DNA of 64,000 nt. Source: Clostridia bacterium (lineage in GTDB: Bacteria; Bacillota; Clostridia; Oscillospirales; Acutalibacteraceae). Positions 1-64,000 of the stretch are shown here, piece by piece (the first letter of the stretch is position 1; every line of letters starts with the position of its first letter). The translations under genes and the position numbers were made by a program. The stretch lies in NCBI GenBank assembly GCA_017618135.1, contig JAFZUV010000002.1:115277-179276 (forward strand), written 5' to 3'. The notes beneath the pieces are model-generated. The model saw nothing but the letters and a program-made list of their open reading frames with translations. It made no database searches and was not told where the DNA came from.

Positions 1-1366
1 AAACACTCTCGGCGTATTCTTTCAGGTAATCTACCATCGAGTGTCCCACCGCATCCGAAAATGCCGCTTTTTCACGCCACAAAATGCTGTCAGGCAAGTA
101 GCCAAGTCCTTCAAATGCGTGTCGTAAAAGGTATTTACCCTTGCCGTATTTATTTACCTTCATTTCGGGGTCAAGGTTTATTACATACTTTGCAAAATCA
201 AGGTCGCCAAACGGCACTCGCGCTTCAAGCGAGTTTACCGAAATACAACGGTCAGCACGAAGCACATCGTACATATGAAGCTCTCTGACCCGCTTTTCGG
301 ACTCTTTTTGGAACTCCTCGGCACTCGGTGCAAAATCAGTATATTTATAACCGAATAATTCATCTGATATTTCGCCTGTAAGAAGCACCCTGATGTCAGT
401 GCTTTCGTGTATAGCCTTGCAGATAAGATACATACCCATACTAGCTCTGATAGTGGTAATATCATAAGTTCCAAGCAGTTGTATTACTTCTTCGAGCGAC
501 GAAATAACTTCGTCGGGGGTTATATAAACTTCTGTATGTTCAGCGCCTATGAAATCTGCCACCTGACGGGCGTATTTAAGGTCAATAGCATCTTCGCTCA
601 TACCTATCGCAAAGGTCTTTATAGGCTTTTTGCTTTCTCTTGCGGCAACAGCGCAGACAAGAGAGGAATCAAGTCCGCCCGAAAGCAGGAAGCCCACTTT
701 TGCGTCTGCTACAAGTCTTTTTTTAACTCCCGTTATCAGCTTTTTTCTGATGTTTTTGCAGGCGGTTTCCAAATCATCGCTGCAAACGCTGTCCGCTTTC
801 GATATATCGTTATAGCAAATAAACTTGCCGCCTTTATAATAATGACCGGGCGGAAACGGCATTATTTTTTTGCAAATATCCACAAGGTTTTTAGGCTCGC
901 TTGCGAAGATTATGGCGCCGTTTTTGTCGTATCCGAAATATAGCGGTCTGATACCGATAGGGTCGCGCGCGGCTATCCATTCATTACTTCTTCCGTCATA
1001 TATTATGCAGGCAAATTCGGCGTCAAGCATATTAAACATATCTGTTCCGTATTCAAAATAAAGAGGAAGAAGTATCTCACAATCGCTGTCGCTATTAAAC
1101 TCGTAGCCCTTTTTTATAAGCTCTTTCCTTTGCTCGGCAAAGCCGTACAACTCCCCGTTACATACGGCTACGCAACCGTTTAAAATAAACGGTTGCATAC
1201 CTTCTTCGTGGAGCCCCATAATTGAAAGTCTGTGAAAGCCTAAAACTCCGGATTTTACTTCTATAATTCTGCTGTCGTCGGGCCCGCGAGATTTTGTCTG
1301 AGCGAATCCTTTTTTGAATGCGGCTTCGTCTGAGATTTCGCCGCAATATCCTATAACTGAACACAT
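1..1366 (-). CDS. asnB: Asparagine synthetase (glutamine-hydrolysing), C-terminus outside window
   Basis: Makes asparagine from aspartate, ATP and glutamine-derived ammonia in the cytoplasm. The reading frame starts at an ATG (1364-1366) after a GGGTGG ribosome binding site and runs off the left edge after about 455 codons. The protein begins M-C-S-V-I-G-Y-C-G, placing the Ntn-type glutaminase nucleophile at Cys2. An N-terminal class II amidotransferase domain is followed by the synthetase domain with the ATP-binding P-loop SGGLDSS near residue 245. It is the third gene of the leftward glnN-amt-asnB operon (15-nt gap to amt), so it should share the ANTAR-type leader upstream of glnN. Family assignment is secure. 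The missing C-terminus cannot be judged. Confidence 0.93.
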   Translation of the reverse strand, partial: MCSVIGYCGEISDEAAFKKGFAQTKSRGPDDSRIIEVKSGVLGFHRLSIMGLHEEGMQPFILNGCVAVCNGELYGFAEQRKELIKKGYEFNSDSDCEILLPLYFEYGTDMFNMLDAEFACIIYDGRSNEWIAARDPIGIRPLYFGYDKNGAIIFASEPKNLVDICKKIMPFPPGHYYKGGKFICYNDISKADSVCSDDLETACKNIRKKLITGVKKRLVADAKVGFLLSGGLDSSLVCAVAARESKKPIKTFAIGMSEDAIDLKYARQVADFIGAEHTEVYITPDEVISSLEEVIQLLGTYDITTIRASMGMYLICKAIHESTDIRVLLTGEISDELFGYKYTDFAPSAEEFQKESEKRVRELHMYDVLRADRCISVNSLEARVPFGDLDFAKYVINLDPEMKVNKYGKGKYLLRHAFEGLGYLPDSILWREKAAFSDAVGHSMVDYLKEYAESV

Positions 1367-1381
1367 AAAACCACCCTTGTA

Positions 1382-3136
1382 TTACTCCACATCCTGAAGC
1401 GCATCGTAACCCTCTTCGCCCGTGCGCACCTTTACGGCGTTTTCAACATCGTAAACAAATATCTTGCCGTCTCCGATATGTCCGGTATAGAGCACCTTTT
1501 TGGCTGTTTCTATAACGCTTCTCACCGGCACTTTGCTTACAACTATATCGACCTGAATTTTAGGCAATAGATTTGCCTCTACCTGAACGCCTCTGTAATA
1601 TTCGGGCTGACCTTTTTGCGCTCCGCAGCCTAATACATGAGATACCGTCATACCGGTAATACCTATATTCATCATTGCGTTTTTAAGTGCCTCAAAGCGC
1701 GGTTCTTTGCAAACTATTTCTATTTTTGTGAGCTTCGGAGTGCCGTCGTCAAAGGTCGGCACTTTTTTAACCGGTATTGCTTCCGACACAGGTGTTTCAC
1801 CTGTTACCGCAACAGCATTTTCATATCCGTAATCAATGCTTTCAACGGCAGGGACAAAATCGGCATACGCGCTCGGAAGACCGTGTTCTGTTTTATCAAG
1901 ACCTTTTATTTCTTCCTCCACAGTAACGCGAAGCCCTATCGTCTTTTTGATTATTAAGAATGTTGCGGTCATCATAACCGCCGTCCAACCGAGAATTGCG
2001 GTAATACCTAAGAGTTGAACGCCCAAAAGCCGGAAACTGCCGGTGTAAAAGAGACCGTTTAATCCTGCCGGGGCAGATGGATTTGCAAGCAGCCCTACCG
2101 CAATCGTTCCCCAAACGCCGTTTGCCAAATGAACACCTACGGCACCTACGGGATCGTCAACATGAAGCTTTATATCTAAAAGCTCTACGACAAATACTAC
2201 AAGGAAGCCTGAAACAACACCGACAACCGTTGAGCCAATCGCGTCAAGAGCGTCACAACCGGCGGTTATACCCACAAGACCGGCAAGAGAAGCGTTTATA
2301 CACATAGAAACATCGGGTTTGCCGTTTTTTAACCAGGTGAAAATCATAGTTATACAGGTGGCAACCGCAGGTGCTATTGTTGTAGTTACAAAAATTGAGG
2401 CGAGAGAATTGTTATCCCAAGCGGCGGCGCCGTTAAAACCGTACCAACCAAACCAAAGAATAAAGCAGCCAAGCGCGCCGAGTGTTATCGAGTGACCGGG
2501 AATGGCGTTTACCTTTTTAACCTTTTTATCTTCACCTTTTATGTATTTGCCGAGTCGGGGACCTACCATTACAGCACCGATAAGAGCTGTAATCCCGCCT
2601 ACCGAATGTATAGCGGCACTGCCGGCAAAATCGTGAAAGCCGAGACCGATAAGCCAACCTTTACTGTTCCAAACCCAACCTGCCTCTATGGGGTAAACAA
2701 AGAGAGAAATAACACCTGAATAAATGCAGTAGGAAATAAACTTTGTTCTTTCCGCCATAGCGCCGGAAACTATCGTTGCCGCTGTTGCGCAGAAAACAAG
2801 GTTAAACACGAAGGAAGGCGCCGCTCCGCTTTTAAGAAAGCCGCCGAAATCGGTCAGTATTTTGAAATTGGGAACACCTATAAACCCGAAAGCATAATCC
2901 TCCGCCATCATAAGCGAAAAACCAATTAGTACAAACACAACTGTACCGATACAGAAGTCCATAAGATTTTTCATAATAATATTTCCGGCGTTTTTAGCTC
3001 GTGTAAATCCGGTTTCCACCATAGCAAATCCTGCCTGCATAAAGAACACAAGCGCCGCGCCGATGAGAAACCACACTCCGAAAACTTCGCTCGTAGCGGT
3101 TTCTTTTATGAGTTTTACAATTTCTTCTGTCAACAT
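1382..3136 (-). CDS. amt: Ammonium transporter with fused C-terminal P-II (GlnB/GlnK) domain
   Basis: Imports ammonium across the cytoplasmic membrane. Residues 1 to about 430 form an Amt/MEP/Rh channel with multiple membrane helices and Amt signatures such as FQAGFAMVE-like and AGSAAIHSVGG stretches. After a linker, residues about 468-584 are a complete P-II protein, with the T-loop EYYRG motif and the B-loop TGHIGDGKIFV ATP-binding motif. P-II proteins normally exist as separate GlnK trimers that plug Amt, so this fusion tethers the sensor to the channel. ATG at 3136 is preferred over an upstream in-frame GTG (3145) because AAGGGTG lies six bases before it. It follows glnN by 13 nt and precedes asnB. 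No separate glnK is seen in the window. Confidence 0.93.
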   Translation of the reverse strand: MLTEEIVKLIKETATSEVFGVWFLIGAALVFFMQAGFAMVETGFTRAKNAGNIIMKNLMDFCIGTVVFVLIGFSLMMAEDYAFGFIGVPNFKILTDFGGFLKSGAAPSFVFNLVFCATAATIVSGAMAERTKFISYCIYSGVISLFVYPIEAGWVWNSKGWLIGLGFHDFAGSAAIHSVGGITALIGAVMVGPRLGKYIKGEDKKVKKVNAIPGHSITLGALGCFILWFGWYGFNGAAAWDNNSLASIFVTTTIAPAVATCITMIFTWLKNGKPDVSMCINASLAGLVGITAGCDALDAIGSTVVGVVSGFLVVFVVELLDIKLHVDDPVGAVGVHLANGVWGTIAVGLLANPSAPAGLNGLFYTGSFRLLGVQLLGITAILGWTAVMMTATFLIIKKTIGLRVTVEEEIKGLDKTEHGLPSAYADFVPAVESIDYGYENAVAVTGETPVSEAIPVKKVPTFDDGTPKLTKIEIVCKEPRFEALKNAMMNIGITGMTVSHVLGCGAQKGQPEYYRGVQVEANLLPKIQVDIVVSKVPVRSVIETAKKVLYTGHIGDGKIFVYDVENAVKVRTGEEGYDALQDVE

Positions 3137-3149
3137 ATATATCACCCTT

Positions 3150-5246
3150 TTATTTTACGCTGAAGAGTATATCTGCATAGGAGGGATACGGCCAGTAAGA
3201 CTTAGATGTAAGCGTTTCTGCGGTATCGACGGCAAGCCGCAGCTCGCACATCTTAGGCAAAACGCTGTCTCTTATCATTGCTGATTCTTCTATAATATCC
3301 CTTGCGCCGCAAAGTGCGACAATGGCGTTTTTAAGCTCATCGGCGCCCTTTGCGATTTTATCCGTAAGGTCTGAAAGCTTTGAAATAAGACCTGTTTCAT
3401 ATTCGCAGGCTATGTTTGCACGGACCGCTTTTTTAGCTGCGGTATTTTTTGCAACATCTGCTGTGAACAGTTCTACTGCCGGCGCTATCTCGGTTTTCGC
3501 CATATCGACCATCGTGTTAGCCTCAATAGTTACCGACTTGCAGTAGTTTTCGAGCATTATTTCACAACGGGAATTAAGCTCGGCTAACGAGAACACCTTG
3601 TGAGCCGTCAGCATATCCACATTCTTTTTATCAAGCAGGTGCGGCATACAGTCAGCAGTAGTGCGGTAATTTAATAGTCCGCGCTTTTCGGTTGCCTCTT
3701 TTATCCATGCGTCGTCATAGCCGTTGCCGTTAAAGATAATGCGCTTGTGATCTTTGATTGTTTTCTTTATCATATCGTGAAGCGCCGTTTCAAAATCCTT
3801 AGCGCCCTCAAGACGGTCGGCATAGATTTTAAGACTTTCCGCCACAGCACTGTTTAACATAATATTAGCACAAGCTATACTGTTTGACGAGCCGAGCATA
3901 CGGAACTCAAACTTGTTGCCTGTAAAGGCAAAGGGCGAAGTGCGGTTACGGTCTGTTGTATCACGGTTAAATTTAGGCAGGACATCAACGCCTAATTTCA
4001 TCTGTGTTTTTTCTGCTCCCTTATAAGGGGTATCATTTTCGATTGCTTCCAAAACCGCGTTTAATTCGTCGCCTAAGAATATTGAAATCACTGCCGGCGG
4101 CGCTTCGTTTGCACCGAGCCTGTGGTCGTTTCCGGCGGTGGCTACCGAAATACGCAACAAATCCTGATAATCGTCAACCGCTTTTATGACCGCACACAGA
4201 AACAGTAAAAACTGTGCGTTTTCATACGGTGTATCTCCCGGAGATAAGAGGTTCTGACCTTTGTCGGTAGATATAGACCAGTTGTTGTGTTTGCCAGAGC
4301 CGTTAACCCCTGCGAACGGCTTTTCGTGAAGTAAGCATACAAGGCCGTGCTTGGCTGCAATTTTCTGCATAATTTCCATTGTAAGTTGGTTGTGGTCGGT
4401 TGCCACATTGGTAGTGGTATAAATAGGCGCTAATTCGTGTTGTGCAGGCGCCACTTCGTTATGCTCGGTTTTTGCAAGAATTCCGAGTTTCCATAATTCC
4501 TCGTTTAATTCTTCCATATATGCGGCAACTCGCGGTTTAATAACGCCAAAGTAGTGGTCGTCCATCTCCTGACCTTTCGGCGGCTTTGCTCCGAAAAGCG
4601 TTCTGCCGGTAAAGCGAAGATCAGGGCGTGCGTCATACATTTCTTTGGTGATAAGAAAATACTCCTGCTCAGGACCCACAGAGGACACTATGCGCTTCAC
4701 GCTATCGTTTCCGAAAAGGTGTAAAACACGAATGGCCTGTTTACTGAGTGCCTCCATTGAACGAAGAAGCGGCGTTTTCTTATCAAGCGCGTGACCGCTG
4801 TATGAGCAGAAGGCGGTAGGAATACATAAAGTCTTTCCTTTAATAAACGCATAAGAAGTCGGGTCCCACGCGGTATAACCTCTCGCTTCGAAGGTAGCGC
4901 GGAGTCCGCCTGACGGAAAACTCGACGCGTCCGGTTCACCTTTTATAAGTTCTTTCCCTGAAAACTCCATAATAACGCCGCCGTCAGGCGAGGGAGCAAT
5001 AAAACTATCGTGTTTTTCCGCCGTGATGCCGGTAAGTGGCTGGAACCAGTGCGTAAAATGAGTTGCGCCCTTTTCAATCGCCCAATCTTTCATAGCGGCG
5101 GCAACCGCATTTGCAACTCCGATATCAAGCGCGGCGCCTTCTTCAATGGTCTTTTTAAGTGAAGCGTAAACCTTTGCGCTGAGAGTAGCCTTCATAATTC
5201 TGTCGTCAAATACTAAGCTTCCGAAATAGTCTTTTACCGTTTTCAT
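3150..5246 (-). CDS. glnN: Glutamine synthetase type III
   Basis: Condenses glutamate and ammonia to glutamine using ATP. The 698-residue length and the sequence match the GSIII (GlnN) family, which is far longer than GSI. Visible GSIII features include [20 protein letters not shown], the [10 protein letters not shown] segment and the [16 protein letters not shown] catalytic stretch. The ATG at 5246 follows AAGGAG by eight bases. It is the first gene of the leftward operon with amt and asnB. Its transcript starts with a leader of about 140 nt holding two ANTAR-type hexaloop hairpins and a terminator, so expression is probably controlled by antitermination. A second, type I enzyme lies in the divergent operon. 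Confidence 0.96.
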
Positions 5247-5266
5247 AATTTAAATCTCCTTTGCCG

Positions 5267-5306
5267 AAAAAAGAAAAAGCGTCCTTCGTAAAACTACGAA
5301 AGACGC
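5267..5306 (-). terminator. Leader terminator upstream of glnN
   Basis: A 12-bp stem (GCGTCTTTCGTA paired with TACGAAGGACGC, one G-U) with a four-base loop is followed by a run rich in T (TTTTTCTTTTTT). It lies only about 20 nt before the glnN start codon, so it must be conditional. Its 5' arm shares bases with the 3' arm of hexaloop hairpin 2 (5299-5316), so the two structures exclude each other. Confidence 0.9.
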
Positions 5307-5316
5307 CTTTGCCTTT
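5299..5316 (-). promoter_or_regulatory. ANTAR-type hexaloop hairpin 2 in glnN leader
   Basis: Eighteen bases fold as AAAGGC / AAAGGC loop / GTCTTT: six base pairs closed by C-G with one G-U, and a six-base loop with A at position 1 and G at position 4. This matches the hexanucleotide-loop motif known for RNA targets of ANTAR proteins. Formation removes the 5' arm of the downstream terminator. Confidence 0.75.
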
Positions 5317-5362
5317 TTTCCATATTAAAATGAGATAACGGCACCGTTAAGCTAAAAAACTT

Positions 5363-5380
5363 AAAGACGCCGTTGCCTTT
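5363..5380 (-). promoter_or_regulatory. ANTAR-type hexaloop hairpin 1 in glnN leader
   Basis: Same fold as hairpin 2: AAAGGC, loop AACGGC (A1, G4), GTCTTT. It lies close to the predicted transcript start (about 5384). The loop AACGGC is fully complementary to GCCGTT at 5337-5342 downstream, so an alternative hairpin could hide this loop. Confidence 0.72.
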
Positions 5381-5390
5381 TATGTGGCGT

Positions 5391-5419
5391 ATTATACAAC
5401 CGTTTTTTTTACTTGTCAA
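5391..5419 (-). promoter_or_regulatory. Promoter of the glnN-amt-asnB operon
   Basis: A perfect -35 TTGACA (5414-5419) is 17 bp from a perfect -10 TATAAT (5391-5396). The expected start is near 5384. It is back to back with the glutamate synthase promoter, the two -35 boxes being 29 bp apart in an A/T-rich stretch. Confidence 0.9.
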
Positions 5420-5448
5420 GCCCTTTTTTGAAATTTTTTTATTTTTCC

Positions 5449-5477
5449 TTGACAAACCGGCATTCCGCGCGTATAAT
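5449..5477 (+). promoter_or_regulatory. Promoter of the glutamate synthase operon
   Basis: TTGACA (5449-5454), 17-bp spacer, TATAAT (5472-5477). The expected start is near 5485, immediately before the hexaloop hairpin. No second promoter is evident before the first gene. Confidence 0.9.
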
Positions 5478-5485
5478 ATGAGCCA

Positions 5486-5547
5486 ATGAGCAAAGGCGTT
5501 CATTTTTACGCGGAATTATCCGCGTAAAAACGGGCGCTCTTTTTTTA
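5486..5547 (+). promoter_or_regulatory. Hexaloop hairpin overlapping a conditional terminator, glutamate synthase leader
   Basis: Positions 5486-5503 fold as ATGAGC / loop AAAGGC / GTTCAT, again a six-base loop with A1 and G4 closed by C-G and G-U. The segment 5496-5537 instead forms a long stem (GCGTTC, an A.C mismatch, then TTTTTACGCGGA, loop ATTA) followed by TCTTTTTTT, an intrinsic terminator. The two share bases 5496-5503. Only one strict hexaloop is visible here, unlike the pair before glnN. Confidence 0.75.
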
Positions 5548-5568
5548 TTTGTTTTAGAGGGTGAAAAG

Positions 5569-6663
5569 ATGAAAAAAGAGGGCGAAACAAGAATACCGTC
5601 CGGCTGCGCTATTGCGGCGGTAATATCCAAAACCGGTAAATTGATGACGGGTCAAAGAATTGTAAAGGCTATGGAGCCTATGCACGATCGCTCAAACGGT
5701 CTCGGCGGCGGCTTTGCGGCCTACGGCATTTATCCGGAGCATCGCGACTTTTACGCATTCCATATGTTTTTTGATTGCCGCGATACAAGAAAAAAGTGCG
5801 AGGCTTTCTTAAAAGAGCATTTCGAGGTTGTAAAGGGTGAAATCATACCCACGCGAAAAATACCCGAAATTACCGACGAGCCGATTATATGGCGTTATTT
5901 CGTGACGCCGCTTAAATCCGTACTTGCCGATTTACAGCTTGACGAAAAGGAATTTGTCGCCCGGACGGTTGTAAAAATCAATAATGAATTAAACGGTGCC
6001 TATGTCTTTTCAAGCGGCAAAAATATGGGAACATTCAAGGCTGTGGGCTTCCCCGAGGATGTCGGAAGATTTTATAGGCTTGACGAATACGAGGGCTACA
6101 GTTGGACCGCGCACGGCAGATATCCCACAAACACGCCGGGCTGGTGGGGCGGCGCTCATCCGTTTACTCTGCTTGATTTTTCGGTGGTTCATAACGGAGA
6201 AATATCGTCATATGACGCAAACCGCCGTTTTATTGAAATGTTTGGGTATAAATGTAATTTGCAGACCGATACGGAGGTTATTACATATATACTTGATTAT
6301 CTTATCCGCCGACAGGGGTTGACATTAGGCGAGGCAGCAAGCGTAATAGCGGCACCGTTCTGGAGTACGATTGACGGCAAAACCGATGAATACGATAAAG
6401 AAAAACACAACTATCTGCGAACGGTTTTTCCAAGTTTGCTTGTAACCGGACCTTTTTCAATAGTTTTAGGCTTTGACGGCGGACTTATGGCGCTTAATGA
6501 CCGATTAAAGCTTCGCTCAATGGTAGTAGGCGAAAAAGATGACAAGGTATTTATAGCAAGTGAAGAGGCGGCAATAAGGGTAATGGAGCCGGAAGCTGAA
6601 AATATCTGGTCGCCCGCCGGCGGAGAACCGGTGATAGTTAAGATAAAAGAGGGGGATTTTTAA
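5569..6663 (+). CDS. Glutamate synthase subunit, class II glutamine amidotransferase domain (GltB N-terminal type)
   Basis: Releases ammonia from glutamine for a multi-subunit glutamate synthase. The 364-residue protein corresponds to the N-terminal amidotransferase domain of large GltB. The likely nucleophile is Cys13 in PSGCAIAA, so a short propeptide probably has to be removed. A GRYPTNTPGWWGGAHPF segment and HNGEISSY motif fit the glutaminase fold. ATG 5569 follows GAGGGTG. It is the first gene after the ANTAR-type leader, and its stop overlaps the start of the next gene by one base. Confidence 0.9.
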   Translation: MKKEGETRIPSGCAIAAVISKTGKLMTGQRIVKAMEPMHDRSNGLGGGFAAYGIYPEHRDFYAFHMFFDCRDTRKKCEAFLKEHFEVVKGEIIPTRKIPEITDEPIIWRYFVTPLKSVLADLQLDEKEFVARTVVKINNELNGAYVFSSGKNMGTFKAVGFPEDVGRFYRLDEYEGYSWTAHGRYPTNTPGWWGGAHPFTLLDFSVVHNGEISSYDANRRFIEMFGYKCNLQTDTEVITYILDYLIRRQGLTLGEAASVIAAPFWSTIDGKTDEYDKEKHNYLRTVFPSLLVTGPFSIVLGFDGGLMALNDRLKLRSMVVGEKDDKVFIASEEAAIRVMEPEAENIWSPAGGEPVIVKIKEGDF

Positions 6664-8168
6664 TGTCTGTAAATTTTATATATCCCGAATTTGAAGTTAT
6701 AAGAAATATGGACCGTTGCATCGCCTGCCGCGTATGTGAGCGGCAGTGTGCTAACGAGGTACATATGTTCAGCACCGAACGCGGCATAATGATAAGCGAT
6801 GAAAGCAAGTGCGTAAACTGCCAGCGGTGCGTGTCGCTTTGCCCGACAAGGGCGCTAAAAATAGTAAAAAGCGATTGTAGGATCCGCGAAAACGCCAACT
6901 GGCAGAACGATACCATAAACGAAATATACAAGCAGGCGGCAAGCGGCGGAGTACTGCTTTCCTCTATGGGAAATCCAAAGCCTTTGCCGGTTTACTGGGA
7001 TAAGATTTTACTCAACGCCTCACAGGTAACAAACCCACCTATAGACCCGCTTCGTGAGCCTATGGAAACTAAGGTGTTTTTAGGAAAAAAGCCCAATACG
7101 ATTACAAGGGACAAAAACGGTAAAATTGACTGTACGCTCTCTCCTCAAATAGTTCTTTCAATGCCCTTAATGTTTTCCGCTATGAGTTACGGTTCTATAA
7201 GCTATAACGCCCACGCGTCGCTTGCCCGCGCCGCAAGCGCGCTCGGTATTCTATATAACACCGGCGAGGGCGGTCTGCACGAAGATTTTTATAAATACGG
7301 TGCTAACACGATTGTTCAGGTGGCTTCGGGGCGCTTCGGCGTTCACGAGGACTATTTAAGTACCGGTGCCGCTATTGAGATAAAAATGGGACAAGGCGCA
7401 AAGCCGGGTATCGGCGGTCATCTGCCGGGAGCAAAAATCGTGGGTGATGTATCGAGAACAAGAATGATACCCGAAGGATCGGACGCTATTTCTCCGGCGC
7501 CTCACCACGATATTTATTCAATAGAGGATTTACGGCAGTTGGTATTTTCGCTTAAAGAGGCAACTCAGTATAAAAAGCCGGTAATAGTTAAGGTTGCCGC
7601 TGTGCATAACATTGCCGCCATTGCAAGCGGAATTGCGCGAAGCGGCGCGGATATAATCGCCATAGACGGCTTTCGAGGCGGCACCGGCGCCGCGCCTACA
7701 AGAATACGGGATAATGTTGGAATACCTATTGAACTGGCGCTTGCCGCTGTTGACAGCAGACTCAGAGAAGAAGGAATAAGAAATAATGTATCACTGGTAG
7801 TGGGCGGTTCCATTCGCAGTGCTGCGGATGTGGTAAAGGCGGTGGCGCTGGGCGCAGACGCTTGTTATATAGCCACAGCGGCTTTAATTGCTCTCGGCTG
7901 TCACCTTTGCAGAACATGCCAGTCAGGCAAATGCAACTGGGGTATTGCAACACAGCACCCGGATCTTGTAAAACGGCTTAATCCCGATATGGGCGCTGAG
8001 CGCCTTATAAATCTTATGACTGCGTGGCAACACGAAATCAAAGAAATAATGGGCGGTATGGGTATAAATTCTATTGAGGCGCTTCGCGGTAATCGACTTA
8101 TGCTTCGCGGCGTAGGACTAAACTCAAAAGAACTCGAAATACTCGGTATTTCTCATGCGGGAGAGTGA
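6663..8168 (+). CDS. Glutamate synthase central subunit with N-terminal ferredoxin domain (FMN-binding)
   Basis: Catalytic subunit that binds FMN and 2-oxoglutarate and forms glutamate. Residues about 15-70 hold two 4Fe-4S motifs (CIACRVCERQC and CVNCQRCVSLCP). The remainder is the glutamate synthase FMN barrel, with GEGGLHEDF, GQGAKPGIGGHLPG and DGFRGGTGAAPTRIRDNVG motifs, and a Cys cluster near CHLCRTCQSGKC that fits the 3Fe-4S site. At 501 residues it matches archaeal-type GltB proteins lacking the amidotransferase and GXGXG domains, which are separate genes on either side. Confidence 0.93.
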   Translation: MSVNFIYPEFEVIRNMDRCIACRVCERQCANEVHMFSTERGIMISDESKCVNCQRCVSLCPTRALKIVKSDCRIRENANWQNDTINEIYKQAASGGVLLSSMGNPKPLPVYWDKILLNASQVTNPPIDPLREPMETKVFLGKKPNTITRDKNGKIDCTLSPQIVLSMPLMFSAMSYGSISYNAHASLARAASALGILYNTGEGGLHEDFYKYGANTIVQVASGRFGVHEDYLSTGAAIEIKMGQGAKPGIGGHLPGAKIVGDVSRTRMIPEGSDAISPAPHHDIYSIEDLRQLVFSLKEATQYKKPVIVKVAAVHNIAAIASGIARSGADIIAIDGFRGGTGAAPTRIRDNVGIPIELALAAVDSRLREEGIRNNVSLVVGGSIRSAADVVKAVALGADACYIATAALIALGCHLCRTCQSGKCNWGIATQHPDLVKRLNPDMGAERLINLMTAWQHEIKEIMGGMGINSIEALRGNRLMLRGVGLNSKELEILGISHAGE

Positions 8169-8172
8169 TAAT

Positions 8173-8613
8173 ATGAAGCGTGTATATGTAAATGAAGAAT
8201 GGTGTCTCGGTTGTCATTTATGCGAATATAATTGTGCTTTTGCCAATTCGGGACTGAATGATATGGCTTTTGCGCTTAAAGATAAAAAGATTTATCCGCG
8301 CATTCATATTGAAGACGGAGACAAGATATGCTTTGCCGTATCCTGCCGTCATTGCGCCGACCCGATTTGCGTGAAAAGCTGTATTGCCGGCGCCATTTCA
8401 AAGGTGGACGGCGTTGTAAAAATAGACCGCGGCAAATGCGTAGGGTGTCTTACCTGCGTGCTTGTGTGTCCTTACGGTGCGCTGGCTCCGGGTGAAAACG
8501 GAACTATGCAGAAATGCGAGTTGTGCCTTGAAAACGCATGCGGCGCGCCCGCGTGCGTTACAGGTTGCCCTAATAAAGCAATAGTCTATGAGGAAAGGGG
8601 CGAGGAAAAGTGA
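8173..8613 (+). CDS. 4Fe-4S ferredoxin-type electron transfer subunit of glutamate synthase
   Basis: A 146-residue iron-sulfur protein with four cysteine clusters (CLGCHLCEYNC, CRHCADPICVKSC, CVGCLTCVLVC, CELC...CVTGC), like HycB/NuoI-type multi-cluster ferredoxins. It probably passes electrons between the flavoprotein encoded next and the FMN subunit. ATG 8173 is chosen because GGGAGAG lies just upstream. The stop overlaps the next start (GTGA type). Confidence 0.88.
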   Translation: MKRVYVNEEWCLGCHLCEYNCAFANSGLNDMAFALKDKKIYPRIHIEDGDKICFAVSCRHCADPICVKSCIAGAISKVDGVVKIDRGKCVGCLTCVLVCPYGALAPGENGTMQKCELCLENACGAPACVTGCPNKAIVYEERGEEK

Positions 8614-9842
8614 AAAGTTATGTAATTATCGGCAACGGTACTGCCGCCGTCGGCTGTATTGAAGGGATACGCTGTGTTGATAAAGGCGGTGAAATAACCG
8701 TTATATCAAAAGAAAAACATCCGGTTTACAGTCGCCCGCTTATTTCTTATTATCTTGAGGGTAAGACCGATTGTGAACGAATGAAATACAGAGGCGACTC
8801 GTTTTATAAAGACAATAAATGCAAGGTGCTTTACGGCGCCGTCGCCGATATGATAGATAAAGATGATAAATCGGTGCGGTTAAACAGCGGAAATAAGCTT
8901 TCGTATGACGCGCTTTGTGTCGCCGCAGGCTCGGAACCTTTTGTGCCGCCGTTTGAAGGACTCAATACAGTAGACAGCAAGTTTTCTTTTATGACTCTTG
9001 ACGACGCATTATCCCTTGAAGACACACTTAAAAGTGAATCGCGTGTGCTGATTGTCGGCGCCGGACTTATCGGTCTTAAGTGCGCCGAGGGCATACATAG
9101 CAGAGTTAAAAGCATAACGGTTTGCGATTTGGCGGACAGGGTGCTTTCAAGTATCCTTGACGCCGACTGTGCCTATGCTGTGCAAAAGCATTTAGAAAAA
9201 AACGGCATTAAGTTTATGTTGTCGGATACCGCTGTCGGCTTTAATAAGAACATGGCATATATGAAAAGCGGCAAAAATGTGGAGTTTGATATTTTAGTAT
9301 TGGCGGTCGGTGTCAGGGCAAACACCTCGCTTGTAAAAAACGCTGGAGGAAGTGTAAAACGGGGTATTATAGTAAACGAAAGAATGGAAACCGATATTAA
9401 AGACGTTTTTGCGGCAGGCGACTGTGCTGAGGGGTTCGACTTATCAATTGGCGCAAATCGAGTACTTGCAATCTTGCCAAACGCCTATACGGGCGGCTAT
9501 ACGGCAGGTGTAAATATGGCTGGCGGCAAGGAGGTTTTCAATAACGCAATACCAATGAACTCCATTGGCTTTTTTGGTTATCACATTATGACCGCCGGAA
9601 GTTATGACGGCGAAATGATAGAGGAAAAAGATTCCGCTTCAGTCAAACGCTTTTTTATAAAGGATAATAATTTAATCGGTTTTATCCTCTTAGGCGGTAC
9701 AGATCGGGCCGGTATTTACACTTCGCTTATTCGGGAAAAAACACCACTTGACACTATTGATTTCGAGCTCACAAAAAAAGCCGCTTCAAATTTGATTTTT
9801 AATAAAGAAATTCGTAGAAAAAAGTTTGGAGGTGTGGTATAA
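8610..9842 (+). CDS. NAD(P)/FAD-dependent oxidoreductase, glutamate synthase reductase subunit
   Basis: A 410-residue flavoprotein with an N-terminal FAD-binding GNGTAAVGC motif, an internal NAD(P)-binding GAGLIGLKCAEG motif and the FAD-contacting FAAGDCAEG motif, typical of class I pyridine nucleotide-disulfide oxidoreductases (NirB/rubredoxin reductase-like). By position it replaces the GltD small subunit, reducing the iron-sulfur and FMN subunits. It starts at a GTG overlapping the preceding stop, with GAGGAAA upstream. The operon role is inferred from context. Confidence 0.85.
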   Translation: MKSYVIIGNGTAAVGCIEGIRCVDKGGEITVISKEKHPVYSRPLISYYLEGKTDCERMKYRGDSFYKDNKCKVLYGAVADMIDKDDKSVRLNSGNKLSYDALCVAAGSEPFVPPFEGLNTVDSKFSFMTLDDALSLEDTLKSESRVLIVGAGLIGLKCAEGIHSRVKSITVCDLADRVLSSILDADCAYAVQKHLEKNGIKFMLSDTAVGFNKNMAYMKSGKNVEFDILVLAVGVRANTSLVKNAGGSVKRGIIVNERMETDIKDVFAAGDCAEGFDLSIGANRVLAILPNAYTGGYTAGVNMAGGKEVFNNAIPMNSIGFFGYHIMTAGSYDGEMIEEKDSASVKRFFIKDNNLIGFILLGGTDRAGIYTSLIREKTPLDTIDFELTKKAASNLIFNKEIRRKKFGGVV

Positions 9843-9843
9843 T

Positions 9844-10563
9844 ATGACGACAGACACAAAACTGATGGAATTTCCGGCAATAAATGAGTCTATAAGAAAA
9901 GCCGGAAAAAGCGTTACATTATCCGGCGTTATCGGCCAGCGGTTTATCGGAGCCGGAATGTCGGATAAAATCGTTACCGTAAACGGCGTTCCCGGCAATG
10001 CTCTCGGCGCTTATTTAAACGGCGGAAAAATTGTTGTTTGCGGCAATGCGCAGGACGCCGTAGGCGATACAATGAACGATGGGAAAATCATTGTCCATGG
10101 CAATATAGGCGATGCCGCCGGTTACGCTATGCGCGGTGGAAGTATTTATGTAAAAGGCAACGCCGGATACCGCGCAGGGATACATATGAAAGCGTATAAG
10201 GAAAAAGTGCCGGTTATGGTAATAGGCGGCACCGCAGGAAGCTTTTTAGGCGAATATCAGGCCGGCGGCGTAATAGTAGTTTTGGGACTTAAAAGCAAAG
10301 ATGAAAGAATAGTCGGCAATTTTCCTTGTACAGGTATGCATGGGGGAAGAATGATTTTGCGCTCTGATTGCAGGGATATTGTTTTTCCGGCTCAGGTATC
10401 AAAAAAACCCGCCACACAAAAAGACCTTAAGGAAATAAAAAAATATGTTACGGAATACTGCCGTTTGTTCGGCGATACTGTCGAGGGTATTATGAACTCA
10501 CCATTTATGATTGTTACACCTAACAGTAAAAATCCATATAAGCAGCTATATGTTGCAAATTAA
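9844..10563 (+). CDS. Glutamate synthase GXGXG-domain subunit (GltB C-terminal type)
   Basis: A 239-residue protein made of the right-handed beta-helix GXGXG repeats (GNALGAYLNGG, GDTMNDGKIIVHGNIGDAAGYAMRGG, GNAGYRAGIHM) that forms the structural C-terminal domain of large GltB. It completes the set of separate polypeptides for one glutamate synthase. ATG 9844 is selected because GGAGGTG lies nine bases upstream. glnA starts 14 nt after it. Confidence 0.9.
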   Translation: MTTDTKLMEFPAINESIRKAGKSVTLSGVIGQRFIGAGMSDKIVTVNGVPGNALGAYLNGGKIVVCGNAQDAVGDTMNDGKIIVHGNIGDAAGYAMRGGSIYVKGNAGYRAGIHMKAYKEKVPVMVIGGTAGSFLGEYQAGGVIVVLGLKSKDERIVGNFPCTGMHGGRMILRSDCRDIVFPAQVSKKPATQKDLKEIKKYVTEYCRLFGDTVEGIMNSPFMIVTPNSKNPYKQLYVAN

Positions 10564-10577
10564 AAACGGAGGGTACT

Positions 10578-11789
10578 ATGAATTACTCAAAAGAAGAGGT
10601 TATGCAGTATGTTGCGGAGGAGGATGTAAAATTTATCCGCCTTGCCTTCTCGGATGTGTTCGGCAAACAGAAAAATGTCTCTATTATGCCGGATGAATTG
10701 CCGCGCGCTTTTAAATACGGTATCGCTTTTGACGCATCCGCCATAGCAGGCTTCGGCGACGAGGAGCATTCTGATTTATTTCTGCACCCTGAGCCGGAAA
10801 CGCTCACTTGGCTTCCCTGGCGTCCCGAGCACGGCAAGGTTGTGCGAATGTTCTGCAATATAACATATCCGGACGGCACTCCTTTCCAGTGTGATACAAG
10901 GGGACTTCTGAAAAAAGCGATAGCAGACGCTAAAGATGCCGGATATACCTTCTGTTTCGGTGCTGAGCAGGAGTTTTATCTTATGGAGCTTGATGAAAGG
11001 AACAACCCGACTAAAATCCCGTACGATAATGCCGGATATATGGATATAGCTCCCGAGGACAGAGGCGAAAATGTACGCCGCGAGATTTGCCTTACCCTTG
11101 AGCAAATGGGCATTTTCCCTGAAAGCTCGCACCACGAGGAAGGACCGGGACAAAATGAAATTGACTTCCGATACACCGAAGCGCTTACCGCTGCTGATAA
11201 TGTTATGACATTCCAGACGGTGGTAAAAACCGTAGCGCGCCGAAACGGTCTTTTTGCGGACTTTTCACCCAAGCCGCTTCAAAATACCGCGGGCAACGGT
11301 TTTCATATAAACTGCTCTGTAAAGACGAAGGAATCAACCGCCAATTATAACCTGCTGCTTTCAGGAATACTCGAAAAAGCGATACCTATGACGCTGTTTT
11401 TTAACCCGCAAGAGGATTCATATAAGCGCCTGGGAAATGGAAAGGCGCCGAAATATGTTTCGTGGGGCAATGAAAACCGCTCTCAGCTTATACGCATACC
11501 TGCAGCGGAGGGTGAGTACCGCCGCATAGAACTGCGCTCTCCTGACCCTACAGCAAATCCTTACATTGCATTTGCACTGCTTATCTGGTCCGGTCTTTAC
11601 GGAATGAAACAAAATAAAGAAATGTCTGCGCCGATAGATATAAATGCTTACAAAGCGGATGAAAAAAATATGCAGTACCTGCATAAGCTTCCTGAAGGCA
11701 TAGCCGAGGCAAGGCGTGCTGCACAAAATGACGACTTTATAAAGAAATATATTCCTGCAACGATACTTAATATCTATTGTGCAGAATAG
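10578..11789 (+). CDS. glnA: Glutamine synthetase type I
   Basis: GSI family enzyme with an N-terminal beta-grasp domain and the catalytic GAEQEFYLMELD, SHHEEGPGQNEIDFR, NGFHINCS and NRSQLIRIPA motifs. It is 403 residues, about 40 shorter than typical GSI-alpha, the shortening being in the C-terminal half. An adenylylation-loop tyrosine region like that of GSI-beta is not evident. With the upstream five genes it supplies both halves of the GS-GOGAT cycle from one transcript. ATG follows ACGGAGGG. Activity is probable, but the short C-terminus leaves open a specialised or regulatory role. Confidence 0.92.
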   Translation: MNYSKEEVMQYVAEEDVKFIRLAFSDVFGKQKNVSIMPDELPRAFKYGIAFDASAIAGFGDEEHSDLFLHPEPETLTWLPWRPEHGKVVRMFCNITYPDGTPFQCDTRGLLKKAIADAKDAGYTFCFGAEQEFYLMELDERNNPTKIPYDNAGYMDIAPEDRGENVRREICLTLEQMGIFPESSHHEEGPGQNEIDFRYTEALTAADNVMTFQTVVKTVARRNGLFADFSPKPLQNTAGNGFHINCSVKTKESTANYNLLLSGILEKAIPMTLFFNPQEDSYKRLGNGKAPKYVSWGNENRSQLIRIPAAEGEYRRIELRSPDPTANPYIAFALLIWSGLYGMKQNKEMSAPIDINAYKADEKNMQYLHKLPEGIAEARRAAQNDDFIKKYIPATILNIYCAE

Positions 11790-11825
11790 ATTTAAGGTGC
11801 TTATTTAAGAAAAGGGGGAACGGTT

Positions 11826-12410
11826 TTGAGTCTGAAAAAACAGGCGTATAGCGTGCTTATTGTATCCGCCGCAGAAAAATTCAACAGCGCAATGCCCGAA
11901 ATCTTTTCCGTTCCTTTGTTTTCTCCGGTCAGTACGGTAAACAATATAAGCGCGGCGAAAAGGGCAATCAGTGAGCGCGATTTTGATATTATTATTGTAA
12001 ATTCCCCCCTGCCTGATGATTACGGACTCCGATTTGCTATCGATACTGTTTCTTCCTATAACACGGTTGTATTATTTCTTGCCAGAGCCGAGCAGTATGA
12101 AAACGCATACGATAAGCTTGCCGAGCACGGCGTATTTTTGCTTCAAAAGCCGACTGCCCGCTCGGTCCTTGAAATTGCTTCCGGTTGGATGGTCAGCGCG
12201 CGCGAGCGGATAAGGAAAACTGAAAAAAAGACACTTTCCATAGAAGAAAAAATGAACGAAATCCGCCTTGTTAACAGAGCAAAATGGTTGCTTATAAGTG
12301 AGCTTAAAATGACCGAACCTGATGCTCACAGATACATAGAAAAACAAGCGATGGATCGTTGTGTTCACAGGCGGCAGGTGGCGGAAGAAATAATTAAAAT
12401 GTATGGATGA
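11826..12410 (+). CDS. ANTAR-domain RNA-binding antiterminator with degenerate receiver domain
   Basis: A 194-residue protein. Residues about 8-115 have the fold of a response-regulator receiver, but the phosphoacceptor position reads IIVNS (Asn59 in place of Asp) and the N-terminal acidic pair is absent (LIVSAAE). Lys108 in the LLQKPT motif is kept. A charged helix leads to an ANTAR domain at about 135-190, with the typical NRAKWLLI, EPDAHRYI and AEEIIKMY helices. ANTAR proteins bind hexaloop RNA hairpins to prevent termination. Two such leaders occur in this locus, making them the likely targets. It starts at TTG with GGGGGAA upstream and is the last gene of the operon. Confidence 0.9.
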   Translation: MSLKKQAYSVLIVSAAEKFNSAMPEIFSVPLFSPVSTVNNISAAKRAISERDFDIIIVNSPLPDDYGLRFAIDTVSSYNTVVLFLARAEQYENAYDKLAEHGVFLLQKPTARSVLEIASGWMVSARERIRKTEKKTLSIEEKMNEIRLVNRAKWLLISELKMTEPDAHRYIEKQAMDRCVHRRQVAEEIIKMYG

Positions 12411-12444
12411 AATTTGTTGTATATATGCTTTCTGTTGTCAGTAA

Positions 12445-12490
12445 AAATCCGAACGATATTACCGCAGGTAAAACCGTTCGGATTTGTTTT
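12445..12490 (+). terminator. Terminator after the ANTAR gene
   Basis: AAATCCGAACG (12445-12455) pairs with CGTTCGGATTT (12475-12485) and is followed by GTTTTT. It ends the glutamate synthase-glnA-ANTAR operon. The rest of the gap up to 12696 contains the next promoter and no gene. Confidence 0.85.
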
Positions 12491-12557
12491 TCATCAATAT
12501 CCTTCACATAGAGTTTAGCTTTCGGCGGTTGATTGCAATATGAGAATATAAAACTTC

Positions 12558-12586
12558 TTGCAAACGGTCGGCGGAATATATATAAT
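12558..12586 (+). promoter_or_regulatory. Promoter of the PP2C-MATE operon
   Basis: TTGCAA (12558-12563), 17-bp spacer, TATAAT (12581-12586), giving a leader of about 100 nt before the ATG at 12697. Confidence 0.7.
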
Positions 12587-12696
12587 GAACATAGTACATA
12601 TTGTAAACGCGCAAGGTGAGATGAAACAGTTATGAAAATACTTGATATTATCGGGTTTTCTGATATTTTAATCATTGAATAAGTGGTGCGTATAGT

Positions 12697-14661
12697 ATGA
12701 AAGAAAGAAAACAATCTTTATTTACAAGACTGCGTCTGCGGCTTACGGCTGATGAAATGTTTCACGAAACCGAGGTTCAGGCAAATCGGCTTGGATTCGT
12801 TATACTTTTGTGTAACGGCATAGTTCTTATGCTTGTTGTGGCTTTAACCGCAGTGGGAATTTTCCCTCTGTCGTGGGAAAGTGTTTTTCCGCCGACAATT
12901 CAGGCTATCGTGGAAGTGCTTATTTTGCTTTTTATATGCAAACTCGTGAAAAACGACGCGTGGTGGCTTAAATACCTGCTTATAATAGGTCTTGTTGTTG
13001 TGTATGCAAGACTTGACAGTATGCTTACGCACAAAGCTTCGCTTCTGATGATATTGCCTGTGGTTTTCAGCAGTCGGTATTTTTCAAAGCGACTTACGGT
13101 ATTTACATCTCTGTTTTCCACGGTGGTTTTCTTTTTTTCCGCTTTATGGGGTGCGACGCACGGCTTTATTAACCTGAATATTGTAACTATGCCCGCGGGC
13201 ACCGAAATAACAGCAACTGGCGGATTCTTGGGTGAGGCGGTAAAAAATGCCGGCGCAAGCGATAGAATGCTTATTATAAATACTCTGCTTTACGATTATT
13301 TGCCCAAATGGTTTATGTTTTCAATTACTTCAGTTATTAGCTGCAATATAGCGCGTCGGGGTCGCAATATGGTACTGACGCAGCATGAAAAGGATGTTAA
13401 AACCGCGCGTATAGAGTCTGAGTTAAATCTTGCTACGCGGATACAGGCGGATATGTTGCCTAATACTTTTCCGGCTTTCCCCGGTCGTGTCGAGTTTGAT
13501 ATATATGCTTCTATGGATCCCGCAAAAGAGGTGGGAGGAGACTTTTACGACTTCTTTTTAATAGATGATGACCATTTGTATATGGCTGTGGCAGATGTTT
13601 CGGGTAAAGGCGTACCGGCGGCACTGTTTATGATGGCCTCAAAAATCATTCTGGCAAATAATGCAATAGCGGGTAAAAGTCCGGCACAGATACTTACGGA
13701 TACAAACGCCGCTATTTGTTCTAATAACCGCGAGGAAATGTTTGTAACGGTATGGATTGGAATATTGGAGCTTTCCACCGGAAAGCTTACCGCCGCAAAT
13801 GCGGGGCATGAATATCCTGTTATAAAGAATCCCGACGGTGTGTTTAAACTGCTTAAGGATAAACACGGATTTGTGATCGGGGGTATGTCCGGTATAAAAT
13901 ACAAGGAATACGAATTAACTTTGAGCCCGGGTTCAAAAATTTTTCTTTATACAGACGGCGTACCTGAGGCAACCGATGCTGAAAACCGGCTTTTTGGTGC
14001 GGACAGAATGATACAGGCGCTTAACCAAAAGCCTGAGGCGTCACCGGAGGAAATACTTAAAAACATTAGAAAGTCGGTGGATGACTTCGCAGGCGGTGCT
14101 GAACAATTTGATGATTTAACAATGCTTTGTGTGGAATATACGGGAAATGACAATAACGATGATCATAAACTTACGGGTCGCAATTGCTCTGACAATGCGG
14201 CGCAAACCGAAAAAGGAGTATTGAAACAGTTGCCGGAGGAAAAAGGCAGTCCCAATGAGCTTGACATTGAAGCTGTTGTGGATAATTTGCAAGAGGTGAT
14301 AGAGTTCGTCAACGCACGGCTGGCGGAGGCAAAATGCTCTGCTAAAATGCAAATGCAAATGGATGTGGCTGTTGAGGAAATATTTGTGAATATCTCAAAT
14401 TACGCCTATTCTCCTGATGTCGGTAATGCTACTGTACGAGTAGAGTTTTCAAAAGAGCCGGTTACTGTTACGATAACCTTTGTTGACAGCGGTATTCCGT
14501 ATGATCCGCTTAAAAAAGAAGATCCCGATATTTCGCTTTCCGCGGAAGAAAGAGAAATCGGCGGACTCGGTATTTTTATGACTAAGCGTATGATGGACGA
14601 TGTATACTACGAATATAAAGACGGGAAAAATATACTGAAAATAAGGAAAAATATTGATTAA
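12697..14661 (+). CDS. Membrane PP2C/SpoIIE-type serine phosphatase with C-terminal HATPase (RsbW-like) domain
   Basis: A 654-residue signalling protein. Residues about 25-220 contain several hydrophobic membrane segments. A short helical linker (about 225-250) leads to a SpoIIE/RsbU phosphatase domain at about 255-470, with KEVGGDFYDFF, VADVSGKGVPAALFM, NAGHEYP and FLYTDGVPEA metal-site motifs. Residues about 515-650 form a GHKL ATPase domain like anti-sigma kinases (EEIFVNISNYA N-box, VDSGIPYDP, GGLGIFMTKRM). Having phosphatase and kinase-like modules in one chain suggests control of an anti-sigma-antagonist switch, but no STAS partner is visible here. The MATE fusion gene starts six bases later. 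Confidence 0.85.
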   Translation: MKERKQSLFTRLRLRLTADEMFHETEVQANRLGFVILLCNGIVLMLVVALTAVGIFPLSWESVFPPTIQAIVEVLILLFICKLVKNDAWWLKYLLIIGLVVVYARLDSMLTHKASLLMILPVVFSSRYFSKRLTVFTSLFSTVVFFFSALWGATHGFINLNIVTMPAGTEITATGGFLGEAVKNAGASDRMLIINTLLYDYLPKWFMFSITSVISCNIARRGRNMVLTQHEKDVKTARIESELNLATRIQADMLPNTFPAFPGRVEFDIYASMDPAKEVGGDFYDFFLIDDDHLYMAVADVSGKGVPAALFMMASKIILANNAIAGKSPAQILTDTNAAICSNNREEMFVTVWIGILELSTGKLTAANAGHEYPVIKNPDGVFKLLKDKHGFVIGGMSGIKYKEYELTLSPGSKIFLYTDGVPEATDAENRLFGADRMIQALNQKPEASPEEILKNIRKSVDDFAGGAEQFDDLTMLCVEYTGNDNNDDHKLTGRNCSDNAAQTEKGVLKQLPEEKGSPNELDIEAVVDNLQEVIEFVNARLAEAKCSAKMQMQMDVAVEEIFVNISNYAYSPDVGNATVRVEFSKEPVTVTITFVDSGIPYDPLKKEDPDISLSAEEREIGGLGIFMTKRMMDDVYYEYKDGKNILKIRKNID

Positions 14662-14666
14662 AAGTT

Positions 14667-16418
14667 ATGATTAAAAAAGTTTTCAGACAAATGCTGATAA
14701 CACAGATTGTTTCGGCTATGACGGTAATGATATGTATGCTGATAGACAGTATAATGATAGGCAGATTTTTGGGGGTTGACGCGATGTCGGCCTACGGACT
14801 TGCAACCCCTGTATTGCTCATATTTGCCGCTTTCGGAAGTATGCTTTCGGCAGGTATTCAGGTTATGTGCGGAAAAACAATGGGAAGCGGCGATATGGAA
14901 GCCACCAACGGTTGCTTTTCTGTCTCGGTGTTTTTAGCGGCGGCAGTATCATTTGTGGGGCTATTGGCGGTGCTTTTGTTTACTTCTCCCATCTGTACTA
15001 TGCTCGGAGCGGGTAGCCCTACTCCGGATAATACGGTGTTTTTTCTGACTCGTGATTATATACGCGGCTTCATAATAGGGGCTCCTGCGTTTATTTTTGC
15101 GCAGATAATGGTGCCGTATATGCAGATATCCGGCAGTCGCAAAAGGCTGGTAGCGGCGGTAATAGCTATGACATTAGGTGATGTGCTGCTTGATATTCTG
15201 AATGTGTTTGTAATAAAGGGCGGCACGCTTGGAATGGGGCTTGCGTCAAGCTTCAGCTATTACATTGTGTTTTTTATAGGCGCGGCGTATTTCTTAAAAA
15301 AGAAGTGTATTTTCAAATTCCGCACGGCGCTTATTAAATTAAAGAGGTGCATTGAGCTTATCAAATACGGAATACCTACTGTAATAAACCAAATAAGTCT
15401 TGTGTTGCTTGTCTTTGTGCTAAATAAAATATTGCTTGAAGTAGGGCAAACGGTGGCAGTTGCGGCTTATTCGGTAATATCCACCGTAGGCAATATCTGT
15501 TATTGCTTCGGTTCCGGCGTTGCCGCAGTTGCACTCCTCCTTTCCTCAATGTTTTATAGTGATGAAGAAAAATCCGCATTGCGTAATCTGGTTAAAACCA
15601 TGACCTTTTATGCGGTAGTTCTTGATGTGGCCGTAACGGTTATTGTTTTGTTCACGGCGCCCTTGCTTGTCGGGCTGTTTCTTGATAATCCCGCGGCTGA
15701 GGATATTTCCGTAATCGGTTTACGGCTGTTTTCACTGTCACTCCTTCCTTGCTCTCTTAATACAACCTTTAAAAACTATTATCAGGGTGTTAATAAAACC
15801 GGTTTTACGCAGGCAATATCGGTAATGCAGAATTTTGCATTTACAGCGTTTTTTGCTTTTATTTTAAGCAGATTTATAGCTGCTACGGGAGTATGGCTTG
15901 CTTATGTATGCGGTGAAACTCTCACATTTTTTGTAATAACCGCAGTTGTATGGATTAATTACAAGAGGGCGTCTTTTTCGGCGGACGCCTATTCGTTCCT
16001 GCCTAATGATTTTGGTGCGCATGGGGACGATTATATTGAGATGACCGTAAATACAAAAGAGGGTGCTGTCGAGGCTTCGGTCAACGCGGGTGAGTTTTGT
16101 AAAAGACATGGTGAGTCTGAGCGTAATTGCAAACTCATATCTCTTTGCGTTGAGGAAATGACAAATAACATAGTTGAGCATGGATTTACTGCCGATAAGC
16201 AGGATCACAGTATTGATGTTCGTCTGCTTTTCAAAAATGAAAAGCGAATTATCCGAATACGGGATAACTGTGTCGATTTTGACCCGACAAAATATATTGA
16301 GCTTCATAAAAGCGACGATCCGGCGGCGCATATCGGTATAAGAATGGTAATGAAAATGGTAAAAAGCGCAAATTATGTCAATTCATTAGGACTTAATAAT
16401 TTAACGCTGGAGCTTTAG
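14667..16418 (+). CDS. MATE family transporter fused to a C-terminal HATPase (RsbW-like) domain
   Basis: Residues 1 to about 440 form a MATE (multidrug and toxic compound extrusion/MOP superfamily) transporter with about 12 membrane helices. Residues about 455-583 form a second-type HATPase domain, with the N-box LCVEEMTNNIVEHGF, a degenerate G1 box (IRDNCVDFDP) and a G2 box (HIGIRMVMKM). Standard MATE proteins stop near 450 residues, so this is a true fusion. Together with the upstream phosphatase/HATPase protein, five bases apart, it suggests a transport activity wired to a serine phosphorylation switch. Substrate is unknown. Confidence 0.85.
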   Translation: MIKKVFRQMLITQIVSAMTVMICMLIDSIMIGRFLGVDAMSAYGLATPVLLIFAAFGSMLSAGIQVMCGKTMGSGDMEATNGCFSVSVFLAAAVSFVGLLAVLLFTSPICTMLGAGSPTPDNTVFFLTRDYIRGFIIGAPAFIFAQIMVPYMQISGSRKRLVAAVIAMTLGDVLLDILNVFVIKGGTLGMGLASSFSYYIVFFIGAAYFLKKKCIFKFRTALIKLKRCIELIKYGIPTVINQISLVLLVFVLNKILLEVGQTVAVAAYSVISTVGNICYCFGSGVAAVALLLSSMFYSDEEKSALRNLVKTMTFYAVVLDVAVTVIVLFTAPLLVGLFLDNPAAEDISVIGLRLFSLSLLPCSLNTTFKNYYQGVNKTGFTQAISVMQNFAFTAFFAFILSRFIAATGVWLAYVCGETLTFFVITAVVWINYKRASFSADAYSFLPNDFGAHGDDYIEMTVNTKEGAVEASVNAGEFCKRHGESERNCKLISLCVEEMTNNIVEHGFTADKQDHSIDVRLLFKNEKRIIRIRDNCVDFDPTKYIELHKSDDPAAHIGIRMVMKMVKSANYVNSLGLNNLTLEL

Positions 16419-16508
16419 ATGATTTCGGTAAATAAATATGTGCGTCAGACGGTACCGATTCCGGATAAACTGTAAGGCTTTTCGGAAATATTCACCAATA
16501 TAAAAAGA

Positions 16509-16534
16509 ACCGGCAGGAGATTTCTCCTGCCGGT
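16509..16534 (-). terminator. Terminator of the rpmG-secE-nusG-rplK-rplA operon
   Basis: A 12-bp perfect inverted repeat (ACCGGCAGGAGA) with a tiny loop is followed on the minus strand by TCTTTTTATATT. It lies between rplA and the convergent MATE gene, 26 nt after the rplA stop. Confidence 0.85.
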
Positions 16535-16560
16535 AGTAGTATTTCTTATTCGGTTTTATA

Positions 16561-17256
16561 TCAGTTGCCGAATCTTGCTACATTAAGCTTGACACCGGGA
16601 CCCATAGTCGTAGCCAGAACACAAGATTTAATGTACTGACCTTTTGTAGCCGCCGGTTTTGCCTTAACGATTGCCGCCATAACCGCTTCAAGGTTTTCTT
16701 TAACCTTTTCTGCACCGAAGGAAACCTTGCCGATGGGGCAGTGAATAATATTTGTCTTGTCAAGACGGTATTCGATTTTACCCGCTTTTGCCTCTGTTAC
16801 CGCTTTGGCAACATCGGGAGTTACGGTGCCGGCTTTCGGTGACGGCATAAGACCGCGCGGACCTAAAACCTTACCGAGTCTGCCCACCATACCCATCATA
16901 TCGGGTGACGCGATAACAACATCAAAATCAAGCCAGTTTTCATTCTGAATTTTGGCAACCAGATCATCGGCGCCTACAAAGTCAGCGCCTGCCTCTTTTG
17001 CCGCTTCGGCGTTGTCGCCCTTTGTGAGAACTAAGGTTCTGATATTTTTACCTGTTCCATTGGGCAGAACAACAGCGCCTCTTACCTGTTGATCGGCATG
17101 CCTTGAGTCAACACCCAAGCGAACATGAACCTCAACGGTTTCGTCAAATTTCGCACTGCCGGTTTTAACGGCAACCTCTACTGCTTCTTCAAGATCATAA
17201 AGCTTACCTTTTTCGATGAGCTTTAAGTTATCATTATATTTCTTTCCGTGTTTCAT
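16561..17256 (-). CDS. rplA: 50S ribosomal protein L1
   Basis: A 231-residue L1 of normal bacterial length, starting [10 protein letters not shown]. It has the two-domain L1 pattern including [41 protein letters not shown] and the MGPGVKLN C-terminus. It forms the L1 stalk of the large subunit and in many bacteria represses its own operon by binding the mRNA leader. It lies 17 nt after rplK. The operon ends here; rplJ and rplL are not downstream. Confidence 0.98.
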
Positions 17257-17273
17257 TTAAAGCTACCTCCCGA

Positions 17274-17699
17274 TCAGTCCACAACCTCAACGCCCATGCT
17301 GCGTGCTGTGCCGGCTATCATACTCATAGCCGATTCAATGCTGGCAGCGTTAAGGTCGGGCATTTTGGTTTCAGCAATTTTCTTTACCTGCTCGCGTGTG
17401 ATCTTAGCAACCTTTGTTGTATTAGGTGTGCCGGAAGCTGTTTCAATTCCGCAAGCCTTTTTTATAAGAACTGCGGCAGGCGGCGTTTTAGTGATGAAAG
17501 AGAAAGAACGGTCGGCATAAACGGTAATAACTACCGGAATAAGCAATCCGGCGTCATTCTTCGTTTTCTCGTTAAACGCCTTAGTAAACTCCATGATGTT
17601 TACACCGTGCTGACCGAGTGCGGGGCCTACCGGGGGAGCGGGAGTCGCTTTTCCCGCCGGAATCTGCAATTTGATATAACCTACAATTTTCTGAGCCAT
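17274..17699 (-). CDS. rplK: 50S ribosomal protein L11
   Basis: A 141-residue L11 starting [12 protein letters not shown]. It carries the conserved proline-rich [23 protein letters not shown] segment and the C-terminal rRNA-binding domain ending [11 protein letters not shown]. It forms the GTPase-associated centre base with 23S rRNA. The ATG at 17699 has GGAGG nine bases upstream, so an in-frame start 15 bases earlier was rejected. It is preceded by a structured gap of about 180 nt. Confidence 0.98.
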
Positions 17700-17880
17700 A
17701 ATTAGCACCTCCATTATTCGTGGTAACCGTGTTTTTTAACACTTGGCGGAACACATCCTTTTTGTGTTCCTCCCACCGTGACACACGAACGCTCAAATCC
17801 GGGCAGACGGTAACCTAACCGCCCGGAAATCCGTGTGCCGGAGTTAATAAGCGCAATCGGCGCGTATTAACAAATCAAAA
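17700..17880 (-). promoter_or_regulatory. Structured nusG-rplK intergenic leader
   Basis: The gap holds several strong inverted repeats on the minus strand: GTTAATA/TATTAAC enclosing GCGC/GCGC, CACACG/CGTGTG enclosing CCGGGC/GCCCGG, and GGAACACA/TGTGTTCC at 17748-17770. A GTGG/CCAC closing helix surrounds the last. No T-run follows, so they are not simple terminators. L1 autoregulation commonly acts on a leader just before rplK, making this the candidate site. Confidence 0.45.
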
Positions 17881-18405
17881 TCAATCTAAGGATATCTGGT
17901 CAAGCTCCAGATCAACCGGCGTTTCTCTGCCGAACATAGACAAAACAACGCAAACGCTGTTGTTTTCTTTGTCAAGCGTTTTAACAACGCCGCTGTAGCC
18001 TTCGAGCGGACCGCTGATGATTTTAACGGTGTCTCCCTCTTTGTAGCCTACTTCAACGCTGTGCTTTTCAACGCCTAAATCAGCTACCTCCTTATCAGTG
18101 AGCGGTACCGGCTTTGACGCAGGTCCCACAAATCCCGTGCAACCGCGTATGTTTCTTACAACATACCAGCTATCGTCCGTGACAATCATTTTGATAAGGA
18201 CATAACCCGGGAAAACCTTTCGCTCATATTCCTTTGTAACACCGTCCTTAGTTTCGCTTACGGTTTCCATAGGAATATTGATATCCTGAATTAAATCCTG
18301 CATACCGCGGCTTTCCACCATGGTTGCAAGGTCGCTCGCCACTTTGTTTTCGTAACCTGAATAAGTGTGAACGACATACCATTTTGCTTGAGTGTTTTCA
18401 GCCAT
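17881..18405 (-). CDS. nusG: Transcription termination/antitermination factor NusG
   Basis: A 174-residue NusG with the N-terminal NGN domain (WYVVHTYSGYENKV, VFPGYVLIKM, VRNIRGCTGFVG) and a C-terminal KOW domain (EGDTVKIISGPLEGYSGVVKTLD). It binds RNA polymerase and modulates pausing, termination and coupling to the ribosome. It sits 21 nt after secE in the usual order. Confidence 0.98.
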   Translation of the reverse strand: MAENTQAKWYVVHTYSGYENKVASDLATMVESRGMQDLIQDINIPMETVSETKDGVTKEYERKVFPGYVLIKMIVTDDSWYVVRNIRGCTGFVGPASKPVPLTDKEVADLGVEKHSVEVGYKEGDTVKIISGPLEGYSGVVKTLDKENNSVCVVLSMFGRETPVDLELDQISLD

Positions 18406-18426
18406 TCAAGTTCCCTCCGTACTCTT

Positions 18427-19113
18427 TTAACCGAGGATTACTTCGAGCAATTTACCGAGACCGAAATCTAAAAGCCAAATGAACGCGCCTACGATAAGGC
18501 ACATGATGAGAACTATCAGAGTGTTCTTAAGAACATCCTTGATTCCCGGCCAAACGATTTTCTTTACTTCGCTCTTGTAGTCTTTAAAGAACGCAATTAC
18601 ACGCTTAAATATTGTTCGCTTTGAGCCCTTAGATGCCTTAACCTCAAGATAATCGTCTATCAAAAGGTATGCGGCGCTGAAAACGGCGAAAGCAAGCAAT
18701 GCTATTGCGCAAAGAAGCACGCCTTTACCGTAGGTTATTTTGCTTACATCAGGCAACGGACGGGTATCTACAAACAAATTGGGCTTGCTGAGTGCTATTA
18801 CCAGCATATAAATACCGTCTATTAGACCTACTGCGGGAACGGTATAACGAAGCCCCTTCGATTTGAATGACAAGATACTGAAAATCAGACCGAAAACCGT
18901 AAGGAAAAAGCAAAAAAGAATATCTGCCGAGCGCGCCATATCATAAGCAGCCTCGCCTACGGTTTTCTTGATTCCGAAGCCTAATTCCGCGCCTACAAAG
19001 CTTGCATTGCCGCCGGAAAATGCAACGGTTGCAAACTTGGTAAAGAAAAGGACTAAAGCACAAAGAGAAAAGGCAATGCCGAGAATTTGACAAAGTCTGT
19101 TGATTATTTTCAT
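18427..19113 (-). CDS. secE: SecE translocase subunit with an extra N-terminal membrane domain
   Basis: The last 65 or so residues are a standard bacterial SecE: an amphipathic RVIAFFKDYKSEVKKIVWP segment then one transmembrane helix. It is identified also by position between rpmG and nusG. It is preceded by about 160 residues with four hydrophobic segments (roughly residues 8-30, 62-84, 92-112 and 133-153), absent from usual 60-130-residue SecE proteins. ATG 19113 is chosen from AAGGAG upstream. Function of the extension is unknown. The frame is continuous, so this is a fusion rather than a misread boundary. Confidence 0.88.
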   Translation of the reverse strand: MKIINRLCQILGIAFSLCALVLFFTKFATVAFSGGNASFVGAELGFGIKKTVGEAAYDMARSADILFCFFLTVFGLIFSILSFKSKGLRYTVPAVGLIDGIYMLVIALSKPNLFVDTRPLPDVSKITYGKGVLLCAIALLAFAVFSAAYLLIDDYLEVKASKGSKRTIFKRVIAFFKDYKSEVKKIVWPGIKDVLKNTLIVLIMCLIVGAFIWLLDFGLGKLLEVILG

Positions 19114-19124
19114 ACTCTCGCTCC

Positions 19125-19274
19125 TTACTTTGTTTCCTTGTGCAAGGTGTGCTTTCTGCAGAACCTGCAATACTTGTTCATTTCGAGCCTGTCAGGGTCA
19201 TTTTTCTTGTTTTTCATCGTGTTGTAGTTGCGCTGTTTGCATTCTGTACATGCAAGTGTGATTTTTACTCTCAT
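19125..19274 (-). CDS. rpmG: 50S ribosomal protein L33
   Basis: A 49-residue protein starting [19 protein letters not shown] and ending [12 protein letters not shown], with two CxxC pairs (CTEC and CRFC), the zinc-binding form of L33. ATG 19274 follows GGGAGGTG. It is the first gene of the secE-nusG-rplK-rplA operon, with secE starting 11 nt downstream. Confidence 0.97.
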
Positions 19275-19513
19275 AACGGCACCTCCCGCTTTACGGAAAT
19301 TATTTTTCTTTTTTTAAAGAGAAAAACTACTCTTTAAAAAGAAACGCCTCCCTCAAAACACCCGTTCCCCAATTGTACTTTTTACCATATCTTGAGGTAA
19401 AAAGAAAGCACTATACAACATAATGAACAAGGTGGCTGACAGGTAATTTTTTTCAAAAAAAAAGAACCTTCAAGAGGTAGAGAAATTATAGCACAGAGTG
19501 TGTGAAAGGTCAA
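19275..19513 (-). promoter_or_regulatory. Promoter and long leader of the rpmG operon
   Basis: TTGACC (19508-19513), 17-bp spacer, TATAAT (19485-19490) on the minus strand. The leader of about 200 nt before rpmG contains two A/T-rich hairpins (TTTTTACC/GGTAAAAA and CTTTTTAAAGAG/CTCTTTAAAAAAAG) and no gene. A 19-bp palindrome of alternating A and T (19526-19544) lies upstream of the -35 box and could be an operator. The gap to 19650 otherwise holds only the Lrp-gene promoter. Confidence 0.7.
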
Positions 19514-19581
19514 GCATTTTTTTAAACATATATAATATATATGTGTTTTTTGAAAATGAGACACTCTATGATACAATGCGG

Positions 19582-19610
19582 TTGACAAATGTTGCGGTTT
19601 ACTGTAATAT
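19582..19610 (+). promoter_or_regulatory. Promoter of the Lrp-family regulator operon
   Basis: TTGACA (19582-19587), 17-bp spacer, TAATAT (19605-19610), with about 35 nt of leader to the ATG at 19651. Confidence 0.75.
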
Positions 19611-19650
19611 ATTTACAATGTTACGATACTATTTAATTTGGAGGGCTGTT

Positions 19651-20133
19651 ATGAAAACCGAACTTTTAAAGCTTTTATCGAATAATGCGCGCTATAGTGA
19701 CCGTCAGCTTGCCGATATGCTCGGCACAGATGAGCAAACTATTGCCGAGGAAATTAAATCTCTCCAGAAACAAGGCGTAATATGTGGCTATAAAGCAGTA
19801 ATTGATTGGGACAGCGTTGAAAACCAGTCGGTTTCAGCAATTATAGAAATTAAGGTTGTGCCCCAAGCGGGTTTAGGCTTTGAGGAGGTAGCAGAAAGAA
19901 TATCGTCTTTTAGAGAGGTTGAATCGGTTTACCTAATGTCCGGCGGATATGATCTCAATGTTGTCGTAAGGGGTAAAACTCTGCAGGAGGTAGCCCAGTT
20001 TGTGGCTCGTGAGCTTGCAACCATAGATTCTGTTACATCCACTGCAACTCATTTTGTAATGCGCAGATATAAGGAACTTGATGTTAAGCTTTTTGAAGGC
20101 GAAAAGGATAACAGGGGGAATATACTTTTATGA
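19651..20133 (+). CDS. Lrp/AsnC family transcriptional regulator
   Basis: A 160-residue regulator. Residues about 1-55 form a winged helix-turn-helix (LLKLLSNNARYSDRQLADMLGT...IKSLQKQGVICGYKAVID). The rest is an RAM/AsnC effector-binding domain with the SGGYDLNVVVRGKTLQEV pattern. ATG 19651 follows GGAGGG and avoids a 51-codon unsupported extension upstream. Its stop overlaps the aminotransferase start by four bases, so the two are translationally coupled and the regulator probably senses a related amino acid. Confidence 0.92.
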   Translation: MKTELLKLLSNNARYSDRQLADMLGTDEQTIAEEIKSLQKQGVICGYKAVIDWDSVENQSVSAIIEIKVVPQAGLGFEEVAERISSFREVESVYLMSGGYDLNVVVRGKTLQEVAQFVARELATIDSVTSTATHFVMRRYKELDVKLFEGEKDNRGNILL

Positions 20134-21299
20134 TAGACTATTCCCGGGTGCTTAACAAAAATGTAAGCGAAATTAAGCCTTCGGGGATAAGAAAGTTTTT
20201 TGATATTGCCGCAACTATGGAAGATGTTATTTCCTTAGGTGTAGGCGAGCCGGACTTTCAAACTCCGTGGGCAATAAGAAAAGCCGGTATAATGTCGCTT
20301 GAAAAGGGTAAAACCAAGTATACCTCAAATCGTGGTATAGAAAAGCTCCGTGAGGAGATTTCGAGCTATATTGACCGAAAACAAAATATCGAATACGATC
20401 CGGAAAACGAAATTCTTTTAACGGTAGGCGGCAGTGAGGCAATAGATGTTGCCGTTCGTGCTATTGTAGGTGAGGGTGATGAAGTAATCATACCTCAGCC
20501 GAGTTATGTCTGCTATGAGCCTATAAGCGTGCTTGCGGGCGGAAAACCGATAATAATCGAAACAAAGGCGGAAAATGATTTTAAAATAACTCCGGATGAA
20601 TTAAAGGCCGCTATCACCTCGAAAACCAAGGTGCTTATTCTTCCTTATCCTTGCAACCCTACCGGCGCGGTTATGGAACAAAGCGATCTTGAAAAAATAG
20701 CAGATGTGCTTAAAAATACGGATATAATAGTTATATCCGATGAGATTTACTCCGAGCTTACCTTCACGCCAAATGGGCATATTTCAATTACTCAAATTGA
20801 TGGTATGCGTGAACGCACTGTGCTGGTTTCCGGTTTTTCAAAAGCGTTTTCTATGACCGGTTGGCGTTTGGGGTTTGCCTGCGGACCGCACGAGATAATT
20901 GCTCAGATGACCAAAATTCATCAATTCGCTATTATGTGCGCTCCTACAACAGCGCAGTACGCCGCGGTAGAGGCGCTGAAGAATTGCGAAGAGGCGGTTG
21001 CGGATATGAAGTCCGAATACAACCGCAGGCGTAGACTTATGGTGGCGGGTTTTAATCGTATCGGTCTTACATGTCGTGAGCCTTTGGGTGCTTTTTATAC
21101 TTTCCCGTCCATAAAATCAACCGGACTTTCAAGTGATGATTTCTGTGAAAGACTACTTGAAAGCGAGAGGGTGGCTTTAGTGCCGGGTACGGCATTCGGT
21201 AAAGGCGGAGAAGGCTTTGTACGGGCGTCTTACTGTTACAGCACAGAACATATAATAGAGGCGTTAAGCCGAATAGAAGAATTTTTGAAAACCTTGTAA
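20130..21299 (+). CDS. PLP-dependent class I/II aminotransferase
   Basis: A 389-residue fold-type I aminotransferase of the AspC/PatA group. It has the YTSNRGIEKLREEI segment, GGSEAIDVAVRA, PYPCNPTGAV, the ISDEIYSEL aspartate motif and the PLP lysine in SGFSKAFSMTGWRLG. Likely substrates are aspartate, aromatic or branched-chain amino acids, and sequence alone does not decide. Coupling to the upstream Lrp-type regulator supports an amino acid metabolic role. Confidence 0.9.
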   Translation: MIDYSRVLNKNVSEIKPSGIRKFFDIAATMEDVISLGVGEPDFQTPWAIRKAGIMSLEKGKTKYTSNRGIEKLREEISSYIDRKQNIEYDPENEILLTVGGSEAIDVAVRAIVGEGDEVIIPQPSYVCYEPISVLAGGKPIIIETKAENDFKITPDELKAAITSKTKVLILPYPCNPTGAVMEQSDLEKIADVLKNTDIIVISDEIYSELTFTPNGHISITQIDGMRERTVLVSGFSKAFSMTGWRLGFACGPHEIIAQMTKIHQFAIMCAPTTAQYAAVEALKNCEEAVADMKSEYNRRRRLMVAGFNRIGLTCREPLGAFYTFPSIKSTGLSSDDFCERLLESERVALVPGTAFGKGGEGFVRASYCYSTEHIIEALSRIEEFLKTL

Positions 21300-21311
21300 G
21301 GAGACAATTTT

Positions 21312-21881
21312 ATGAAAAAAACACTGATTTTAGTATTGGTAATAGTCGCAATCGTGGGTATATTCGCGGTAATAGTCGCCAGTACCTATAACGGATTTGT
21401 TTCAGCCGAAGAAAATCTTAAAAGCGTTCAGGCACAGGTTGGCGTTCAACTGCAACGTCGTGCTGACCTTATACCTAATTTCGTTGCAACCGTAAAGGGA
21501 TATACCGAATATGAAAAATCAACGCTTACCGCTGTTACCGAAGCGCGTGCAAGCGTAGGCAAGGCGAAGACCGTAACTGAACAGGAAGCAGCGAATACCG
21601 AACTCGATAAAGCAATAGATGTATGGGTAAACGCTGTAACCGAGGCATATCCCGACCTTAAGGCCGACAAACAGTATATAGCCTTGCAGGATGAGCTTGC
21701 AGGCACCGAAAACAGGGTTGCTACCGCGAGAAAAGATTATAATACCGTGGCCGAGAGTTACAATAAAAGAATTCGCAGTTTCCCGTCTAATATAATTGCT
21801 AAAATGTTTGGATTTGACAAAGCGGATTATTTTACACCCGACGATACCGCCCTTATGCCTCCGGTAGTTGATTTCAGCTGA
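21312..21881 (+). CDS. LemA family protein
   Basis: A 189-residue protein with one N-terminal transmembrane helix (residues about 3-25) and a long helical extracytoplasmic domain typical of LemA (YNGFVSAEENLKSVQAQVGVQLQRRADLIPNFVATVKGY, and SYNKRIRSFPSNIIAKMFGF near the end). Molecular role is not established for the family. It commonly sits beside TPM-domain proteins, as it does here. Confidence 0.93.
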   Translation: MKKTLILVLVIVAIVGIFAVIVASTYNGFVSAEENLKSVQAQVGVQLQRRADLIPNFVATVKGYTEYEKSTLTAVTEARASVGKAKTVTEQEAANTELDKAIDVWVNAVTEAYPDLKADKQYIALQDELAGTENRVATARKDYNTVAESYNKRIRSFPSNIIAKMFGFDKADYFTPDDTALMPPVVDFS

Positions 21882-21882
21882 T

Positions 21883-22689
21883 ATGAAAAAGCTGTTTCGC
21901 GCGATTGCGGCATTGTGCGCCGCGACGGCACTTATATGTCTTGCCGGTTGCAAGAATGAAAAAGCGGCTATTCCAGAGCCTACGGAAAAATTTTTTGTCA
22001 ACGATTTTGCCGAAGCCTTAAACAGTCAGGACGCCGAAGCAATATTTTCCGCAGGTGTTGCTCTTGACAAGGCGGTGGCGGAAAAACTTGATAAAGATAT
22101 CGGTGCTCAGGTAGTAGCGGTCACTGTTAAGACAACTGAAGGCGAGGAACCCTCCGAATATGCTTTGAGACTCGGACGAGAATGGGGAGTGGGTAACGCC
22201 GAAGATAATAACGGCGTTGTAATTCTGCTTGCAACCGAGGACAGAGAGGTTTTCGTATCAGTCGGTTATGGGCTTGAAGGTGCCTTACCGGATAGTAAGG
22301 TCGGCAGACTAATAGATAACTACGGCTATGATTATTTTGCTGAAAACGAGTTTTCGTCGGGCATGAAATCGCTTTATAATGCGGTAGTACGCGAGGTTTA
22401 TGCCGAGTATGATCTTGATGTGCCCGAAAATGTTTCAGCGCCGAAAAGATACGAACCCGAAATAAACGCAAAGGAAGCTGTTTCTTCCTGGGCTGCGATA
22501 CTGGCCGTAGTGGTTTTCTGTATAATATATTTGCGGCTGCGCGGTTTCTTTATACCGTTTGGCTTTATGGGCGGCGGTTTCCGCGGCGGATTTTTCGGCG
22601 GAGGACATTCGTCCGGCGGCGGTGGATTCGGCGGATTTTCAGGCGGCGGTGGTGGATTCGGCGGCGGCGGTGCCGGTAGAGGTTTTTAA
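21883..22689 (+). CDS. TPM-domain lipoprotein with glycine-rich tail (YgcG-like)
   Basis: A 268-residue protein starting MKKLFRAIAA with a lipobox ending LAGC near residue 23. It has a TPM domain at about 38-175 (VNDFAEALN, LDKDIGAQVVAVTV, NNGVVILLATEDREVFVSVGYGLEG), one membrane helix at about 200-220 and a tail rich in GGGGFGG repeats. TPM/YgcG proteins with LemA are a recurrent pair of uncertain function in the envelope. ATG 21883 is one base after the LemA stop. An earlier overlapping start would extend the signal peptide unnaturally. Confidence 0.9.
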   Translation: MKKLFRAIAALCAATALICLAGCKNEKAAIPEPTEKFFVNDFAEALNSQDAEAIFSAGVALDKAVAEKLDKDIGAQVVAVTVKTTEGEEPSEYALRLGREWGVGNAEDNNGVVILLATEDREVFVSVGYGLEGALPDSKVGRLIDNYGYDYFAENEFSSGMKSLYNAVVREVYAEYDLDVPENVSAPKRYEPEINAKEAVSSWAAILAVVVFCIIYLRLRGFFIPFGFMGGGFRGGFFGGGHSSGGGGFGGFSGGGGGFGGGGAGRGF

Positions 22690-22695
22690 AGCCAC

Positions 22696-22724
22696 TTGCA
22701 AATTGTATCTGTTTGTGCTATTAT
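22696..22724 (+). promoter_or_regulatory. Promoter of the CpsC-like operon
   Basis: TTGCAA (22696-22701), 17-bp spacer, TATTAT (22719-22724). It lies between the TPM gene and the CpsC-like start at 22762. Confidence 0.65.
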
Positions 22725-22761
22725 AGCTTGTGTAAAGAATAGAAGAGAATGGTGGTTAAAA

Positions 22762-23496
22762 ATGCAGGAAATAAGCATTTTTGTTTTGTTCAAAATTGCG
22801 CTCAGGAGAGCATGGGCTTTGATACTTGCTTTCGTTATTGCGGCTGCTGCTGCATTTTGTTATTGTGAGTTTGTGGCGACGCCCGTTTACGGAGCCAATG
22901 CGTCGATTATCGTTACAAACGGCGCGGTTGTGAATTCGGAGGAGACATCTTCCGCCAACAATAAAGTTTTAGGTTCGGATATACAGGCATCGCTTATGCT
23001 TGTTGATTCGGTTGTCGATATGCTTAAAACCCCTGATATTTACAAATATCTCGCAAGAAAGCTCGGCTCCGAATACGATTATAAGGCGCTTAAGGCTTGT
23101 ACCACCATTGCCCGCAGGGGCGAGGATACGCTGTTTATTGACATTTCTTATAAAGACAATGATCCTCAGCGCGCCATAAAGGTTACCAATGTGTTTGCAT
23201 CCGCAGCGTGTGATTATGTTGCGGAGTTTATAAACAGGACGGATCCAAAAATCGTATCAAGTGCGGACAGAGCAAATTTGGTTGCCCCCCGTACCATCAA
23301 GTCAACATTGCTTTACGGTTTCGGCGCGGCGTTTATTTTGTACTTGATATTTGTTTTCTTTGAGCTGTTCAATAATAAGATAAAAGGAGAAGAGGACTTT
23401 ACTTCGAGATATAATATACCGCTTCTCGGCTCTATTCCCGACTTTGATGAGGCCCGCAAAGCTTCCGCGTACAAGAAAGGCGGTTACTATAAATGA
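22762..23496 (+). CDS. Chain-length determinant / tyrosine kinase modulator (Wzz/CpsC-like)
   Basis: A 244-residue membrane protein with two transmembrane helices (residues about 20-40 and 187-207) flanking an extracytoplasmic domain, the usual layout of Wzz/CpsC proteins that control polymer length and activate a partner BY-kinase. ATG 22762 follows GGTGG. The stop overlaps the start of the kinase gene by four bases, as in capsule loci. Confidence 0.88.
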   Translation: MQEISIFVLFKIALRRAWALILAFVIAAAAAFCYCEFVATPVYGANASIIVTNGAVVNSEETSSANNKVLGSDIQASLMLVDSVVDMLKTPDIYKYLARKLGSEYDYKALKACTTIARRGEDTLFIDISYKDNDPQRAIKVTNVFASAACDYVAEFINRTDPKIVSSADRANLVAPRTIKSTLLYGFGAAFILYLIFVFFELFNNKIKGEEDFTSRYNIPLLGSIPDFDEARKASAYKKGGYYK

Positions 23497-24206
23497 GTGT
23501 TTTCAGCAGAAAAAAATATTCCTCATACGAAGATATAAGCGTGCAGAACAAAAAAATTCCGTTTGCTGTTGTTGAGTCCTATAAAGCCGTCAGAGCTAAC
23601 CTTTCTTTTCTCTTGTCTTCAGCAAAAAGGAACACGGTGGTTGTCACATCTCCGAATTCCGGTGAGGGTAAATCCACAACTGCCGTAAATATGGCTATAG
23701 CTTTTTCTCAGCTTGGCGAGCGCGTCTTACTGATAGACGCGGATATGCGTAAAGCTACCATTCATAAAAAGCTTAAAACCGAAAACGGTGACGGTGTTTC
23801 AAACATCCTTGCCGGTATGGCTGAAGTGGGCGACTGCATAAAGAAGATAAATGAGAATTTATTTTTCCTTCCCGCCGGCAGAATCCCGCCCAATCCGTCA
23901 GAGCTTTTGGGCAGTCCGGAGTTTGAAAAGTTGCTTTCCAAGGTATCTCCGGCATACAGCTGCGTAATAATTGATACGCCGCCTATAAATGTGGTTTCGG
24001 ATACGCTGGTTGCGGCTCCGCTTACTGCAGGTGTAGTTATGGTGGTGCGTGACGGTGTGACTCAGCATGATGATATAAAGCATGCCATAAGCTCAGCCGA
24101 GTTTGCCGGGATTAAGATTTTAGGCGCCGTTATAAACGGGATTAAGAATTCAAGTGCGCGAGGCTATAGGTACAACTACTATTCAAAATATTACAAAGCA
24201 CATTAG
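23493..24206 (+). CDS. CpsD/CapB-type bacterial tyrosine kinase
   Basis: A 237-residue cytoplasmic BY-kinase with Walker A SPNSGEGKSTTA, Walker A' VLLIDADMRK and Walker B VIIDTPP motifs. The C-terminus is a tyrosine-rich cluster (YRYNYYSKYY) of the kind autophosphorylated in trans. It works with the CpsC-like activator and the PHP phosphatase encoded next. Confidence 0.93.
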   Translation: MSVFSRKKYSSYEDISVQNKKIPFAVVESYKAVRANLSFLLSSAKRNTVVVTSPNSGEGKSTTAVNMAIAFSQLGERVLLIDADMRKATIHKKLKTENGDGVSNILAGMAEVGDCIKKINENLFFLPAGRIPPNPSELLGSPEFEKLLSKVSPAYSCVIIDTPPINVVSDTLVAAPLTAGVVMVVRDGVTQHDDIKHAISSAEFAGIKILGAVINGIKNSSARGYRYNYYSKYYKAH

Positions 24207-24224
24207 TTTTATGGTTATTATGAC

Positions 24225-24258
24225 AATCGGAAGATTCATGCGGTCTTCCGATTTTTTT
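24225..24258 (+). terminator. Terminator between the tyrosine kinase and phosphatase genes
   Basis: AATCGGAAGA (24225-24234) pairs with TCTTCCGATT (24244-24253), followed by TTTTT. It lies 11 nt before the phosphatase start, inside what looks like one operon, so it may act as an attenuator or lower downstream expression. Confidence 0.8.
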
Positions 24259-24269
24259 AGAGGTGCGAA

Positions 24270-24998
24270 ATGATTGATATACATTCACATATTCTTCCGG
24301 GTATTGATGACGGCGCAAAAGATCTAAAGGATACAGAAGAGCTTTTAAAACAGATGGAAAACCAAGGAGTAACTACCGCTGTTGCAACGCCGCATTTTTA
24401 TCCTGGCAGTGCTGTTTTTGACGACTTTTTAGAGAGCAGAGCGGCTGCTATGAGTAAGGTTTGCGACTTATGCGGCGGAGCAAAAAAAATTAAAATTCTT
24501 CCCGGCGCCGAGGTGCTTTATTTCAGCGGCATTGGTAATTCTGAGGATATTTGCAAGCTGACGCTCGCAGGCAGCAATTATCTGCTTTTGGAACTTATGG
24601 GACTTAAGGCGATTGACTACAGGGTTATAAATGATATTTACAACCTGAAAGCTAATTTCGGTATAATTACGATTATTGCTCACATTGAGCGTTATTACAA
24701 ATATAAAGGATATAAAGAATTGCTGACCTTAGTTCAGTCCGGTGACGCTGTTTCGCAGATAAATGCTTCGCATATCTTTTCTTCAAGAGAAAAAAGGGCG
24801 GTAAAAAAACTCATTAAATCCGGTATGGCTCATTTTGTGGCGTCCGATTGTCACAACCCCGTAAACCGTCCGGTAGAACTCGATCACGCATATAATGAAA
24901 TAAAGACGCTCTCAAACGAACAATACCTTAAAATAGTTAATGATAACGAAAGCATGGAAAGGGAGTTGCTTGCTGCTTATGAAAAGCAAAACGGTTAA
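24270..24998 (+). CDS. CpsB/CapC-type PHP tyrosine-protein phosphatase
   Basis: A 242-residue manganese-dependent PHP-family phosphatase starting MIDIHSHILPGIDDGAKD. Metal ligands are visible in the HSH motif, VATPHFYP, IAHIERY and ASDCHNP. It dephosphorylates CpsD-like kinases. RBS AGAGGTG. The next gene starts inside its 3' end. Confidence 0.93.
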   Translation: MIDIHSHILPGIDDGAKDLKDTEELLKQMENQGVTTAVATPHFYPGSAVFDDFLESRAAAMSKVCDLCGGAKKIKILPGAEVLYFSGIGNSEDICKLTLAGSNYLLLELMGLKAIDYRVINDIYNLKANFGIITIIAHIERYYKYKGYKELLTLVQSGDAVSQINASHIFSSREKRAVKKLIKSGMAHFVASDCHNPVNRPVELDHAYNEIKTLSNEQYLKIVNDNESMERELLAAYEKQNG

Positions 24999-25800
24999 CA
25001 TAAAGCGTTCGGGAGATTTGGAATATATAACATTTCCACGCCTTGAAGCGGCAGGCGGAGTTCACCATATTTTTTCTACCAGAAAAGGCGGAGTGAGCGG
25101 CGGCGTGTATGCCGAAATGAACTTGAGCTTCAGAAACGGTGACATCAGAGAAAATGTGATTGAGAATTATCGCCGTTTATGCAAAGCGGCGAATATTGAT
25201 ACGGCGCATCTTGTGCTCTCCCGTCAGATGCATACCAAGAACATCAGATATGTAACTCATAAAGATTGGGGAACGGGAATTACAAAACCTGGTTTTTGTG
25301 ATGTTGACGGACTTATTACCGATGAGCCGGGCGTTGCACTTGTCACGCAGTATGCGGATTGCGTTCCCCTGTTATTCTATGACCCGGTAGCGCGTGTTTG
25401 CGCGAATTCTCATTCGGGGTGGCGGGGAACTGTTCTTAAAATGGGCGAGCAAACCGTAAAGATGATGGTTGAAGGGTTCGGTTGTGATGTCAAAAATATT
25501 GTCGCGGCAATAGGACCCTCGATTTGCAAAAAGTGTTATGAGGTTGACCTTCCGGTATATGAGGCATTTAAAAACACAGGTATACCGCTTGATACGGTGA
25601 TAACAAAAAAAGACGACGGCGAGCATTTCCTGCTTGATTTGCGTGAGGCAAACAGAATTATACTGACCGCCGCCGGTATTCTGCCTGAAAATTTGGATAT
25701 TGCCGATATTTGCACCTGTGAAAACAGTGACCGGCTTCATTCGCACAGGGCAACAGGAGGTAAGCGCGGAAATCTTGCCGCAATAATAGAAATGTATTGA
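24979..25800 (+). CDS. pgeF: Peptidoglycan editing factor PgeF (multicopper polyphenol oxidase/laccase domain)
   Basis: A 273-residue YfiH/PgeF family protein. Characteristic elements are STRKGGVSGG, SRQMHTKNI, ADCVPLLFYD, HSGWRGTVLKM, IGPSICKKCYEV and HSHRATGGKRGNLAAIIEM. Family members remove misplaced amino acids from peptidoglycan precursors. ATG 24979 overlaps the preceding gene by 20 bases, while a start 39 bases earlier would overlap more and lacks a better ribosome site. Confidence 0.9.
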   Translation: MKSKTVNIKRSGDLEYITFPRLEAAGGVHHIFSTRKGGVSGGVYAEMNLSFRNGDIRENVIENYRRLCKAANIDTAHLVLSRQMHTKNIRYVTHKDWGTGITKPGFCDVDGLITDEPGVALVTQYADCVPLLFYDPVARVCANSHSGWRGTVLKMGEQTVKMMVEGFGCDVKNIVAAIGPSICKKCYEVDLPVYEAFKNTGIPLDTVITKKDDGEHFLLDLREANRIILTAAGILPENLDIADICTCENSDRLHSHRATGGKRGNLAAIIEMY

Positions 25801-25809
25801 GGAAATAAA

Positions 25810-27111
25810 ATGAAACTTAATTATAAACAAACAGTGCTTATAGGATTTGCTTTTATGTCAATACTGGCATTCTGGCAGTTTTACGATCAGGTAATACCAT
25901 ATATTCTTGAAAACCGATTTGGACTAAACACATTTATCACCAATGCCGTAATGTCGATAGATAATGTTTTGGCGCTCTTTATGTTGCCGCTTTTCGGTAT
26001 GCTGTCTGACCGGACTAATACCAGACTCGGCAAGCGCACGCCTTATATACTATTCGGCACTATTGCCGCCGCTGTACTTATGTTTGTTCTCTCGCTGTTT
26101 GAGAGAAAGCTTATGTTTACCGGATTTATGATAACGCTTATAGCTCTTTTGGTGGTTATGTCCACTTATCGCTCGCCGGCGGTTGCTTATATGCCTGATG
26201 TCACCGAAAAACCTCTTCGCAGTAAAGCTAATGCGGTTATAAATCTCATTGGATATATCGGCGGTATTTTTGCAACAATAGTAATGATGTTTCTCCTTAA
26301 ATCTGAAAAGACCGCTGACGGAACGAGTGTGTATTCAAGTAATCAGTCATTTACAACCGTATTTGTAATAATTGCGGATTTTATGCTTATTTCCGTACTA
26401 ATTATGACCTTTTTCGTAAATGAAAACGCAATTTCTCATGTTGCCGGCGAGAGCGTGGGCGAGGAGAGTAAAAACAATGAATATAAGTTGACCCGTGGCG
26501 AAAAAACCAGCTTTGCATTAATTCTCGTGTCGGTATTTTTGTGGTTTTGCGCATATAATGCGGTAACTACCGCGTTTTCAAGATACTGTCAAAAGATATG
26601 GGGCGTATCTGTGGGTAAATCGTCCGGTTATCTGCTTCTCGGAACGCTTGCCGCCATAGTCGCATTTTTGCCGCTTGGTTTTCTCTCGAGCCGACTCGGC
26701 AGAAAAAAGACTGTTCTCATCGGTATAGCCATTATGACGGTTTGCTTCGCTGTCGCCGGTTTTATAAGGCGGGAAACACCGCTGATGTACATTATATTTG
26801 CATTTGTGGGAATAGGCTGGGCGGCAATAAATGTTAATTCCTATCCTATGGCGGTAGAGATCGGCTCGGGTGGAAATATCGGAAAGTATACCGGTCTTTA
26901 TTATACATTTTCTATGGCGGCTCAGATAGCAACGCCCCTGCTTTCGGGACTGATAATAACCAGGACCGATTGGGGTTACGCTACATTGTTTCCTTACGCT
27001 GTGGTTTTTTCGGCGGGTTCGTTGATTACTATGAGTCTTGTCCGTCACGGCGACTGCAAGCCTGAGATTAAAACCGCGGTTATGGAGAACCTTTCAGGTA
27101 TGGAGGACTGA
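25810..27111 (+). CDS. MFS transporter (SLC45/GPH-like)
   Basis: A 433-residue major facilitator protein with about 12 membrane helices. The GMLSDRTNTRLGKRTPYI loop between helices 2 and 3 resembles SLC45 and GPH sugar carriers. Probably a proton-coupled sugar transporter; substrate unknown. Starts nine bases after pgeF. Confidence 0.85.
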   Translation: MKLNYKQTVLIGFAFMSILAFWQFYDQVIPYILENRFGLNTFITNAVMSIDNVLALFMLPLFGMLSDRTNTRLGKRTPYILFGTIAAAVLMFVLSLFERKLMFTGFMITLIALLVVMSTYRSPAVAYMPDVTEKPLRSKANAVINLIGYIGGIFATIVMMFLLKSEKTADGTSVYSSNQSFTTVFVIIADFMLISVLIMTFFVNENAISHVAGESVGEESKNNEYKLTRGEKTSFALILVSVFLWFCAYNAVTTAFSRYCQKIWGVSVGKSSGYLLLGTLAAIVAFLPLGFLSSRLGRKKTVLIGIAIMTVCFAVAGFIRRETPLMYIIFAFVGIGWAAINVNSYPMAVEIGSGGNIGKYTGLYYTFSMAAQIATPLLSGLIITRTDWGYATLFPYAVVFSAGSLITMSLVRHGDCKPEIKTAVMENLSGMED

Positions 27112-27131
27112 ATAACTATAGAGGTGGGTCT

Positions 27132-28004
27132 ATGAAAAAAAGAATTTTCGGGCTATCGGTAAAAGAGATAATAATTGACCTGCTTTTTTATATTGTCGGT
27201 TGTGCGATATATTCGGTTGCGGTTACATCTCTTATAACGCCTAACGCTGTTTCACCCGGCGGATTTACGGGTATTGCCGCGGTTGTGAATTACCTTACGG
27301 GATTTTCAACCGGTTTTGTACTGTTGGTCTTGAACATTCCCGTAATAATACTGGGTATTGTAAAGCTCGGCGGCATATTTATAGTTAAAACCGCAATAGC
27401 CACCGGAATTTTATCGCTTTGCCTTGAAATTTCAGAACGCCTTGTGCCGCAGTTTACGGTCAATAAAATTTTGGCAAGTATTTTCGGCGGTATACTTACC
27501 GGCGCCGGGCTGAGCCTGATTCTTCGCAGAGGAGCCACAACCGGCGGTGTTGATATTATCGGTAAGCTTGTAAACCGGCGATTCAGGTATATCACGGTGG
27601 GAAAGGTAATATTTGTTGCCGATATAATGGTTATTGCTTTCGTATCGGTAGTATATAAAAATATTGAGAGCGGACTTTATTCGATAGTCGCCATGTATGC
27701 TTCCGCCAGAGTTACCGACGCTATCCTTTACGGACTGGATAAGGGAAAGATAGTTTACGCGGTTACCGATAAGCCGGAAGAAATTTGCAACAGGGTGTCG
27801 GAAAGGGTAGAACGGGGGGTTACAAGACTTTCCGTAACAGGTGGTTATACAGGAGATAACCATACAATGCTTATGTGTACCGTGAGGATAAACGAAGTGT
27901 CTGCGGTTTGCGATATAGTAAAAGAAATTGATCCGAAGGCGTTTGTTGTGGTGTCCGACGCGGGTGAGATAATCGGCGAGGGATTTAAGACAGACGACAG
28001 TTGA
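27132..28004 (+). CDS. YitT family membrane protein (DUF161/DUF2179)
   Basis: A 290-residue protein with about five membrane helices in the first 200 residues (TPNAVSPGGFTGIA and RRGATTGGVDIIGK are family signatures). A C-terminal cytoplasmic DUF2179 domain carries the TRLSVTGGYTGDNHTMLMCTVRINEV motif. Function of the family is unknown. AGGTGGG precedes the ATG. Its stop codon lies within a short dispersed repeat. Confidence 0.92.
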   Translation: MKKRIFGLSVKEIIIDLLFYIVGCAIYSVAVTSLITPNAVSPGGFTGIAAVVNYLTGFSTGFVLLVLNIPVIILGIVKLGGIFIVKTAIATGILSLCLEISERLVPQFTVNKILASIFGGILTGAGLSLILRRGATTGGVDIIGKLVNRRFRYITVGKVIFVADIMVIAFVSVVYKNIESGLYSIVAMYASARVTDAILYGLDKGKIVYAVTDKPEEICNRVSERVERGVTRLSVTGGYTGDNHTMLMCTVRINEVSAVCDIVKEIDPKAFVVVSDAGEIIGEGFKTDDS

Positions 28005-28036
28005 CAGACATCAGATGGCAGATGACAGATTTCAGA
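28002..28036 (+). repeat. Short dispersed repeat overlapping the yitT stop codon
   Basis: Starts TGACAGACATCAGA and continues with degenerate CAGATG-type units. The same 14 bases occur on the other strand at the end of ylxQ (around 46797-46825). Each copy supplies or spans the stop codon of its gene. The remaining gap to dinB contains a GCGGC-type hairpin and a terminator, no gene. Confidence 0.5.
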
Positions 28037-28092
28037 CCATATGTGCGGCTTTGCCGCACATTATAAAACAGGCAGATGGCAAACATCAAAAA

Positions 28093-28118
28093 AACACCCG
28101 GCGAGTTCGCCGGGTGTT
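28093..28118. terminator. Bidirectional terminator between yitT and dinB
   Basis: AACACCCGGCGA and TCGCCGGGTGTT form a perfect stem with a very short loop between convergent genes. On the plus strand a short ATCGG follows. On the minus strand a TTTTTTTGATG run follows, making it strongest for dinB transcripts. Confidence 0.75.
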
Positions 28119-28159
28119 ATCGGTTGAGCCTATATATAAAAGGCGCAGCTTTTTGAATT

Positions 28160-29347
28160 TCAATAAATGTTTCTTCCTCTTTTAATACTTTTCTTGCCAA
28201 ATTTGTCACGCACTGAGTATATGGAATCCTCGATTTTTTCTATCTTTTCGTTTTTATCGCTTTCACCGAAAAGGTCCTCTTGTACGGCGCAGTTGTCGTC
28301 TTTAAGATTTATAGCTCGTATCCCTACCGAGCGAAGCGGCAGGTTCCATTTATAGGTTTTATCGAAAAGCTCCATGCCGTATCTCGCTATCAAAAGAGCC
28401 GAGTTTACCGGCATATCTGTTGTATGTGATACTTCTTTGATTTTAAGTGAGGTGTCGCGCGTATGCACCTGTATTCCTGTGGCATAAAGCCCCTTTTTGC
28501 GGAGTTCATCCGAAATTTCTTCAGCCAGCTCCAAATATATTCTCCAAACCTCGCCGCGCTCTTTTATATCGTGGTCGGGCGTTGTGCTGCGACCGATGCT
28601 TTTAGGCTTATACTCCTTATCCTCCGGCGTTACCGGCGAATCGTCAAGCCCTAAGGCGTACTTTTTAAGAAGTAAGCCGTTTTTTCCGAAAATGCGCGTC
28701 AGCATACCGTCTTCGCAAAGGGTAATATCTCCTATTTTGAATATCCCGTTTTCTTTAAGCTTTTCCGTCGTCCGCTTGCCTACAAAAAGCAGGTCGCCTA
28801 CCGGCAGGCACCATACCTTTTCTTTAAAATTCTCTTTTGAAATAACTGTTACGGCGTCAGGCTTTTTCATATCCGAGCCGAGCTTTGCGAAAATTTTGTT
28901 AAAGCTGACGCCCACCGATATAGTGATACCGAGCTCACGCTTTACTGTTTTCCTTATCTCGTTTGCTATTTGCTCACCCGTGCCGAAAAGCAGTGTGCTG
29001 CCTGTAACATCAAGCCAGCACTCGTCAATACCAAACGGCTCAATAAGGTCGGTGTAGCGCGAATATATTTCGCGCACCGCTAAAGAGTATTTATGATATG
29101 CCTTGTAATCGGGCGGCAGGATTACAAGGTCTTTGCATTTCTGTTTTGCCTCCCATACCGCCTCGGCGGTTTTAACGCCGTATTTCTTTGCTATCTCGTT
29201 TTTGGCGAGCACTATGCCGTGCCGCGCTTCAACGCTGCCGCATACCGCCACCGGCATATCGTAAAGCGTGGGATTTGAAAGTAATGACACCGAGGCAAAA
29301 AAATTGTTAAGGTCGCTGTGTAAAATTATTCTGTCAGACATAAGCAT
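28160..29347 (-). CDS. dinB: Y-family DNA polymerase (DinB/UmuC-like)
   Basis: Translesion polymerase of about 395 residues. Catalytic motifs are ILHSDLNNFFASV (first Asp), the GIDECWLDV acidic pair, and the helix-hairpin-helix region GDLLFVGKRTTEKLKENGIF. The little-finger domain follows, with a C-terminal tail. Two in-frame ATGs (29347 and 29341) are possible, lying in a sequence element also found at the HAD gene start. The ribosome binding site is poor in both cases. An upstream extension of 38 codons was rejected because it crosses the promoter. An SOS-type box overlaps the predicted transcription start. Confidence 0.9.
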   Translation of the reverse strand: MLMSDRIILHSDLNNFFASVSLLSNPTLYDMPVAVCGSVEARHGIVLAKNEIAKKYGVKTAEAVWEAKQKCKDLVILPPDYKAYHKYSLAVREIYSRYTDLIEPFGIDECWLDVTGSTLLFGTGEQIANEIRKTVKRELGITISVGVSFNKIFAKLGSDMKKPDAVTVISKENFKEKVWCLPVGDLLFVGKRTTEKLKENGIFKIGDITLCEDGMLTRIFGKNGLLLKKYALGLDDSPVTPEDKEYKPKSIGRSTTPDHDIKERGEVWRIYLELAEEISDELRKKGLYATGIQVHTRDTSLKIKEVSHTTDMPVNSALLIARYGMELFDKTYKWNLPLRSVGIRAINLKDDNCAVQEDLFGESDKNEKIEKIEDSIYSVRDKFGKKSIKRGRNIY

Positions 29348-29366
29348 AGCGCGGTAATCCGAACCC
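29339..29366 (-). repeat. Start-codon element shared by dinB and the HAD gene, copy 1
   Basis: On the minus strand GGGTTCGGATTA, two variable bases, GCGCTATGCT, one variable base, ATG. The other copy is at 40488-40515, with 25 of 28 bases identical. It includes both candidate start codons of dinB. Confidence 0.7.
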
Positions 29367-29367
29367 C

Positions 29368-29381
29368 CAAACAAATGTTCT
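29368..29381 (-). promoter_or_regulatory. LexA/SOS-type box of dinB
   Basis: AGAAC-ATTT-GTTTG on the minus strand fits the Gram-positive LexA pattern CGAAC-N4-GTTCG at 8 of 10 fixed bases. It lies just downstream of the -10 element over the expected transcription start, a typical repressor position. Confidence 0.6.
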
Positions 29382-29387
29382 GTGAAT

Positions 29388-29416
29388 ATTATAAAAAAAA
29401 TAAACCGGTTTGTAAA
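29388..29416 (-). promoter_or_regulatory. Promoter of dinB
   Basis: TTTACA (29411-29416), 17-bp spacer, TATAAT (29388-29393). Transcript start is expected near 29381, inside the LexA-type box. Confidence 0.75.
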
Positions 29417-29473
29417 GAGGAAATTTTTGTTTCTTGGGTACGAACCCCCACCAAAAAACACTCGTTTTTATCA

Positions 29474-29513
29474 CTTCTCGTCAACGTATGAGCCTTCATA
29501 AGTTGACGAGAAG
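29474..29513. repeat. 40-bp palindrome
   Basis: CTTCTCGTCAAC (29474-29485) is exactly repeated in inverse as GTTGACGAGAAG (29502-29513), and the interior adds TATGA/TCATA after one mismatch. No T-run follows on either strand. The gap 29462-29594 between dinB and the phage-type genes holds this and a weaker GCCGCC/GGCGGC hairpin, and no gene. Confidence 0.7.
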
Positions 29514-29594
29514 CAAAATGTCTTTTATCTGGGTTCATAATGCACATAATCTGCCGCCCGCCGTCCGTAATCCGGCGGCTTACAGATGATACTT

Positions 29595-29909
29595 TTATAT
29601 TTTTATCGCGGCAAGGGCTTTAAGGTGGAGGCGCTCGGTCTGGCGTTTGCTGTAGCAGATGTCAAGGGCGATCTCCTCAAGCGTTTTACCGCACATATAT
29701 TTAAGCGAGAGTATTTCGGTCATAACATCGCCGTCAACCCGGCTAATCGCGTTTTCGATATTGTCGCGCTCGACAATGCAGTTCTTTATTTCACATTTAT
29801 ATCTTCTTTCATTTTCAGGGCACAATTTAAGCATATTTTTAAGTCGGGCTATCTTTGAAATAAGTATGCGATATTTTTTAAGCCTTTCCCTGTTTTCATC
29901 AATACCCAT
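29595..29909 (-). CDS. Phage-type sigma-70 region 4-like / DUF1492-like regulator
   Basis: A 104-residue, highly charged protein. An N-terminal helical part (residues 1-60) precedes a C-terminal helix-turn-helix (MTEILSLKYMCGKTLEEIALDICYSKRQTERLHLKAL), resembling sigma region 4 and the small RinA/ArpU-type late regulators of prophages. It overlaps the zinc-finger gene by 11 bases and is transcribed from the leftward promoter at 30392-30420. The precise family cannot be fixed from sequence alone. Confidence 0.65.
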   Translation of the reverse strand: MGIDENRERLKKYRILISKIARLKNMLKLCPENERRYKCEIKNCIVERDNIENAISRVDGDVMTEILSLKYMCGKTLEEIALDICYSKRQTERLHLKALAAIKI

Positions 29910-30291
29910 AGGCTTTTCTTTCCTTTCTTTGAAGTTTAGGCAGCACTAACGATACAAACTGACCGTAGCTGTATTTTGTTTTGTGTTCACGGTTATAAAG
30001 CGTGAGCATACGGACTATTCGCGCTATCGGGTCATCCTTGATTTTGCGCCTTCGCCTCATTTCCCTTGTCCAAAGCTTTCTGCCGAGTCTGCGGCAGTTA
30101 TCGCTGCAAAATCCGTCCTTTTCGTTGCCGATAAGATGATTTCCGCAGCAGCGGCAGTATTCGGGCGCCGAAACAATCAATTCGTTTAAACATATGGGGC
30201 ATAGCGCCGTCGTGTGTTTTTTCTTGCCACCATTGCGGCTTTTGAATTTTGGGTCCTCAATAAACATTTTACAGTCCGTACAATAGTACAT
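29899..30291 (-). CDS. Cysteine-rich zinc-binding protein, phage-associated type
   Basis: A 130-residue protein beginning MYYCTDCKMF with three or four zinc-ligand pairs (CTDC, CPIC, CRCC, CSDNC), then a basic segment (RREMRRRRKIKDD-like) and a helical tail. Nothing enzymatic is visible. It may bind nucleic acid. ATG 30291 is chosen because AGAAGGAG lies ten bases upstream. It is the first gene of the leftward transcript from the face-to-face promoter pair. Function unknown. Confidence 0.65.
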   Translation of the reverse strand: MYYCTDCKMFIEDPKFKSRNGGKKKHTTALCPICLNELIVSAPEYCRCCGNHLIGNEKDGFCSDNCRRLGRKLWTREMRRRRKIKDDPIARIVRMLTLYNREHKTKYSYGQFVSLVLPKLQRKERKAYGY

Positions 30292-30317
30292 AGTATTTGC
30301 TCCTTCTGATAAAAATC

Positions 30318-30346
30318 TTGACAATTACGAAAATATGTAATATAAT
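30318..30346 (+). promoter_or_regulatory. Rightward promoter of the XRE/ImmA-like pair
   Basis: TTGACA (30318-30323), 17-bp spacer, TATAAT (30341-30346). The spacer contains site O1 (TTAC-N8-GTAA). Expected start about 30353. It points towards the leftward promoter, whose -10 lies 46 bp away. Confidence 0.85.
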
Positions 30347-30444
30347 TTGCTGTGGAAGGCAATTTTTACTAAAACTCGTAACCGCAAATGCATTATATTA
30401 CGAAAAACCATAATTGTCAAGCAAATTTTTACTAAATTCAGTAA
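30325..30444. promoter_or_regulatory. Four phased TTAC-N8-GTAA operator-like sites
   Basis: Sites at 30325-30340, 30366-30381, 30398-30413 (last half ATAA) and 30429-30444. Centre spacings are 41, 32 and 31 bp, close to whole helical turns. Sites 1 and 3 in order lie in the spacers of the two opposing promoters. The XRE protein encoded at 30472 is the natural candidate to bind them. Confidence 0.7.
30392..30420 (-). promoter_or_regulatory. Leftward promoter of the phage-type gene pair
   Basis: TTGACA (30415-30420), 17-bp spacer, TATAAT (30392-30397) on the minus strand. Outer spacer bases are the same as in the rightward promoter (ATTA next to -35, TAA next to -10). Expected start about 30385, so the two transcripts overlap at their 5' ends by about 30 nt. 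Confidence 0.85.
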
Positions 30445-30471
30445 AAAATTTTCAAGGGGGAGTTGATTTCA

Positions 30472-30792
30472 TTGCCTGAAATGTATGACAGAATTGAAAA
30501 ACTGTGCAAAGAAAAAGGGATAAATATTACTTTAATGTGTAAAGAGTGCAAAATACCGCGCGCGTCACTTTCAGACTATAAAAAAGGCAGAAAAAAAAGC
30601 CTTTCGGCAGAAACTCTCGCAAAAATCGCCGGTTATTTCGCCGTCAGCGTGGATTACCTCTACGGCGGGAGTAATTCGGCTTCGGTTGAGAGAGAATTAA
30701 AGGTTGCGCTTTTCGGCGGTGACGGAGAGGTTACCGACGAGATGTGGGAAGAAGTGAAAAGATACGCGCGTTATATTAAGGAGAAGAAATGA
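30472..30792 (+). CDS. XRE-family helix-turn-helix repressor
   Basis: A 106-residue protein. Residues about 3-65 form a Cro/CI-type HTH (IEKLCKEKGINITLMCKECKIPRASLSDYKKG...LAKIAGYFAVSVDYLYGG), with a short helical tail. TTG at 30472 is preferred because GGGGGAG is nine bases upstream. A TTG at 30463 abuts the ribosome site and an ATG at 30481 is too far. The stop overlaps the peptidase start. It resembles ImmR-type repressors of mobile elements. Confidence 0.88.
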   Translation: MPEMYDRIEKLCKEKGINITLMCKECKIPRASLSDYKKGRKKSLSAETLAKIAGYFAVSVDYLYGGSNSASVERELKVALFGGDGEVTDEMWEEVKRYARYIKEKK

Positions 30793-31190
30793 AAACAACA
30801 GAACTTTACCGCATAGCCGAGCGTGACGGAATAAAGGTTGAGCGTTTTTTGCTTAATGAGAATAAATCTGTGTCGGTTTGTGTGGACGCGGGACTTTTTG
30901 TAGGGCTTGACGGGGAGCTTAACGGTGCGGATGAGAAGGTGTGCTTAGCGCACGAACTCGGTCACTGTGAAACGATGAGCTTTTACAATATGTATTCACC
31001 CTTTGATGTAAGAGGCAAGCACGAGCGCCGCGCGGACATATGGGCTATAAAAAAGTTGATACCCAAGACAAAATATTTCTGGGCTGTCAGGCACGGTTAT
31101 GATGATGTTTATTCATTGGCGGAATACTTTGGCGTAACTCCTGAGTTTGCAAGAAAAACCGCCGAATACTATGGAAAGCTTACAGCTTAG
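30789..31190 (+). CDS. ImmA/IrrE-type metallopeptidase
   Basis: A 133-residue zinc peptidase of the COG2856 family, with the HELGH motif (LAHELGHCETMSFYN) and a downstream ERRADIWAIKKLIP segment carrying the third ligand. In known ICE and prophage systems ImmA cleaves the partner ImmR repressor to induce the element. Four-base overlap with the XRE gene supports the same pairing. Confidence 0.88.
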   Translation: MKTTELYRIAERDGIKVERFLLNENKSVSVCVDAGLFVGLDGELNGADEKVCLAHELGHCETMSFYNMYSPFDVRGKHERRADIWAIKKLIPKTKYFWAVRHGYDDVYSLAEYFGVTPEFARKTAEYYGKLTA

Positions 31191-31201
31191 CATAAATAAT
31201 G

Positions 31202-31230
31202 TTGAATATTTAACAAAGCTGTGATAAAAT
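31202..31230 (+). promoter_or_regulatory. Promoter of the PHP hydrolase gene
   Basis: TTGAAT (31202-31207), 17-bp spacer, TAAAAT (31225-31230), just upstream of the GTG at 31260. Confidence 0.55.
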
Positions 31231-31259
31231 AAATTCATAATAAACAGGGAAGTGTTTTT

Positions 31260-32192
31260 GTGATTCGCCAGCAAGCCTTTATTGAGAAAAGAAAGATGTT
31301 AAAGGGAGGGTTACACTGTCATACAACCCGGTCTGACGGGGAGATGTCCCCCGAAGATACTATAAGGTATCACAAGGAATGCGGCTATGATTTTTTGGCA
31401 CTCACCGATCATAGAATTTATAATTTTGAAAACTTTGCTCCTGAAACCGGCATAACGGTTATTCCGGGCATGGAGTACAATAATCATCAGGTTGAGGGTA
31501 TTTCCGGAATAAGGACATTTCATACAGTGTGTCTCGGTTATCTTAAGGAGGACGGAAACCTTTATAATCAGGACGAATATTATCCGTCTGTCAGGGCTGA
31601 TACGCAAGAGGAGTATCAAGATACGCTTGACCGCATACATAAAAAGGGAAACTTAACAATATATTGTCATCCTCAGTGGAGTGCAACATCCGTAGCGCAT
31701 TTCGGAAAGCTTAAAGGTGACTGCGCTATGGAAATATTCAATTCCGGCGCCGCGATTGATAACGAGCTTGATACTGATGCGGCGTACTGGGATGAGCTTT
31801 TGGGTATGGGTAAAAAGATATACGGTGTAGCCGCGGATGACGGGCACAGTAAGTATCATCACTGTAACGGTTGGGTTATGGTGAATGCCGAAAACAATGT
31901 TAAGGATATACTTGATTCAATCAGGGAAGGTAGGTTCTATTCGTCCTGCGGACCCCGGATATACGATTTTTATGTTGATGGTGACAAGGCGGTTATAGAT
32001 TGTTCTCCTGTTGCGAAAATCAGACTTCATTCGGACCGTCATCCTACAACAATAGTCAGAGACGCCGGCGGCAATCTTACACATGCGGAGTTTGACTTAA
32101 CAAAAAACTTTGCACCTTACGATTATGTCAGAATAAGTATTGGTGATAGTGAGCGTAGGCTTGCTTGGACTAATCCGATATTTTTAAAATAA
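31260..32192 (+). CDS. PHP-domain metal-dependent hydrolase (CehA/McbA-like)
   Basis: A 310-residue PHP protein, metal ligands in GLHCHTTRSDG, LALTDHR, IPGMEYNNH, YCHPQWS and AADDGHSKYHH. The size and C-terminal beta region fit phosphoesterases acting on small molecules rather than polymerase PHP domains. It starts at GTG with AGGGAAG upstream. A GPH-type transporter follows 41 nt later, so it may process an imported compound. Substrate unknown. Confidence 0.82.
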   Translation: MIRQQAFIEKRKMLKGGLHCHTTRSDGEMSPEDTIRYHKECGYDFLALTDHRIYNFENFAPETGITVIPGMEYNNHQVEGISGIRTFHTVCLGYLKEDGNLYNQDEYYPSVRADTQEEYQDTLDRIHKKGNLTIYCHPQWSATSVAHFGKLKGDCAMEIFNSGAAIDNELDTDAAYWDELLGMGKKIYGVAADDGHSKYHHCNGWVMVNAENNVKDILDSIREGRFYSSCGPRIYDFYVDGDKAVIDCSPVAKIRLHSDRHPTTIVRDAGGNLTHAEFDLTKNFAPYDYVRISIGDSERRLAWTNPIFLK

Positions 32193-32233
32193 TACAATTT
32201 AATATTACCCCGGATTTTAAGGAGTGTATTCTA

Positions 32234-33619
32234 ATGAGCGCCAATTCCACAAAAAAACCAATTACCAACGGTCTTTTATGGGTTTTCGCCGTAGGTCAGT
32301 TCGGGTGGAGCCTGCTTTCGGGCATAATTTCCACCTGGCTTGTGCACCTGTATACAGGTGCACATTCTGCAGGTGAAACAAATGGCATTTTCGGCAACTT
32401 TATTTCACAATCTCCGCTTTTTGCTTCAATAACGCTTTTTGGTCTCATAACCGCGGTCGGAAGAATATTTGACGCTATAACCGACCCGCTTGTGGCTTCG
32501 TGGTCGGACAGGGCGGATTTTAAAGGCGGTAGAAGAATACCGTTTTTAAAAGCAGTTGCAATACCTTTTGCCGTGTGTACGGTTGCGGTGTTCATTGTGC
32601 CGCAGACCGCTAACATCGCCCTTAATAATACCCTTATGTTTGCATTGCTTATACTTTTTTATTTGTTTATGACTATCTACTGCACACCTTATAATGCGCT
32701 TATTGCGGAGCTTGGCGATACTCAAAAGCACCGTATAAATGTGTCAACTTATATTTCATTCACATATATTGCGGGTTTTTCGCTTGCGACGCTTGTTCCT
32801 ACCCTTTCAGGTATGTTAGAGAGCGTTGCCGGCAGTCAGGAAAACGCAATAAAAGCGGGAATAGGTATTATGTGCGGTGTTGCGGCTATAGCAATGCTTG
32901 TTCCTGCTTTGTTTATAAAGGAGAGAAGGTATATTGAAAGTAAACCTGTTAAAACCTCTGCGTTTTCTTCCCTTGCCAAAACTTTTAAAAACAAGCAGTT
33001 CCGCCGTTTCGTTTACGCTGATGTAATATATTTCTTTGCGGTAACTCTTTTCCAGACCGGACTTGCCGATTTTGAAACTCGCATTATGGGTATCGGTTCG
33101 GATAAAACCTTTTTGCTGACAGTGATTATGACGGCGTTCTCGCTTTGTCTTTATCCGGTCGTTAATATGCTGGCGCCGCGCTTTGGCAAGAAGCCTCTTA
33201 TAGTGACAGGCTTTTTTGCATATTCGGCAGTATTCCTTATTACCGCGCTTGCGGGTCATGGCATGGTGTGGGGAATACTTGTAGCGGTATCCGCCGGTGT
33301 TCCTATGGCGATACTCGGTATACTTCCGCAAGCATGTGTTGCCGATATTTCCGAGCTTAATACTCTTAAAACAGGTGAGGATAGAAGTGGTATGTTTTTT
33401 GCCGCGCGCACTTTTGCTATGAAAATGGGTCAGGCAATATCAATGGTGGTCTATACCTCCATTACCGCAACGGCTCTTACAACCTTTAAAAATAATACTC
33501 AAGTACCTTACCGTATGGCCGCCGCTGTCGCTACTGCTTTTTGCTTACTCGGCGCAATACTGTTTCTTTTGTACAATGAAAAGAATATTATGGAAAAAAT
33601 CAAAAGTTATAAGCAATAA
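32234..33619 (+). CDS. GPH-type sugar:cation symporter (MFS)
   Basis: A 461-residue transporter with about 12 membrane helices, of the glycoside-pentoside-hexuronide family: TAVGRIFDAITDPLVASWSDRADFKGGRRIPFLK is the hallmark loop after helix 2, and FFAARTFAMKMGQAIS lies in the C-terminal half. Imports glycosides or uronides with sodium or protons. AAGGAG precedes the ATG. Probably co-transcribed with the PHP hydrolase. Confidence 0.88.
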   Translation: MSANSTKKPITNGLLWVFAVGQFGWSLLSGIISTWLVHLYTGAHSAGETNGIFGNFISQSPLFASITLFGLITAVGRIFDAITDPLVASWSDRADFKGGRRIPFLKAVAIPFAVCTVAVFIVPQTANIALNNTLMFALLILFYLFMTIYCTPYNALIAELGDTQKHRINVSTYISFTYIAGFSLATLVPTLSGMLESVAGSQENAIKAGIGIMCGVAAIAMLVPALFIKERRYIESKPVKTSAFSSLAKTFKNKQFRRFVYADVIYFFAVTLFQTGLADFETRIMGIGSDKTFLLTVIMTAFSLCLYPVVNMLAPRFGKKPLIVTGFFAYSAVFLITALAGHGMVWGILVAVSAGVPMAILGILPQACVADISELNTLKTGEDRSGMFFAARTFAMKMGQAISMVVYTSITATALTTFKNNTQVPYRMAAAVATAFCLLGAILFLLYNEKNIMEKIKSYKQ

Positions 33620-33633
33620 ATAATTTAAAAAGC

Positions 33634-33668
33634 ACTCGGAACAGTTCAATTCTGTTCCGAGTCTTTTT
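33634..33668 (+). terminator. Terminator after the GPH symporter gene
   Basis: ACTCGGAACAG (33634-33644) pairs with CTGTTCCGAGT (33652-33662), followed by CTTTTT. Confidence 0.88.
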
Positions 33669-33681
33669 AATGTTATATTTA

Positions 33682-33710
33682 TTGATAATCCAATTATTCG
33701 GTGGTATAAT
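33682..33710 (+). promoter_or_regulatory. Promoter of the polysaccharide deacetylase gene
   Basis: TTGATA (33682-33687), 17-bp spacer, TATAAT (33705-33710). Confidence 0.75.
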
Positions 33711-33740
33711 TACTATAGTTATTTTTTTAAATTACAGGGG

Positions 33741-35027
33741 ATGAAAATGAGAGCAAGGGGAATAAGACTTATTCTTACTGTTGCTATGGCGGTGATGGTA
33801 TTGTTTTTAGCTGCGGCAGGTCTTGTCTTTCGCCTTAACAGGTTTAAGGTGGAATTTAGCGTTCCCACCGGACAGACAGATACAGTAGAATTAGGTAGTG
33901 AGTATTCACCGCCTGAGGTTGATGCTTTTCTTGTGGGAAAAATTTTTTATAAAGCGGGCAAAAAAATCAAAATAAAGCGTACGGGCGATGTTGATACGGG
34001 TAAACTCGGCACATATAAGCTTTCTTGGTCTGCTTCGGCTGTGGGAGTGGAAAGCTTCGGTGTTCGAACAATAAATGTAACCGATACTACTCCGCCCAGT
34101 ATATCATTAGCGCCTTATGATAAAGAGTATTTATATACGGGAGCGGAGTACAAAGAGCCGGGGTATACGGCTTCAGACGCGGCGGACGGCGATTTGACCG
34201 GTGCCGTTACGGTAAGTGATATTGATACAGCTACCCCCGGCGAAAAGGAAATAATTTATACGGTATCGGATAAAAGCGGTAATATTGCTACAGTCAGCCG
34301 GACGGTTACCGTAAAAGAAAAACCTAAGCCTAAGCCCAAACCGATAGCGGTAACGCCTGCTCCGGCGAGTGAGAGCACCCCTGTCGAATCAGCACCTGCA
34401 CCTGCTAACGGAGCGATTATCTACCTTACTTTCGACGACGGACCTTCAGGATATACGGCGTCACTTTTGGATATTTTGGCAAAATACGGTGTTAAAGCTA
34501 CTTTTTTTGTTACGGGCAGGGGAGATCGTTCACTTATTACCCGCGCGGCAAGCGAGGGACACAGTATAGGGATACATTCGCTTTCGCACAACTATTCCGA
34601 AATATATTCGAGCGAAGAGGCTTTTTTTGCCGATATGAACGCGATGAACCAGATAATATTCGAGCAGACAGGCTCATATACCAATATAATGCGTTTTCCC
34701 GGTGGTTCGTCAAACACTGTAAGCCGAAAATACTGTCCCGGTATTATGTCAAGGCTGACGGAGGCGGTTACCGAGCAGGGATATGTGTATTTTGACTGGA
34801 ATGTTGTAAGCGGTGACGCAGGAGGAGCCAAAACCGGCGAAAGAGTGTATACAAATGTTATAAACGGCGTGCGCGGCAAATCGCATTCGGTGGTTTTGCA
34901 GCACGATACGAAAGGCTTTAGCGTGAGCGCGGTTGAAAGCATTATTGTTTGGGGGCTTAACAACGGCTATATATTTGCTCCGCTTGGCGCTGACAGTCCT
35001 ACGGCTCATCAGAGAGTTTGCAATTAG
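33741..35027 (+). CDS. Membrane-anchored polysaccharide deacetylase with Ig-like (DUF5011) domains
   Basis: A 428-residue envelope protein. An N-terminal transmembrane anchor (residues about 8-30) is followed by a degenerate and then a complete bacterial Ig-like domain (DTTPPSISLAPY...GYTASDAADGDLTG...YTVSDKSGNIATVSRTVTV), then a Lys/Pro/Ala-rich linker (about 193-220). The C-terminal NodB deacetylase domain shows YLTFDDGPS (catalytic Asp and metal Asp), IGIHSLSHNY (metal histidines) and RFPGGSSN. It probably deacetylates peptidoglycan or another wall glycan. Confidence 0.9.
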   Translation: MKMRARGIRLILTVAMAVMVLFLAAAGLVFRLNRFKVEFSVPTGQTDTVELGSEYSPPEVDAFLVGKIFYKAGKKIKIKRTGDVDTGKLGTYKLSWSASAVGVESFGVRTINVTDTTPPSISLAPYDKEYLYTGAEYKEPGYTASDAADGDLTGAVTVSDIDTATPGEKEIIYTVSDKSGNIATVSRTVTVKEKPKPKPKPIAVTPAPASESTPVESAPAPANGAIIYLTFDDGPSGYTASLLDILAKYGVKATFFVTGRGDRSLITRAASEGHSIGIHSLSHNYSEIYSSEEAFFADMNAMNQIIFEQTGSYTNIMRFPGGSSNTVSRKYCPGIMSRLTEAVTEQGYVYFDWNVVSGDAGGAKTGERVYTNVINGVRGKSHSVVLQHDTKGFSVSAVESIIVWGLNNGYIFAPLGADSPTAHQRVCN

Positions 35028-35055
35028 AATTGTGCCTATATAAAGGAGAAAAATA

Positions 35056-35973
35056 TTGATTTATACTGTGACATTTAATCCGGCTCTTGATTACATTCTG
35101 AAGGTCAAGGAGCTTAAATACGACAATATAAATCGCTCATATTTCGAGGATATTCACTATGGCGGCAAGGGGATAAATGTATCGGTTATGCTGACGCGGC
35201 TCGGCATACCTAACCGCGCGCTCGGGTTTATTGCGGGGTTTACAGGCGACCGGCTCCGGGAAATGCTTGAAAACGAAGGTGTTGACTGTCAGTTTTTAAA
35301 GCTTGAGACGGGAAACACACGAATAAATGTAAAAATTAAATCGAATACGCAACTTGATATAAACGCCAAAGGACCCGAAATCGGTGATAATGATATTGAA
35401 AGACTTCTTGATTTGTTAAAGAATATAAAAAGCGGCGATTTTTTGGTGCTTGCCGGCTCCATGCCCGGAAATCTCCCGGATGATATTTATGAAAAAATAC
35501 TATTTTCGCTAAATAATAAAGATATTAAATTTGTTGTTGATACAACAGGTGAGTCGCTAAGATGTGCTCTTAAATACAAACCGTTTCTTGTAAAGCCCAA
35601 TCAGTATGAGCTTGGTGATTTGTTCGGCGTCAAAGTCAAAACGGATGAGGATGTTGAAAAATACGCAAAAGAGCTTAAAGAAAAGGGTGCTTTAAATGTT
35701 TTGGTTTCGCTTGGCGACAGGGGAGCTATTCTTTTGGACGAAAAAAGCAAAACACATAATGTCGGTACGGTAGCAGGACATATAGTAAATACCGTAGGTT
35801 GCGGGGACAGTATGGTTGCGGGTTTCCTTGCTGGTTATATAAAAACAGGCGATTATAAAGAGGCTTTAATGCTCGGCGACGCCTGCGGTAATGCTACGGC
35901 TTTTTGTAATGATTTGGCAAGTGGAGACAGTGTTTTAAATTTGTTTGACAAATTGCATAAAACGACGATTTAA
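35056..35973 (+). CDS. fruK: PfkB-family sugar kinase, probably 1-phosphofructokinase
   Basis: A 305-residue ribokinase-fold enzyme: TFNPALDYI, the GGKGINVSVMLTRLG substrate motif, the LAGSMPGNLPDDIY stretch and the C-terminal VNTVGCGDSMVAGFLAG catalytic/ATP motif. Closest in pattern to FruK/LacC. Tagatose-6-phosphate kinase is the main alternative, and no PTS gene is adjacent. TTG start with AAAGGAG eight bases upstream. Confidence 0.85.
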   Translation: MIYTVTFNPALDYILKVKELKYDNINRSYFEDIHYGGKGINVSVMLTRLGIPNRALGFIAGFTGDRLREMLENEGVDCQFLKLETGNTRINVKIKSNTQLDINAKGPEIGDNDIERLLDLLKNIKSGDFLVLAGSMPGNLPDDIYEKILFSLNNKDIKFVVDTTGESLRCALKYKPFLVKPNQYELGDLFGVKVKTDEDVEKYAKELKEKGALNVLVSLGDRGAILLDEKSKTHNVGTVAGHIVNTVGCGDSMVAGFLAGYIKTGDYKEALMLGDACGNATAFCNDLASGDSVLNLFDKLHKTTI

Positions 35974-36002
35974 AGCATATAATTCTGCTGTGGGTGGTCA
36001 AT

Positions 36003-36506
36003 GTGAAACAAAATATATCACTATGGCAGTTTTCGGGTTTTGCGGTTACTGCGCTTCTCGGTGCGCTACTTCATTATCTTTATGATTGGAGCGGTAAAAG
36101 CATAATTATCGCACCTTTTTCAGGTATAGACGAGTCAACTTGGGAGCATATGAAATTACTCTACTTTCCGTTACTTACTTTTGCGCTTTTTCAAAGTTTC
36201 TTTTTTAAGGGGTATGGTAACTTCTGGTGCATAAAGCTTCGAGGTGTTTTAACAGGGCTTTTGGCAATACCGGTCATTTTCTACACATATAACGGAGCTT
36301 TGGGTAAATCACCGGATTGGATAAATATAGTTATATTTTTTGTCGCTGCCGCTTTGCCGTTTATAACAGAAGCATATTTTTTAAAGAAAGGGAAATCAGA
36401 CTGTAAACACCCGCATCTTGCCTTTGCGGCGATATGTCTCATAGGTGTGATGTTTGTGTTTTTCACTTTTTATAAACCCAATATTCCGATATTTAAAGAT
36501 AATTGA
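36003..36506 (+). CDS. DUF6512-type membrane protein
   Basis: A 167-residue protein with five or so membrane helices and the conserved FSGIDESTWEHMKLLYFPLL segment. Function unknown. GTG at 36003 has GGGTGG six bases upstream. A GTG nine bases earlier lies on top of that site and is less likely. Confidence 0.75.
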   Translation: MKQNISLWQFSGFAVTALLGALLHYLYDWSGKSIIIAPFSGIDESTWEHMKLLYFPLLTFALFQSFFFKGYGNFWCIKLRGVLTGLLAIPVIFYTYNGALGKSPDWINIVIFFVAAALPFITEAYFLKKGKSDCKHPHLAFAAICLIGVMFVFFTFYKPNIPIFKDN

Positions 36507-36547
36507 ATAATGTAATAAATACCGGATTCCGTTGTTTCTGTGAAACT

Positions 36548-36587
36548 GAAAAAGAGGACCACACCAAAAGGTGTAGTCCTCTTTTTT
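36548..36587. terminator. Bidirectional terminator between DUF6512 gene and tRNA genes
   Basis: AAGAGGACCACACC pairs with GGTGTAGTCCTCTT around an AAAA loop, flanked by A and T runs on both sides, so it serves the convergent membrane gene and the tRNA transcript. Confidence 0.88.
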
Positions 36588-36588
36588 C

Positions 36589-36664
36589 TGGTGACCCGGA
36601 CGGGATTCGAACCCGTGTTACCGCCGTGAAAGGGCGGTGTCTTAGGCCTCTTGACCACCGGGCC
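36589..36664 (-). tRNA. tRNA-Glu (anticodon UUC)
   Basis: A 76-nt cloverleaf including encoded CCA. The acceptor stem GGCCCGG pairs with CCGGGTC (one G-U), the anticodon loop is CTTTCAC with anticodon TTC, and the T-arm contains GGGTTCGAATCCC. It lies two bases after tRNA-Met in the same transcript. Confidence 0.96.
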
Positions 36665-36666
36665 GG

Positions 36667-36743
36667 TGGTGGCTGTAACTGGATTCGAACCAGTGACACT
36701 CCGGGTATGAACCGAATGCTCTAGCCAACTGAGCTATACAGCC
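36667..36743 (-). tRNA. tRNA-Met (anticodon CAU)
   Basis: A 77-nt cloverleaf with encoded CCA. Acceptor GGCTGTA pairs with TACAGCC, the anticodon loop is TTCATAC, and the T-arm GGTTCGAATCC. The C-G pair run beside the anticodon resembles elongator Met. A lysidine-type tRNA-Ile cannot be fully excluded. Confidence 0.92.
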
Positions 36744-36767
36744 GTATTCTTTTTGAGCGACCTACAT

Positions 36768-36796
36768 ATTATATAAGTTATTATGATGTTTGTCAA
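36768..36796 (-). promoter_or_regulatory. Promoter of the tRNA-Met/tRNA-Glu transcript
   Basis: TTGACA (36791-36796), 17-bp spacer, TATAAT (36768-36773), both perfect. Confidence 0.9.
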
Positions 36797-36813
36797 GCAA
36801 AAAATACAAAAAA

Positions 36814-36831
36814 GCGGCGCCGCGGCGCCGC
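36814..36831 (-). terminator. Terminator of the small secreted protein gene
   Basis: An 18-bp perfect GC palindrome (GCGGCGCC/GGCGCCGC) followed by TTTTTTGTATTTTTT on the minus strand. Confidence 0.88.
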
Positions 36832-36846
36832 AAAATACCTAAACAT

Positions 36847-37422
36847 TTAAATACCGTTTTGTATTTCGTCCAAGTCTGAATAAATTATATTGTAACCGAA
36901 GGATGAATCGGAGTTTTGTACAAACAGCGTTTTCGCGGTTGTCTTATACTCATCACTATCGTGAGGATTAACGGTTACATCGGATAGCACAGTAAAGCTT
37001 CCGTCTTCATTCTCGTTGATGTTGGTAACGGTGTGATGATAAGTGGTAAAGCCGATGGGATCTATATACACAAATCCGTCTTTATGCATAGTGGAGTTAT
37101 CGTTAATTTCTAAAACTCCTATATCGTACATATCATTTACAAAGTTCTTAACAATTTCTTCGGAAATATAATCAGGATCAGTGCCGTCGCGTTTATCAAG
37201 CAAAGCAATAATGGCATTATCAGTCAGAATCTCCGCATCCTCAAAATTATCATTATAAGAATAATTGCGGTTGAGCATATTGGTAAAGCGGGCGATAAGA
37301 GCTTTGTTGCCGACTGCTTGCTCCGCAGGTGTTTCAACCTGAGCGGAAGCCGGCATAAATGCGCAGGCAAACAAAGCTATAGTACAAAGAGAAAGTGCCA
37401 ACACAAGTATTCGGTTTTTCAT
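36847..37422 (-). CDS. Secreted protein of unknown function
   Basis: A 191-residue protein with a clear signal peptide (MKNRILVLALSLCTIALFACAFMPASAQ, cleavage near residue 28). The mature part is acidic and rich in Asn/Asp, with mixed helix and beta pattern and no motif I recognise. It resembles a lumazine-binding or NTF2-like small secreted fold only loosely. It stands alone between its own terminator and a divergent EF-G-like gene. RBS GGAGGAG. Confidence 0.75.
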   Translation of the reverse strand: MKNRILVLALSLCTIALFACAFMPASAQVETPAEQAVGNKALIARFTNMLNRNYSYNDNFEDAEILTDNAIIALLDKRDGTDPDYISEEIVKNFVNDMYDIGVLEINDNSTMHKDGFVYIDPIGFTTYHHTVTNINENEDGSFTVLSDVTVNPHDSDEYKTTAKTLFVQNSDSSFGYNIIYSDLDEIQNGI

Positions 37423-37482
37423 AAAAGCACTCCTCCTCAGTATTTTATATTTCCATTATACATATAATTACGAAAAAAGTAA

Positions 37483-37523
37483 GGTACAAATCAGTTACAA
37501 ATATTCTCAATTTTGTTACAAAT
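37483..37523. promoter_or_regulatory. Three direct repeats of (G)TTACAAAT
   Basis: GGTACAAAT at 37483, GTTACAAAT at 37494 and GTTACAAAT at 37515 share one strand, with steps of 11 and 21 bp. They lie in the 240-bp divergent gap between the secreted-protein gene and the EF-G-like gene. This pattern suits an OmpR/PhoB-type response regulator. Confidence 0.4.
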
Positions 37524-37596
37524 GAGATAAAATCTTTATAAGACCACGCTGTTGTTATAAGTTCACAAATTTTATCCGTAATTTTAAAAAAATCGG

Positions 37597-37625
37597 TTGT
37601 AATTGCATAAAAGATATGATATACT
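37597..37625 (+). promoter_or_regulatory. Promoter of the EF-G-like gene
   Basis: TTGTAA (37597-37602), 17-bp spacer, TATACT (37620-37625), about 30 nt before the TTG start. Confidence 0.6.
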
Positions 37626-37662
37626 CTTAATATCGTTAAAACATTACTGGGGAGTGCTGACT

Positions 37663-39669
37663 TTGAAAGTATATGAATCTGAGAAAATTAAAAACATTGC
37701 CTTTTTAGGACACTCTAATTCCGGCAAGACCACTTTAGCCGATTCAATAATATATTGTTGCGGTGAAGCGGATAGGATAGGAAAAACGGCTGATGGTACA
37801 GCTATACTTGATTTTGACCCTGAGGAGAAAAAGAGAGGATGTTCCGTATCGACCTCGGTTTATTCTCTTGAAACCGGCGATCAGAAGATAAATCTTATTG
37901 ACGCTCCGGGACTTTTCGACTTTGCCGGCGGAATAAGCGAGGCGCTCACAGCCGCGGATTGTGCCGTTATTACAATATCGGGCAAATCGGGTATTACCGT
38001 GGGTGCCAGGCAGTGCTACGATAAGGCTCGTGCCGCTAATAAGGCAGTAGCGTTTTTCGTCGGCAAGCTTGACTCTTCCCATGCGCATTTCTATCGCGTA
38101 ATATCTTCGCTTGTGGGCAGTTACGGCGCGGTAGTATGTCCGGTTATCGTTCCTTATGTTGTCGACGATGCCGTAAAGTGCTATGTTAACCTTGTGGAAA
38201 ATCAGGCGTATTCATTCAGCGGAACTAAGGCGACTAAATGCGATATGCCCTCGAGCAGTGATATTGACGGTATGCGTGATATGTTGCTTGAGGCTGTGGC
38301 GTCGGCTGATGAGGCGCTTATGGAAAAATATTTTGAGGGAGAAACCTTTACTCCCGAGGAAATATTGCGCGGACTCAAAGCCGGTATGGCGTCCGGCGAT
38401 ATTTGCCCGGTATACTGCGGCGTTCAGCAGACGGGCGAGGCTATCAGCTTTTTAGTTGACGGAATTCTGAATATAATGCCTTCGGCGGGCAAGGCCAATT
38501 CCGCCGAGAGCGAGAGCGCGGCGCTTGTGTTTAAAACCATCGCCGATCCGTTTGTAGGCAAGCTTTCATATTTCAAGGTTTTAGGCGGCGAAGTAAAGGG
38601 CGATATGAGGCTTAAGAATAATCGTACGGGGGAAGAAGAGCGCATAGCTAAGGTTATGGCGCTTAAGGGCGGCAAGCAGGAGGATGTCGAAAAAGTACCC
38701 TTTGGCGACATTGGTTGTGTGTCTAAGCTTTCCGGCACCGTTACGGGAGATACGCTTTCTGTTTCCGGCAAAATTTCGCTTGACGCGGTAGATTTTCCGA
38801 AACCTACGCTTAAAGCCGCAATTTATCCGGTTAAGAAGGGTGATGAGGAAAAGATCAGCTCCGGTCTTGCGCGTATATGCGAAGAGGACCCGTCGCTGGA
38901 GGTTTATACCGATTCTGAGACCCATGAACAGATAATAGTAACGCTTGGCGACCAGCATACCGATGTTGTATTATCTAAGCTTAAGGCAAAATTCGGTTGT
39001 GAAGCAAAGCTTGAAGAGCCGAAAATCGCTTATCGTGAAACTATTAAAAAATCGGTTAAGGCGCAGGGAAGGCATAAAAAACAGTCGGGCGGTCACGGTC
39101 AGTTCGGTGATGTTTGGATTGAGTTTGAGCCTTGTGACAGCGATGAATTGATATTTGAAGAGAAAGTGTTCGGCGGAGCCGTGCCTAAAAACTTCTTCCC
39201 CGCTGTTGAAAAGGGCTTGCGTGACAGCGCCCAGTCCGGCGTTTTGGCTGGCTTTAAAATGGTGGGCATAAAGGCGACGCTGTATGACGGTTCATATCAT
39301 CCGGTTGACTCTTCAGAAATGGCGTTTAAAACAGCCGCGTCCTTAGCTTTCAAGGAGGGCGTTACCAATGCAAATCCGGTACTGCTCGAACCCATCTATA
39401 CGCTTAATGTAATAGTTCCCGATGAAATGCTCGGTGATGTTATCGGCGATATAAACAAGCGTCGCGGCAGAATAATAGGTATGGAGCCCGGCGAAAATAA
39501 AATGCAGAATTTAACCGCCGAGGTGCCGATAGCCGAAATGGGCGATTTTTCAACAGCCATGCGGGCGATTTCTCAGGGAATGGCGACTTTTACCACAGAG
39601 TTTGCCCGTTATGAGGAAGTGCCGGCGGCTATAATGCAAAAAGTAATCGAAAAGGTAAAGAGCGAATAA
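37663..39669 (+). CDS. EF-G-like translational GTPase paralogue
   Basis: A 668-residue protein with the full EF-G domain order (G domain, II, III, IV with GRHKKQSGGHGQFGDVWIEFEP, V with ELGDVIGDINKRRGRI-like motif). The P-loop GHSNSGKTT is intact. The switch II motif reads DAPGLFDF (Leu84 where canonical EF-G has the catalytic His) and the base motif reads GKLD rather than NKMD. It belongs to the second EF-G group widespread in Clostridia and is likely not the housekeeping factor. TTG start at 37663 with GGGGAG upstream; a 20-codon upstream extension runs through the promoter and was rejected. Confidence 0.85.
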   Translation: MKVYESEKIKNIAFLGHSNSGKTTLADSIIYCCGEADRIGKTADGTAILDFDPEEKKRGCSVSTSVYSLETGDQKINLIDAPGLFDFAGGISEALTAADCAVITISGKSGITVGARQCYDKARAANKAVAFFVGKLDSSHAHFYRVISSLVGSYGAVVCPVIVPYVVDDAVKCYVNLVENQAYSFSGTKATKCDMPSSSDIDGMRDMLLEAVASADEALMEKYFEGETFTPEEILRGLKAGMASGDICPVYCGVQQTGEAISFLVDGILNIMPSAGKANSAESESAALVFKTIADPFVGKLSYFKVLGGEVKGDMRLKNNRTGEEERIAKVMALKGGKQEDVEKVPFGDIGCVSKLSGTVTGDTLSVSGKISLDAVDFPKPTLKAAIYPVKKGDEEKISSGLARICEEDPSLEVYTDSETHEQIIVTLGDQHTDVVLSKLKAKFGCEAKLEEPKIAYRETIKKSVKAQGRHKKQSGGHGQFGDVWIEFEPCDSDELIFEEKVFGGAVPKNFFPAVEKGLRDSAQSGVLAGFKMVGIKATLYDGSYHPVDSSEMAFKTAASLAFKEGVTNANPVLLEPIYTLNVIVPDEMLGDVIGDINKRRGRIIGMEPGENKMQNLTAEVPIAEMGDFSTAMRAISQGMATFTTEFARYEEVPAAIMQKVIEKVKSE

Positions 39670-39684
39670 GGCAAAAAATCAGTT

Positions 39685-39715
39685 GCGGGGGAGAGATAAT
39701 TCTTCCCCGCCTTTT
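39685..39715 (+). terminator. Terminator of the EF-G-like gene
   Basis: GCGGGG (39685-39690) pairs with CCCCGC (39705-39710), helped by inner AGA/TCT pairing, followed by CTTTTT. Confidence 0.85.
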
Positions 39716-39730
39716 TAATATATGTACACA

Positions 39731-39755
39731 GAAAAACTCCCCGGCATTGCCGGGG
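39731..39755 (-). terminator. Terminator of the HAD phosphatase gene
   Basis: CCCCGGC/GCCGGGG stem (39739-39755) with a three-base loop, followed on the minus strand by AGTTTTTC. Confidence 0.85.
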
Positions 39756-39773
39756 GAAGACAATATCAGTTGA

Positions 39774-40496
39774 TTAAATCGCTTTAAGGTATTCCAAAAG
39801 TTGGCTGAAGTTACCGTGCTTATACTTATCTATACTTTCTCCCGATTTATTTATCATACAATCGGTAAGCAAAAACACATCTATACCGAGAGTCTCGGCT
39901 ATCATATCTTCGCTCACATCGTTGCCGACCATCAGACATTCTTCCGCCGTAAGCTTGCTGCGGCGCAAGATTTCCAGATAGTATTCAGGGTTAGGCTTAC
40001 AGAAGTTTATGTTTTCGTATGTAGTACATATCTCAAAATCCGAAAGGTCAAGCCCTGCCCATTCGGTTCGCGTTTTGGTTGCGGTAAGGGGGAAAATCGG
40101 ATTTGTGGCAAGTATAAGCCGTTTGCCTTTGTTTTTAAGCAAATCTACAGCCTCTCGCGCCATAGGAGTATAACCGCAGGTCTGCCGCGCCGCCTTAAAG
40201 TCAACATCGTAAAACTCTTCAAAAAGCGGTCTGTCGCGTTCTGCCCTGTCGGCACCGTAAATGACGGCAAAATCCTCCCAAAAAGCCTGCTCGTTGGTTT
40301 TTTCGCCGCGGTTTTTCACCATGGCCCCGGTACCGTGCCAAATGGCATTTATGAGGCTGTCGGGCTCATATCCGTGCGGCGCAAGCTTTTTTATGAGGTA
40401 TTTGAAATATCCTTTTGTAAATTCATCCTGATCCATGGGGAGCAGTGTGCCGTCAAGATCAAAGAGAACGGTTGTAATTACATTTTTCATGAGCAT
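39774..40496 (-). CDS. HAD-superfamily phosphatase
   Basis: A 240-residue haloacid dehalogenase-type hydrolase with motif I DLDGTLL, motif II LATNP, motif III lysine in NFCKPNPEYY and motif IV VGNDVSEDM, and a helical C1 cap. Probably a small-molecule phosphatase. Two ATGs (40496, 40490) sit inside the same element found at the dinB start. The nearest good ribosome site (AAAGGAGGG) is about 45 bases upstream, before a GTG in a different frame that would encode a 26-residue leader peptide overlapping this start. Confidence 0.85.
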   Translation of the reverse strand: MLMKNVITTVLFDLDGTLLPMDQDEFTKGYFKYLIKKLAPHGYEPDSLINAIWHGTGAMVKNRGEKTNEQAFWEDFAVIYGADRAERDRPLFEEFYDVDFKAARQTCGYTPMAREAVDLLKNKGKRLILATNPIFPLTATKTRTEWAGLDLSDFEICTTYENINFCKPNPEYYLEILRRSKLTAEECLMVGNDVSEDMIAETLGIDVFLLTDCMINKSGESIDKYKHGNFSQLLEYLKAI

Positions 40497-40515
40497 AGCG
40501 CAATAATCCGAACCC
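40488..40515 (-). repeat. Start-codon element shared by dinB and the HAD gene, copy 2
   Basis: Same 28-base element as at 29339-29366 (GGGTTCGGATTA, two variable bases, GCGCTATGCT, one variable base, ATG). It contains both possible start codons. Confidence 0.7.
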
Positions 40516-40559
40516 GGTTTTAGCGGTCGAATTTCGCACCCTCCTTTGTTAAAATACTC

Positions 40560-40589
40560 GGAAATCCGTCAGGATTTCCTGTTTTTTTG
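40560..40589. terminator. Hairpin between dacA-like and HAD genes
   Basis: GGAAATCC/GGATTTCC around GTCA. A TGTTTTTTT tail is present on the plus strand and a weaker GAGTATTTT tail on the minus strand, the direction in which genes on both sides are read. It may partly separate the two leftward genes. Confidence 0.5.
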
Positions 40590-40642
40590 ACTCGCACAGC
40601 GCTGAAATTTGCTTTCCGATAAAATTCCGTGACCTTAAGTTG

Positions 40643-41980
40643 TCAGTGCTTTCCTCTCTTGTTTTTATCGTAGGGTATATATTTTATTTTTTTTCTGTTT
40701 TTAGTTTTTTTCCTCAGGTTAAGCGACCACAAACGCCAAATAAAAATAACTATCAGCAGTGCGATTACCGCATACACCGCTTTCATGTATTTTGAGGTAA
40801 AAAAAGTTTTTAAAATATCAAAACCCGCGAGAAGTATGTTACGGTCAATGTCCTCGCGGGAAACAAGGTTTACTTTTCCTATAACATTATTTGCATAAAT
40901 TATATCCGCGGTACCTAACACCTGCCCTTTTTTGACCGGAGCCTTTACAGACTTATTTTCATAATTCGGCTTTATTGTTATTGTGGAATCGTCTGCATCA
41001 CTCGGCAGTACCGACACAAACTCTTTTTGGGTATAAAGGGTAACAAAATCTTTTTGGAAAGAAAGGCTTACCCCTATTTCGCAAACAGGATTATCGGTAT
41101 CGGCTATCTCCTTAAAGGAAAAGTTGTTAAATGCCCAGCGGTAAAGCTCTTTGCTCTCGATAAACTCATGGCGTTTTCCCTCGGTGTTGGGACAACCGAA
41201 TATAACGCACAGGTAATTATAGCCGTTATAAGACGCCGTGCTTACAAGGCATCTGCCCGCCTCGGTTGTATATCCTGTTTTTACGCCTTTTGCATAGGCG
41301 TAAAAATAGTTTGTTGAGCTGTCCTGCAAAAAATTAGTTGTTGAAATGGTGCGAGCAGGGTGCATATTTGTCTCCGGCACCGTGTATCTTACCGTTTCGC
41401 AAACCTCTTTGAATGTTTCGTTTTTGAGAGCATATGCGGTAAGGGTATAGGTATCTTTCGCGGTGGTATAGTTTTGTGGGTCGTGAAGACCAACGGGGTT
41501 TTGATAATGAGTTCCGGAAAGCCCCAGCTTTTTTGCCTTTTTATTCATCATATCTACGAAGTTTTCAACCGTGCCGCCGTAGGTCATAGCGGCAAGGTAT
41601 GCGCAGTCGCCGCAGGACGACATAAGCACATAATACACAAGATCAAGCGAGCTGATTTCCTCACCGACCTGTAAATTCGATACAACGCTGCCCGTTCCGA
41701 GAACAAGCTTTTGTGCTTCGGCAGTCATTGCTATTTTTTTATTTGGATCAAAATCGGGACTTTCAAGCATAAGTGTTATGACCATTATTTTGGTAATTGA
41801 AGCCGGATAAACTCTCTCGTTTTCCGACTTGGAGTATAATACTTCACCGGTGTCGAGAGATACGAGCATTATGCTTTTTGCGGTCAACTCAATGCCGGTA
41901 GGTTCAAATGCGCAAGCGCTTGAAATCGGGACGAAAATAAGTAAAAAAGCCAAAAACACGGAAAAAATTTTTTTAGGCAT
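40643..41980 (-). CDS. D-alanyl-D-alanine carboxypeptidase (PBP5/DacF type)
   Basis: A 445-residue penicillin-binding protein that trims the terminal D-Ala of peptidoglycan stem peptides. It has a signal peptide (residues about 1-24), the active-site SxxK Ser61-Ile-Thr-Lys64, the KTG motif at 234-236 and a C-terminal transmembrane helix near 400-418 with a basic cytoplasmic tail. The second motif, normally SGN, reads Ser122-Cys-Gly, so the usual Asn is missing. AGGTG lies upstream of the ATG. Confidence 0.9.
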   Translation of the reverse strand: MPKKIFSVFLAFLLIFVPISSACAFEPTGIELTAKSIMLVSLDTGEVLYSKSENERVYPASITKIMVITLMLESPDFDPNKKIAMTAEAQKLVLGTGSVVSNLQVGEEISSLDLVYYVLMSSCGDCAYLAAMTYGGTVENFVDMMNKKAKKLGLSGTHYQNPVGLHDPQNYTTAKDTYTLTAYALKNETFKEVCETVRYTVPETNMHPARTISTTNFLQDSSTNYFYAYAKGVKTGYTTEAGRCLVSTASYNGYNYLCVIFGCPNTEGKRHEFIESKELYRWAFNNFSFKEIADTDNPVCEIGVSLSFQKDFVTLYTQKEFVSVLPSDADDSTITIKPNYENKSVKAPVKKGQVLGTADIIYANNVIGKVNLVSREDIDRNILLAGFDILKTFFTSKYMKAVYAVIALLIVIFIWRLWSLNLRKKTKNRKKIKYIPYDKNKRGKH

Positions 41981-42074
41981 AGAAATTCACCTCAAAATGT
42001 GTTAGAATACAGATACAAAAATATTATACATCATAACTTCCGAAAAATAAAGAAAAAAAGGTGGTGATTTATAA

Positions 42075-42773
42075 GTGGTATATATAACCGGTGATATGCA
42101 TGGCGATTTAAGCAGGCTTTACGATAAGGAATTCAGAAAACTCAAGTCCGGAGATATACTTATAGTATGCGGAGACTTTGGGTATATCTTTTCCGGTGAC
42201 AAAACCGAAAAACAGGTTATAAACTTTTTTGCGAAGCGCAAATTTGTTACCGCTTTTATAGACGGCACCCATGATAATCTCGAGCGTATTTTCCGGGCGC
42301 GTGCCACTGTTTGGCATGGCGGCAAGGTCCATAGGATAAAGGGAAATCTTTTGTATTTATGTCGAGGTCAGTTGTTTAAAATAGAGGGGAAGACTTATTT
42401 TACTTTTGGCGGCGGTGAAAGTACGGATAAGGATATGCGCGTGACTGCCGGCAACTGGTGGCGCGAAGAGGAGCCCACTCCCGCGGAAATGGCTGACGGG
42501 GCGCGTGCTCTTGATGAAGCGGGACTTAAGGTCGATTATTTTATTACCCATGAGCCGCCGTCCTTGGTTAAGAGCTCGATGTTGCTTCGCAGAGGGGAAA
42601 ATGATAACACGAATAAACTGAACGGGTATTTTGAGGAGATAGGTCGTTCCTGCCAATTCAGTCATTGGTATTTCGGTTCACTTCATGAGGACAGGGTAGT
42701 TACCGACAGGTATACTTGTGTTTTCAAAAAGCTTATACCGGTAGTGCCATCTGACTTGACAGAGGTAGTATAA
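42075..42773 (+). CDS. Calcineurin-like metallophosphoesterase
   Basis: A 232-residue phosphoesterase with metal-binding motifs ITGDMHGD, ICGDFGYI, DGTHDN, a downstream FGGGES, and THEPP near the end. It starts at GTG with AAAGGTGGTG upstream. The pseudokinase gene starts 27 nt later, so a role in the same signalling pathway is possible. Substrate unknown. Confidence 0.85.
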   Translation: MVYITGDMHGDLSRLYDKEFRKLKSGDILIVCGDFGYIFSGDKTEKQVINFFAKRKFVTAFIDGTHDNLERIFRARATVWHGGKVHRIKGNLLYLCRGQLFKIEGKTYFTFGGGESTDKDMRVTAGNWWREEEPTPAEMADGARALDEAGLKVDYFITHEPPSLVKSSMLLRRGENDNTNKLNGYFEEIGRSCQFSHWYFGSLHEDRVVTDRYTCVFKKLIPVVPSDLTEVV

Positions 42774-42800
42774 TAAACAGAAAAGACTTTGGAGGTATTT

Positions 42801-44498
42801 ATGCCGAGTATTGAAAGACTTTGCCCGGGTTGTATGAAGGATAATGGGGGACAGAGCGTTTGCGGTGTATGCGGATATGACAGTACAAAGGGCAACGCGC
42901 CGGATAAGCTTCCCTTAAGATTTATTATCAGAGACAGGTATTTTGTCGGCAGGGTTATTTATTCCGATGTATTTATGACCGTTTATTTGGGATTTGATAC
43001 CATAGAGAATAAATCTGTAAGTATAAAGGAATATTTCCCTAAAAGTATCGCCGAGCGTAATCCGGATAAAACGGTGTATGTTTCACAGCAATACCAGTTT
43101 GATTATAATAACGGGCTTATACAGTTTATCGAGGTTAACCGTAAGCTTGTAGGTTATCCGCTTGCGAGTTTACTTTCAACCTATTCGGTTTTTGAGGAAA
43201 ACTCAACCGCGTATGCGATAACCGAGTCTGTTTCCGCAATTACGCTTAAAAGCTTTCTCGCGCGCAATGGCGGCAATCTTCGTTGGGAACAGATAAGACC
43301 CTTGTTTTTACCTCTTATAGATACAGTAAAATCACTTCACGACATGGGTATTATACACGGTGCGATTTCGCCTGAAACAGTGCTTGTCTGCCGTGACGGA
43401 AAGCTGCGATTGATGTCCACTCCAATGGGGAGAAATGCCGGCTCCGCTTCAAAAGTATTCGCATTGTATGACGGATACTCTGCGGCTGAACAGTATGCGG
43501 ACGACGGTCAGGCAGACGAGTATACCGATGTATATTCAATTTGTGCCACTTTGTTTACCGCTTTAATAGGTACCGTTCCGCCCTCAGCAGAAGAAAGAGC
43601 CAGGAAAGACAGTCTTACTATCCCGTCTCATTTTGCTGACGAACTTCCCCGCCAGGTTCTGGTATCAATGGCTAACGGAATGCAGATAAAGCCGGAAGAC
43701 CGTACGCCTGATGTGGAAACGCTGAAAAATGAGCTTATTTACGGAGAGACAAAGGAAAATGTGCGCAAGGTCCAAAATGCGGCAAAGAAAAAAGAGAAGA
43801 ACGCCGGCTCCACTAAAGCAGCTTCTTATGAGGAATCGGTTGAAAGTAAAGGCTCCGGTGTGAAATATGCCGCAATAGCCGCCGGTATCACGGCTGGCGT
43901 GTTCTTATTGCTTGCTGCGATACTTGTGCTTACGGTCTTTAAAAATCAGGTGTTTAAAAAGAATGAGGATTTCAGCAATAATGCGGCACCGTCTATTCCC
44001 GAAACAGCTTCCATAGGCGATGTGGATTCCGACGCTGTTGAATCAAAGCTTGTATACAAGGTTCCGGATCTTCTCGGTAAGTACTATGCGGAAATTGAGA
44101 ATTCAAAGGACTGTGAGCATATAAAACTTGTGATTAAAGGAAAAGAGTATTCAAGCACATATACTAAGGGCCAGATATGTGCTCAGTCTATCGCGGGCGG
44201 TCAGTCGGCCGAGCATGACAGTGTGGTAGAGCTTACCATAAGCTTAGGTCCTAAAGAATTTAAAATGCCGGACCTTTCCGGTTATACGCCGGAGCAGGCA
44301 AAAATAGAGCTTTTGAAGATAGGCATTCTTTATGACAACATAGAAATTGTTGATGAATATGATTCCGAAGCAAAGTCCGGCATAGTGCTGAGGCAGGATC
44401 CCTTGCGTGACGCAATAATAAACGGTGAGGTAAAAGTAAGAGTGTTTGTTAATTCTTATAATGGTGAAACCGGCTCGACGGTTGCGGGCATAAATTAA
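42801..44498 (+). CDS. Zinc-ribbon/kinase-like/PASTA membrane protein, probable pseudokinase
   Basis: A 565-residue protein. An N-terminal zinc ribbon (Cys8, 11, 21, 24) precedes a kinase-fold domain (about 40-300). The ATP-lysine is present (VSIKE, Lys76), but the catalytic-loop HRD motif is HGA (HGAISPET) and no DFG motif is found (LRLMSTPMG). A basic linker, a transmembrane helix at about 353-378 and two PASTA domains (about 405-545) follow, the last with MPDLSGYTPEQAKIEL. It is built like PrkC/Stk1 wall-sensing kinases but should lack normal phosphotransfer. ATG 42801 has GGAGG five bases upstream. Confidence 0.85.
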   Translation: MPSIERLCPGCMKDNGGQSVCGVCGYDSTKGNAPDKLPLRFIIRDRYFVGRVIYSDVFMTVYLGFDTIENKSVSIKEYFPKSIAERNPDKTVYVSQQYQFDYNNGLIQFIEVNRKLVGYPLASLLSTYSVFEENSTAYAITESVSAITLKSFLARNGGNLRWEQIRPLFLPLIDTVKSLHDMGIIHGAISPETVLVCRDGKLRLMSTPMGRNAGSASKVFALYDGYSAAEQYADDGQADEYTDVYSICATLFTALIGTVPPSAEERARKDSLTIPSHFADELPRQVLVSMANGMQIKPEDRTPDVETLKNELIYGETKENVRKVQNAAKKKEKNAGSTKAASYEESVESKGSGVKYAAIAAGITAGVFLLLAAILVLTVFKNQVFKKNEDFSNNAAPSIPETASIGDVDSDAVESKLVYKVPDLLGKYYAEIENSKDCEHIKLVIKGKEYSSTYTKGQICAQSIAGGQSAEHDSVVELTISLGPKEFKMPDLSGYTPEQAKIELLKIGILYDNIEIVDEYDSEAKSGIVLRQDPLRDAIINGEVKVRVFVNSYNGETGSTVAGIN

Positions 44499-44507
44499 AA
44501 AAAGTAC

Positions 44508-44535
44508 TTGATTTTATATAATATTGTGTTATAAT
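44508..44535 (+). promoter_or_regulatory. Promoter of the rimP-nusA-infB operon
   Basis: TTGATT (44508-44513), 16-bp spacer, TATAAT (44530-44535). Confidence 0.65.
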
Positions 44536-44559
44536 ACTGTTGTCAGGTCAGTTTACAGA

Positions 44560-44591
44560 AAGGTGAGTGGGGTTACCCACTCACTTTTGTT
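44560..44591 (+). terminator. Leader hairpin/terminator before rimP
   Basis: AAAGGTGAGTGGG pairs with CCCACTCACTTTT around GTTA, followed by GTT. It is a terminator-like hairpin in the 5' leader, about 50 nt before rimP, so it probably attenuates the operon. NusA autoregulation is one possible use; this is inference. Confidence 0.65.
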
Positions 44592-44636
44592 AATCCGGTG
44601 CAAGTCGGCAATTTGAAGGTTATGACGGAGGCAGAT

Positions 44637-45089
44637 ATGGCAAAGGTGGCAGATGTTGTTTACAATTTGATTGAGCCTACTGTTTCATCTCTCGGTATGA
44701 AGCTTTGGGATGTGCTCTTTGTGAAGGAGGGAGCATCCTATTACCTAAGGGTGTATATTGATAAGGAAGGCGGCGTAGGGATTGACGACTGCGTTCAGGT
44801 GTCCCGCAAGATTGATCCGTTAATTGATAAAGCGGATCCGATAGATAAGCAGTATTATTTAGAGGTTTGTTCCCCCGGGATAAATAGGGAATTGCGGCGT
44901 GACTGGCATTTTATCGCGGCTGACGGTAAAGAGGTAAGCGTAAAGCTTTTCAGTGCAATTTCCGGCAAAAAAGAATTTTGCGGAACGCTTAAAGCAGATA
45001 GTGATAATATGTTATTGTTGACAGATGAGGGTGAAATACCGCTTATTCGGTCTAAAATATCAAAAGCATATATAAAATCGGAAAATTGA
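44637..45089 (+). CDS. rimP: Ribosome maturation factor RimP
   Basis: A 150-residue RimP needed for 30S assembly. N-terminal LWDVLFVKEGASYYLRVYIDK and VSRKIDPLIDKADPI...YYLEVCSPGINREL motifs are followed by the C-terminal SH3-like domain. ATG 44637 has GGAGG seven bases upstream. Two earlier in-frame starts lack this. It is the first gene of the classic nusA operon. Confidence 0.94.
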   Translation: MAKVADVVYNLIEPTVSSLGMKLWDVLFVKEGASYYLRVYIDKEGGVGIDDCVQVSRKIDPLIDKADPIDKQYYLEVCSPGINRELRRDWHFIAADGKEVSVKLFSAISGKKEFCGTLKADSDNMLLLTDEGEIPLIRSKISKAYIKSEN

Positions 45090-45110
45090 TTTTCGGAGGT
45101 TAAATAAAAA

Positions 45111-46193
45111 ATGGCTAAAAGAATTACGGCAAAAGAAAAAAAAGATATGAAGGAGTTTTTTGAGGCTCTGCGCCTTATGGAGCAGGAGCGCGGTATACCC
45201 CGCGAGTATATAGCCGAAAAAATCGCCGAAGCGATAACCGTTGCTTGCAGGAAGGATTACGGCGGCAATGATATTGTGGTATGCGATATAGATACTGAAA
45301 ACGAGATTTTTGAAGTATTTGCTAAAAAGGAAGTAGTAAAAGAGGTAGAAAATCCATTCACTCAAATTTCTGAGGAAGAAGCTAAGAAGATAGACCCAAA
45401 GTCGGTTAAAGAAGGCTTTGTAAAAATCAAGATAGACCCTAAGAAGTTTGGAAGAATCGTTGCTCAGAATTCTAAAAACAACTTCCGTCAGGGTGTTCGA
45501 GCGGCTGAAAAGGATCAACTGCTTGCCGATTTCCAGAGTAAAAACCGTGAGCTTGTGACAGCGCTTATTGAGCGGATAGATCCCAAAACCGGCAATGCGA
45601 TACTCACTATCGGTCATAATGAAGCGACATTGCCCAAGATAGAGCAGGTACCCGACGAGGAACTTCATGAGGGCGACCATATTAAGGTTTATGTTGTGAA
45701 TGTTAAGGATACCGAGCGCGGACCGCGCATAATGCTTTCGCGCACGCATCCGGGCCTGGTGAAGAGACTCTTTGAAACCGAAGTGCCTGAGATTTTTGAC
45801 GGTACTATTGAGATAAAAGGTATTGCCCGTCAGGCAGGTTCACGCACAAAAATCGCGGTTTATTCGGAAAATCCGGATATTGACGCTATAGGCGCGTGCA
45901 TAGGGCCTAAGGGTGCTCGTGTAAACAATATAGTTGATGAGCTTGCCGGCGAAAAGATAGATATTATTAAATACAGCGAAGACCCGGTTGAGTTTGTGGG
46001 CGGTGCATTGTCGCCGGCAAAGGTTGTATCGGTTGAGGTAACCGATCCGGAGGAAAAAAAGTGCAAGGTCAGCGTACCGGAGGCTCAGCTTTCGCTGGCA
46101 ATAGGTAATAAGGGGCAGAATGTCCGTCTCGCCGCTAATCTTACAGGCTGGAAAATAGATATCCATCCGGAAAGCGGATTTTTCGGCGAATAG
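45111..46193 (+). CDS. nusA: Transcription termination/antitermination protein NusA
   Basis: A 360-residue NusA with an N-terminal polymerase-binding domain (FFEALRLMEQERGIPREYI), an S1 domain, and two KH domains (IGACIGPKGARVNNIVDEL, LAIGNKGQNVRLAANLTGWKIDI). No C-terminal acidic repeats, as usual in Bacillota. It modulates pausing and termination. Confidence 0.97.
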   Translation: MAKRITAKEKKDMKEFFEALRLMEQERGIPREYIAEKIAEAITVACRKDYGGNDIVVCDIDTENEIFEVFAKKEVVKEVENPFTQISEEEAKKIDPKSVKEGFVKIKIDPKKFGRIVAQNSKNNFRQGVRAAEKDQLLADFQSKNRELVTALIERIDPKTGNAILTIGHNEATLPKIEQVPDEELHEGDHIKVYVVNVKDTERGPRIMLSRTHPGLVKRLFETEVPEIFDGTIEIKGIARQAGSRTKIAVYSENPDIDAIGACIGPKGARVNNIVDELAGEKIDIIKYSEDPVEFVGGALSPAKVVSVEVTDPEEKKCKVSVPEAQLSLAIGNKGQNVRLAANLTGWKIDIHPESGFFGE

Positions 46194-46240
46194 GCATATA
46201 ATAATCCGACCCGTCAAGGGTTTTAAAGGAGAGAATTTGA

Positions 46241-46510
46241 TTGTCGGTTAAAAAAACACCTATGAGAATGTGCGTCGCCTGCAGGCAAATGAAACCGAAA
46301 ATCGACCTTATAAGGGTGGTAAAAACTCCCGAAGGCGAAATTGTTTCCTGTGCGGCAGGAAAACTGAACGGCAGAGGCGCCTATGTCTGCAAAGACAAAG
46401 AGTGTATTGAAAGGGCAAAAAAAACAGGAGCGCTCAGCCGTGCGCTTGAAGCGACGATAAGCGACGATATATATGCAAGCCTTAAAAAAGGGTGTGAGGA
46501 CCTTGACTGA
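46241..46510 (+). CDS. ylxR: YlxR family RNA-binding protein (DUF448)
   Basis: An 89-residue protein with the family signature MRMCVACRQMKPKIDLIRVV and the GRGAYVCKD segment. TTG start at 46241 with AAAGGAGAG upstream. Usual neighbour of nusA and infB. The role is linked to nucleoid or rnpB regulation in some species. Confidence 0.93.
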   Translation: MSVKKTPMRMCVACRQMKPKIDLIRVVKTPEGEIVSCAAGKLNGRGAYVCKDKECIERAKKTGALSRALEATISDDIYASLKKGCEDLD

Positions 46511-46814
46511 TAAGGTCGGTACTCTTTTGGGTTTTGCGGCAAAGTCAGGCTCATTGTGTTACGGCTTTGAAAAGAGCATAGCCGCAGTGAGTCGGGGGCT
46601 TGCAAAAGGTGTTTTCTTTGCAACCGATATTTCGGCTAAAAGCCGTAAAGAGATTTTGTTTCATTGTGACAGATTGAATATAGCGGCATATGAACTTAAA
46701 GATACGAGTATGGATGAATTATCGCAAGCTGTAGGGAATAGATGTGCGGTAATTGCACTTACGAGCGAATCGTTCTTAAGACCCATTGTTTCATATCTGA
46801 CACCTGATGTCTGA
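46503..46814 (+). CDS. ylxQ: L7Ae-family ribosomal protein YlxQ
   Basis: A 103-residue L7Ae/L30e-fold kink-turn binding protein (LLGFAAKSGSLCYGFEKSIAAVSRGLAKGVFFATDISAKSRKEI). TTG at 46503 is favoured by a GAGGA nearby and an eight-base overlap with ylxR. An ATG at 46473 would overlap by 38 bases and is the alternative. The 3' end and stop codon lie in a dispersed repeat shared with the yitT end. Confidence 0.85.
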   Translation: MTDKVGTLLGFAAKSGSLCYGFEKSIAAVSRGLAKGVFFATDISAKSRKEILFHCDRLNIAAYELKDTSMDELSQAVGNRCAVIALTSESFLRPIVSYLTPDV

Positions 46815-46825
46815 TGTCTGTCATT
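46797..46825 (-). repeat. Short dispersed repeat overlapping the ylxQ stop codon
   Basis: Read on the minus strand it contains TGACAGACATCAGA and further CATCAG and GTCAGAT units, aligning with the copy at 28002-28036. The last codons of ylxQ are encoded by it. Confidence 0.5.
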
Positions 46826-46843
46826 CGGTAGGGAGGTAATATA

Positions 46844-49354
46844 ATGACAAATAAATATAAGATAAGCGAAATTGCAAAAGACTTTGGTATGACTTCAAAA
46901 GAAGTGATTTCTGTAGTTAAGGATATAACCGGTGAGGAAAAAAAGTCCGGCGCGTCTCTTAATGAAACAGAAACAGCGCTTTTATTTGATGCTATAACCA
47001 AAAAGAATTCTGTAAAGAGCTTTAAAGATTATTTCGCAACAGGCGAGCAGAGCCGGGCGGAAGCGGCAAAACGCCGTGCCGAGGCGAGGGATAAAAAGCT
47101 TGCGGATCAGATGGCGATTTTAGAGCAGCTTAAGGCGGCGGCGGAAGCGGCAAAAAAACAGGAGGAAACACCGAAAGAGGATGTTAAGCCGGCAAAGGAA
47201 ACCGCCAAAAAGGTTGCAAAAGCCGAAGAAGTGCCGAAGGAAGAAAATAAGCGGGTAAAGAAAACCACTCCTAAAAAATCGGAAAAGGAAATTAAAAAGG
47301 TTGAAGAAAAGCCTTACGACGGTCCGCTTGTAGCACCTCCCAAGAAGGAAAAGAAACCCGGAATTGCGCCTAACCGCGGTCCGGCACAGCTTAGGCATGT
47401 CGATACGCGTGTATCAAACGTCAACATAGATAAGTATAATGAGAAATATGAAACAATAGCTCCGGCAAACACTATGCGTGATAACTTTACGCGCAAGCAG
47501 AAGATAAAACAGAAATCTCAGGATTATCGCCGTCCTCAGGGTGCGAAACGCGAAACTGAGGCGGATAAATTAAGACGGCTTCAGCTTGAGCGGATAAAGA
47601 AAACACCGATAACCGTAACCGTAGGTGAGGAAATTACGGTAGGCGAGCTTGCCGCAGCACTTAAAAAGACGGCTGCCGAGGTAATAAAAGAGCTTATGAA
47701 GCTCGGTATGATGGCGACGGTTAATCAGGTCATTGATTACGATACCGCTGAAATCGTGGTAACCGAAATGGGAGCTAAAATTCAGAAAGCGGTAGTTGTT
47801 ACAATCGAAGAGCAGATAATGGATATTACTGAGGATAAAGAGGAGGATTTGAAGCCGAGAAGTCCGGTAGTAGTGGTTATGGGACATGTTGACCACGGTA
47901 AAACCTCCTTACTTGACGCCATTCGTAACACGGCGGTCACTGATACTGAGGCCGGCGGCATAACCCAACACATCGGCGCATATCGCGTTAAATGCAAAGG
48001 TGAGGATATAACATTTCTTGATACTCCCGGCCATGCCGCGTTTACCGCAATGCGTCAGCGCGGCGCTATGGCTACCGATATTGCAATACTTGTAGTTGCC
48101 GCGGATGACGGTATAATGCCGCAAACTGTAGAGGCGATAAATCACGCTAAGGCGGCAAATGTACAAATAATTGTCGCTATAAATAAAATGGATAAGCCGG
48201 GAGCCAGCCCTGATAAGATTATGCAGCAGCTCACAGAGCATTCCCTGGTTCCTGAGGAGTGGGGCGGCGATATTATATGCGTTCCGGTTTCCGCCAAGAC
48301 GCACGAGGGAATTGATAAGCTCCTGGAAAGCGTACTGCTTGTAGCAGAAATGCTTGAGCTTAAGGCCAACCCCGACCGTAAGGCGAAGGGTGTCGTTATA
48401 GAAGCTCGCCTCGATAAGGGCAGAGGCCCTGTGGCAACTCTTCTTGTACAGAACGGTACTCTCAATTCGGGCGATATTATCGTAGCGGGCACATCGGTAG
48501 GAAGAGTCAGAGTTATGACGGATGAAAACGGAAAACAGGTGAAAACAGCCGGTCCTTCGGTGCCTGTAGAGATTACCGGTCTTGCTGAAACGCCATCCGC
48601 CGGTGACAGCTTTGACGCAGTATCCGATGAGCGTTTGGCTCGCGAGCTTGTTGAACAGCGTAAAGATAAAGCCAAGAAAGAACTTTTCGAGGCAAAGGAA
48701 AAGGTTACGCTTGATAATCTGTTCAGCCATATTGACGACGGCGATTTGAAACAGCTCAACATCATCGTCAAGGCGGATGTACAGGGTAGCGTTGAAGCAG
48801 TCAAGAGCAGTCTTGAAAAGCTTTCGAATGATGAAGTCAAGGTATCTGCTATTCACGGAGGAGTCGGCGCAATCAATGAATCCGATGTTATGCTTGCGCA
48901 AACCTCCGGTGCAATAATAGTAGGCTTTAATGTAAGACCGGACAGCGTCGCTAAAGCGGCGGCTGACAGGGAAGGTGTGGATATACGCACATATCGCGTG
49001 ATTTATGATTGCATTGAGGAAATAGAAGCGGCTATGAAGGGTATGTTAGCGCCTAAATTCCGCGAGAGTATACTCGGTACGGTTGAAGTCAGAGATGTTT
49101 ATAAGATTTCCAATGTCGGTACCATTGCCGGTTGTTATGTTACGAGCGGTAAAGTTACTCGCGCGTGCGAGATAAGAGTTATCAGAGACGGTATCGTAAT
49201 AGCTGAGGATGCGATTGCTTCATTGCGCAGATTTAAAGATGATGTCAAGGAAGTTGCACAGAGCTATGAATGCGGAATCGGACTCGAAAAATTTGCTGAT
49301 ATCAAGCTTGGTGACCAGTTTGAAGCTTTCATTATGGAGGAATACAAAGACTGA
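46844..49354 (+). CDS. infB: Translation initiation factor IF-2
   Basis: An 836-residue IF-2. It has an N-terminal IF2N module, then a Lys/Glu/Ala-rich linker (about 65-165) and a second IF2N ([20 protein letters not shown]). The GTPase has G1 [16 protein letters not shown]3 DTPGHAAF and G4 NKMDK, followed by domains II-IV. It delivers initiator tRNA to the 30S subunit. GGGAGG lies upstream of the ATG. Confidence 0.98.
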
Positions 49355-49734
49355 TGGCAGGATATAAAATTAACCGTATAACTTCTGATATCAAGCTTTG
49401 CCTGAGCGATTTATTAAGAGAAATTAAAGACCCGAGAGTCAGCAGGCTTTTAAGTATCGTAAAGATAGTTGTTTCGGGTGATATGTCATACGCGACGATT
49501 TATGTAAGCGCTATCGAGGGCGATGAAGCAACGAAAGAGTCGGCTAAGGCATTAAATAAAAGTGCAGTCGGATTCTTAAGGCGTGAACTCGGTGCGCGTA
49601 TTAAGCTTCGCAAGGTGCCTGAGCTTCGTTTTGTGGCAGATGATTCCATTCGCAAAAGCAGTGAAATTTTATCAATTATCAAAACCTTTGAGGGTAACAC
49701 CGGAAAAGGCGGCGAGGGGGAAAGCAATGAGTAA
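49354..49734 (+). CDS. rbfA: Ribosome-binding factor A
   Basis: A 126-residue KH-type assembly factor (INRITSDIKLCLSDLLREIKDPRVS, MSYATIYVSA, LGARIKLRKVPELRFVADDSI). Its start overlaps the infB stop by one base. It binds the 30S subunit during 16S rRNA maturation. Confidence 0.96.
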   Translation: MAGYKINRITSDIKLCLSDLLREIKDPRVSRLLSIVKIVVSGDMSYATIYVSAIEGDEATKESAKALNKSAVGFLRRELGARIKLRKVPELRFVADDSIRKSSEILSIIKTFEGNTGKGGEGESNE

Positions 49735-50722
49735 TAATTCCTGCAATGATATAACATTGAGCAAAGCGGCAAAATTTCTTAAAAAACATGATAATTATAT
49801 AATTCTCACCCACTCTTCGCCGGACGGGGACACTTTAGGCTCCGCTTATGCCATTTATTACGGTCTGAAGGAAATGGGGAAGATAGCTGAAATATTATGT
49901 CCCGACGAAATACCGAAAAAGTATTCTTATTTTGCGGTAAAAACCGAGCGTGTAACCGTAGATTCTCCAACCGTTATATCGGTTGATTTGGCGGATGAAA
50001 AATTGCTTGGCGGTCTTGAGGAAAGATTTAGGGGCAAAATACAGCTTGCTATAGATCACCATATTTCAAACACACGCTTTGCGGAAAATCTGCTGCTTGA
50101 CAGCAATGCCGCCGCGGCATGCGAAATAATATATGAGTTGTTAGGGGCTTTAAAGGTTTATATAAACGATGTTACCGCAAAAGCCCTTTATACCGGAATT
50201 GCTACCGATACAGGCTGCTTTAAGTATTCAAATGTCACCGCTAAAACGCACATTATTGCTTCTGAACTGTTTTGTTATGATATTAACGCCGCCGAGATAA
50301 ACAGATTGATGTTTGATACTAAGTCAAAGCGGTTGTTACAGCTTGAAAGAATGGTGCTTGATACTGCGGAATATCATTTTGACGATAAGTGCATAATGTT
50401 GACTGTTACCGATGAAATGCAGAAGGAAACCGGTTGCTCCGGAACAGATCTTGAAGGAATTGCCGTAATATCGAGAAGCATAGAGGGTATACTTGTCGGT
50501 ATTACAATCAAACAGAACGGGGACAGGGAATATAAGTTATCACTTCGCACTTTTGAGCCTCTTGACGCTTCGGAGATTTGCAAATCACTTGGTGGAGGCG
50601 GTCATAAAAGAGCAGCGGGAGTAACGCTCAGCGGCACTCTTGAAGAAGTGAAAAACACTATACTTGCCGAAGTCAGAGATAATATGGAGAAAGCAAATGT
50701 GCGGGCTTCTTCTGATAAATAA
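49727..50722 (+). CDS. nrnA: DHH/DHHA1 phosphoesterase, NrnA-type
   Basis: A 331-residue oligoribonuclease/pAp phosphatase-like protein with HSSPDGDTLGSAYA, DLADEKLL, IDHHISN and ATDTGCFKYSN in the DHH domain, and LGGGGHKRAAG in DHHA1. ATG 49727 has GAGGGGG upstream. The first 48 codons of a longer frame are antisense of rbfA coding and rejected. Usual position between rbfA and truB. Confidence 0.93.
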   Translation: MSNNSCNDITLSKAAKFLKKHDNYIILTHSSPDGDTLGSAYAIYYGLKEMGKIAEILCPDEIPKKYSYFAVKTERVTVDSPTVISVDLADEKLLGGLEERFRGKIQLAIDHHISNTRFAENLLLDSNAAAACEIIYELLGALKVYINDVTAKALYTGIATDTGCFKYSNVTAKTHIIASELFCYDINAAEINRLMFDTKSKRLLQLERMVLDTAEYHFDDKCIMLTVTDEMQKETGCSGTDLEGIAVISRSIEGILVGITIKQNGDREYKLSLRTFEPLDASEICKSLGGGGHKRAAGVTLSGTLEEVKNTILAEVRDNMEKANVRASSDK

Positions 50723-51587
50723 ACCGGAAGGCGTCACATCTTTTGGCGTTGTTAAAAAAATAAAAAAGCTCACGAAAGAAAATCATGTAGGACATACCGG
50801 CACGCTTGACCCCATGGCAACAGGGGTTTTACCGGTACTCATAGGCAGGGCTACAAAGCTGAGCAATTATATGCTTTGCGCCGATAAATGCTATCGCGCC
50901 GGGGTGAAACTCGGTATTACTACCGATACGCTTGATATTACCGGTAGGGTGATTAAAGATATAAAGGTAGCAGTTACAAACGAGCAAATTGATTTGGCTC
51001 TGTCGCGATTTTCAGGTGAGATTGAGCAAACCCCACCGATGTTTAGCGCGGTAAAGAAGGACGGTGTGCGCCTTTATAAGCTTGCCCGTGAAGGCAAGCA
51101 GGTGGATATTCCTTCAAGAAAGGTAAGCGTTTTTTCAATAAGGCGTGAAACTGAAATCGACCGGAACGGCGAGTTTTTGATGTACTGCCATGTTTCAAAA
51201 GGTACATATATAAGGTCGCTTGTAAGGGATATTGGTGATTTTTGCGGTACGGGAGCGGTACTTTTATCCCTTGTTCGCACAAAAACTGCCGGATTCAGTT
51301 TGGAAAACTGTGTTTTATTGGATGAACTTACCGAAGAAAACATAAATGAGCATATTTTGCCGGCAGACGAAGCGGTAAAAGAATTTCAAACCGTTTTCGT
51401 CACCAATGCTCAGGCGTTGAGATTTTCAAATGGAGGCAGTCTTGATATAAGCCGCTTGCGGCAGAAAAGTTTTTCGCTCGGCGAAATTGTAAAAATAAAT
51501 TTTAAGGACACATTTTTAGGACTTGCGGAGGCGACTGATAATCAGCTTAAATTTAAATGTATTATCAATCCCGCCGAAAAGGAGTAA
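50697..51587 (+). CDS. truB: tRNA pseudouridine-55 synthase
   Basis: A 296-residue TruB starting MCGLLLINKPEGVTSF, catalytic Asp in GHTGTLDPMATGVLPVLIG, with TPPMFSAVKKDGVRLYKLAREG and a C-terminal PUA-like region. ATG 50697 follows GGAGAAAG and overlaps nrnA by 26 bases. Confidence 0.96.
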   Translation: MCGLLLINKPEGVTSFGVVKKIKKLTKENHVGHTGTLDPMATGVLPVLIGRATKLSNYMLCADKCYRAGVKLGITTDTLDITGRVIKDIKVAVTNEQIDLALSRFSGEIEQTPPMFSAVKKDGVRLYKLAREGKQVDIPSRKVSVFSIRRETEIDRNGEFLMYCHVSKGTYIRSLVRDIGDFCGTGAVLLSLVRTKTAGFSLENCVLLDELTEENINEHILPADEAVKEFQTVFVTNAQALRFSNGGSLDISRLRQKSFSLGEIVKINFKDTFLGLAEATDNQLKFKCIINPAEKE

Positions 51588-51591
51588 AACA

Positions 51592-52449
51592 ATGCGAACC
51601 GCAGTAGTATTAGGTACATTTGACGGGCTTCATGAAGGGCACCGCGCAGTGTTGGCGGAAGCCGCCGGCTATTATACTGTTGCCGTTACATTTGATATAC
51701 CGCCAAAAGCTTTTTTTGGCGGCAGTCACGAGTTGCTTATGACGCCTGAGGACAAATCGGCAGGGCTTAAAGCTCTTGGTGTTAGTGAAATATTAACGCT
51801 TGATTTCAGTCGGGTGTTTAATATGTCGCCGGAGGAGTTTTTCAATCTTTTAAAAGAAAAGTATAAGCCGGCGCTTATCGTGTGTGGATTCAACTACCGT
51901 TTCGGCAGTGGGGCGAAGGGTGATACCGAAAGGCTTTTTTCTCTTTGCAAGGAGAGCAAAATCCGTTTCAAGTGCGTAGCGTGCGTAGGCGGTGAACAGC
52001 CTATATGCTCAAGCGTTTTAAGAAAAATGATTTTAAGTGGCGATGTTTCGAGCGCCAATAAGCAGATATTCGGAGGCTTCGGGTTTGCGTCACCGGTAAT
52101 TCACGGTGACGCCAGAGGAAGAACCTTAGGCTTCCCCACAATAAACCAAAAATTTCCCGAAGTGCTGGTAAAGCCGAAATTCGGCGTATATAAAAGTAAG
52201 GTTATTATCGGTGATAAGGAATATGACGGTGTGACCGATGTTGGCGTAAGGCCTACTTTTATGACGGATTTTATAGGGTGCGAAACCTTTGTAAAAGACT
52301 TCAATGAGGATATTTATGATAGCGAAGTCAGGTTAAAGCTTATTGATTTTATAAGGAAAGAAGAAAAGTTTTCAACGGCAGAGGCGTTAAAATCAGCAGT
52401 GGCGGCGGATATAAAATCCGCACTCGGAATTGAAATCAAGGAGGCTTAA
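51592..52449 (+). CDS. ribF: Bifunctional riboflavin kinase / FAD synthetase
   Basis: A 285-residue RibF, slightly shorter than the usual 305-315. The N-terminal FMN adenylyltransferase domain has LGTFDGLHEGHRAVL and CGFNYRFGSGAKGD. The C-terminal kinase domain has GDARGRTLGFPTINQK and DVGVRPTF. It makes FMN and FAD for the flavoproteins, including the glutamate synthase. ATG 51592 follows AAGGAG. Confidence 0.95.
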   Translation: MRTAVVLGTFDGLHEGHRAVLAEAAGYYTVAVTFDIPPKAFFGGSHELLMTPEDKSAGLKALGVSEILTLDFSRVFNMSPEEFFNLLKEKYKPALIVCGFNYRFGSGAKGDTERLFSLCKESKIRFKCVACVGGEQPICSSVLRKMILSGDVSSANKQIFGGFGFASPVIHGDARGRTLGFPTINQKFPEVLVKPKFGVYKSKVIIGDKEYDGVTDVGVRPTFMTDFIGCETFVKDFNEDIYDSEVRLKLIDFIRKEEKFSTAEALKSAVAADIKSALGIEIKEA

Positions 52450-52457
52450 AATAAACA

Positions 52458-53186
52458 ATGAAAAAGCGTTTTTTAGTATTATGCGTTTTGCTACCGGTAT
52501 TTATGGTCTGCATGTCGGGTTGTAGTATTTTCGATAAAGACTATGGAAATTCTAATCCGGCAGGACCCAAAAGAACCAATACGGAGAATATAAGAATTCC
52601 CGAAATAAAATCGGATGATACCGTAATGCCTACTTATTTTGATATAAGCCTTTACGACGAAGAAAACTATGCAGATATTTATCTCGGAAAGAATTATACC
52701 TACAAGGCAACTTATTCCGGATGTTCAATGGAAGTGCCCTCGACATATAAAGATATGATCAAACGGGGATTTAAGTTTTTGGAAACCGACGAAATAAAAT
52801 CAGGCTCTAAAATTATGGCGGGCAAGTCGGCTAAGGTCAGCTTTGAGGATTCTTACGGAAAACAGATAACAGCCGTGTTTTATAACGATTCAAGCTCAAT
52901 AAAAAAACTAACTTCCTGTTCAATAGTTAAATTTATTATAAACGAAAATTTTCTTTATAGTCCGGATTCGGTTTACGGTCAGTTCTGGGTGAACGGTATA
53001 ACTAATGAATCTGCAATTACCGATGTCATTGAATGTCTTGGCGAGCCATCGCATTTTTACGCTGTAAATGAGGGTAGTTATTATCTTGACTATTTTCTGA
53101 CCGAAAAGGATAAAAGAAGCAAAATAAGGGTTTATATAGATATTCCCGGAGACTGTGTGACAGGAGTTGAATTCTCGCTTTATTGA
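52458..53186 (+). CDS. Lipoprotein of unknown function
   Basis: A 242-residue protein with a lipoprotein signal peptide (lipobox MSGC, Cys22). The mature domain is beta-rich and Tyr-rich with no motif I recognise. It is nine bases after ribF and its stop is one base from the next start, so it may belong to the same transcript. Surface-exposed role is inferred only from the lipobox. Confidence 0.8.
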   Translation: MKKRFLVLCVLLPVFMVCMSGCSIFDKDYGNSNPAGPKRTNTENIRIPEIKSDDTVMPTYFDISLYDEENYADIYLGKNYTYKATYSGCSMEVPSTYKDMIKRGFKFLETDEIKSGSKIMAGKSAKVSFEDSYGKQITAVFYNDSSSIKKLTSCSIVKFIINENFLYSPDSVYGQFWVNGITNESAITDVIECLGEPSHFYAVNEGSYYLDYFLTEKDKRSKIRVYIDIPGDCVTGVEFSLY

Positions 53187-53187
53187 T

Positions 53188-54381
53188 ATGAAAAATAAAA
53201 CTTGTTTTACTGCGGCGGATATTTTATTGCCTAAAGAAAATCCGGAGCGGTTTGCCGTAATCGCGTGTGATCAGTTTACGAGTGAGCCGGAATACTGGGA
53301 TAGAGTAAAGAATTTTACCGACGGATACCCTACGGCTTATCAGCTCATATTGCCTGAAATTTATCTGTCGGATGACAATACTGCATATATAGACCATATT
53401 AACCTGAATATGAAAGAATATCTTAAAAACGGCGTTTTCAGGGAAATCCAAGACAGTTTTGTTTATGTAGAGCGCGTACAGAGTGACGGTGTGATAAGGC
53501 AGGGTCTTGTAGGAAAGGTAGACCTTAAAGACTTTACATATACGGCAGGCGGCAACGGTAAGATTCGTTCCACTGAAAAAACCGTGCTTGAGCGCATACC
53601 GCCGAGAGCCGCGATACGGGAAAACGCACCGCTTGAGCTGCCTCACGCAATGCTTTTGTTTGACGATGGTGAAAATAAGGTTATGTCTTATCTGCAGGGC
53701 GTTAAAAGTGAAGAAGCAAAGCTTTATGATTTTACGCTTTTCGGTGGTTCCGGCAGCATATCGGGATACAGGGTTAACGATGAAAGCGCAGAAAGAGTTG
53801 AATCGCTGCTTTCATATATTGAAAACGAAAATAACGGTCTGCTTTTCTGTGTGGGTGACGGCAACCATTCTCTTGCCGCGGCAAAAAGCATTTATGAGAA
53901 AACAGGCAGGGAGATCGACAGATATGCATTGGTTGAGATAGTAAATATAAATTCACCCGCAATAGATTTTGAACCGATTTACAGAGTAGTATTTGGCGTT
54001 AATCCGAAAAGTGTAATAGATGAATTTACGCTTTACTGTTCAGAAAAAGGCGGAAAGTATAAGCATAGCTTTAGGTGTGTATTCAAAGGCGGAGAAAGGG
54101 AAATAGAAGTAAGCTCTGATTTTTCCCTGCCGGTCGCCGCGCTTCAGGATTTTCTTGACACAAAGAAAGCAGAGACAAAAACCGACTATATTCACGGTAT
54201 TGATTCAACCTGCAAAATCGCATGTGCGTCTGACAGTGCGGTCGGCTTTATATTTGAAGGTATGAAAAAGGAAGAGCTTTTCAGTGCGGTTATCAAAGAC
54301 GGGTCTCTTCCGAGAAAAACATTTTCTTTGGGACATGCTCTTGATAAGCGGTTTTATTTAGAAGGCAGGAAAATAAAGTAA
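53188..54381 (+). CDS. DUF1015 family protein
   Basis: A 397-residue cytoplasmic protein with the family pattern (ILLPKENPERFAVIACDQFTSEPEYW, PLELPHAMLLFDD, LFCVGDGNHSLAAAKSIYE, GFIFEGMKKEELFSAV). Function is unknown; the family often sits near serine or phosphoglycerate metabolism genes, which is not visible here. ATG 53188 is one base after the lipoprotein stop and presumably depends on coupling, since AGGAG is 21 bases away. Confidence 0.88.
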   Translation: MKNKTCFTAADILLPKENPERFAVIACDQFTSEPEYWDRVKNFTDGYPTAYQLILPEIYLSDDNTAYIDHINLNMKEYLKNGVFREIQDSFVYVERVQSDGVIRQGLVGKVDLKDFTYTAGGNGKIRSTEKTVLERIPPRAAIRENAPLELPHAMLLFDDGENKVMSYLQGVKSEEAKLYDFTLFGGSGSISGYRVNDESAERVESLLSYIENENNGLLFCVGDGNHSLAAAKSIYEKTGREIDRYALVEIVNINSPAIDFEPIYRVVFGVNPKSVIDEFTLYCSEKGGKYKHSFRCVFKGGEREIEVSSDFSLPVAALQDFLDTKKAETKTDYIHGIDSTCKIACASDSAVGFIFEGMKKEELFSAVIKDGSLPRKTFSLGHALDKRFYLEGRKIK

Positions 54382-54391
54382 TATTTGGCGG

Positions 54392-54420
54392 TTGACATAA
54401 TACCGCGGCGACGGTATAAT
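54392..54420 (+). promoter_or_regulatory. Promoter of the dockerin-glucosaminidase gene
   Basis: TTGACA (54392-54397), 17-bp spacer, TATAAT (54415-54420), both perfect, 30 nt before the ATG. Confidence 0.88.
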
Positions 54421-54450
54421 GTTGATATATAGAATAAAAGGGGGAGTTTT

Positions 54451-55908
54451 ATGCGGAAAAGGAAACTTTTGTCTGTCTTTTTGTGCGTAACGCTCCTTTT
54501 TTTGTCACTTTTTGTACCGTCCGTTTCGGCGGCGACCCAAGGGAGAATAACCGGCAGCGGCGTGAGAATGCGCACTGAGCCGAAAACGGACAATAACGAC
54601 AATGTCATCATGAGTTTAAACAAGGGCACAGTGGTCACCATAAACGGAACGGTTAAGGATTCGTCTGATAACACTTGGTACAATGTGACCTACAGCGGCA
54701 AAACAGGATATGTTTCCGGCAAACATGTAGAGGAAATAGCGGAAACCTTCAATCCCGACTTTGAAGCAAATCTTGCCAATTTCCCCGCGAGTTATCATGC
54801 AGGTCTCAGGGCGATACACAACGCATATCCCAACTGGATATTCAAAGCCGATCCGGTTGATATGAGTCTTGACGAGGCAATAAACAGTCAGTACAGCGAT
54901 AATATGTTTTCCACAAAAAAATGGGTTGAGCTCACCTACGGTCTTGAATGGCGCGATCCGAGAGTCGATCAGAGCAATCCGGCTCATATAAAGGAGAACA
55001 GGTGGACATTTGCGTCCAGGCAGACTATAGGCTTTTTTATGGATCCGCGAAACGCCTTGACCGTATCCGCCGCCAAAGCCTCATTTCCTAACATTTTTAC
55101 TTTTTTACTGCAGACTTATGATAGTGCTTCCCAAAAGGCGGAAGGTCTCAGAACGATTGTAAACGGTACTTTTCTGAACACCGATGATTACATAAATATT
55201 ATTATGAATGCCGCGGCGGAGTCGGGCGTCAGCCCTTATATAATAGCTACTACCATTATTACCGAGCAGGGAACAAACGGAGGGAGCTCTCTCATAAGCG
55301 GAAATTATCCCGGCTATGAGGGATATTATAACTATTTCAATTACGGCGCTACAGGTGATAATGTAGTTGTAAATGGTCTTGAATATGCTAAAAGTAAAGG
55401 CTGGAACAGTCCTCAGTCGGCAATTATCGGCGGCGCTAAACAATACGGCTCCGGCTATGTGGGCTCAGGTCAGGATACATATTATTATATGGACTTTAAT
55501 GTCCACGGCGGCAGTATTCATCAGTACGCAAACGGCGTTTATGACCAGTGCGTTAAAGCATATTATGCCGGGAAGGCGTATGTTTCAAATCCTTTCAGCG
55601 CGTTGACCTTTAAAATTCCGGTTTACAGCAATATGCCTGACAGCGTTTACAGCGCGCCCACTATGGAAAATTACAGTCCGGCTGTAACGACCGAAACGCC
55701 CCCTTCAACTTCAAGGCGAAGAGGCGATTATGACGGAGACGGTTTAGTTACGGTAAAAGAGCTTGCGCTTATAAGAATGTATCTTTTGGGAGTAAGGCAG
55801 TTATCGGCGGTTGAGTGTTCATATCTCGATGTTACGGGGGACGGCGCGTTGTCCGTAAAGGATCTTGCAACCGTAAGAATGTATTTGCTCGGTCTTGTAT
55901 CTATTTAA
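54451..55908 (+). CDS. Secreted SH3b-glucosaminidase with C-terminal type I dockerin
   Basis: A 485-residue exported wall hydrolase. It has a signal peptide (about 1-28) and a bacterial SH3 domain (about 30-93; SGVRMRTEPKTDNN...WYNVTYSGKTGYVSG). The endo-beta-N-acetylglucosaminidase domain (about 110-385) has IIATTIITEQGTNGG and YYNYFNYGA. The C-terminal dockerin (about 422-485) has two EF-hand-like repeats (DYDGDGLVTVKELALIRMYLLG and DVTGDGALSVKDLATVRMYLLG). Dockerins bind cohesins, and the next gene encodes a cohesin protein 20 nt downstream. GGGGGAG precedes the ATG. Confidence 0.9.
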   Translation: MRKRKLLSVFLCVTLLFLSLFVPSVSAATQGRITGSGVRMRTEPKTDNNDNVIMSLNKGTVVTINGTVKDSSDNTWYNVTYSGKTGYVSGKHVEEIAETFNPDFEANLANFPASYHAGLRAIHNAYPNWIFKADPVDMSLDEAINSQYSDNMFSTKKWVELTYGLEWRDPRVDQSNPAHIKENRWTFASRQTIGFFMDPRNALTVSAAKASFPNIFTFLLQTYDSASQKAEGLRTIVNGTFLNTDDYINIIMNAAAESGVSPYIIATTIITEQGTNGGSSLISGNYPGYEGYYNYFNYGATGDNVVVNGLEYAKSKGWNSPQSAIIGGAKQYGSGYVGSGQDTYYYMDFNVHGGSIHQYANGVYDQCVKAYYAGKAYVSNPFSALTFKIPVYSNMPDSVYSAPTMENYSPAVTTETPPSTSRRRGDYDGDGLVTVKELALIRMYLLGVRQLSAVECSYLDVTGDGALSVKDLATVRMYLLGLVSI

Positions 55909-55928
55909 ATTACGAAAGGTGTAAAAAA

Positions 55929-57425
55929 ATGAAAAGAGTTATATGTGTACTGTTTGCGATAATACTTATGACCGGCGTGATGAGCTTTCCGTCTTTTGCC
56001 GACAGCGCGAGTATTTCGCTCAGCAAGTCGAATGTGCCTGTCGGTTCCAATGTTACGGTAAATGTAAGGTATAGCGCCGGATTTGCGATGTACGCTATAG
56101 ATGCGTCGCTTACTTATAACAGTTCGGTTTTACAGTATGTATCGGGAGGCACAAATAACGGCTCAACCGTTAAAATGGTTGAAACCTTAAGCGGTGAGAC
56201 TTCCAAAAGCTTCAGTGTTACATTTAAAGCTATAGCCGCAGGCGCGGGCTCGGTTTCTTTTTCAGCTAAAGCTTCCGGCGACGGAGACGGCTCGGCTTCA
56301 TCCGGGGCAACAGTTACCGTTACCGCGCCGCAGCCTTCGTCAAACGCAAATCTTTCGTCAATTAAGCTTAGCGAGGGAACTTTAAGCCCCGCTTTCAAAC
56401 AGGCTACAACAAAATACAACGCGAGTGTCAGGTATCAGACAGAAAAAATATCGATAAGCGCGAATGCCGCGGCAGGCGATTCCACCGTCTCGGGCGCCGG
56501 CACATACAACCTTAAGGTGGGGGACAACAGCTTCAGTCTCACCGTTACCGCCGCTTCGGGAGAAAAAAAGACATATACTGTAATCGTAAAACGAATGACC
56601 GAAGAGGAAACCACCGCCGCGTTACAGGCGGAGAGGGATAACAATCCGAATCTTATAGTGATAGACGGTAAAGACAGGTTTATTCAGTCGGATGTATCCG
56701 CTTTAGGTCAGATTGAGGGGTTCAGCCCGTCATTGGTACAGCGCAAGGGCGCCGACATAGGCGTTTTGAGTGATAACGCCGGTAAATACACCCTTTATTG
56801 GGTGACCGATGAAAACGGCGAAAACGGGGCTTTTTACACGGCGGACGATAAAGATAATTTCACGCGGCTCAATTATATAAGGACAAATGACCGTTTGTAT
56901 ATTATCGAGCCATTCAAAGAAAATATAAATGTAAGCTCAGAGTTTGTTGTCGGAGAGTACGAGGTTGACGGTCAAAAAATCCCGTGCTATAAATATACGG
57001 ATAGCGATTTATCCGATTTCTATGTATTCTATTGCTATATAAACGGCCAGAGCGATTACTATAGATTTGACGCCGCGCAGAATACTATGCAGCGTGAGCC
57101 CAAGCTTTTATCAAAAGAGATTAAAACACAAGTTGAGGCGAAAACCGGACTTTTAGATAAATTCAACAAACTCGGCAGTCAGGCAAAAATAGTATTGTGC
57201 TTAATAATGCTCGCCGCCGCTCTGATAATAGTGCTTATTGTTCTTTTGATAATAAGGTCGGCAAAGAAAAGCGGAGCAAATAAAAGGCGTTCGGAAGAGG
57301 GTGCTCTCGTTCTTGAGTCCGGTTTCGGCGAGGAAAACGATATTGTGGAGATTGAAAAATCAGAATCGGAAGCCGGGCAACCGGAGGAAATTCTTGACGG
57401 CGACTTTTTAGACACGGACGATTGA
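55929..57425 (+). CDS. Membrane-anchored cohesin-domain protein
   Basis: A 498-residue exported protein. It has a signal peptide (about 1-25), a cohesin domain (about 27-130; SLSKSNVPVGSNVTVNVRYS...DASLTYNSSVLQYVSG...SFSVTFKAI) and a cadherin-like beta-sandwich domain (about 140-225; LSSIKLSEGTLSPAF...YTVIVKR). An unrecognised Tyr-rich region (about 240-415), one transmembrane helix near 438-462 and an acidic cytoplasmic tail follow. As the cohesin partner of the upstream dockerin hydrolase it could hold that enzyme at the cell surface. ATG 55929 follows AAAGGTG. Confidence 0.85.
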   Translation: MKRVICVLFAIILMTGVMSFPSFADSASISLSKSNVPVGSNVTVNVRYSAGFAMYAIDASLTYNSSVLQYVSGGTNNGSTVKMVETLSGETSKSFSVTFKAIAAGAGSVSFSAKASGDGDGSASSGATVTVTAPQPSSNANLSSIKLSEGTLSPAFKQATTKYNASVRYQTEKISISANAAAGDSTVSGAGTYNLKVGDNSFSLTVTAASGEKKTYTVIVKRMTEEETTAALQAERDNNPNLIVIDGKDRFIQSDVSALGQIEGFSPSLVQRKGADIGVLSDNAGKYTLYWVTDENGENGAFYTADDKDNFTRLNYIRTNDRLYIIEPFKENINVSSEFVVGEYEVDGQKIPCYKYTDSDLSDFYVFYCYINGQSDYYRFDAAQNTMQREPKLLSKEIKTQVEAKTGLLDKFNKLGSQAKIVLCLIMLAAALIIVLIVLLIIRSAKKSGANKRRSEEGALVLESGFGEENDIVEIEKSESEAGQPEEILDGDFLDTDD

Positions 57426-57433
57426 TACAGTAT

Positions 57434-57470
57434 AACCCCATAAGACCAAAGGTGCTTGTGGGGTTTTATT
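57434..57470 (+). terminator. Terminator after the cohesin gene
   Basis: AACCCCATAAG (57434-57444) pairs with CTTGTGGGGTT (57455-57465), followed by TTATT. The next gene starts 21 bases after it, so read-through or a separate promoter is needed. Confidence 0.75.
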
Positions 57471-57485
57471 AAACAGGGAGATATT

Positions 57486-58670
57486 ATGAAGGTTTTAGTT
57501 GTATGTCAGCATTTTTATCCTGAAAACTTCAGGATAAACGATATATGCTATGAGCTTAAAAAACGCGGCAATGATGTAACTGTGCTTACAGGACTTCCCA
57601 ATTACCCTAAAGGAAAAGTCTTTAAGGAATACAAATGGCATAAAAACCGAAAAGAGATAATAAACGGCGTTAAGGTTGTAAGATGTTCGCTTGTAGGGCG
57701 CGGGTCTTCGCTTCTCGGTATGATAGTGAACTATATGTGGTTTGCAATATCCGGCAGTATTAAAGCTTTTTTTATGAAAAAAGACTTTGATGTTGTATAT
57801 GTTTATCAGTTATCTCCTATAACTATGACATGGCCCGCGAGGGTAGTGAAAAAAATTGCCGGAATACCGTTGGTTATACATGTGCTTGATCAGTGGCCGG
57901 TAAGTATTACAACGGGCGGAATATCAAAAAATTCACTGCCTTATAAAATACTTTCAAAATGGAGTAAAAACGCATATAACAGCGCCGATGTAATAAGCTG
58001 CAGCTCGAAATCCTTTAAAAAATATTTTTTAAACGAATTAGGCATAAGTGAAGATAAGAGATTTGTTTATTTGCCGTCATACGCGGAGGATGACTACAAG
58101 AATACAGATACCGATTACAACGATGATTTTGACCTTGTTTTTGCCGGTAATATAGGTCCTGCTCAGAGTGTGGAGACTATAATTGAAGCGGCAAATTTGC
58201 TTAAAGACCGAAAGAACATCAAATTTCATATAGTCGGTGACGGACTCTCTTATAACAGTTGCCGCTCGCTGGCGGAAAAATACAACCTCGATAATGTTAT
58301 TTTTTACGGCTATCATCCCGTTTCGGATATGCCGAAATACTATTCGCTTGCCGACGCGTTCCTGATAACAATGGTGGATAACGAAGTCGTAAACAGTACT
58401 CTGCCTGCGAAAATACAGTCTTATATGGTTGCGGCGCGCCCGATAATAGGCGCTATAAGCGGCGAGGTTGCCGATGTTATAAACGATGCGGACTGCGGGC
58501 TATGCTGTAAATCTCTTGACTATAAGGGACTTAGCGACCTGATACTGGCCGCGAGTAAAAGCGATAAGCTTAAAAGCTGGTCTGAAAACGCATATAACTA
58601 TTACCAAAAGCATTTTGAAAAGGAAAAGTGCTTAGACGATTTGGAACGACTGTTAAAATCCTTGTGCTAA
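57486..58670 (+). CDS. GT4-family glycosyltransferase (WbuB-like)
   Basis: A 394-residue GT-B enzyme starting MKVLVVCQHFYPENFRIND, with the GLPNYPKGKVF and HVLDQWPVS stretches of the WbuB group, and a C-terminal nucleotide-sugar domain (FAGNIGPAQSVETIIEAA, IVGDGLS, GYHPVSDMPKYYSLADAFLI, LPAKIQSYMVAARPIIG). It probably adds an amino- or deoxy-sugar to a surface glycan. ATG 57486 follows AGGGAG. No other polysaccharide genes are adjacent. Confidence 0.88.
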   Translation: MKVLVVCQHFYPENFRINDICYELKKRGNDVTVLTGLPNYPKGKVFKEYKWHKNRKEIINGVKVVRCSLVGRGSSLLGMIVNYMWFAISGSIKAFFMKKDFDVVYVYQLSPITMTWPARVVKKIAGIPLVIHVLDQWPVSITTGGISKNSLPYKILSKWSKNAYNSADVISCSSKSFKKYFLNELGISEDKRFVYLPSYAEDDYKNTDTDYNDDFDLVFAGNIGPAQSVETIIEAANLLKDRKNIKFHIVGDGLSYNSCRSLAEKYNLDNVIFYGYHPVSDMPKYYSLADAFLITMVDNEVVNSTLPAKIQSYMVAARPIIGAISGEVADVINDADCGLCCKSLDYKGLSDLILAASKSDKLKSWSENAYNYYQKHFEKEKCLDDLERLLKSLC

Positions 58671-58673
58671 AAA

Positions 58674-58703
58674 AGAAACCCGGTCAGATCTGACCGGGTT
58701 TCT
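58674..58703. terminator. Bidirectional terminator between glycosyltransferase and dnaJ
   Basis: A 30-bp perfect palindrome centred on AGATCT (AGAAACCCGGTCAG in each arm) with A/T runs on the flanks, between convergent genes. Confidence 0.9.
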
Positions 58704-58713
58704 GTCTTCTCCT

Positions 58714-59856
58714 TTACCCTAAAAACTCCTTGACTTTATCAAGAAAGCTTTTTTGTTTTTTGTAGTTTTTGGCGTTTGTAGAGGAATCGAATTCTCTTAT
58801 TTTTGCCTTCTGTTCTTTTGTAAGCTCGCGCGGCACCTCTACCGAGATTTTCACATACTGGTCGCCTCTGCCGGGGTAATTGAGCCGCTGAATGCCCTTG
58901 CCTCTGAGCTTAAATTCGTCACCCGGTTGAGTTCCCTCGTGAATTTGAAATTTAACCTTTCCGTCAAGAGTGGGGACTGTTATTTCGTCACCCAACGCCG
59001 CCTGCGCAAAGGTTATGGGTATATCACAGTAAACATCATAACCCTGCCGCTCAAATATGGGGTGCGGACGAACATTGACGCTTACTCTAAGATCTCCCGA
59101 GGGACCTCCGTTAATTCCCGCGTCACCGCCTGAGCGTACGCTTAATACCTGCCCGTCATCAATACCTGCCGGGATGTTGACTTCGTGTTCAACCGTGTGG
59201 CGTATTCTTCCTTTACCGGCACATTTTTTGCAAGGCTTGTCGATTATCTTGCCAGAGCCGTGGCAGTTGTTGCAAACCGATTGCGTCTGCATTTGACCAA
59301 ACGGCGTTCGCTGAACGCTTGTAACTCTGCCCGAACCGTGACAAACAGGGCAGGTCTTAGCAGATGTTCCGGTTTCACAGCCGGAACCGTGACAAACATC
59401 GCAGCTGTCGATTTTATGAACCTTTACGGTCTTTTTGCATCCCTTTGCCGCCTCTTCAAAAGATATGTTAACATTGGTGCTGACATCCGAACCGCGACGC
59501 GGCGCGTTTGGATTTGCCCGACTGCCGCCGAATCCGCCGCCGAAAAACGAGCTGAAAATATCGCCTAAATCTCCGAAGTCGCCGAATCCGCCGCCAAATC
59601 CGCCGGCACCGGGATTAAAGTTCGGGTCGACGCCCGCGTGACCAAACTGGTCGTAACGCGCACGCTTTTCTTTGTCCGATAATACTTCGTATGCTTCGTT
59701 TACCTCTTTAAAGCTTTTTTCGGCTTCCTTGTCGCCCGGGTGTAAGTCCGGGTGATACTTTTTTGCCGCTTTTCTGTATGCTTTTTTAAGGTCGTCGTCG
59801 TTTACATCTCTGTCAACGCCTAAAACGCTGTAATAATCTCTTTTATCCTCAGCCAC
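58714..59856 (-). CDS. dnaJ: Chaperone protein DnaJ
   Basis: A 380-residue class A J-protein. J domain with the HPD motif ([11 protein letters not shown], residues about 32-42), Gly/Phe-rich linker (about 75-115), four zinc motifs ([32 protein letters not shown]; about 145-210) and C-terminal substrate-binding domains. It activates DnaK ATPase. Last gene of the grpE-dnaK-dnaJ operon. Confidence 0.98.
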
Positions 59857-59884
59857 AATAAGTTACTCCTAAAAATTTATGTAT

Positions 59885-59912
59885 GGCAAAACGGGACCAA
59901 GCCCGTTTTGCC
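59885..59912 (-). terminator. Hairpin between dnaK and dnaJ
   Basis: GGCAAAACGGG/CCCGTTTTGCC stem around a six-base loop in the 66-bp gap. The minus-strand side lacks a strong T-run, so it is more likely an mRNA processing or attenuating hairpin than a full terminator. Confidence 0.55.
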
Positions 59913-59922
59913 TTTTAAGGTA

Positions 59923-61770
59923 TTACTCCTTCTTATCGTCAACATCGGTGTAGTCGGCTTCATAAACATTGTCACCGCCGGCATTCGCCGCGTCACCCTG
60001 CGGCGCGCTCTGCGCGTTTTGTGCGCCTTGTGCCTCAGCCGCCGCCTTATATACTTTTTCACTGACGCTGTAAAGCTCTTTTTGCAGTTCTTCCTGCTTA
60101 GCTTTTATAGCCTCGATATCCTCACCTTTAAGCGCCTCTTTCAGCGCGTCTTTAGCGGTGTTTATTTTGTTTTTTTCGTCGTCTGTGAGCTTATCGCCAA
60201 GCTCGCTTACCGTTTTTTCGGTCTGATAAATCATCTGGTCGGCACCGTTTCTGATGTCAACCGCCTCACGGCGCTTTTTATCCTCTGCGGCATAAGACTC
60301 CGCTTCTTTAACCGCTTTGTCAATATCCTCTTTTGACATGTTTGTATTTGATGTGATTGTGATATTGTTTTCCTTGCCCGTGCCGAGGTCCTTTGCCGAT
60401 ACATGGACGATACCGTTTGCATCTATATCAAAGGTAACCTCAATCTGCGGGATACCGCGCGGAGCCGGAGCTATACCGTCAAGGTGAAATACACCTAAGG
60501 TCTTGTTATCCTTTGCAAACTCTCTTTCTCCCTGCAGCACATGAACCTCAACGGAAGTCTGACCGTCAGCTGCGGTTGAGAATATCTGGCTTTTCTTAGT
60601 CGGTATGGTGGTGTTACGCTCAATAACTTTTGTGGATACGCCGCCCATGGTCTCAATACCGAGTGAAAGGGGCGTAACATCAAGGAGCAGTAATCCTTTT
60701 ACATCACCGCCCAAAACGCCTGCTTGTAAAGCCGCGCCTAAGGCTACGCACTCATCCGGATTAATTCCCTTAAACGGTTCTTTGCCCATAAATTCCTTTA
60801 TGGCCTCCTGAACTGCGGGGATACGGGATGAACCGCCTACCATAAGAACTTTGTTTATATCGCCTTTTGAAAGACCCGAGTCACTGAGCGCTTGACGGAC
60901 AGGTCCCATAGTAGACTCAACCAAATCAGCGGTGAGTTCATTGAACTTAGCTCTTGTAAGGGTTGTTTCAAAATGCTTAGGACCTGTTGAATCTGCGGTT
61001 ATAAAGGGGAGGTTGATGTTAGCTGTGGTCATACCCGAAAGGTCGATTTTAGCTTTTTCAGCAGCTTCCTTAACGCGTTGCATGGCCATTTTATCGCCCG
61101 ATAAATCAATGCCTTGCTCAGCTTTGAAGGTGGAAACGATAAAGTCCATTATGCGCTTGTCAAAGTCATCGCCGCCGAGTCTGTTGTTACCGGCAGTCGC
61201 TAAAACCTCCTGAACTCCGTCGCCCATTTCGATTATGGATACATCGAATGTGCCGCCGCCGAGGTCATAAACCATAACCTTTTGGTCGTCCTCTTTATCG
61301 ATACTGTAAGCAAGCGCCGCGGCGGTAGGCTCGTTTATAATTCTCTTAACATCAAGCCCGGCAATTTTGCCCGCGTCCTTGGTCGCTTGGCGCTGTGCGT
61401 CGGTAAAGTAAGCCGGAACCGTGATAACCGCTTCCGATACACTTTGACCTAAATAGCTTTCCGCGTCAGCTTTAAGTTTCTGCAGAATAATAGCCGATAC
61501 TTCTTGCGGCGTGTATTTTTTTGAGTCGATTTCCACAGTGTAGTTACTGCCCATTTCGCGTTTTATAGAGCTTATCGTTCTTTCCGGATTGGTAATTGCC
61601 TGGCGCTTAGCAACCTGACCCACCATTCTTTCGCCCGTCTTTGAAAACGCCACGACTGACGGAGTAGTTCTCGCACCCTCCGCATTAGCGATTACAACCG
61701 CTTCGCCGCCTTCCATAACGGCAACACATGAATTTGTAGTACCTAAATCAATACCAATAATTTTTCCCAT
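59923..61770 (-). CDS. dnaK: Chaperone protein DnaK (Hsp70)
   Basis: A 615-residue Hsp70 starting [22 protein letters not shown]. ATPase motifs [13 protein letters not shown] and [14 protein letters not shown] are followed by the substrate-binding beta domain and helical lid. The typical Gram-positive gap is present in the N-terminal domain. ATG 61770 follows GGAGG. An upstream 18-codon extension lacks support. Confidence 0.99.
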
Positions 61771-61820
61771 AATAATATCCTCCTTAAAGGTGTGTGTTTG
61801 TTTATTATAACCGTTTCCGG

Positions 61821-62345
61821 TCAATTTGCCACTTTTACCATTGCCGCGCGGATAATTGTATCTCCGAGTTTATAGCCCTTTTGAAGCACCTCTGCTATTT
61901 CGTTTTCGCCGAAAGCCTCATCCGCGATATGCATAACCGCCTCATGTAGGTTCGGGTCAAACTGCTCGCCTGCCGCGCCGATTTCTTCAATTCCGAGCGA
62001 TTCGCTCAGTGAAGAGAACTGCTTTATTATCATCTCTATACCTTTTATATAATCTTCGCTTTCACGGTCTGCGGATTGGGCGCGGTCGATATTATCAAGT
62101 ATAGGCAGTATTTTTTTAATTATTTCGCACTTTGCATATTCGGCAATTCCGGCGCGTTCGCGGTCGGTTCGCTTTTTGTAATTATCAAACTCCGCCGCTG
62201 TACGCAAAAGCTGATCCTTCGCTTTTTCCAATTCATCTTTAATCCTTGTAGCCGCCGGATCTTTTTTCGGCTTTTTAACCTTTTTTATTTCCTTTTCTTC
62301 GGAAATTTCTTCGGTGGAATTGTTTATGTTTTCTTTCTCTTCCAT
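61821..62345 (-). CDS. grpE: Nucleotide exchange factor GrpE
   Basis: A 174-residue GrpE with an acidic N-terminus, a long coiled-coil helix ([30 protein letters not shown]) and the C-terminal beta domain ([30 protein letters not shown]). ATG 62345 follows GGAGG. It is the first gene of the operon; hrcA is not found upstream. Confidence 0.96.
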
Positions 62346-62372
62346 TTTCTTCCTCCGTTCACGCTTTGGGTG

Positions 62373-62458
62373 TTTGACTTTCCCTGACAAATATCATTAT
62401 AACCACATTTTTTCAAAAGTCAAGAAAATTTTGAAAATTTTTTTGACTTTCCCTGACC
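62373..62458 (-). promoter_or_regulatory. grpE-dnaK-dnaJ promoter flanked by two CtsR-like repeats
   Basis: TTGACT (62418-62423), 16-bp spacer, TATAAT (62396-62401). A 17-base sequence of the form (G)GTCAGGGAAAGTCAAA occurs twice in the same orientation, at 62442-62458 upstream of -35 and at 62373-62389 over the transcription start. It resembles the CtsR heptad tandem RGTCAAA-NAN-RGTCAAA, with the first heptad degenerate. No CIRCE element is seen. Confidence 0.6.
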
Positions 62459-62547
62459 TTAGTTTGTGCCCGGTAAGGACAAGCCAACACATTTTGTTAA
62501 TATTTACCGCTCTTGTTAAATTGCGGAAGTCATGTTATATTTATTGT

Positions 62548-63576
62548 ATGAAAGACATTTGGAATTATCTGAAAGAAACCGATAAACCGATTGTCCTCTA
62601 TGGTATGGGCAACGGCGCCGATAAGATAGTATCGGTCTGTGAAAACAATAGGATAAAAATATCGGGCGTGTTCTCGTCCGACTCATTTGTGCGCCCTAAA
62701 ACATTTCACGGTATGCCGGTAACAAGTTATAAAACCGCAAAGGAAATTTTCGGTGATATGATAGTGCTTTTATCCTTCGGCACTCATTTGCCCGATGTAA
62801 TAGAGAATATAAAGAAAATAGCGGCGGATAGCCGGCTGTACGCTCCTGATGTTCCGGTTTACGGCGATACGCTTTTTGACTTTCGCTATTATCAAAGCCG
62901 AAAGAATGAGTTTAACGGTATTTACAATATCCTTTCGGATGAGCAGTCGAGAAAAGTATTTGAAAATACAGTTAAGTATAAGCTCACGGGTGATATAAGT
63001 TATCTTCTCGACTGTGAAACAGATGAGGACGAAGCTTACAGTACTTTTTTCCGTTTGACTGAAAACGAAACATTTTTAGATCTGGGCGCCTATAGGGGAG
63101 ATACGGTTTTAGCTTTCGCAAACAGAGCGAAAGTTTGGAACGGTATAATTGCAGTTGAACCGGATGTAAAAACATATAAAAAACTATTAACTGCGACAGA
63201 GAATATATGTAATATAAGGTGTATAAACGCCGCGGCGGCTGATATATGCGGCGAGAAAACGATTAGTGTCAACGGCTCGCGCGGCAAAGGCGCTTGCGGA
63301 AAAGCGGTACAAATCAAAACCTTATCGGTGGATTCGCTCGGCGTTTCGCCTACATATATCAAAATGGATATTGAGGGTGATGAAGCAAAAGCGATAAGCG
63401 GCGCGGAGGATACAATTATTAAGTGCAAACCAAAAATGAAAATTGCCGCATATCATCGGAGCGGCGACCTTATAGATATACCAAAACAGGTTTTAAATTT
63501 ACGGAGAGATTATAGAATATATCTTCGCCATAACCCCTGTCTCCCCGCGTGGGACACCGATTATTTCTTTATATAA
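62548..63576 (+). CDS. FkbM-family SAM-dependent methyltransferase
   Basis: A 342-residue protein. The N-terminal about 130 residues resemble a nucleotide-sugar or PglD-like domain (PIVLYGMGNGADKIVSVCE). The C-terminal part is an FkbM methyltransferase with SAM motif FLDLGAYRGDTVLAF, the acidic IIAVEPD and IKMDIEGDEAKAI. Probably methylates a sugar or small molecule. ATG 62548 has only a weak ribosome site; a 78-codon extension upstream crosses the divergent grpE promoter and was rejected. Confidence 0.85.
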   Translation: MKDIWNYLKETDKPIVLYGMGNGADKIVSVCENNRIKISGVFSSDSFVRPKTFHGMPVTSYKTAKEIFGDMIVLLSFGTHLPDVIENIKKIAADSRLYAPDVPVYGDTLFDFRYYQSRKNEFNGIYNILSDEQSRKVFENTVKYKLTGDISYLLDCETDEDEAYSTFFRLTENETFLDLGAYRGDTVLAFANRAKVWNGIIAVEPDVKTYKKLLTATENICNIRCINAAAADICGEKTISVNGSRGKGACGKAVQIKTLSVDSLGVSPTYIKMDIEGDEAKAISGAEDTIIKCKPKMKIAAYHRSGDLIDIPKQVLNLRRDYRIYLRHNPCLPAWDTDYFFI

Positions 63577-63580
63577 TACC

Positions 63581-63714
63581 TGCGACGAAGTCGCACCAAT
63601 TTGCCTCTCTTGCCTAAAGGCAATTCCACACCGTGTGGGGAAATTTCGCTTGCGACAAATGGGACGGCTACGGCAATATGTGGGATGTCAGACAATAGGT
63701 GCGACTTCGCCGCG
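63581..63714. repeat. Small inverted-repeat element (MITE-like)
   Basis: TGCGACGAAGTCGCACC (63581-63597) recurs inverted at 63698-63714 with 15 of 17 matches. Inside are smaller palindromes (GCCTAAAGGC, CACACCGTGTG). No coding frame of note. The 282-bp gap 63577-63858 holds this element and an A/T-rich segment leading to the last gene. Confidence 0.5.
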
Positions 63715-63858
63715 AAAGAGATAGCAGATTGCAGAAAAACGCAAAAATTTGATAAAACTGGACAAAAATTTAATATACTTTTTGTTATGCATTCTGTATA
63801 ATATAACCGTGTATCTATACATGACACTTTGCGAATTTTTAAAATGAGGTGTGGATTT

Positions 63859-64000
63859 ATGAAAACTAAGAGACTATTGTCCGTAGTATTGACGCTGTGC
63901 ATGGTATTCTCCATGTTCACGGTGTTAACGCTTACGGCGACCGTACCGGCGAGTGCGGAATCGGTTGAAACCGAGACGGCTATATTCATAGGCAGCACAA
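63859..64000 (+). CDS. Secreted protein, N-terminal part only
   Basis: The frame starts MKTKRLLSVVLTLCMVFSMF and shows a signal peptide with likely cleavage after VPASA, then SVETETAIFIGST before the window ends. GAGGTGTGG precedes the ATG. Function cannot be judged from 47 codons. The length and Ala-x-Ala site suggest a large exported or surface protein. Confidence 0.8.
   Translation, partial: MKTKRLLSVVLTLCMVFSMFTVLTLTATVPASAESVETETAIFIGST

Follow-up and report, generated by a model that had tools for sequence, protein, structure and literature searches.

What reads the two small hairpins in front of glnN, and do they act together or separately? The gene encodes a type III glutamine synthetase (3150–5246, minus strand, ATG at 5246) and lies in the window, the whole 64-kb stretch of DNA that was analysed. 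A preliminary description of its leader had reported two 18-base hexaloop hairpins, one of them overlapping a terminator, and had read them as an ANTAR-type dual-hexaloop antitermination motif. The ANTAR-type part of that reading stands – the hexaloops are exclusive with a terminator, a nitrogen gene follows, and an ANTAR gene is present – while the dual-hexaloop mechanism fits the locus poorly. Judging from sequence comparison, the locus most probably carries an ANTAR attenuation system of single-hexaloop units, with one hexaloop per terminator and a pseudo-receiver ANTAR protein.

Three hexaloop units at a nitrogen assimilation locus

The host genome is 1.63 Mb in 20 contigs. In the window, a gene for an ammonium transporter-PII fusion (1382–3145, minus strand) begins 4 nt after glnN and is presumed to be in the same operon. 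An intergenic region of 322 bp separates glnN from a divergent glutamate-synthase-like operon (glt; genes at 5569–10563, plus strand), which encodes an amidotransferase (5569–6663), an Fe-S/glutamate-synthase domain protein (6663–8168), a 4Fe-4S protein (8155–8613), an oxidoreductase (8610–9842) and a GXGXG domain protein (9826–10563). Next comes a second glutamine synthetase gene (10578–11789, plus strand; type I models are closest, with a score below the cut-off). It adjoins the ANTAR regulator gene (11826–12410, plus strand), which had rightly been placed at this locus. The encoded protein has a pseudo-receiver and an ANTAR domain (PF03861, 57.7 bits against a cut-off of 27.3), and this is the one ANTAR gene that was found in the genome. 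Both operons have promoters of the form TTGACA-17-TATAAT with 12 of 12 matches, at 5391–5419 on the minus strand for glnN and divergently at 5449–5477 on the plus strand for glt.

The two putative hexaloop antiterminators of the glnN leader are found exactly where they had been described. Hairpin 1, AAAGGC[AACGGC]GUCUUU (5363–5380, minus strand), has its base 10 nt past the -10 box, and hairpin 2, AAAGGC[AAAGGC]GUCUUU (5299–5316, minus strand), follows after 46 nt, as had been estimated. In both, the stem has six pairs and is closed by C-G, and the loop has A and G at positions 1 and 4 (A1/G4). The strong terminator said to overlap hairpin 2 is also there. The loop and 3' arm of the hairpin are shared with a predicted intrinsic terminator (terminator 2; 5275–5310, minus strand) that has a stem of 16 pairs followed by UCUUUUUU, with a U-rich tail stopping about 20 nt upstream of the glnN ATG. 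The two folds are mutually exclusive, with folding energies of -21.2 kcal/mol for the terminator and -3.5 kcal/mol for the hairpin.

Hairpin 1 has an alternative of its own. Its loop and 3' arm pair with the 46-nt stretch between the two hexaloops to form a terminator-like hairpin (5337–5374, minus strand; 16 pairs, -16.4 kcal/mol), and this fold and the hexaloop are likewise mutually exclusive. In the window, the U-rich tail begins about 6 nt past the stem of this hairpin, which may be a weak terminator or a pause hairpin. The U-tract after hairpin 1 is also poor in two related loci, L001 and L004, and the first gate is perhaps weak in all three because the tail starts several nucleotides after the stem. 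Folding of the whole glnN leader is 8.3 standard deviations below that of shuffled sequences.

The glt leader holds a third hairpin of the same design, absent from the preliminary description. This putative antiterminator, AAUGAGC[AAAGGC]GUUCAUU (5485–5504, plus strand), is mutually exclusive with a predicted terminator (5492–5542, plus strand; -27.7 kcal/mol, then a U-run). Since the base of the hairpin lies 7 nt past the -10 box, there is no room in this leader for a partner P1 hairpin.

The hexaloop motif alone is weak evidence, because its excess over shuffled sequence is only modest. Hexaloops with a C-G closing pair and A1/G4 on stems of at least 6 bp occur 8 times in the window, while 60 Markov shuffles gave a mean of 2.75 and a maximum of 6; on stems of at least 5 bp there are 13, against 6.8 and a maximum of 15 in 60 shuffles. 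The evidential weight rests on terminator overlap, conservation and covariation rather than on the motif.

Conservation and covariation in related loci

The best 80 of 555 confirmed loci encoding an ANTAR relative were compared with the window; all were selected for the ANTAR gene. The closest relative of the ANTAR protein is 89% identical, and records very near the window may be left out. Gene order is kept among the best 80 where contigs allow, and some loci miss some genes. A glutamine synthetase gene adjoins the ANTAR gene in 76 of these 80, and in the remaining four the contig ends at most about 110 nt upstream of the ANTAR gene. Leaders were usable only where the contig extends to glnN or gltA1.

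Tandem hexaloops were found in 39 of 45 glnN leaders and, by the same rule, one unit in the other six (L010, L025, L034, L048, L049, L074). The best 80 loci and the window yielded 39 glt units and 39 tandem pairs in total. In all but six loci the tandem pair precedes glnN itself. In those six it precedes an extra gene and lies about 1.5 kb further upstream, and an additional single unit is found directly in front of glnN. Where a locus has exactly two matches (32 loci), the paired hairpins lie 43 nt or more apart; with six-pair stems assumed, all 39 tandem pairs are separated by 44 nt or more. A loose rule finds a U-tract behind every copy of unit 1 and of the glt unit (39 of 39 each) and behind 34 of the 39 copies of unit 2.

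The loop signature was examined with the loop left free. From 220 regions upstream of glnN, gltA1 and glnA, 149 C-G-closed hexaloop hairpins overlapping terminators were collected, and 132 of them have both A1 and G4; the next most frequent classes count three hairpins apiece. The preliminary description had named a lack of A1/G4 conservation in homologous leaders as evidence against itself, and the signature is conserved. Units were detected at 49 of the 69 core loci and at 16 of the 31 that are more distant; of the loci without a unit, some may offer only the glnA upstream region. A first scan for hexaloop plus terminator was too permissive (267 matches vs 111 in a shuffle) and was rejected.

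For the glt leaders, the best unconstrained hairpin with a 6-nt loop was taken from the first 45 nt, anchored on the promoter. Of 46 leaders examined, five had no recognised promoter and 41 were counted. In 38 of these the hairpin has A1/G4 and its base lies 3–9 nt past the -10 box. Among the exceptions, another hairpin scored higher in L016, where a 4-bp GAGC[AAAGGC]GTTC is still there; no hairpin was detected in L025 and L047, where AAAGGC is visible and the stem or closing pair is broken. The corresponding scan of glnN (45 leaders, 40 with a promoter) gave A1/G4 in 24 of 38 best hairpins, the apical loop of the terminator often being chosen instead. The hexaloop sequence is visible by eye in 14 of the 16 listed exceptions, all except L044 and L061.

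All three terminators show covariation. In the unit-1 terminator 91.3% of alignment cells are paired, against at most 59.3% in slid versions, and nine pairs have changed on both sides, with 46 double-change cells. The unit-2 terminator has 92.3% of cells paired and 48 double-change cells, the glt terminator 93.7% and 7; in each of the three, 0 of 500 shuffles were as high. Because the first alternative hairpin of the relatives covaries strongly and is followed by a U-tract, the glnN leader is read here as a series of two attenuators, each with a single hexaloop.

The hexaloop stem varies little within one unit type and has no clear covariation there (slight in unit 2). Across unit types, 107 double-change cells were counted (0 of 500 shuffles as high), largely one switch counted repeatedly – both sides of three pairs differ between the glnN form and the glt form (AU60/UA19, AU60/GC20, GC63/AU18) – and the number of double-change pairs and that of pair types are not above shuffles. 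Across the class, where stems are quite different and every unit was picked by a scan that requires a stem, 94.1% of cells are paired, against at most 48.1% in slid versions. There are 32 double-change cells in this set (0 of 500 shuffles as high), and the covariation score is 0.815 vs 0.285 in shuffles; the number of double-change pairs (114 of 500 shuffles as high) and that of pair types (39 of 500) are not clearly above shuffles. The 5' arm lies outside the terminator, and its complementarity to the 3' arm therefore argues for the hexaloop hairpin itself. In the four alignments (A1–A4), loop positions A1, A2 and G4 and the closing GC..GT were fixed by the search pattern and are not evidence.

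Some relatives have further features of note. L001 and L004 are two diverged copies of the glnN/glt/ANTAR cluster, both in assembly RUG14768, with glnN genes 94% and 87% identical to that of the window, which suggests a duplication or a mixed bin. In L052 the extra gene upstream of glnN (2001–3335, minus strand) encodes a glutamate dehydrogenase, and a like arrangement of tandem units with a third unit before glnN is seen in L042, L044, L047, L054 and L061. L053 has a gene inserted upstream of gltA1 (1135–3723, plus strand), the product of which has a PPDK_N domain. Near its start is a single hexaloop, TGAAGC[AAWGGC]GTTTCA, 11 nt past a promoter-like -10 box (sites of this type have 8–10 of 12 matches), and a similar hexaloop is found near 1100 on the plus strand in L040, L051 and L075. 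More hexaloops lie behind strong promoter-like sites away from the core genes, in L036 (about 855 and about 928, minus strand) and in L053 (about 12290, minus strand). These off-core hexaloops suggest larger regulons in some relatives.

Single units and the alternatives

In the accessible parts of the papers that describe them, ANTAR targets are dual hexaloops with short linkers (PMC3369931, PMC8934654, PMC8164766). The eut linker of Enterococcus faecalis is given as 5–12 nt, with 14 nt already failing, and EutV is described as requiring both hexaloops in vivo (PMC3369931); 20 nt added to the linker abolished antitermination in vitro (PMC8934654), and an actinobacterial survey for dual motifs used linkers of 2–25 nt (PMC8164766). 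The units described here have the A1/G4 hexaloop on a stem of at least 3 bp and the overlap with the 5' arm of a terminator that mark ANTAR-target RNAs. They do not have two hexaloops with a short linker.

The glnN hexaloops could still form one dual motif, as its P1 and P2, with a long self-folding linker between them and an ANTAR dimer bound to both. The prevalence of tandem hexaloops (39 of 45 glnN leaders) would suit such a motif, and hairpin 1 of the window, with its poor U-tract, might serve as a platform. We nevertheless consider it unlikely. The spacing is at least 43–44 nt, whereas EutV antitermination is reported to be lost with longer linkers (PMC3369931, PMC8934654), and the spacer is itself a covarying hairpin that overlaps hexaloop 1. 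Moreover, six of the 45 glnN leaders have only one unit, and the glt leader has a single hexaloop. The earlier suggestion of one dual motif with an unusually long linker is unsupported for these same reasons.

A direct search was made for dual motifs, in which a second A1/G4 hexaloop was sought 2–16 nt upstream of a terminator-overlapping one. In EutV-like loci there were 12 dual matches, in 9 of 20 loci, against 0 in the Markov control. Six of these loci are convincing by eye, several with a GCAC[..]GTGC / AGGC[..]GCCT pattern; two matches share one P2, and L131, L135 and L141 are doubtful by eye. The 81 core loci gave 3 matches vs 2 in the Markov control – two inside gene matches and one the apical loop of a terminator – and 14 further loci of the order gave 0. 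Among 20 class-level loci, for which no shuffle was run, four matches were flagged: one in the glt leader of L146, where a weak candidate P1 with an AT-only stem lies 7 nt upstream of the hexaloop; one inside a gene match (L157:5485); and two away from nitrogen genes (L147:7149, L157:17192). Single units with other stems lie upstream of glt, glnN or glnA in distant loci, so this architecture is not confined to a single genus.

Published work leaves room for single hexaloops. As far as its available text goes, the EutV structure paper (Walshe 2022, PMC8934654) gives one hexaloop as the minimal binding motif, with both contacted to beat termination, and allows single sites where the time limit set by a transcribing polymerase is absent. 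It also points out that EutX contains a single hexaloop and that mycobacterial stem-loops sometimes depart from the dual motif, and calls for further work on single hexaloops.

Under a second alternative the hairpins are read not by the ANTAR protein, whose gene would be a bystander, but by another factor, either a different RNA-binding antiterminator or an antisense RNA. An antisense RNA is described as controlling ammonium assimilation in Clostridium saccharobutylicum in the accessible part of PMC6316151. The distribution of the units across genomes bears on this. A covariance model (R1) was built from 53 of these hexaloop units and run on 197 genomes of the order, chosen regardless of ANTAR, with 29 candidates scored per genome. 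Sixty-two genomes were R1-positive, and an ANTAR gene is present in 58 of them, compared with 131 of all 197 (Fisher P = 6e-9, uncorrected for relatedness and confounded by phylogeny). The four R1-positive genomes in which no ANTAR gene was detected (G060, G063, G067, G069) would favour another reader. Against it are the 58 of 62, drawn from genomes not selected for ANTAR, the A1/G4 signature of the loops, and the ANTAR gene in 80 of 80 fetched loci, though these were selected for it; in addition, an Rfam scan of the window at gathering scores returned two tRNAs and nothing else. We judge another reader somewhat less probable still than the dual motif. That the hairpins are mere 5' stabilisers and terminators with no regulated switch is highly improbable: hairpins close to the 5' end can stabilise mRNA, but the 5' arm, although outside the terminator, is conserved and shows covariation with the 3' arm, and in unit 1 covariation also links the third loop position to the 3' arm of the terminator (pair 11-50; 11 double-change cells, with 18 of 39 cells unpaired).

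Seventy-three ANTAR-bearing genomes had no R1 match. R1 underestimates the spread of the units, since units with different stems are present in several of 14 loci from R1-negative ANTAR genomes. A search for glnN was made in nine genomes in which no ANTAR gene had been detected. Of these, eight gave near-full or long GSIII matches of 49–66% identity, and G078 gave only a short weak match. In G145, which is of the same genus, the match is a 63% paralogue, so loss of the ANTAR gene seems to accompany loss of this glnN, and the loss test is not clean.

In the host genome of the window, R1 found three matches at E < 1e-4 among 150 scored of 1063 first-look candidates – the three units described above, and no other. 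The fourth-best match (26.7 bits, L085, C9:37175) lies between likely polysaccharide biosynthesis genes. It is probably an ordinary terminator and was not accepted as a regulon target.

The ANTAR protein and a proposed mechanism

The receiver domain of the ANTAR protein aligns with that of Rv1626, and the position of the phospho-accepting Asp is Asn59. All 81 sequences, that of the window among them, have Asn here, as do 19 of the 20 class homologs and at least 5 of the 13 order homologs, while at least 9 of 18 EutV-like proteins have Asp. The acceptor of a phosphorylation-activated response regulator is thus absent, and the activity of the protein is therefore probably set by a protein partner and not by phosphorylation. 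The neighbouring glutamine synthetase is perhaps that partner, and the sensor; this is conjecture.

In the ANTAR domain K153, E164, H168 and M176 are invariant in 81 of 81 sequences (window included) and align with RNA-contact residues of EutV, when the EutV chain numbering is shifted by 2, as seems needed to match the residues in the paper. Lys149, Glu160 and Met172 of EutV are identical and invariant at the matching positions here. EutV Arg142 aligns with Ile146, next to an invariant Arg147. EutV Tyr164, which stacks on G4 in the structure according to the available part of PMC8934654, corresponds to His168, and every close (81), order (13) and class (20) homolog has His at this position; in the 18 EutV-like proteins it is Tyr (14) or Phe (4).

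These features fit a mechanism in which the hexaloop hairpin, with its AANGGC-type loop, and the long intrinsic terminator would compete for the loop and the 3' arm. Without the protein, the more favourable energy of the long terminator would let it prevail, and RNA polymerase would be stopped. When active, presumably upon a nitrogen signal, the ANTAR protein would grip the single hexaloop, with G4 against the residue at the aromatic position, here His168. The bound protein would keep the 5' arm paired and block invasion of the loop and 3' arm by the terminator, and the operon would be transcribed. A hexaloop at the extreme 5' end of the transcript would give the protein time while the terminator of about 50 nt is made. 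The upper terminator hairpin may form without release of the polymerase, the lower part being the contested step. The glt operon would have one gate, at the start of transcription, and the glnN-amt operon two, one behind the other and both with an alternative hairpin of their own, so that basal read-through would be lower. Positive autoregulation of the circuit would follow, as the ANTAR gene is itself part of the glt operon.

The system resembles EutV/eut of Enterococcus faecalis in the A1/G4 hexaloop, the C-G closing pair, the overlap with the 5' arm of the terminator, the ANTAR domain and the nitrogen-related genes. It differs in having one hexaloop per terminator, where eut has two that are 5–12 nt apart, a pseudo-receiver with Asn59 instead of a phosphorylated receiver, and His instead of Tyr at the G4-stacking position. 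AmiR of Pseudomonas aeruginosa is also a pseudo-receiver ANTAR protein. AmiR-AmiC is like the present system in having His at the aligned G4-stacking position and in control by a partner protein, which we infer for the system described here. It has another sensor and another target, and its leader is described as a dual hexaloop in the accessible part of Ramesh 2012 (PMC3369931).

Another parallel is NitR of Clostridium saccharobutylicum, described in the available text of PMC6316151, which gives no RNA target structure for it, as an ANTAR protein whose antitermination activity induces the GS/GOGAT genes. In C. thermocellum, the cluster Clo1313_2030-2036 is reported to combine an ANTAR gene with glutamate synthase genes, and an antiterminator role was suggested there (PMC4676874, as far as accessible). 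Glutamine and glutamate synthase genes are also among the ANTAR targets named in the accessible text of Ramesh 2012 (PMC3369931), and ANTAR control of such genes is not new, given that list and NitR. What appears to be new, as far as the open-access literature searched here goes, is the single-hexaloop attenuator and its serial use; neither an ANTAR-controlled glnN/GSIII leader nor a natural single-hexaloop attenuator was found in that literature. Earlier covariance searches, by the accessible accounts (PMC3369931, PMC8164766), sought dual motifs, so single-hexaloop regulons could be overlooked.

There may be two classes of ANTAR antitermination, a proposal for which we see the case as evenly balanced. 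The EutV class would have Tyr or Phe at G4, often an intact phospho-receiver, and two close hexaloops. The other, which we call NitR-type (a label coined in this analysis, the likeness to NitR being by description only), would have a pseudo-receiver, His, an adjoining glutamine synthetase perhaps acting as sensor, one hexaloop per terminator and serial gates; it would be widespread in nitrogen assimilation of Clostridia and have been missed by dual-motif searches. The conserved leaders in which the mRNA seemingly starts at the hexaloop, with no space for a second one, are natural test cases for single hexaloops, and the glt leader offers a compact system that is ready for testing in vitro.

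Downstream of the ANTAR gene, the window also encodes a MATE-family transporter with a fused C-terminal HATPase_c_2 domain (14667–16418, plus strand), and the gene for a SpoIIE-phosphatase/HATPase_c_2 protein (12697–14661) adjoins it.
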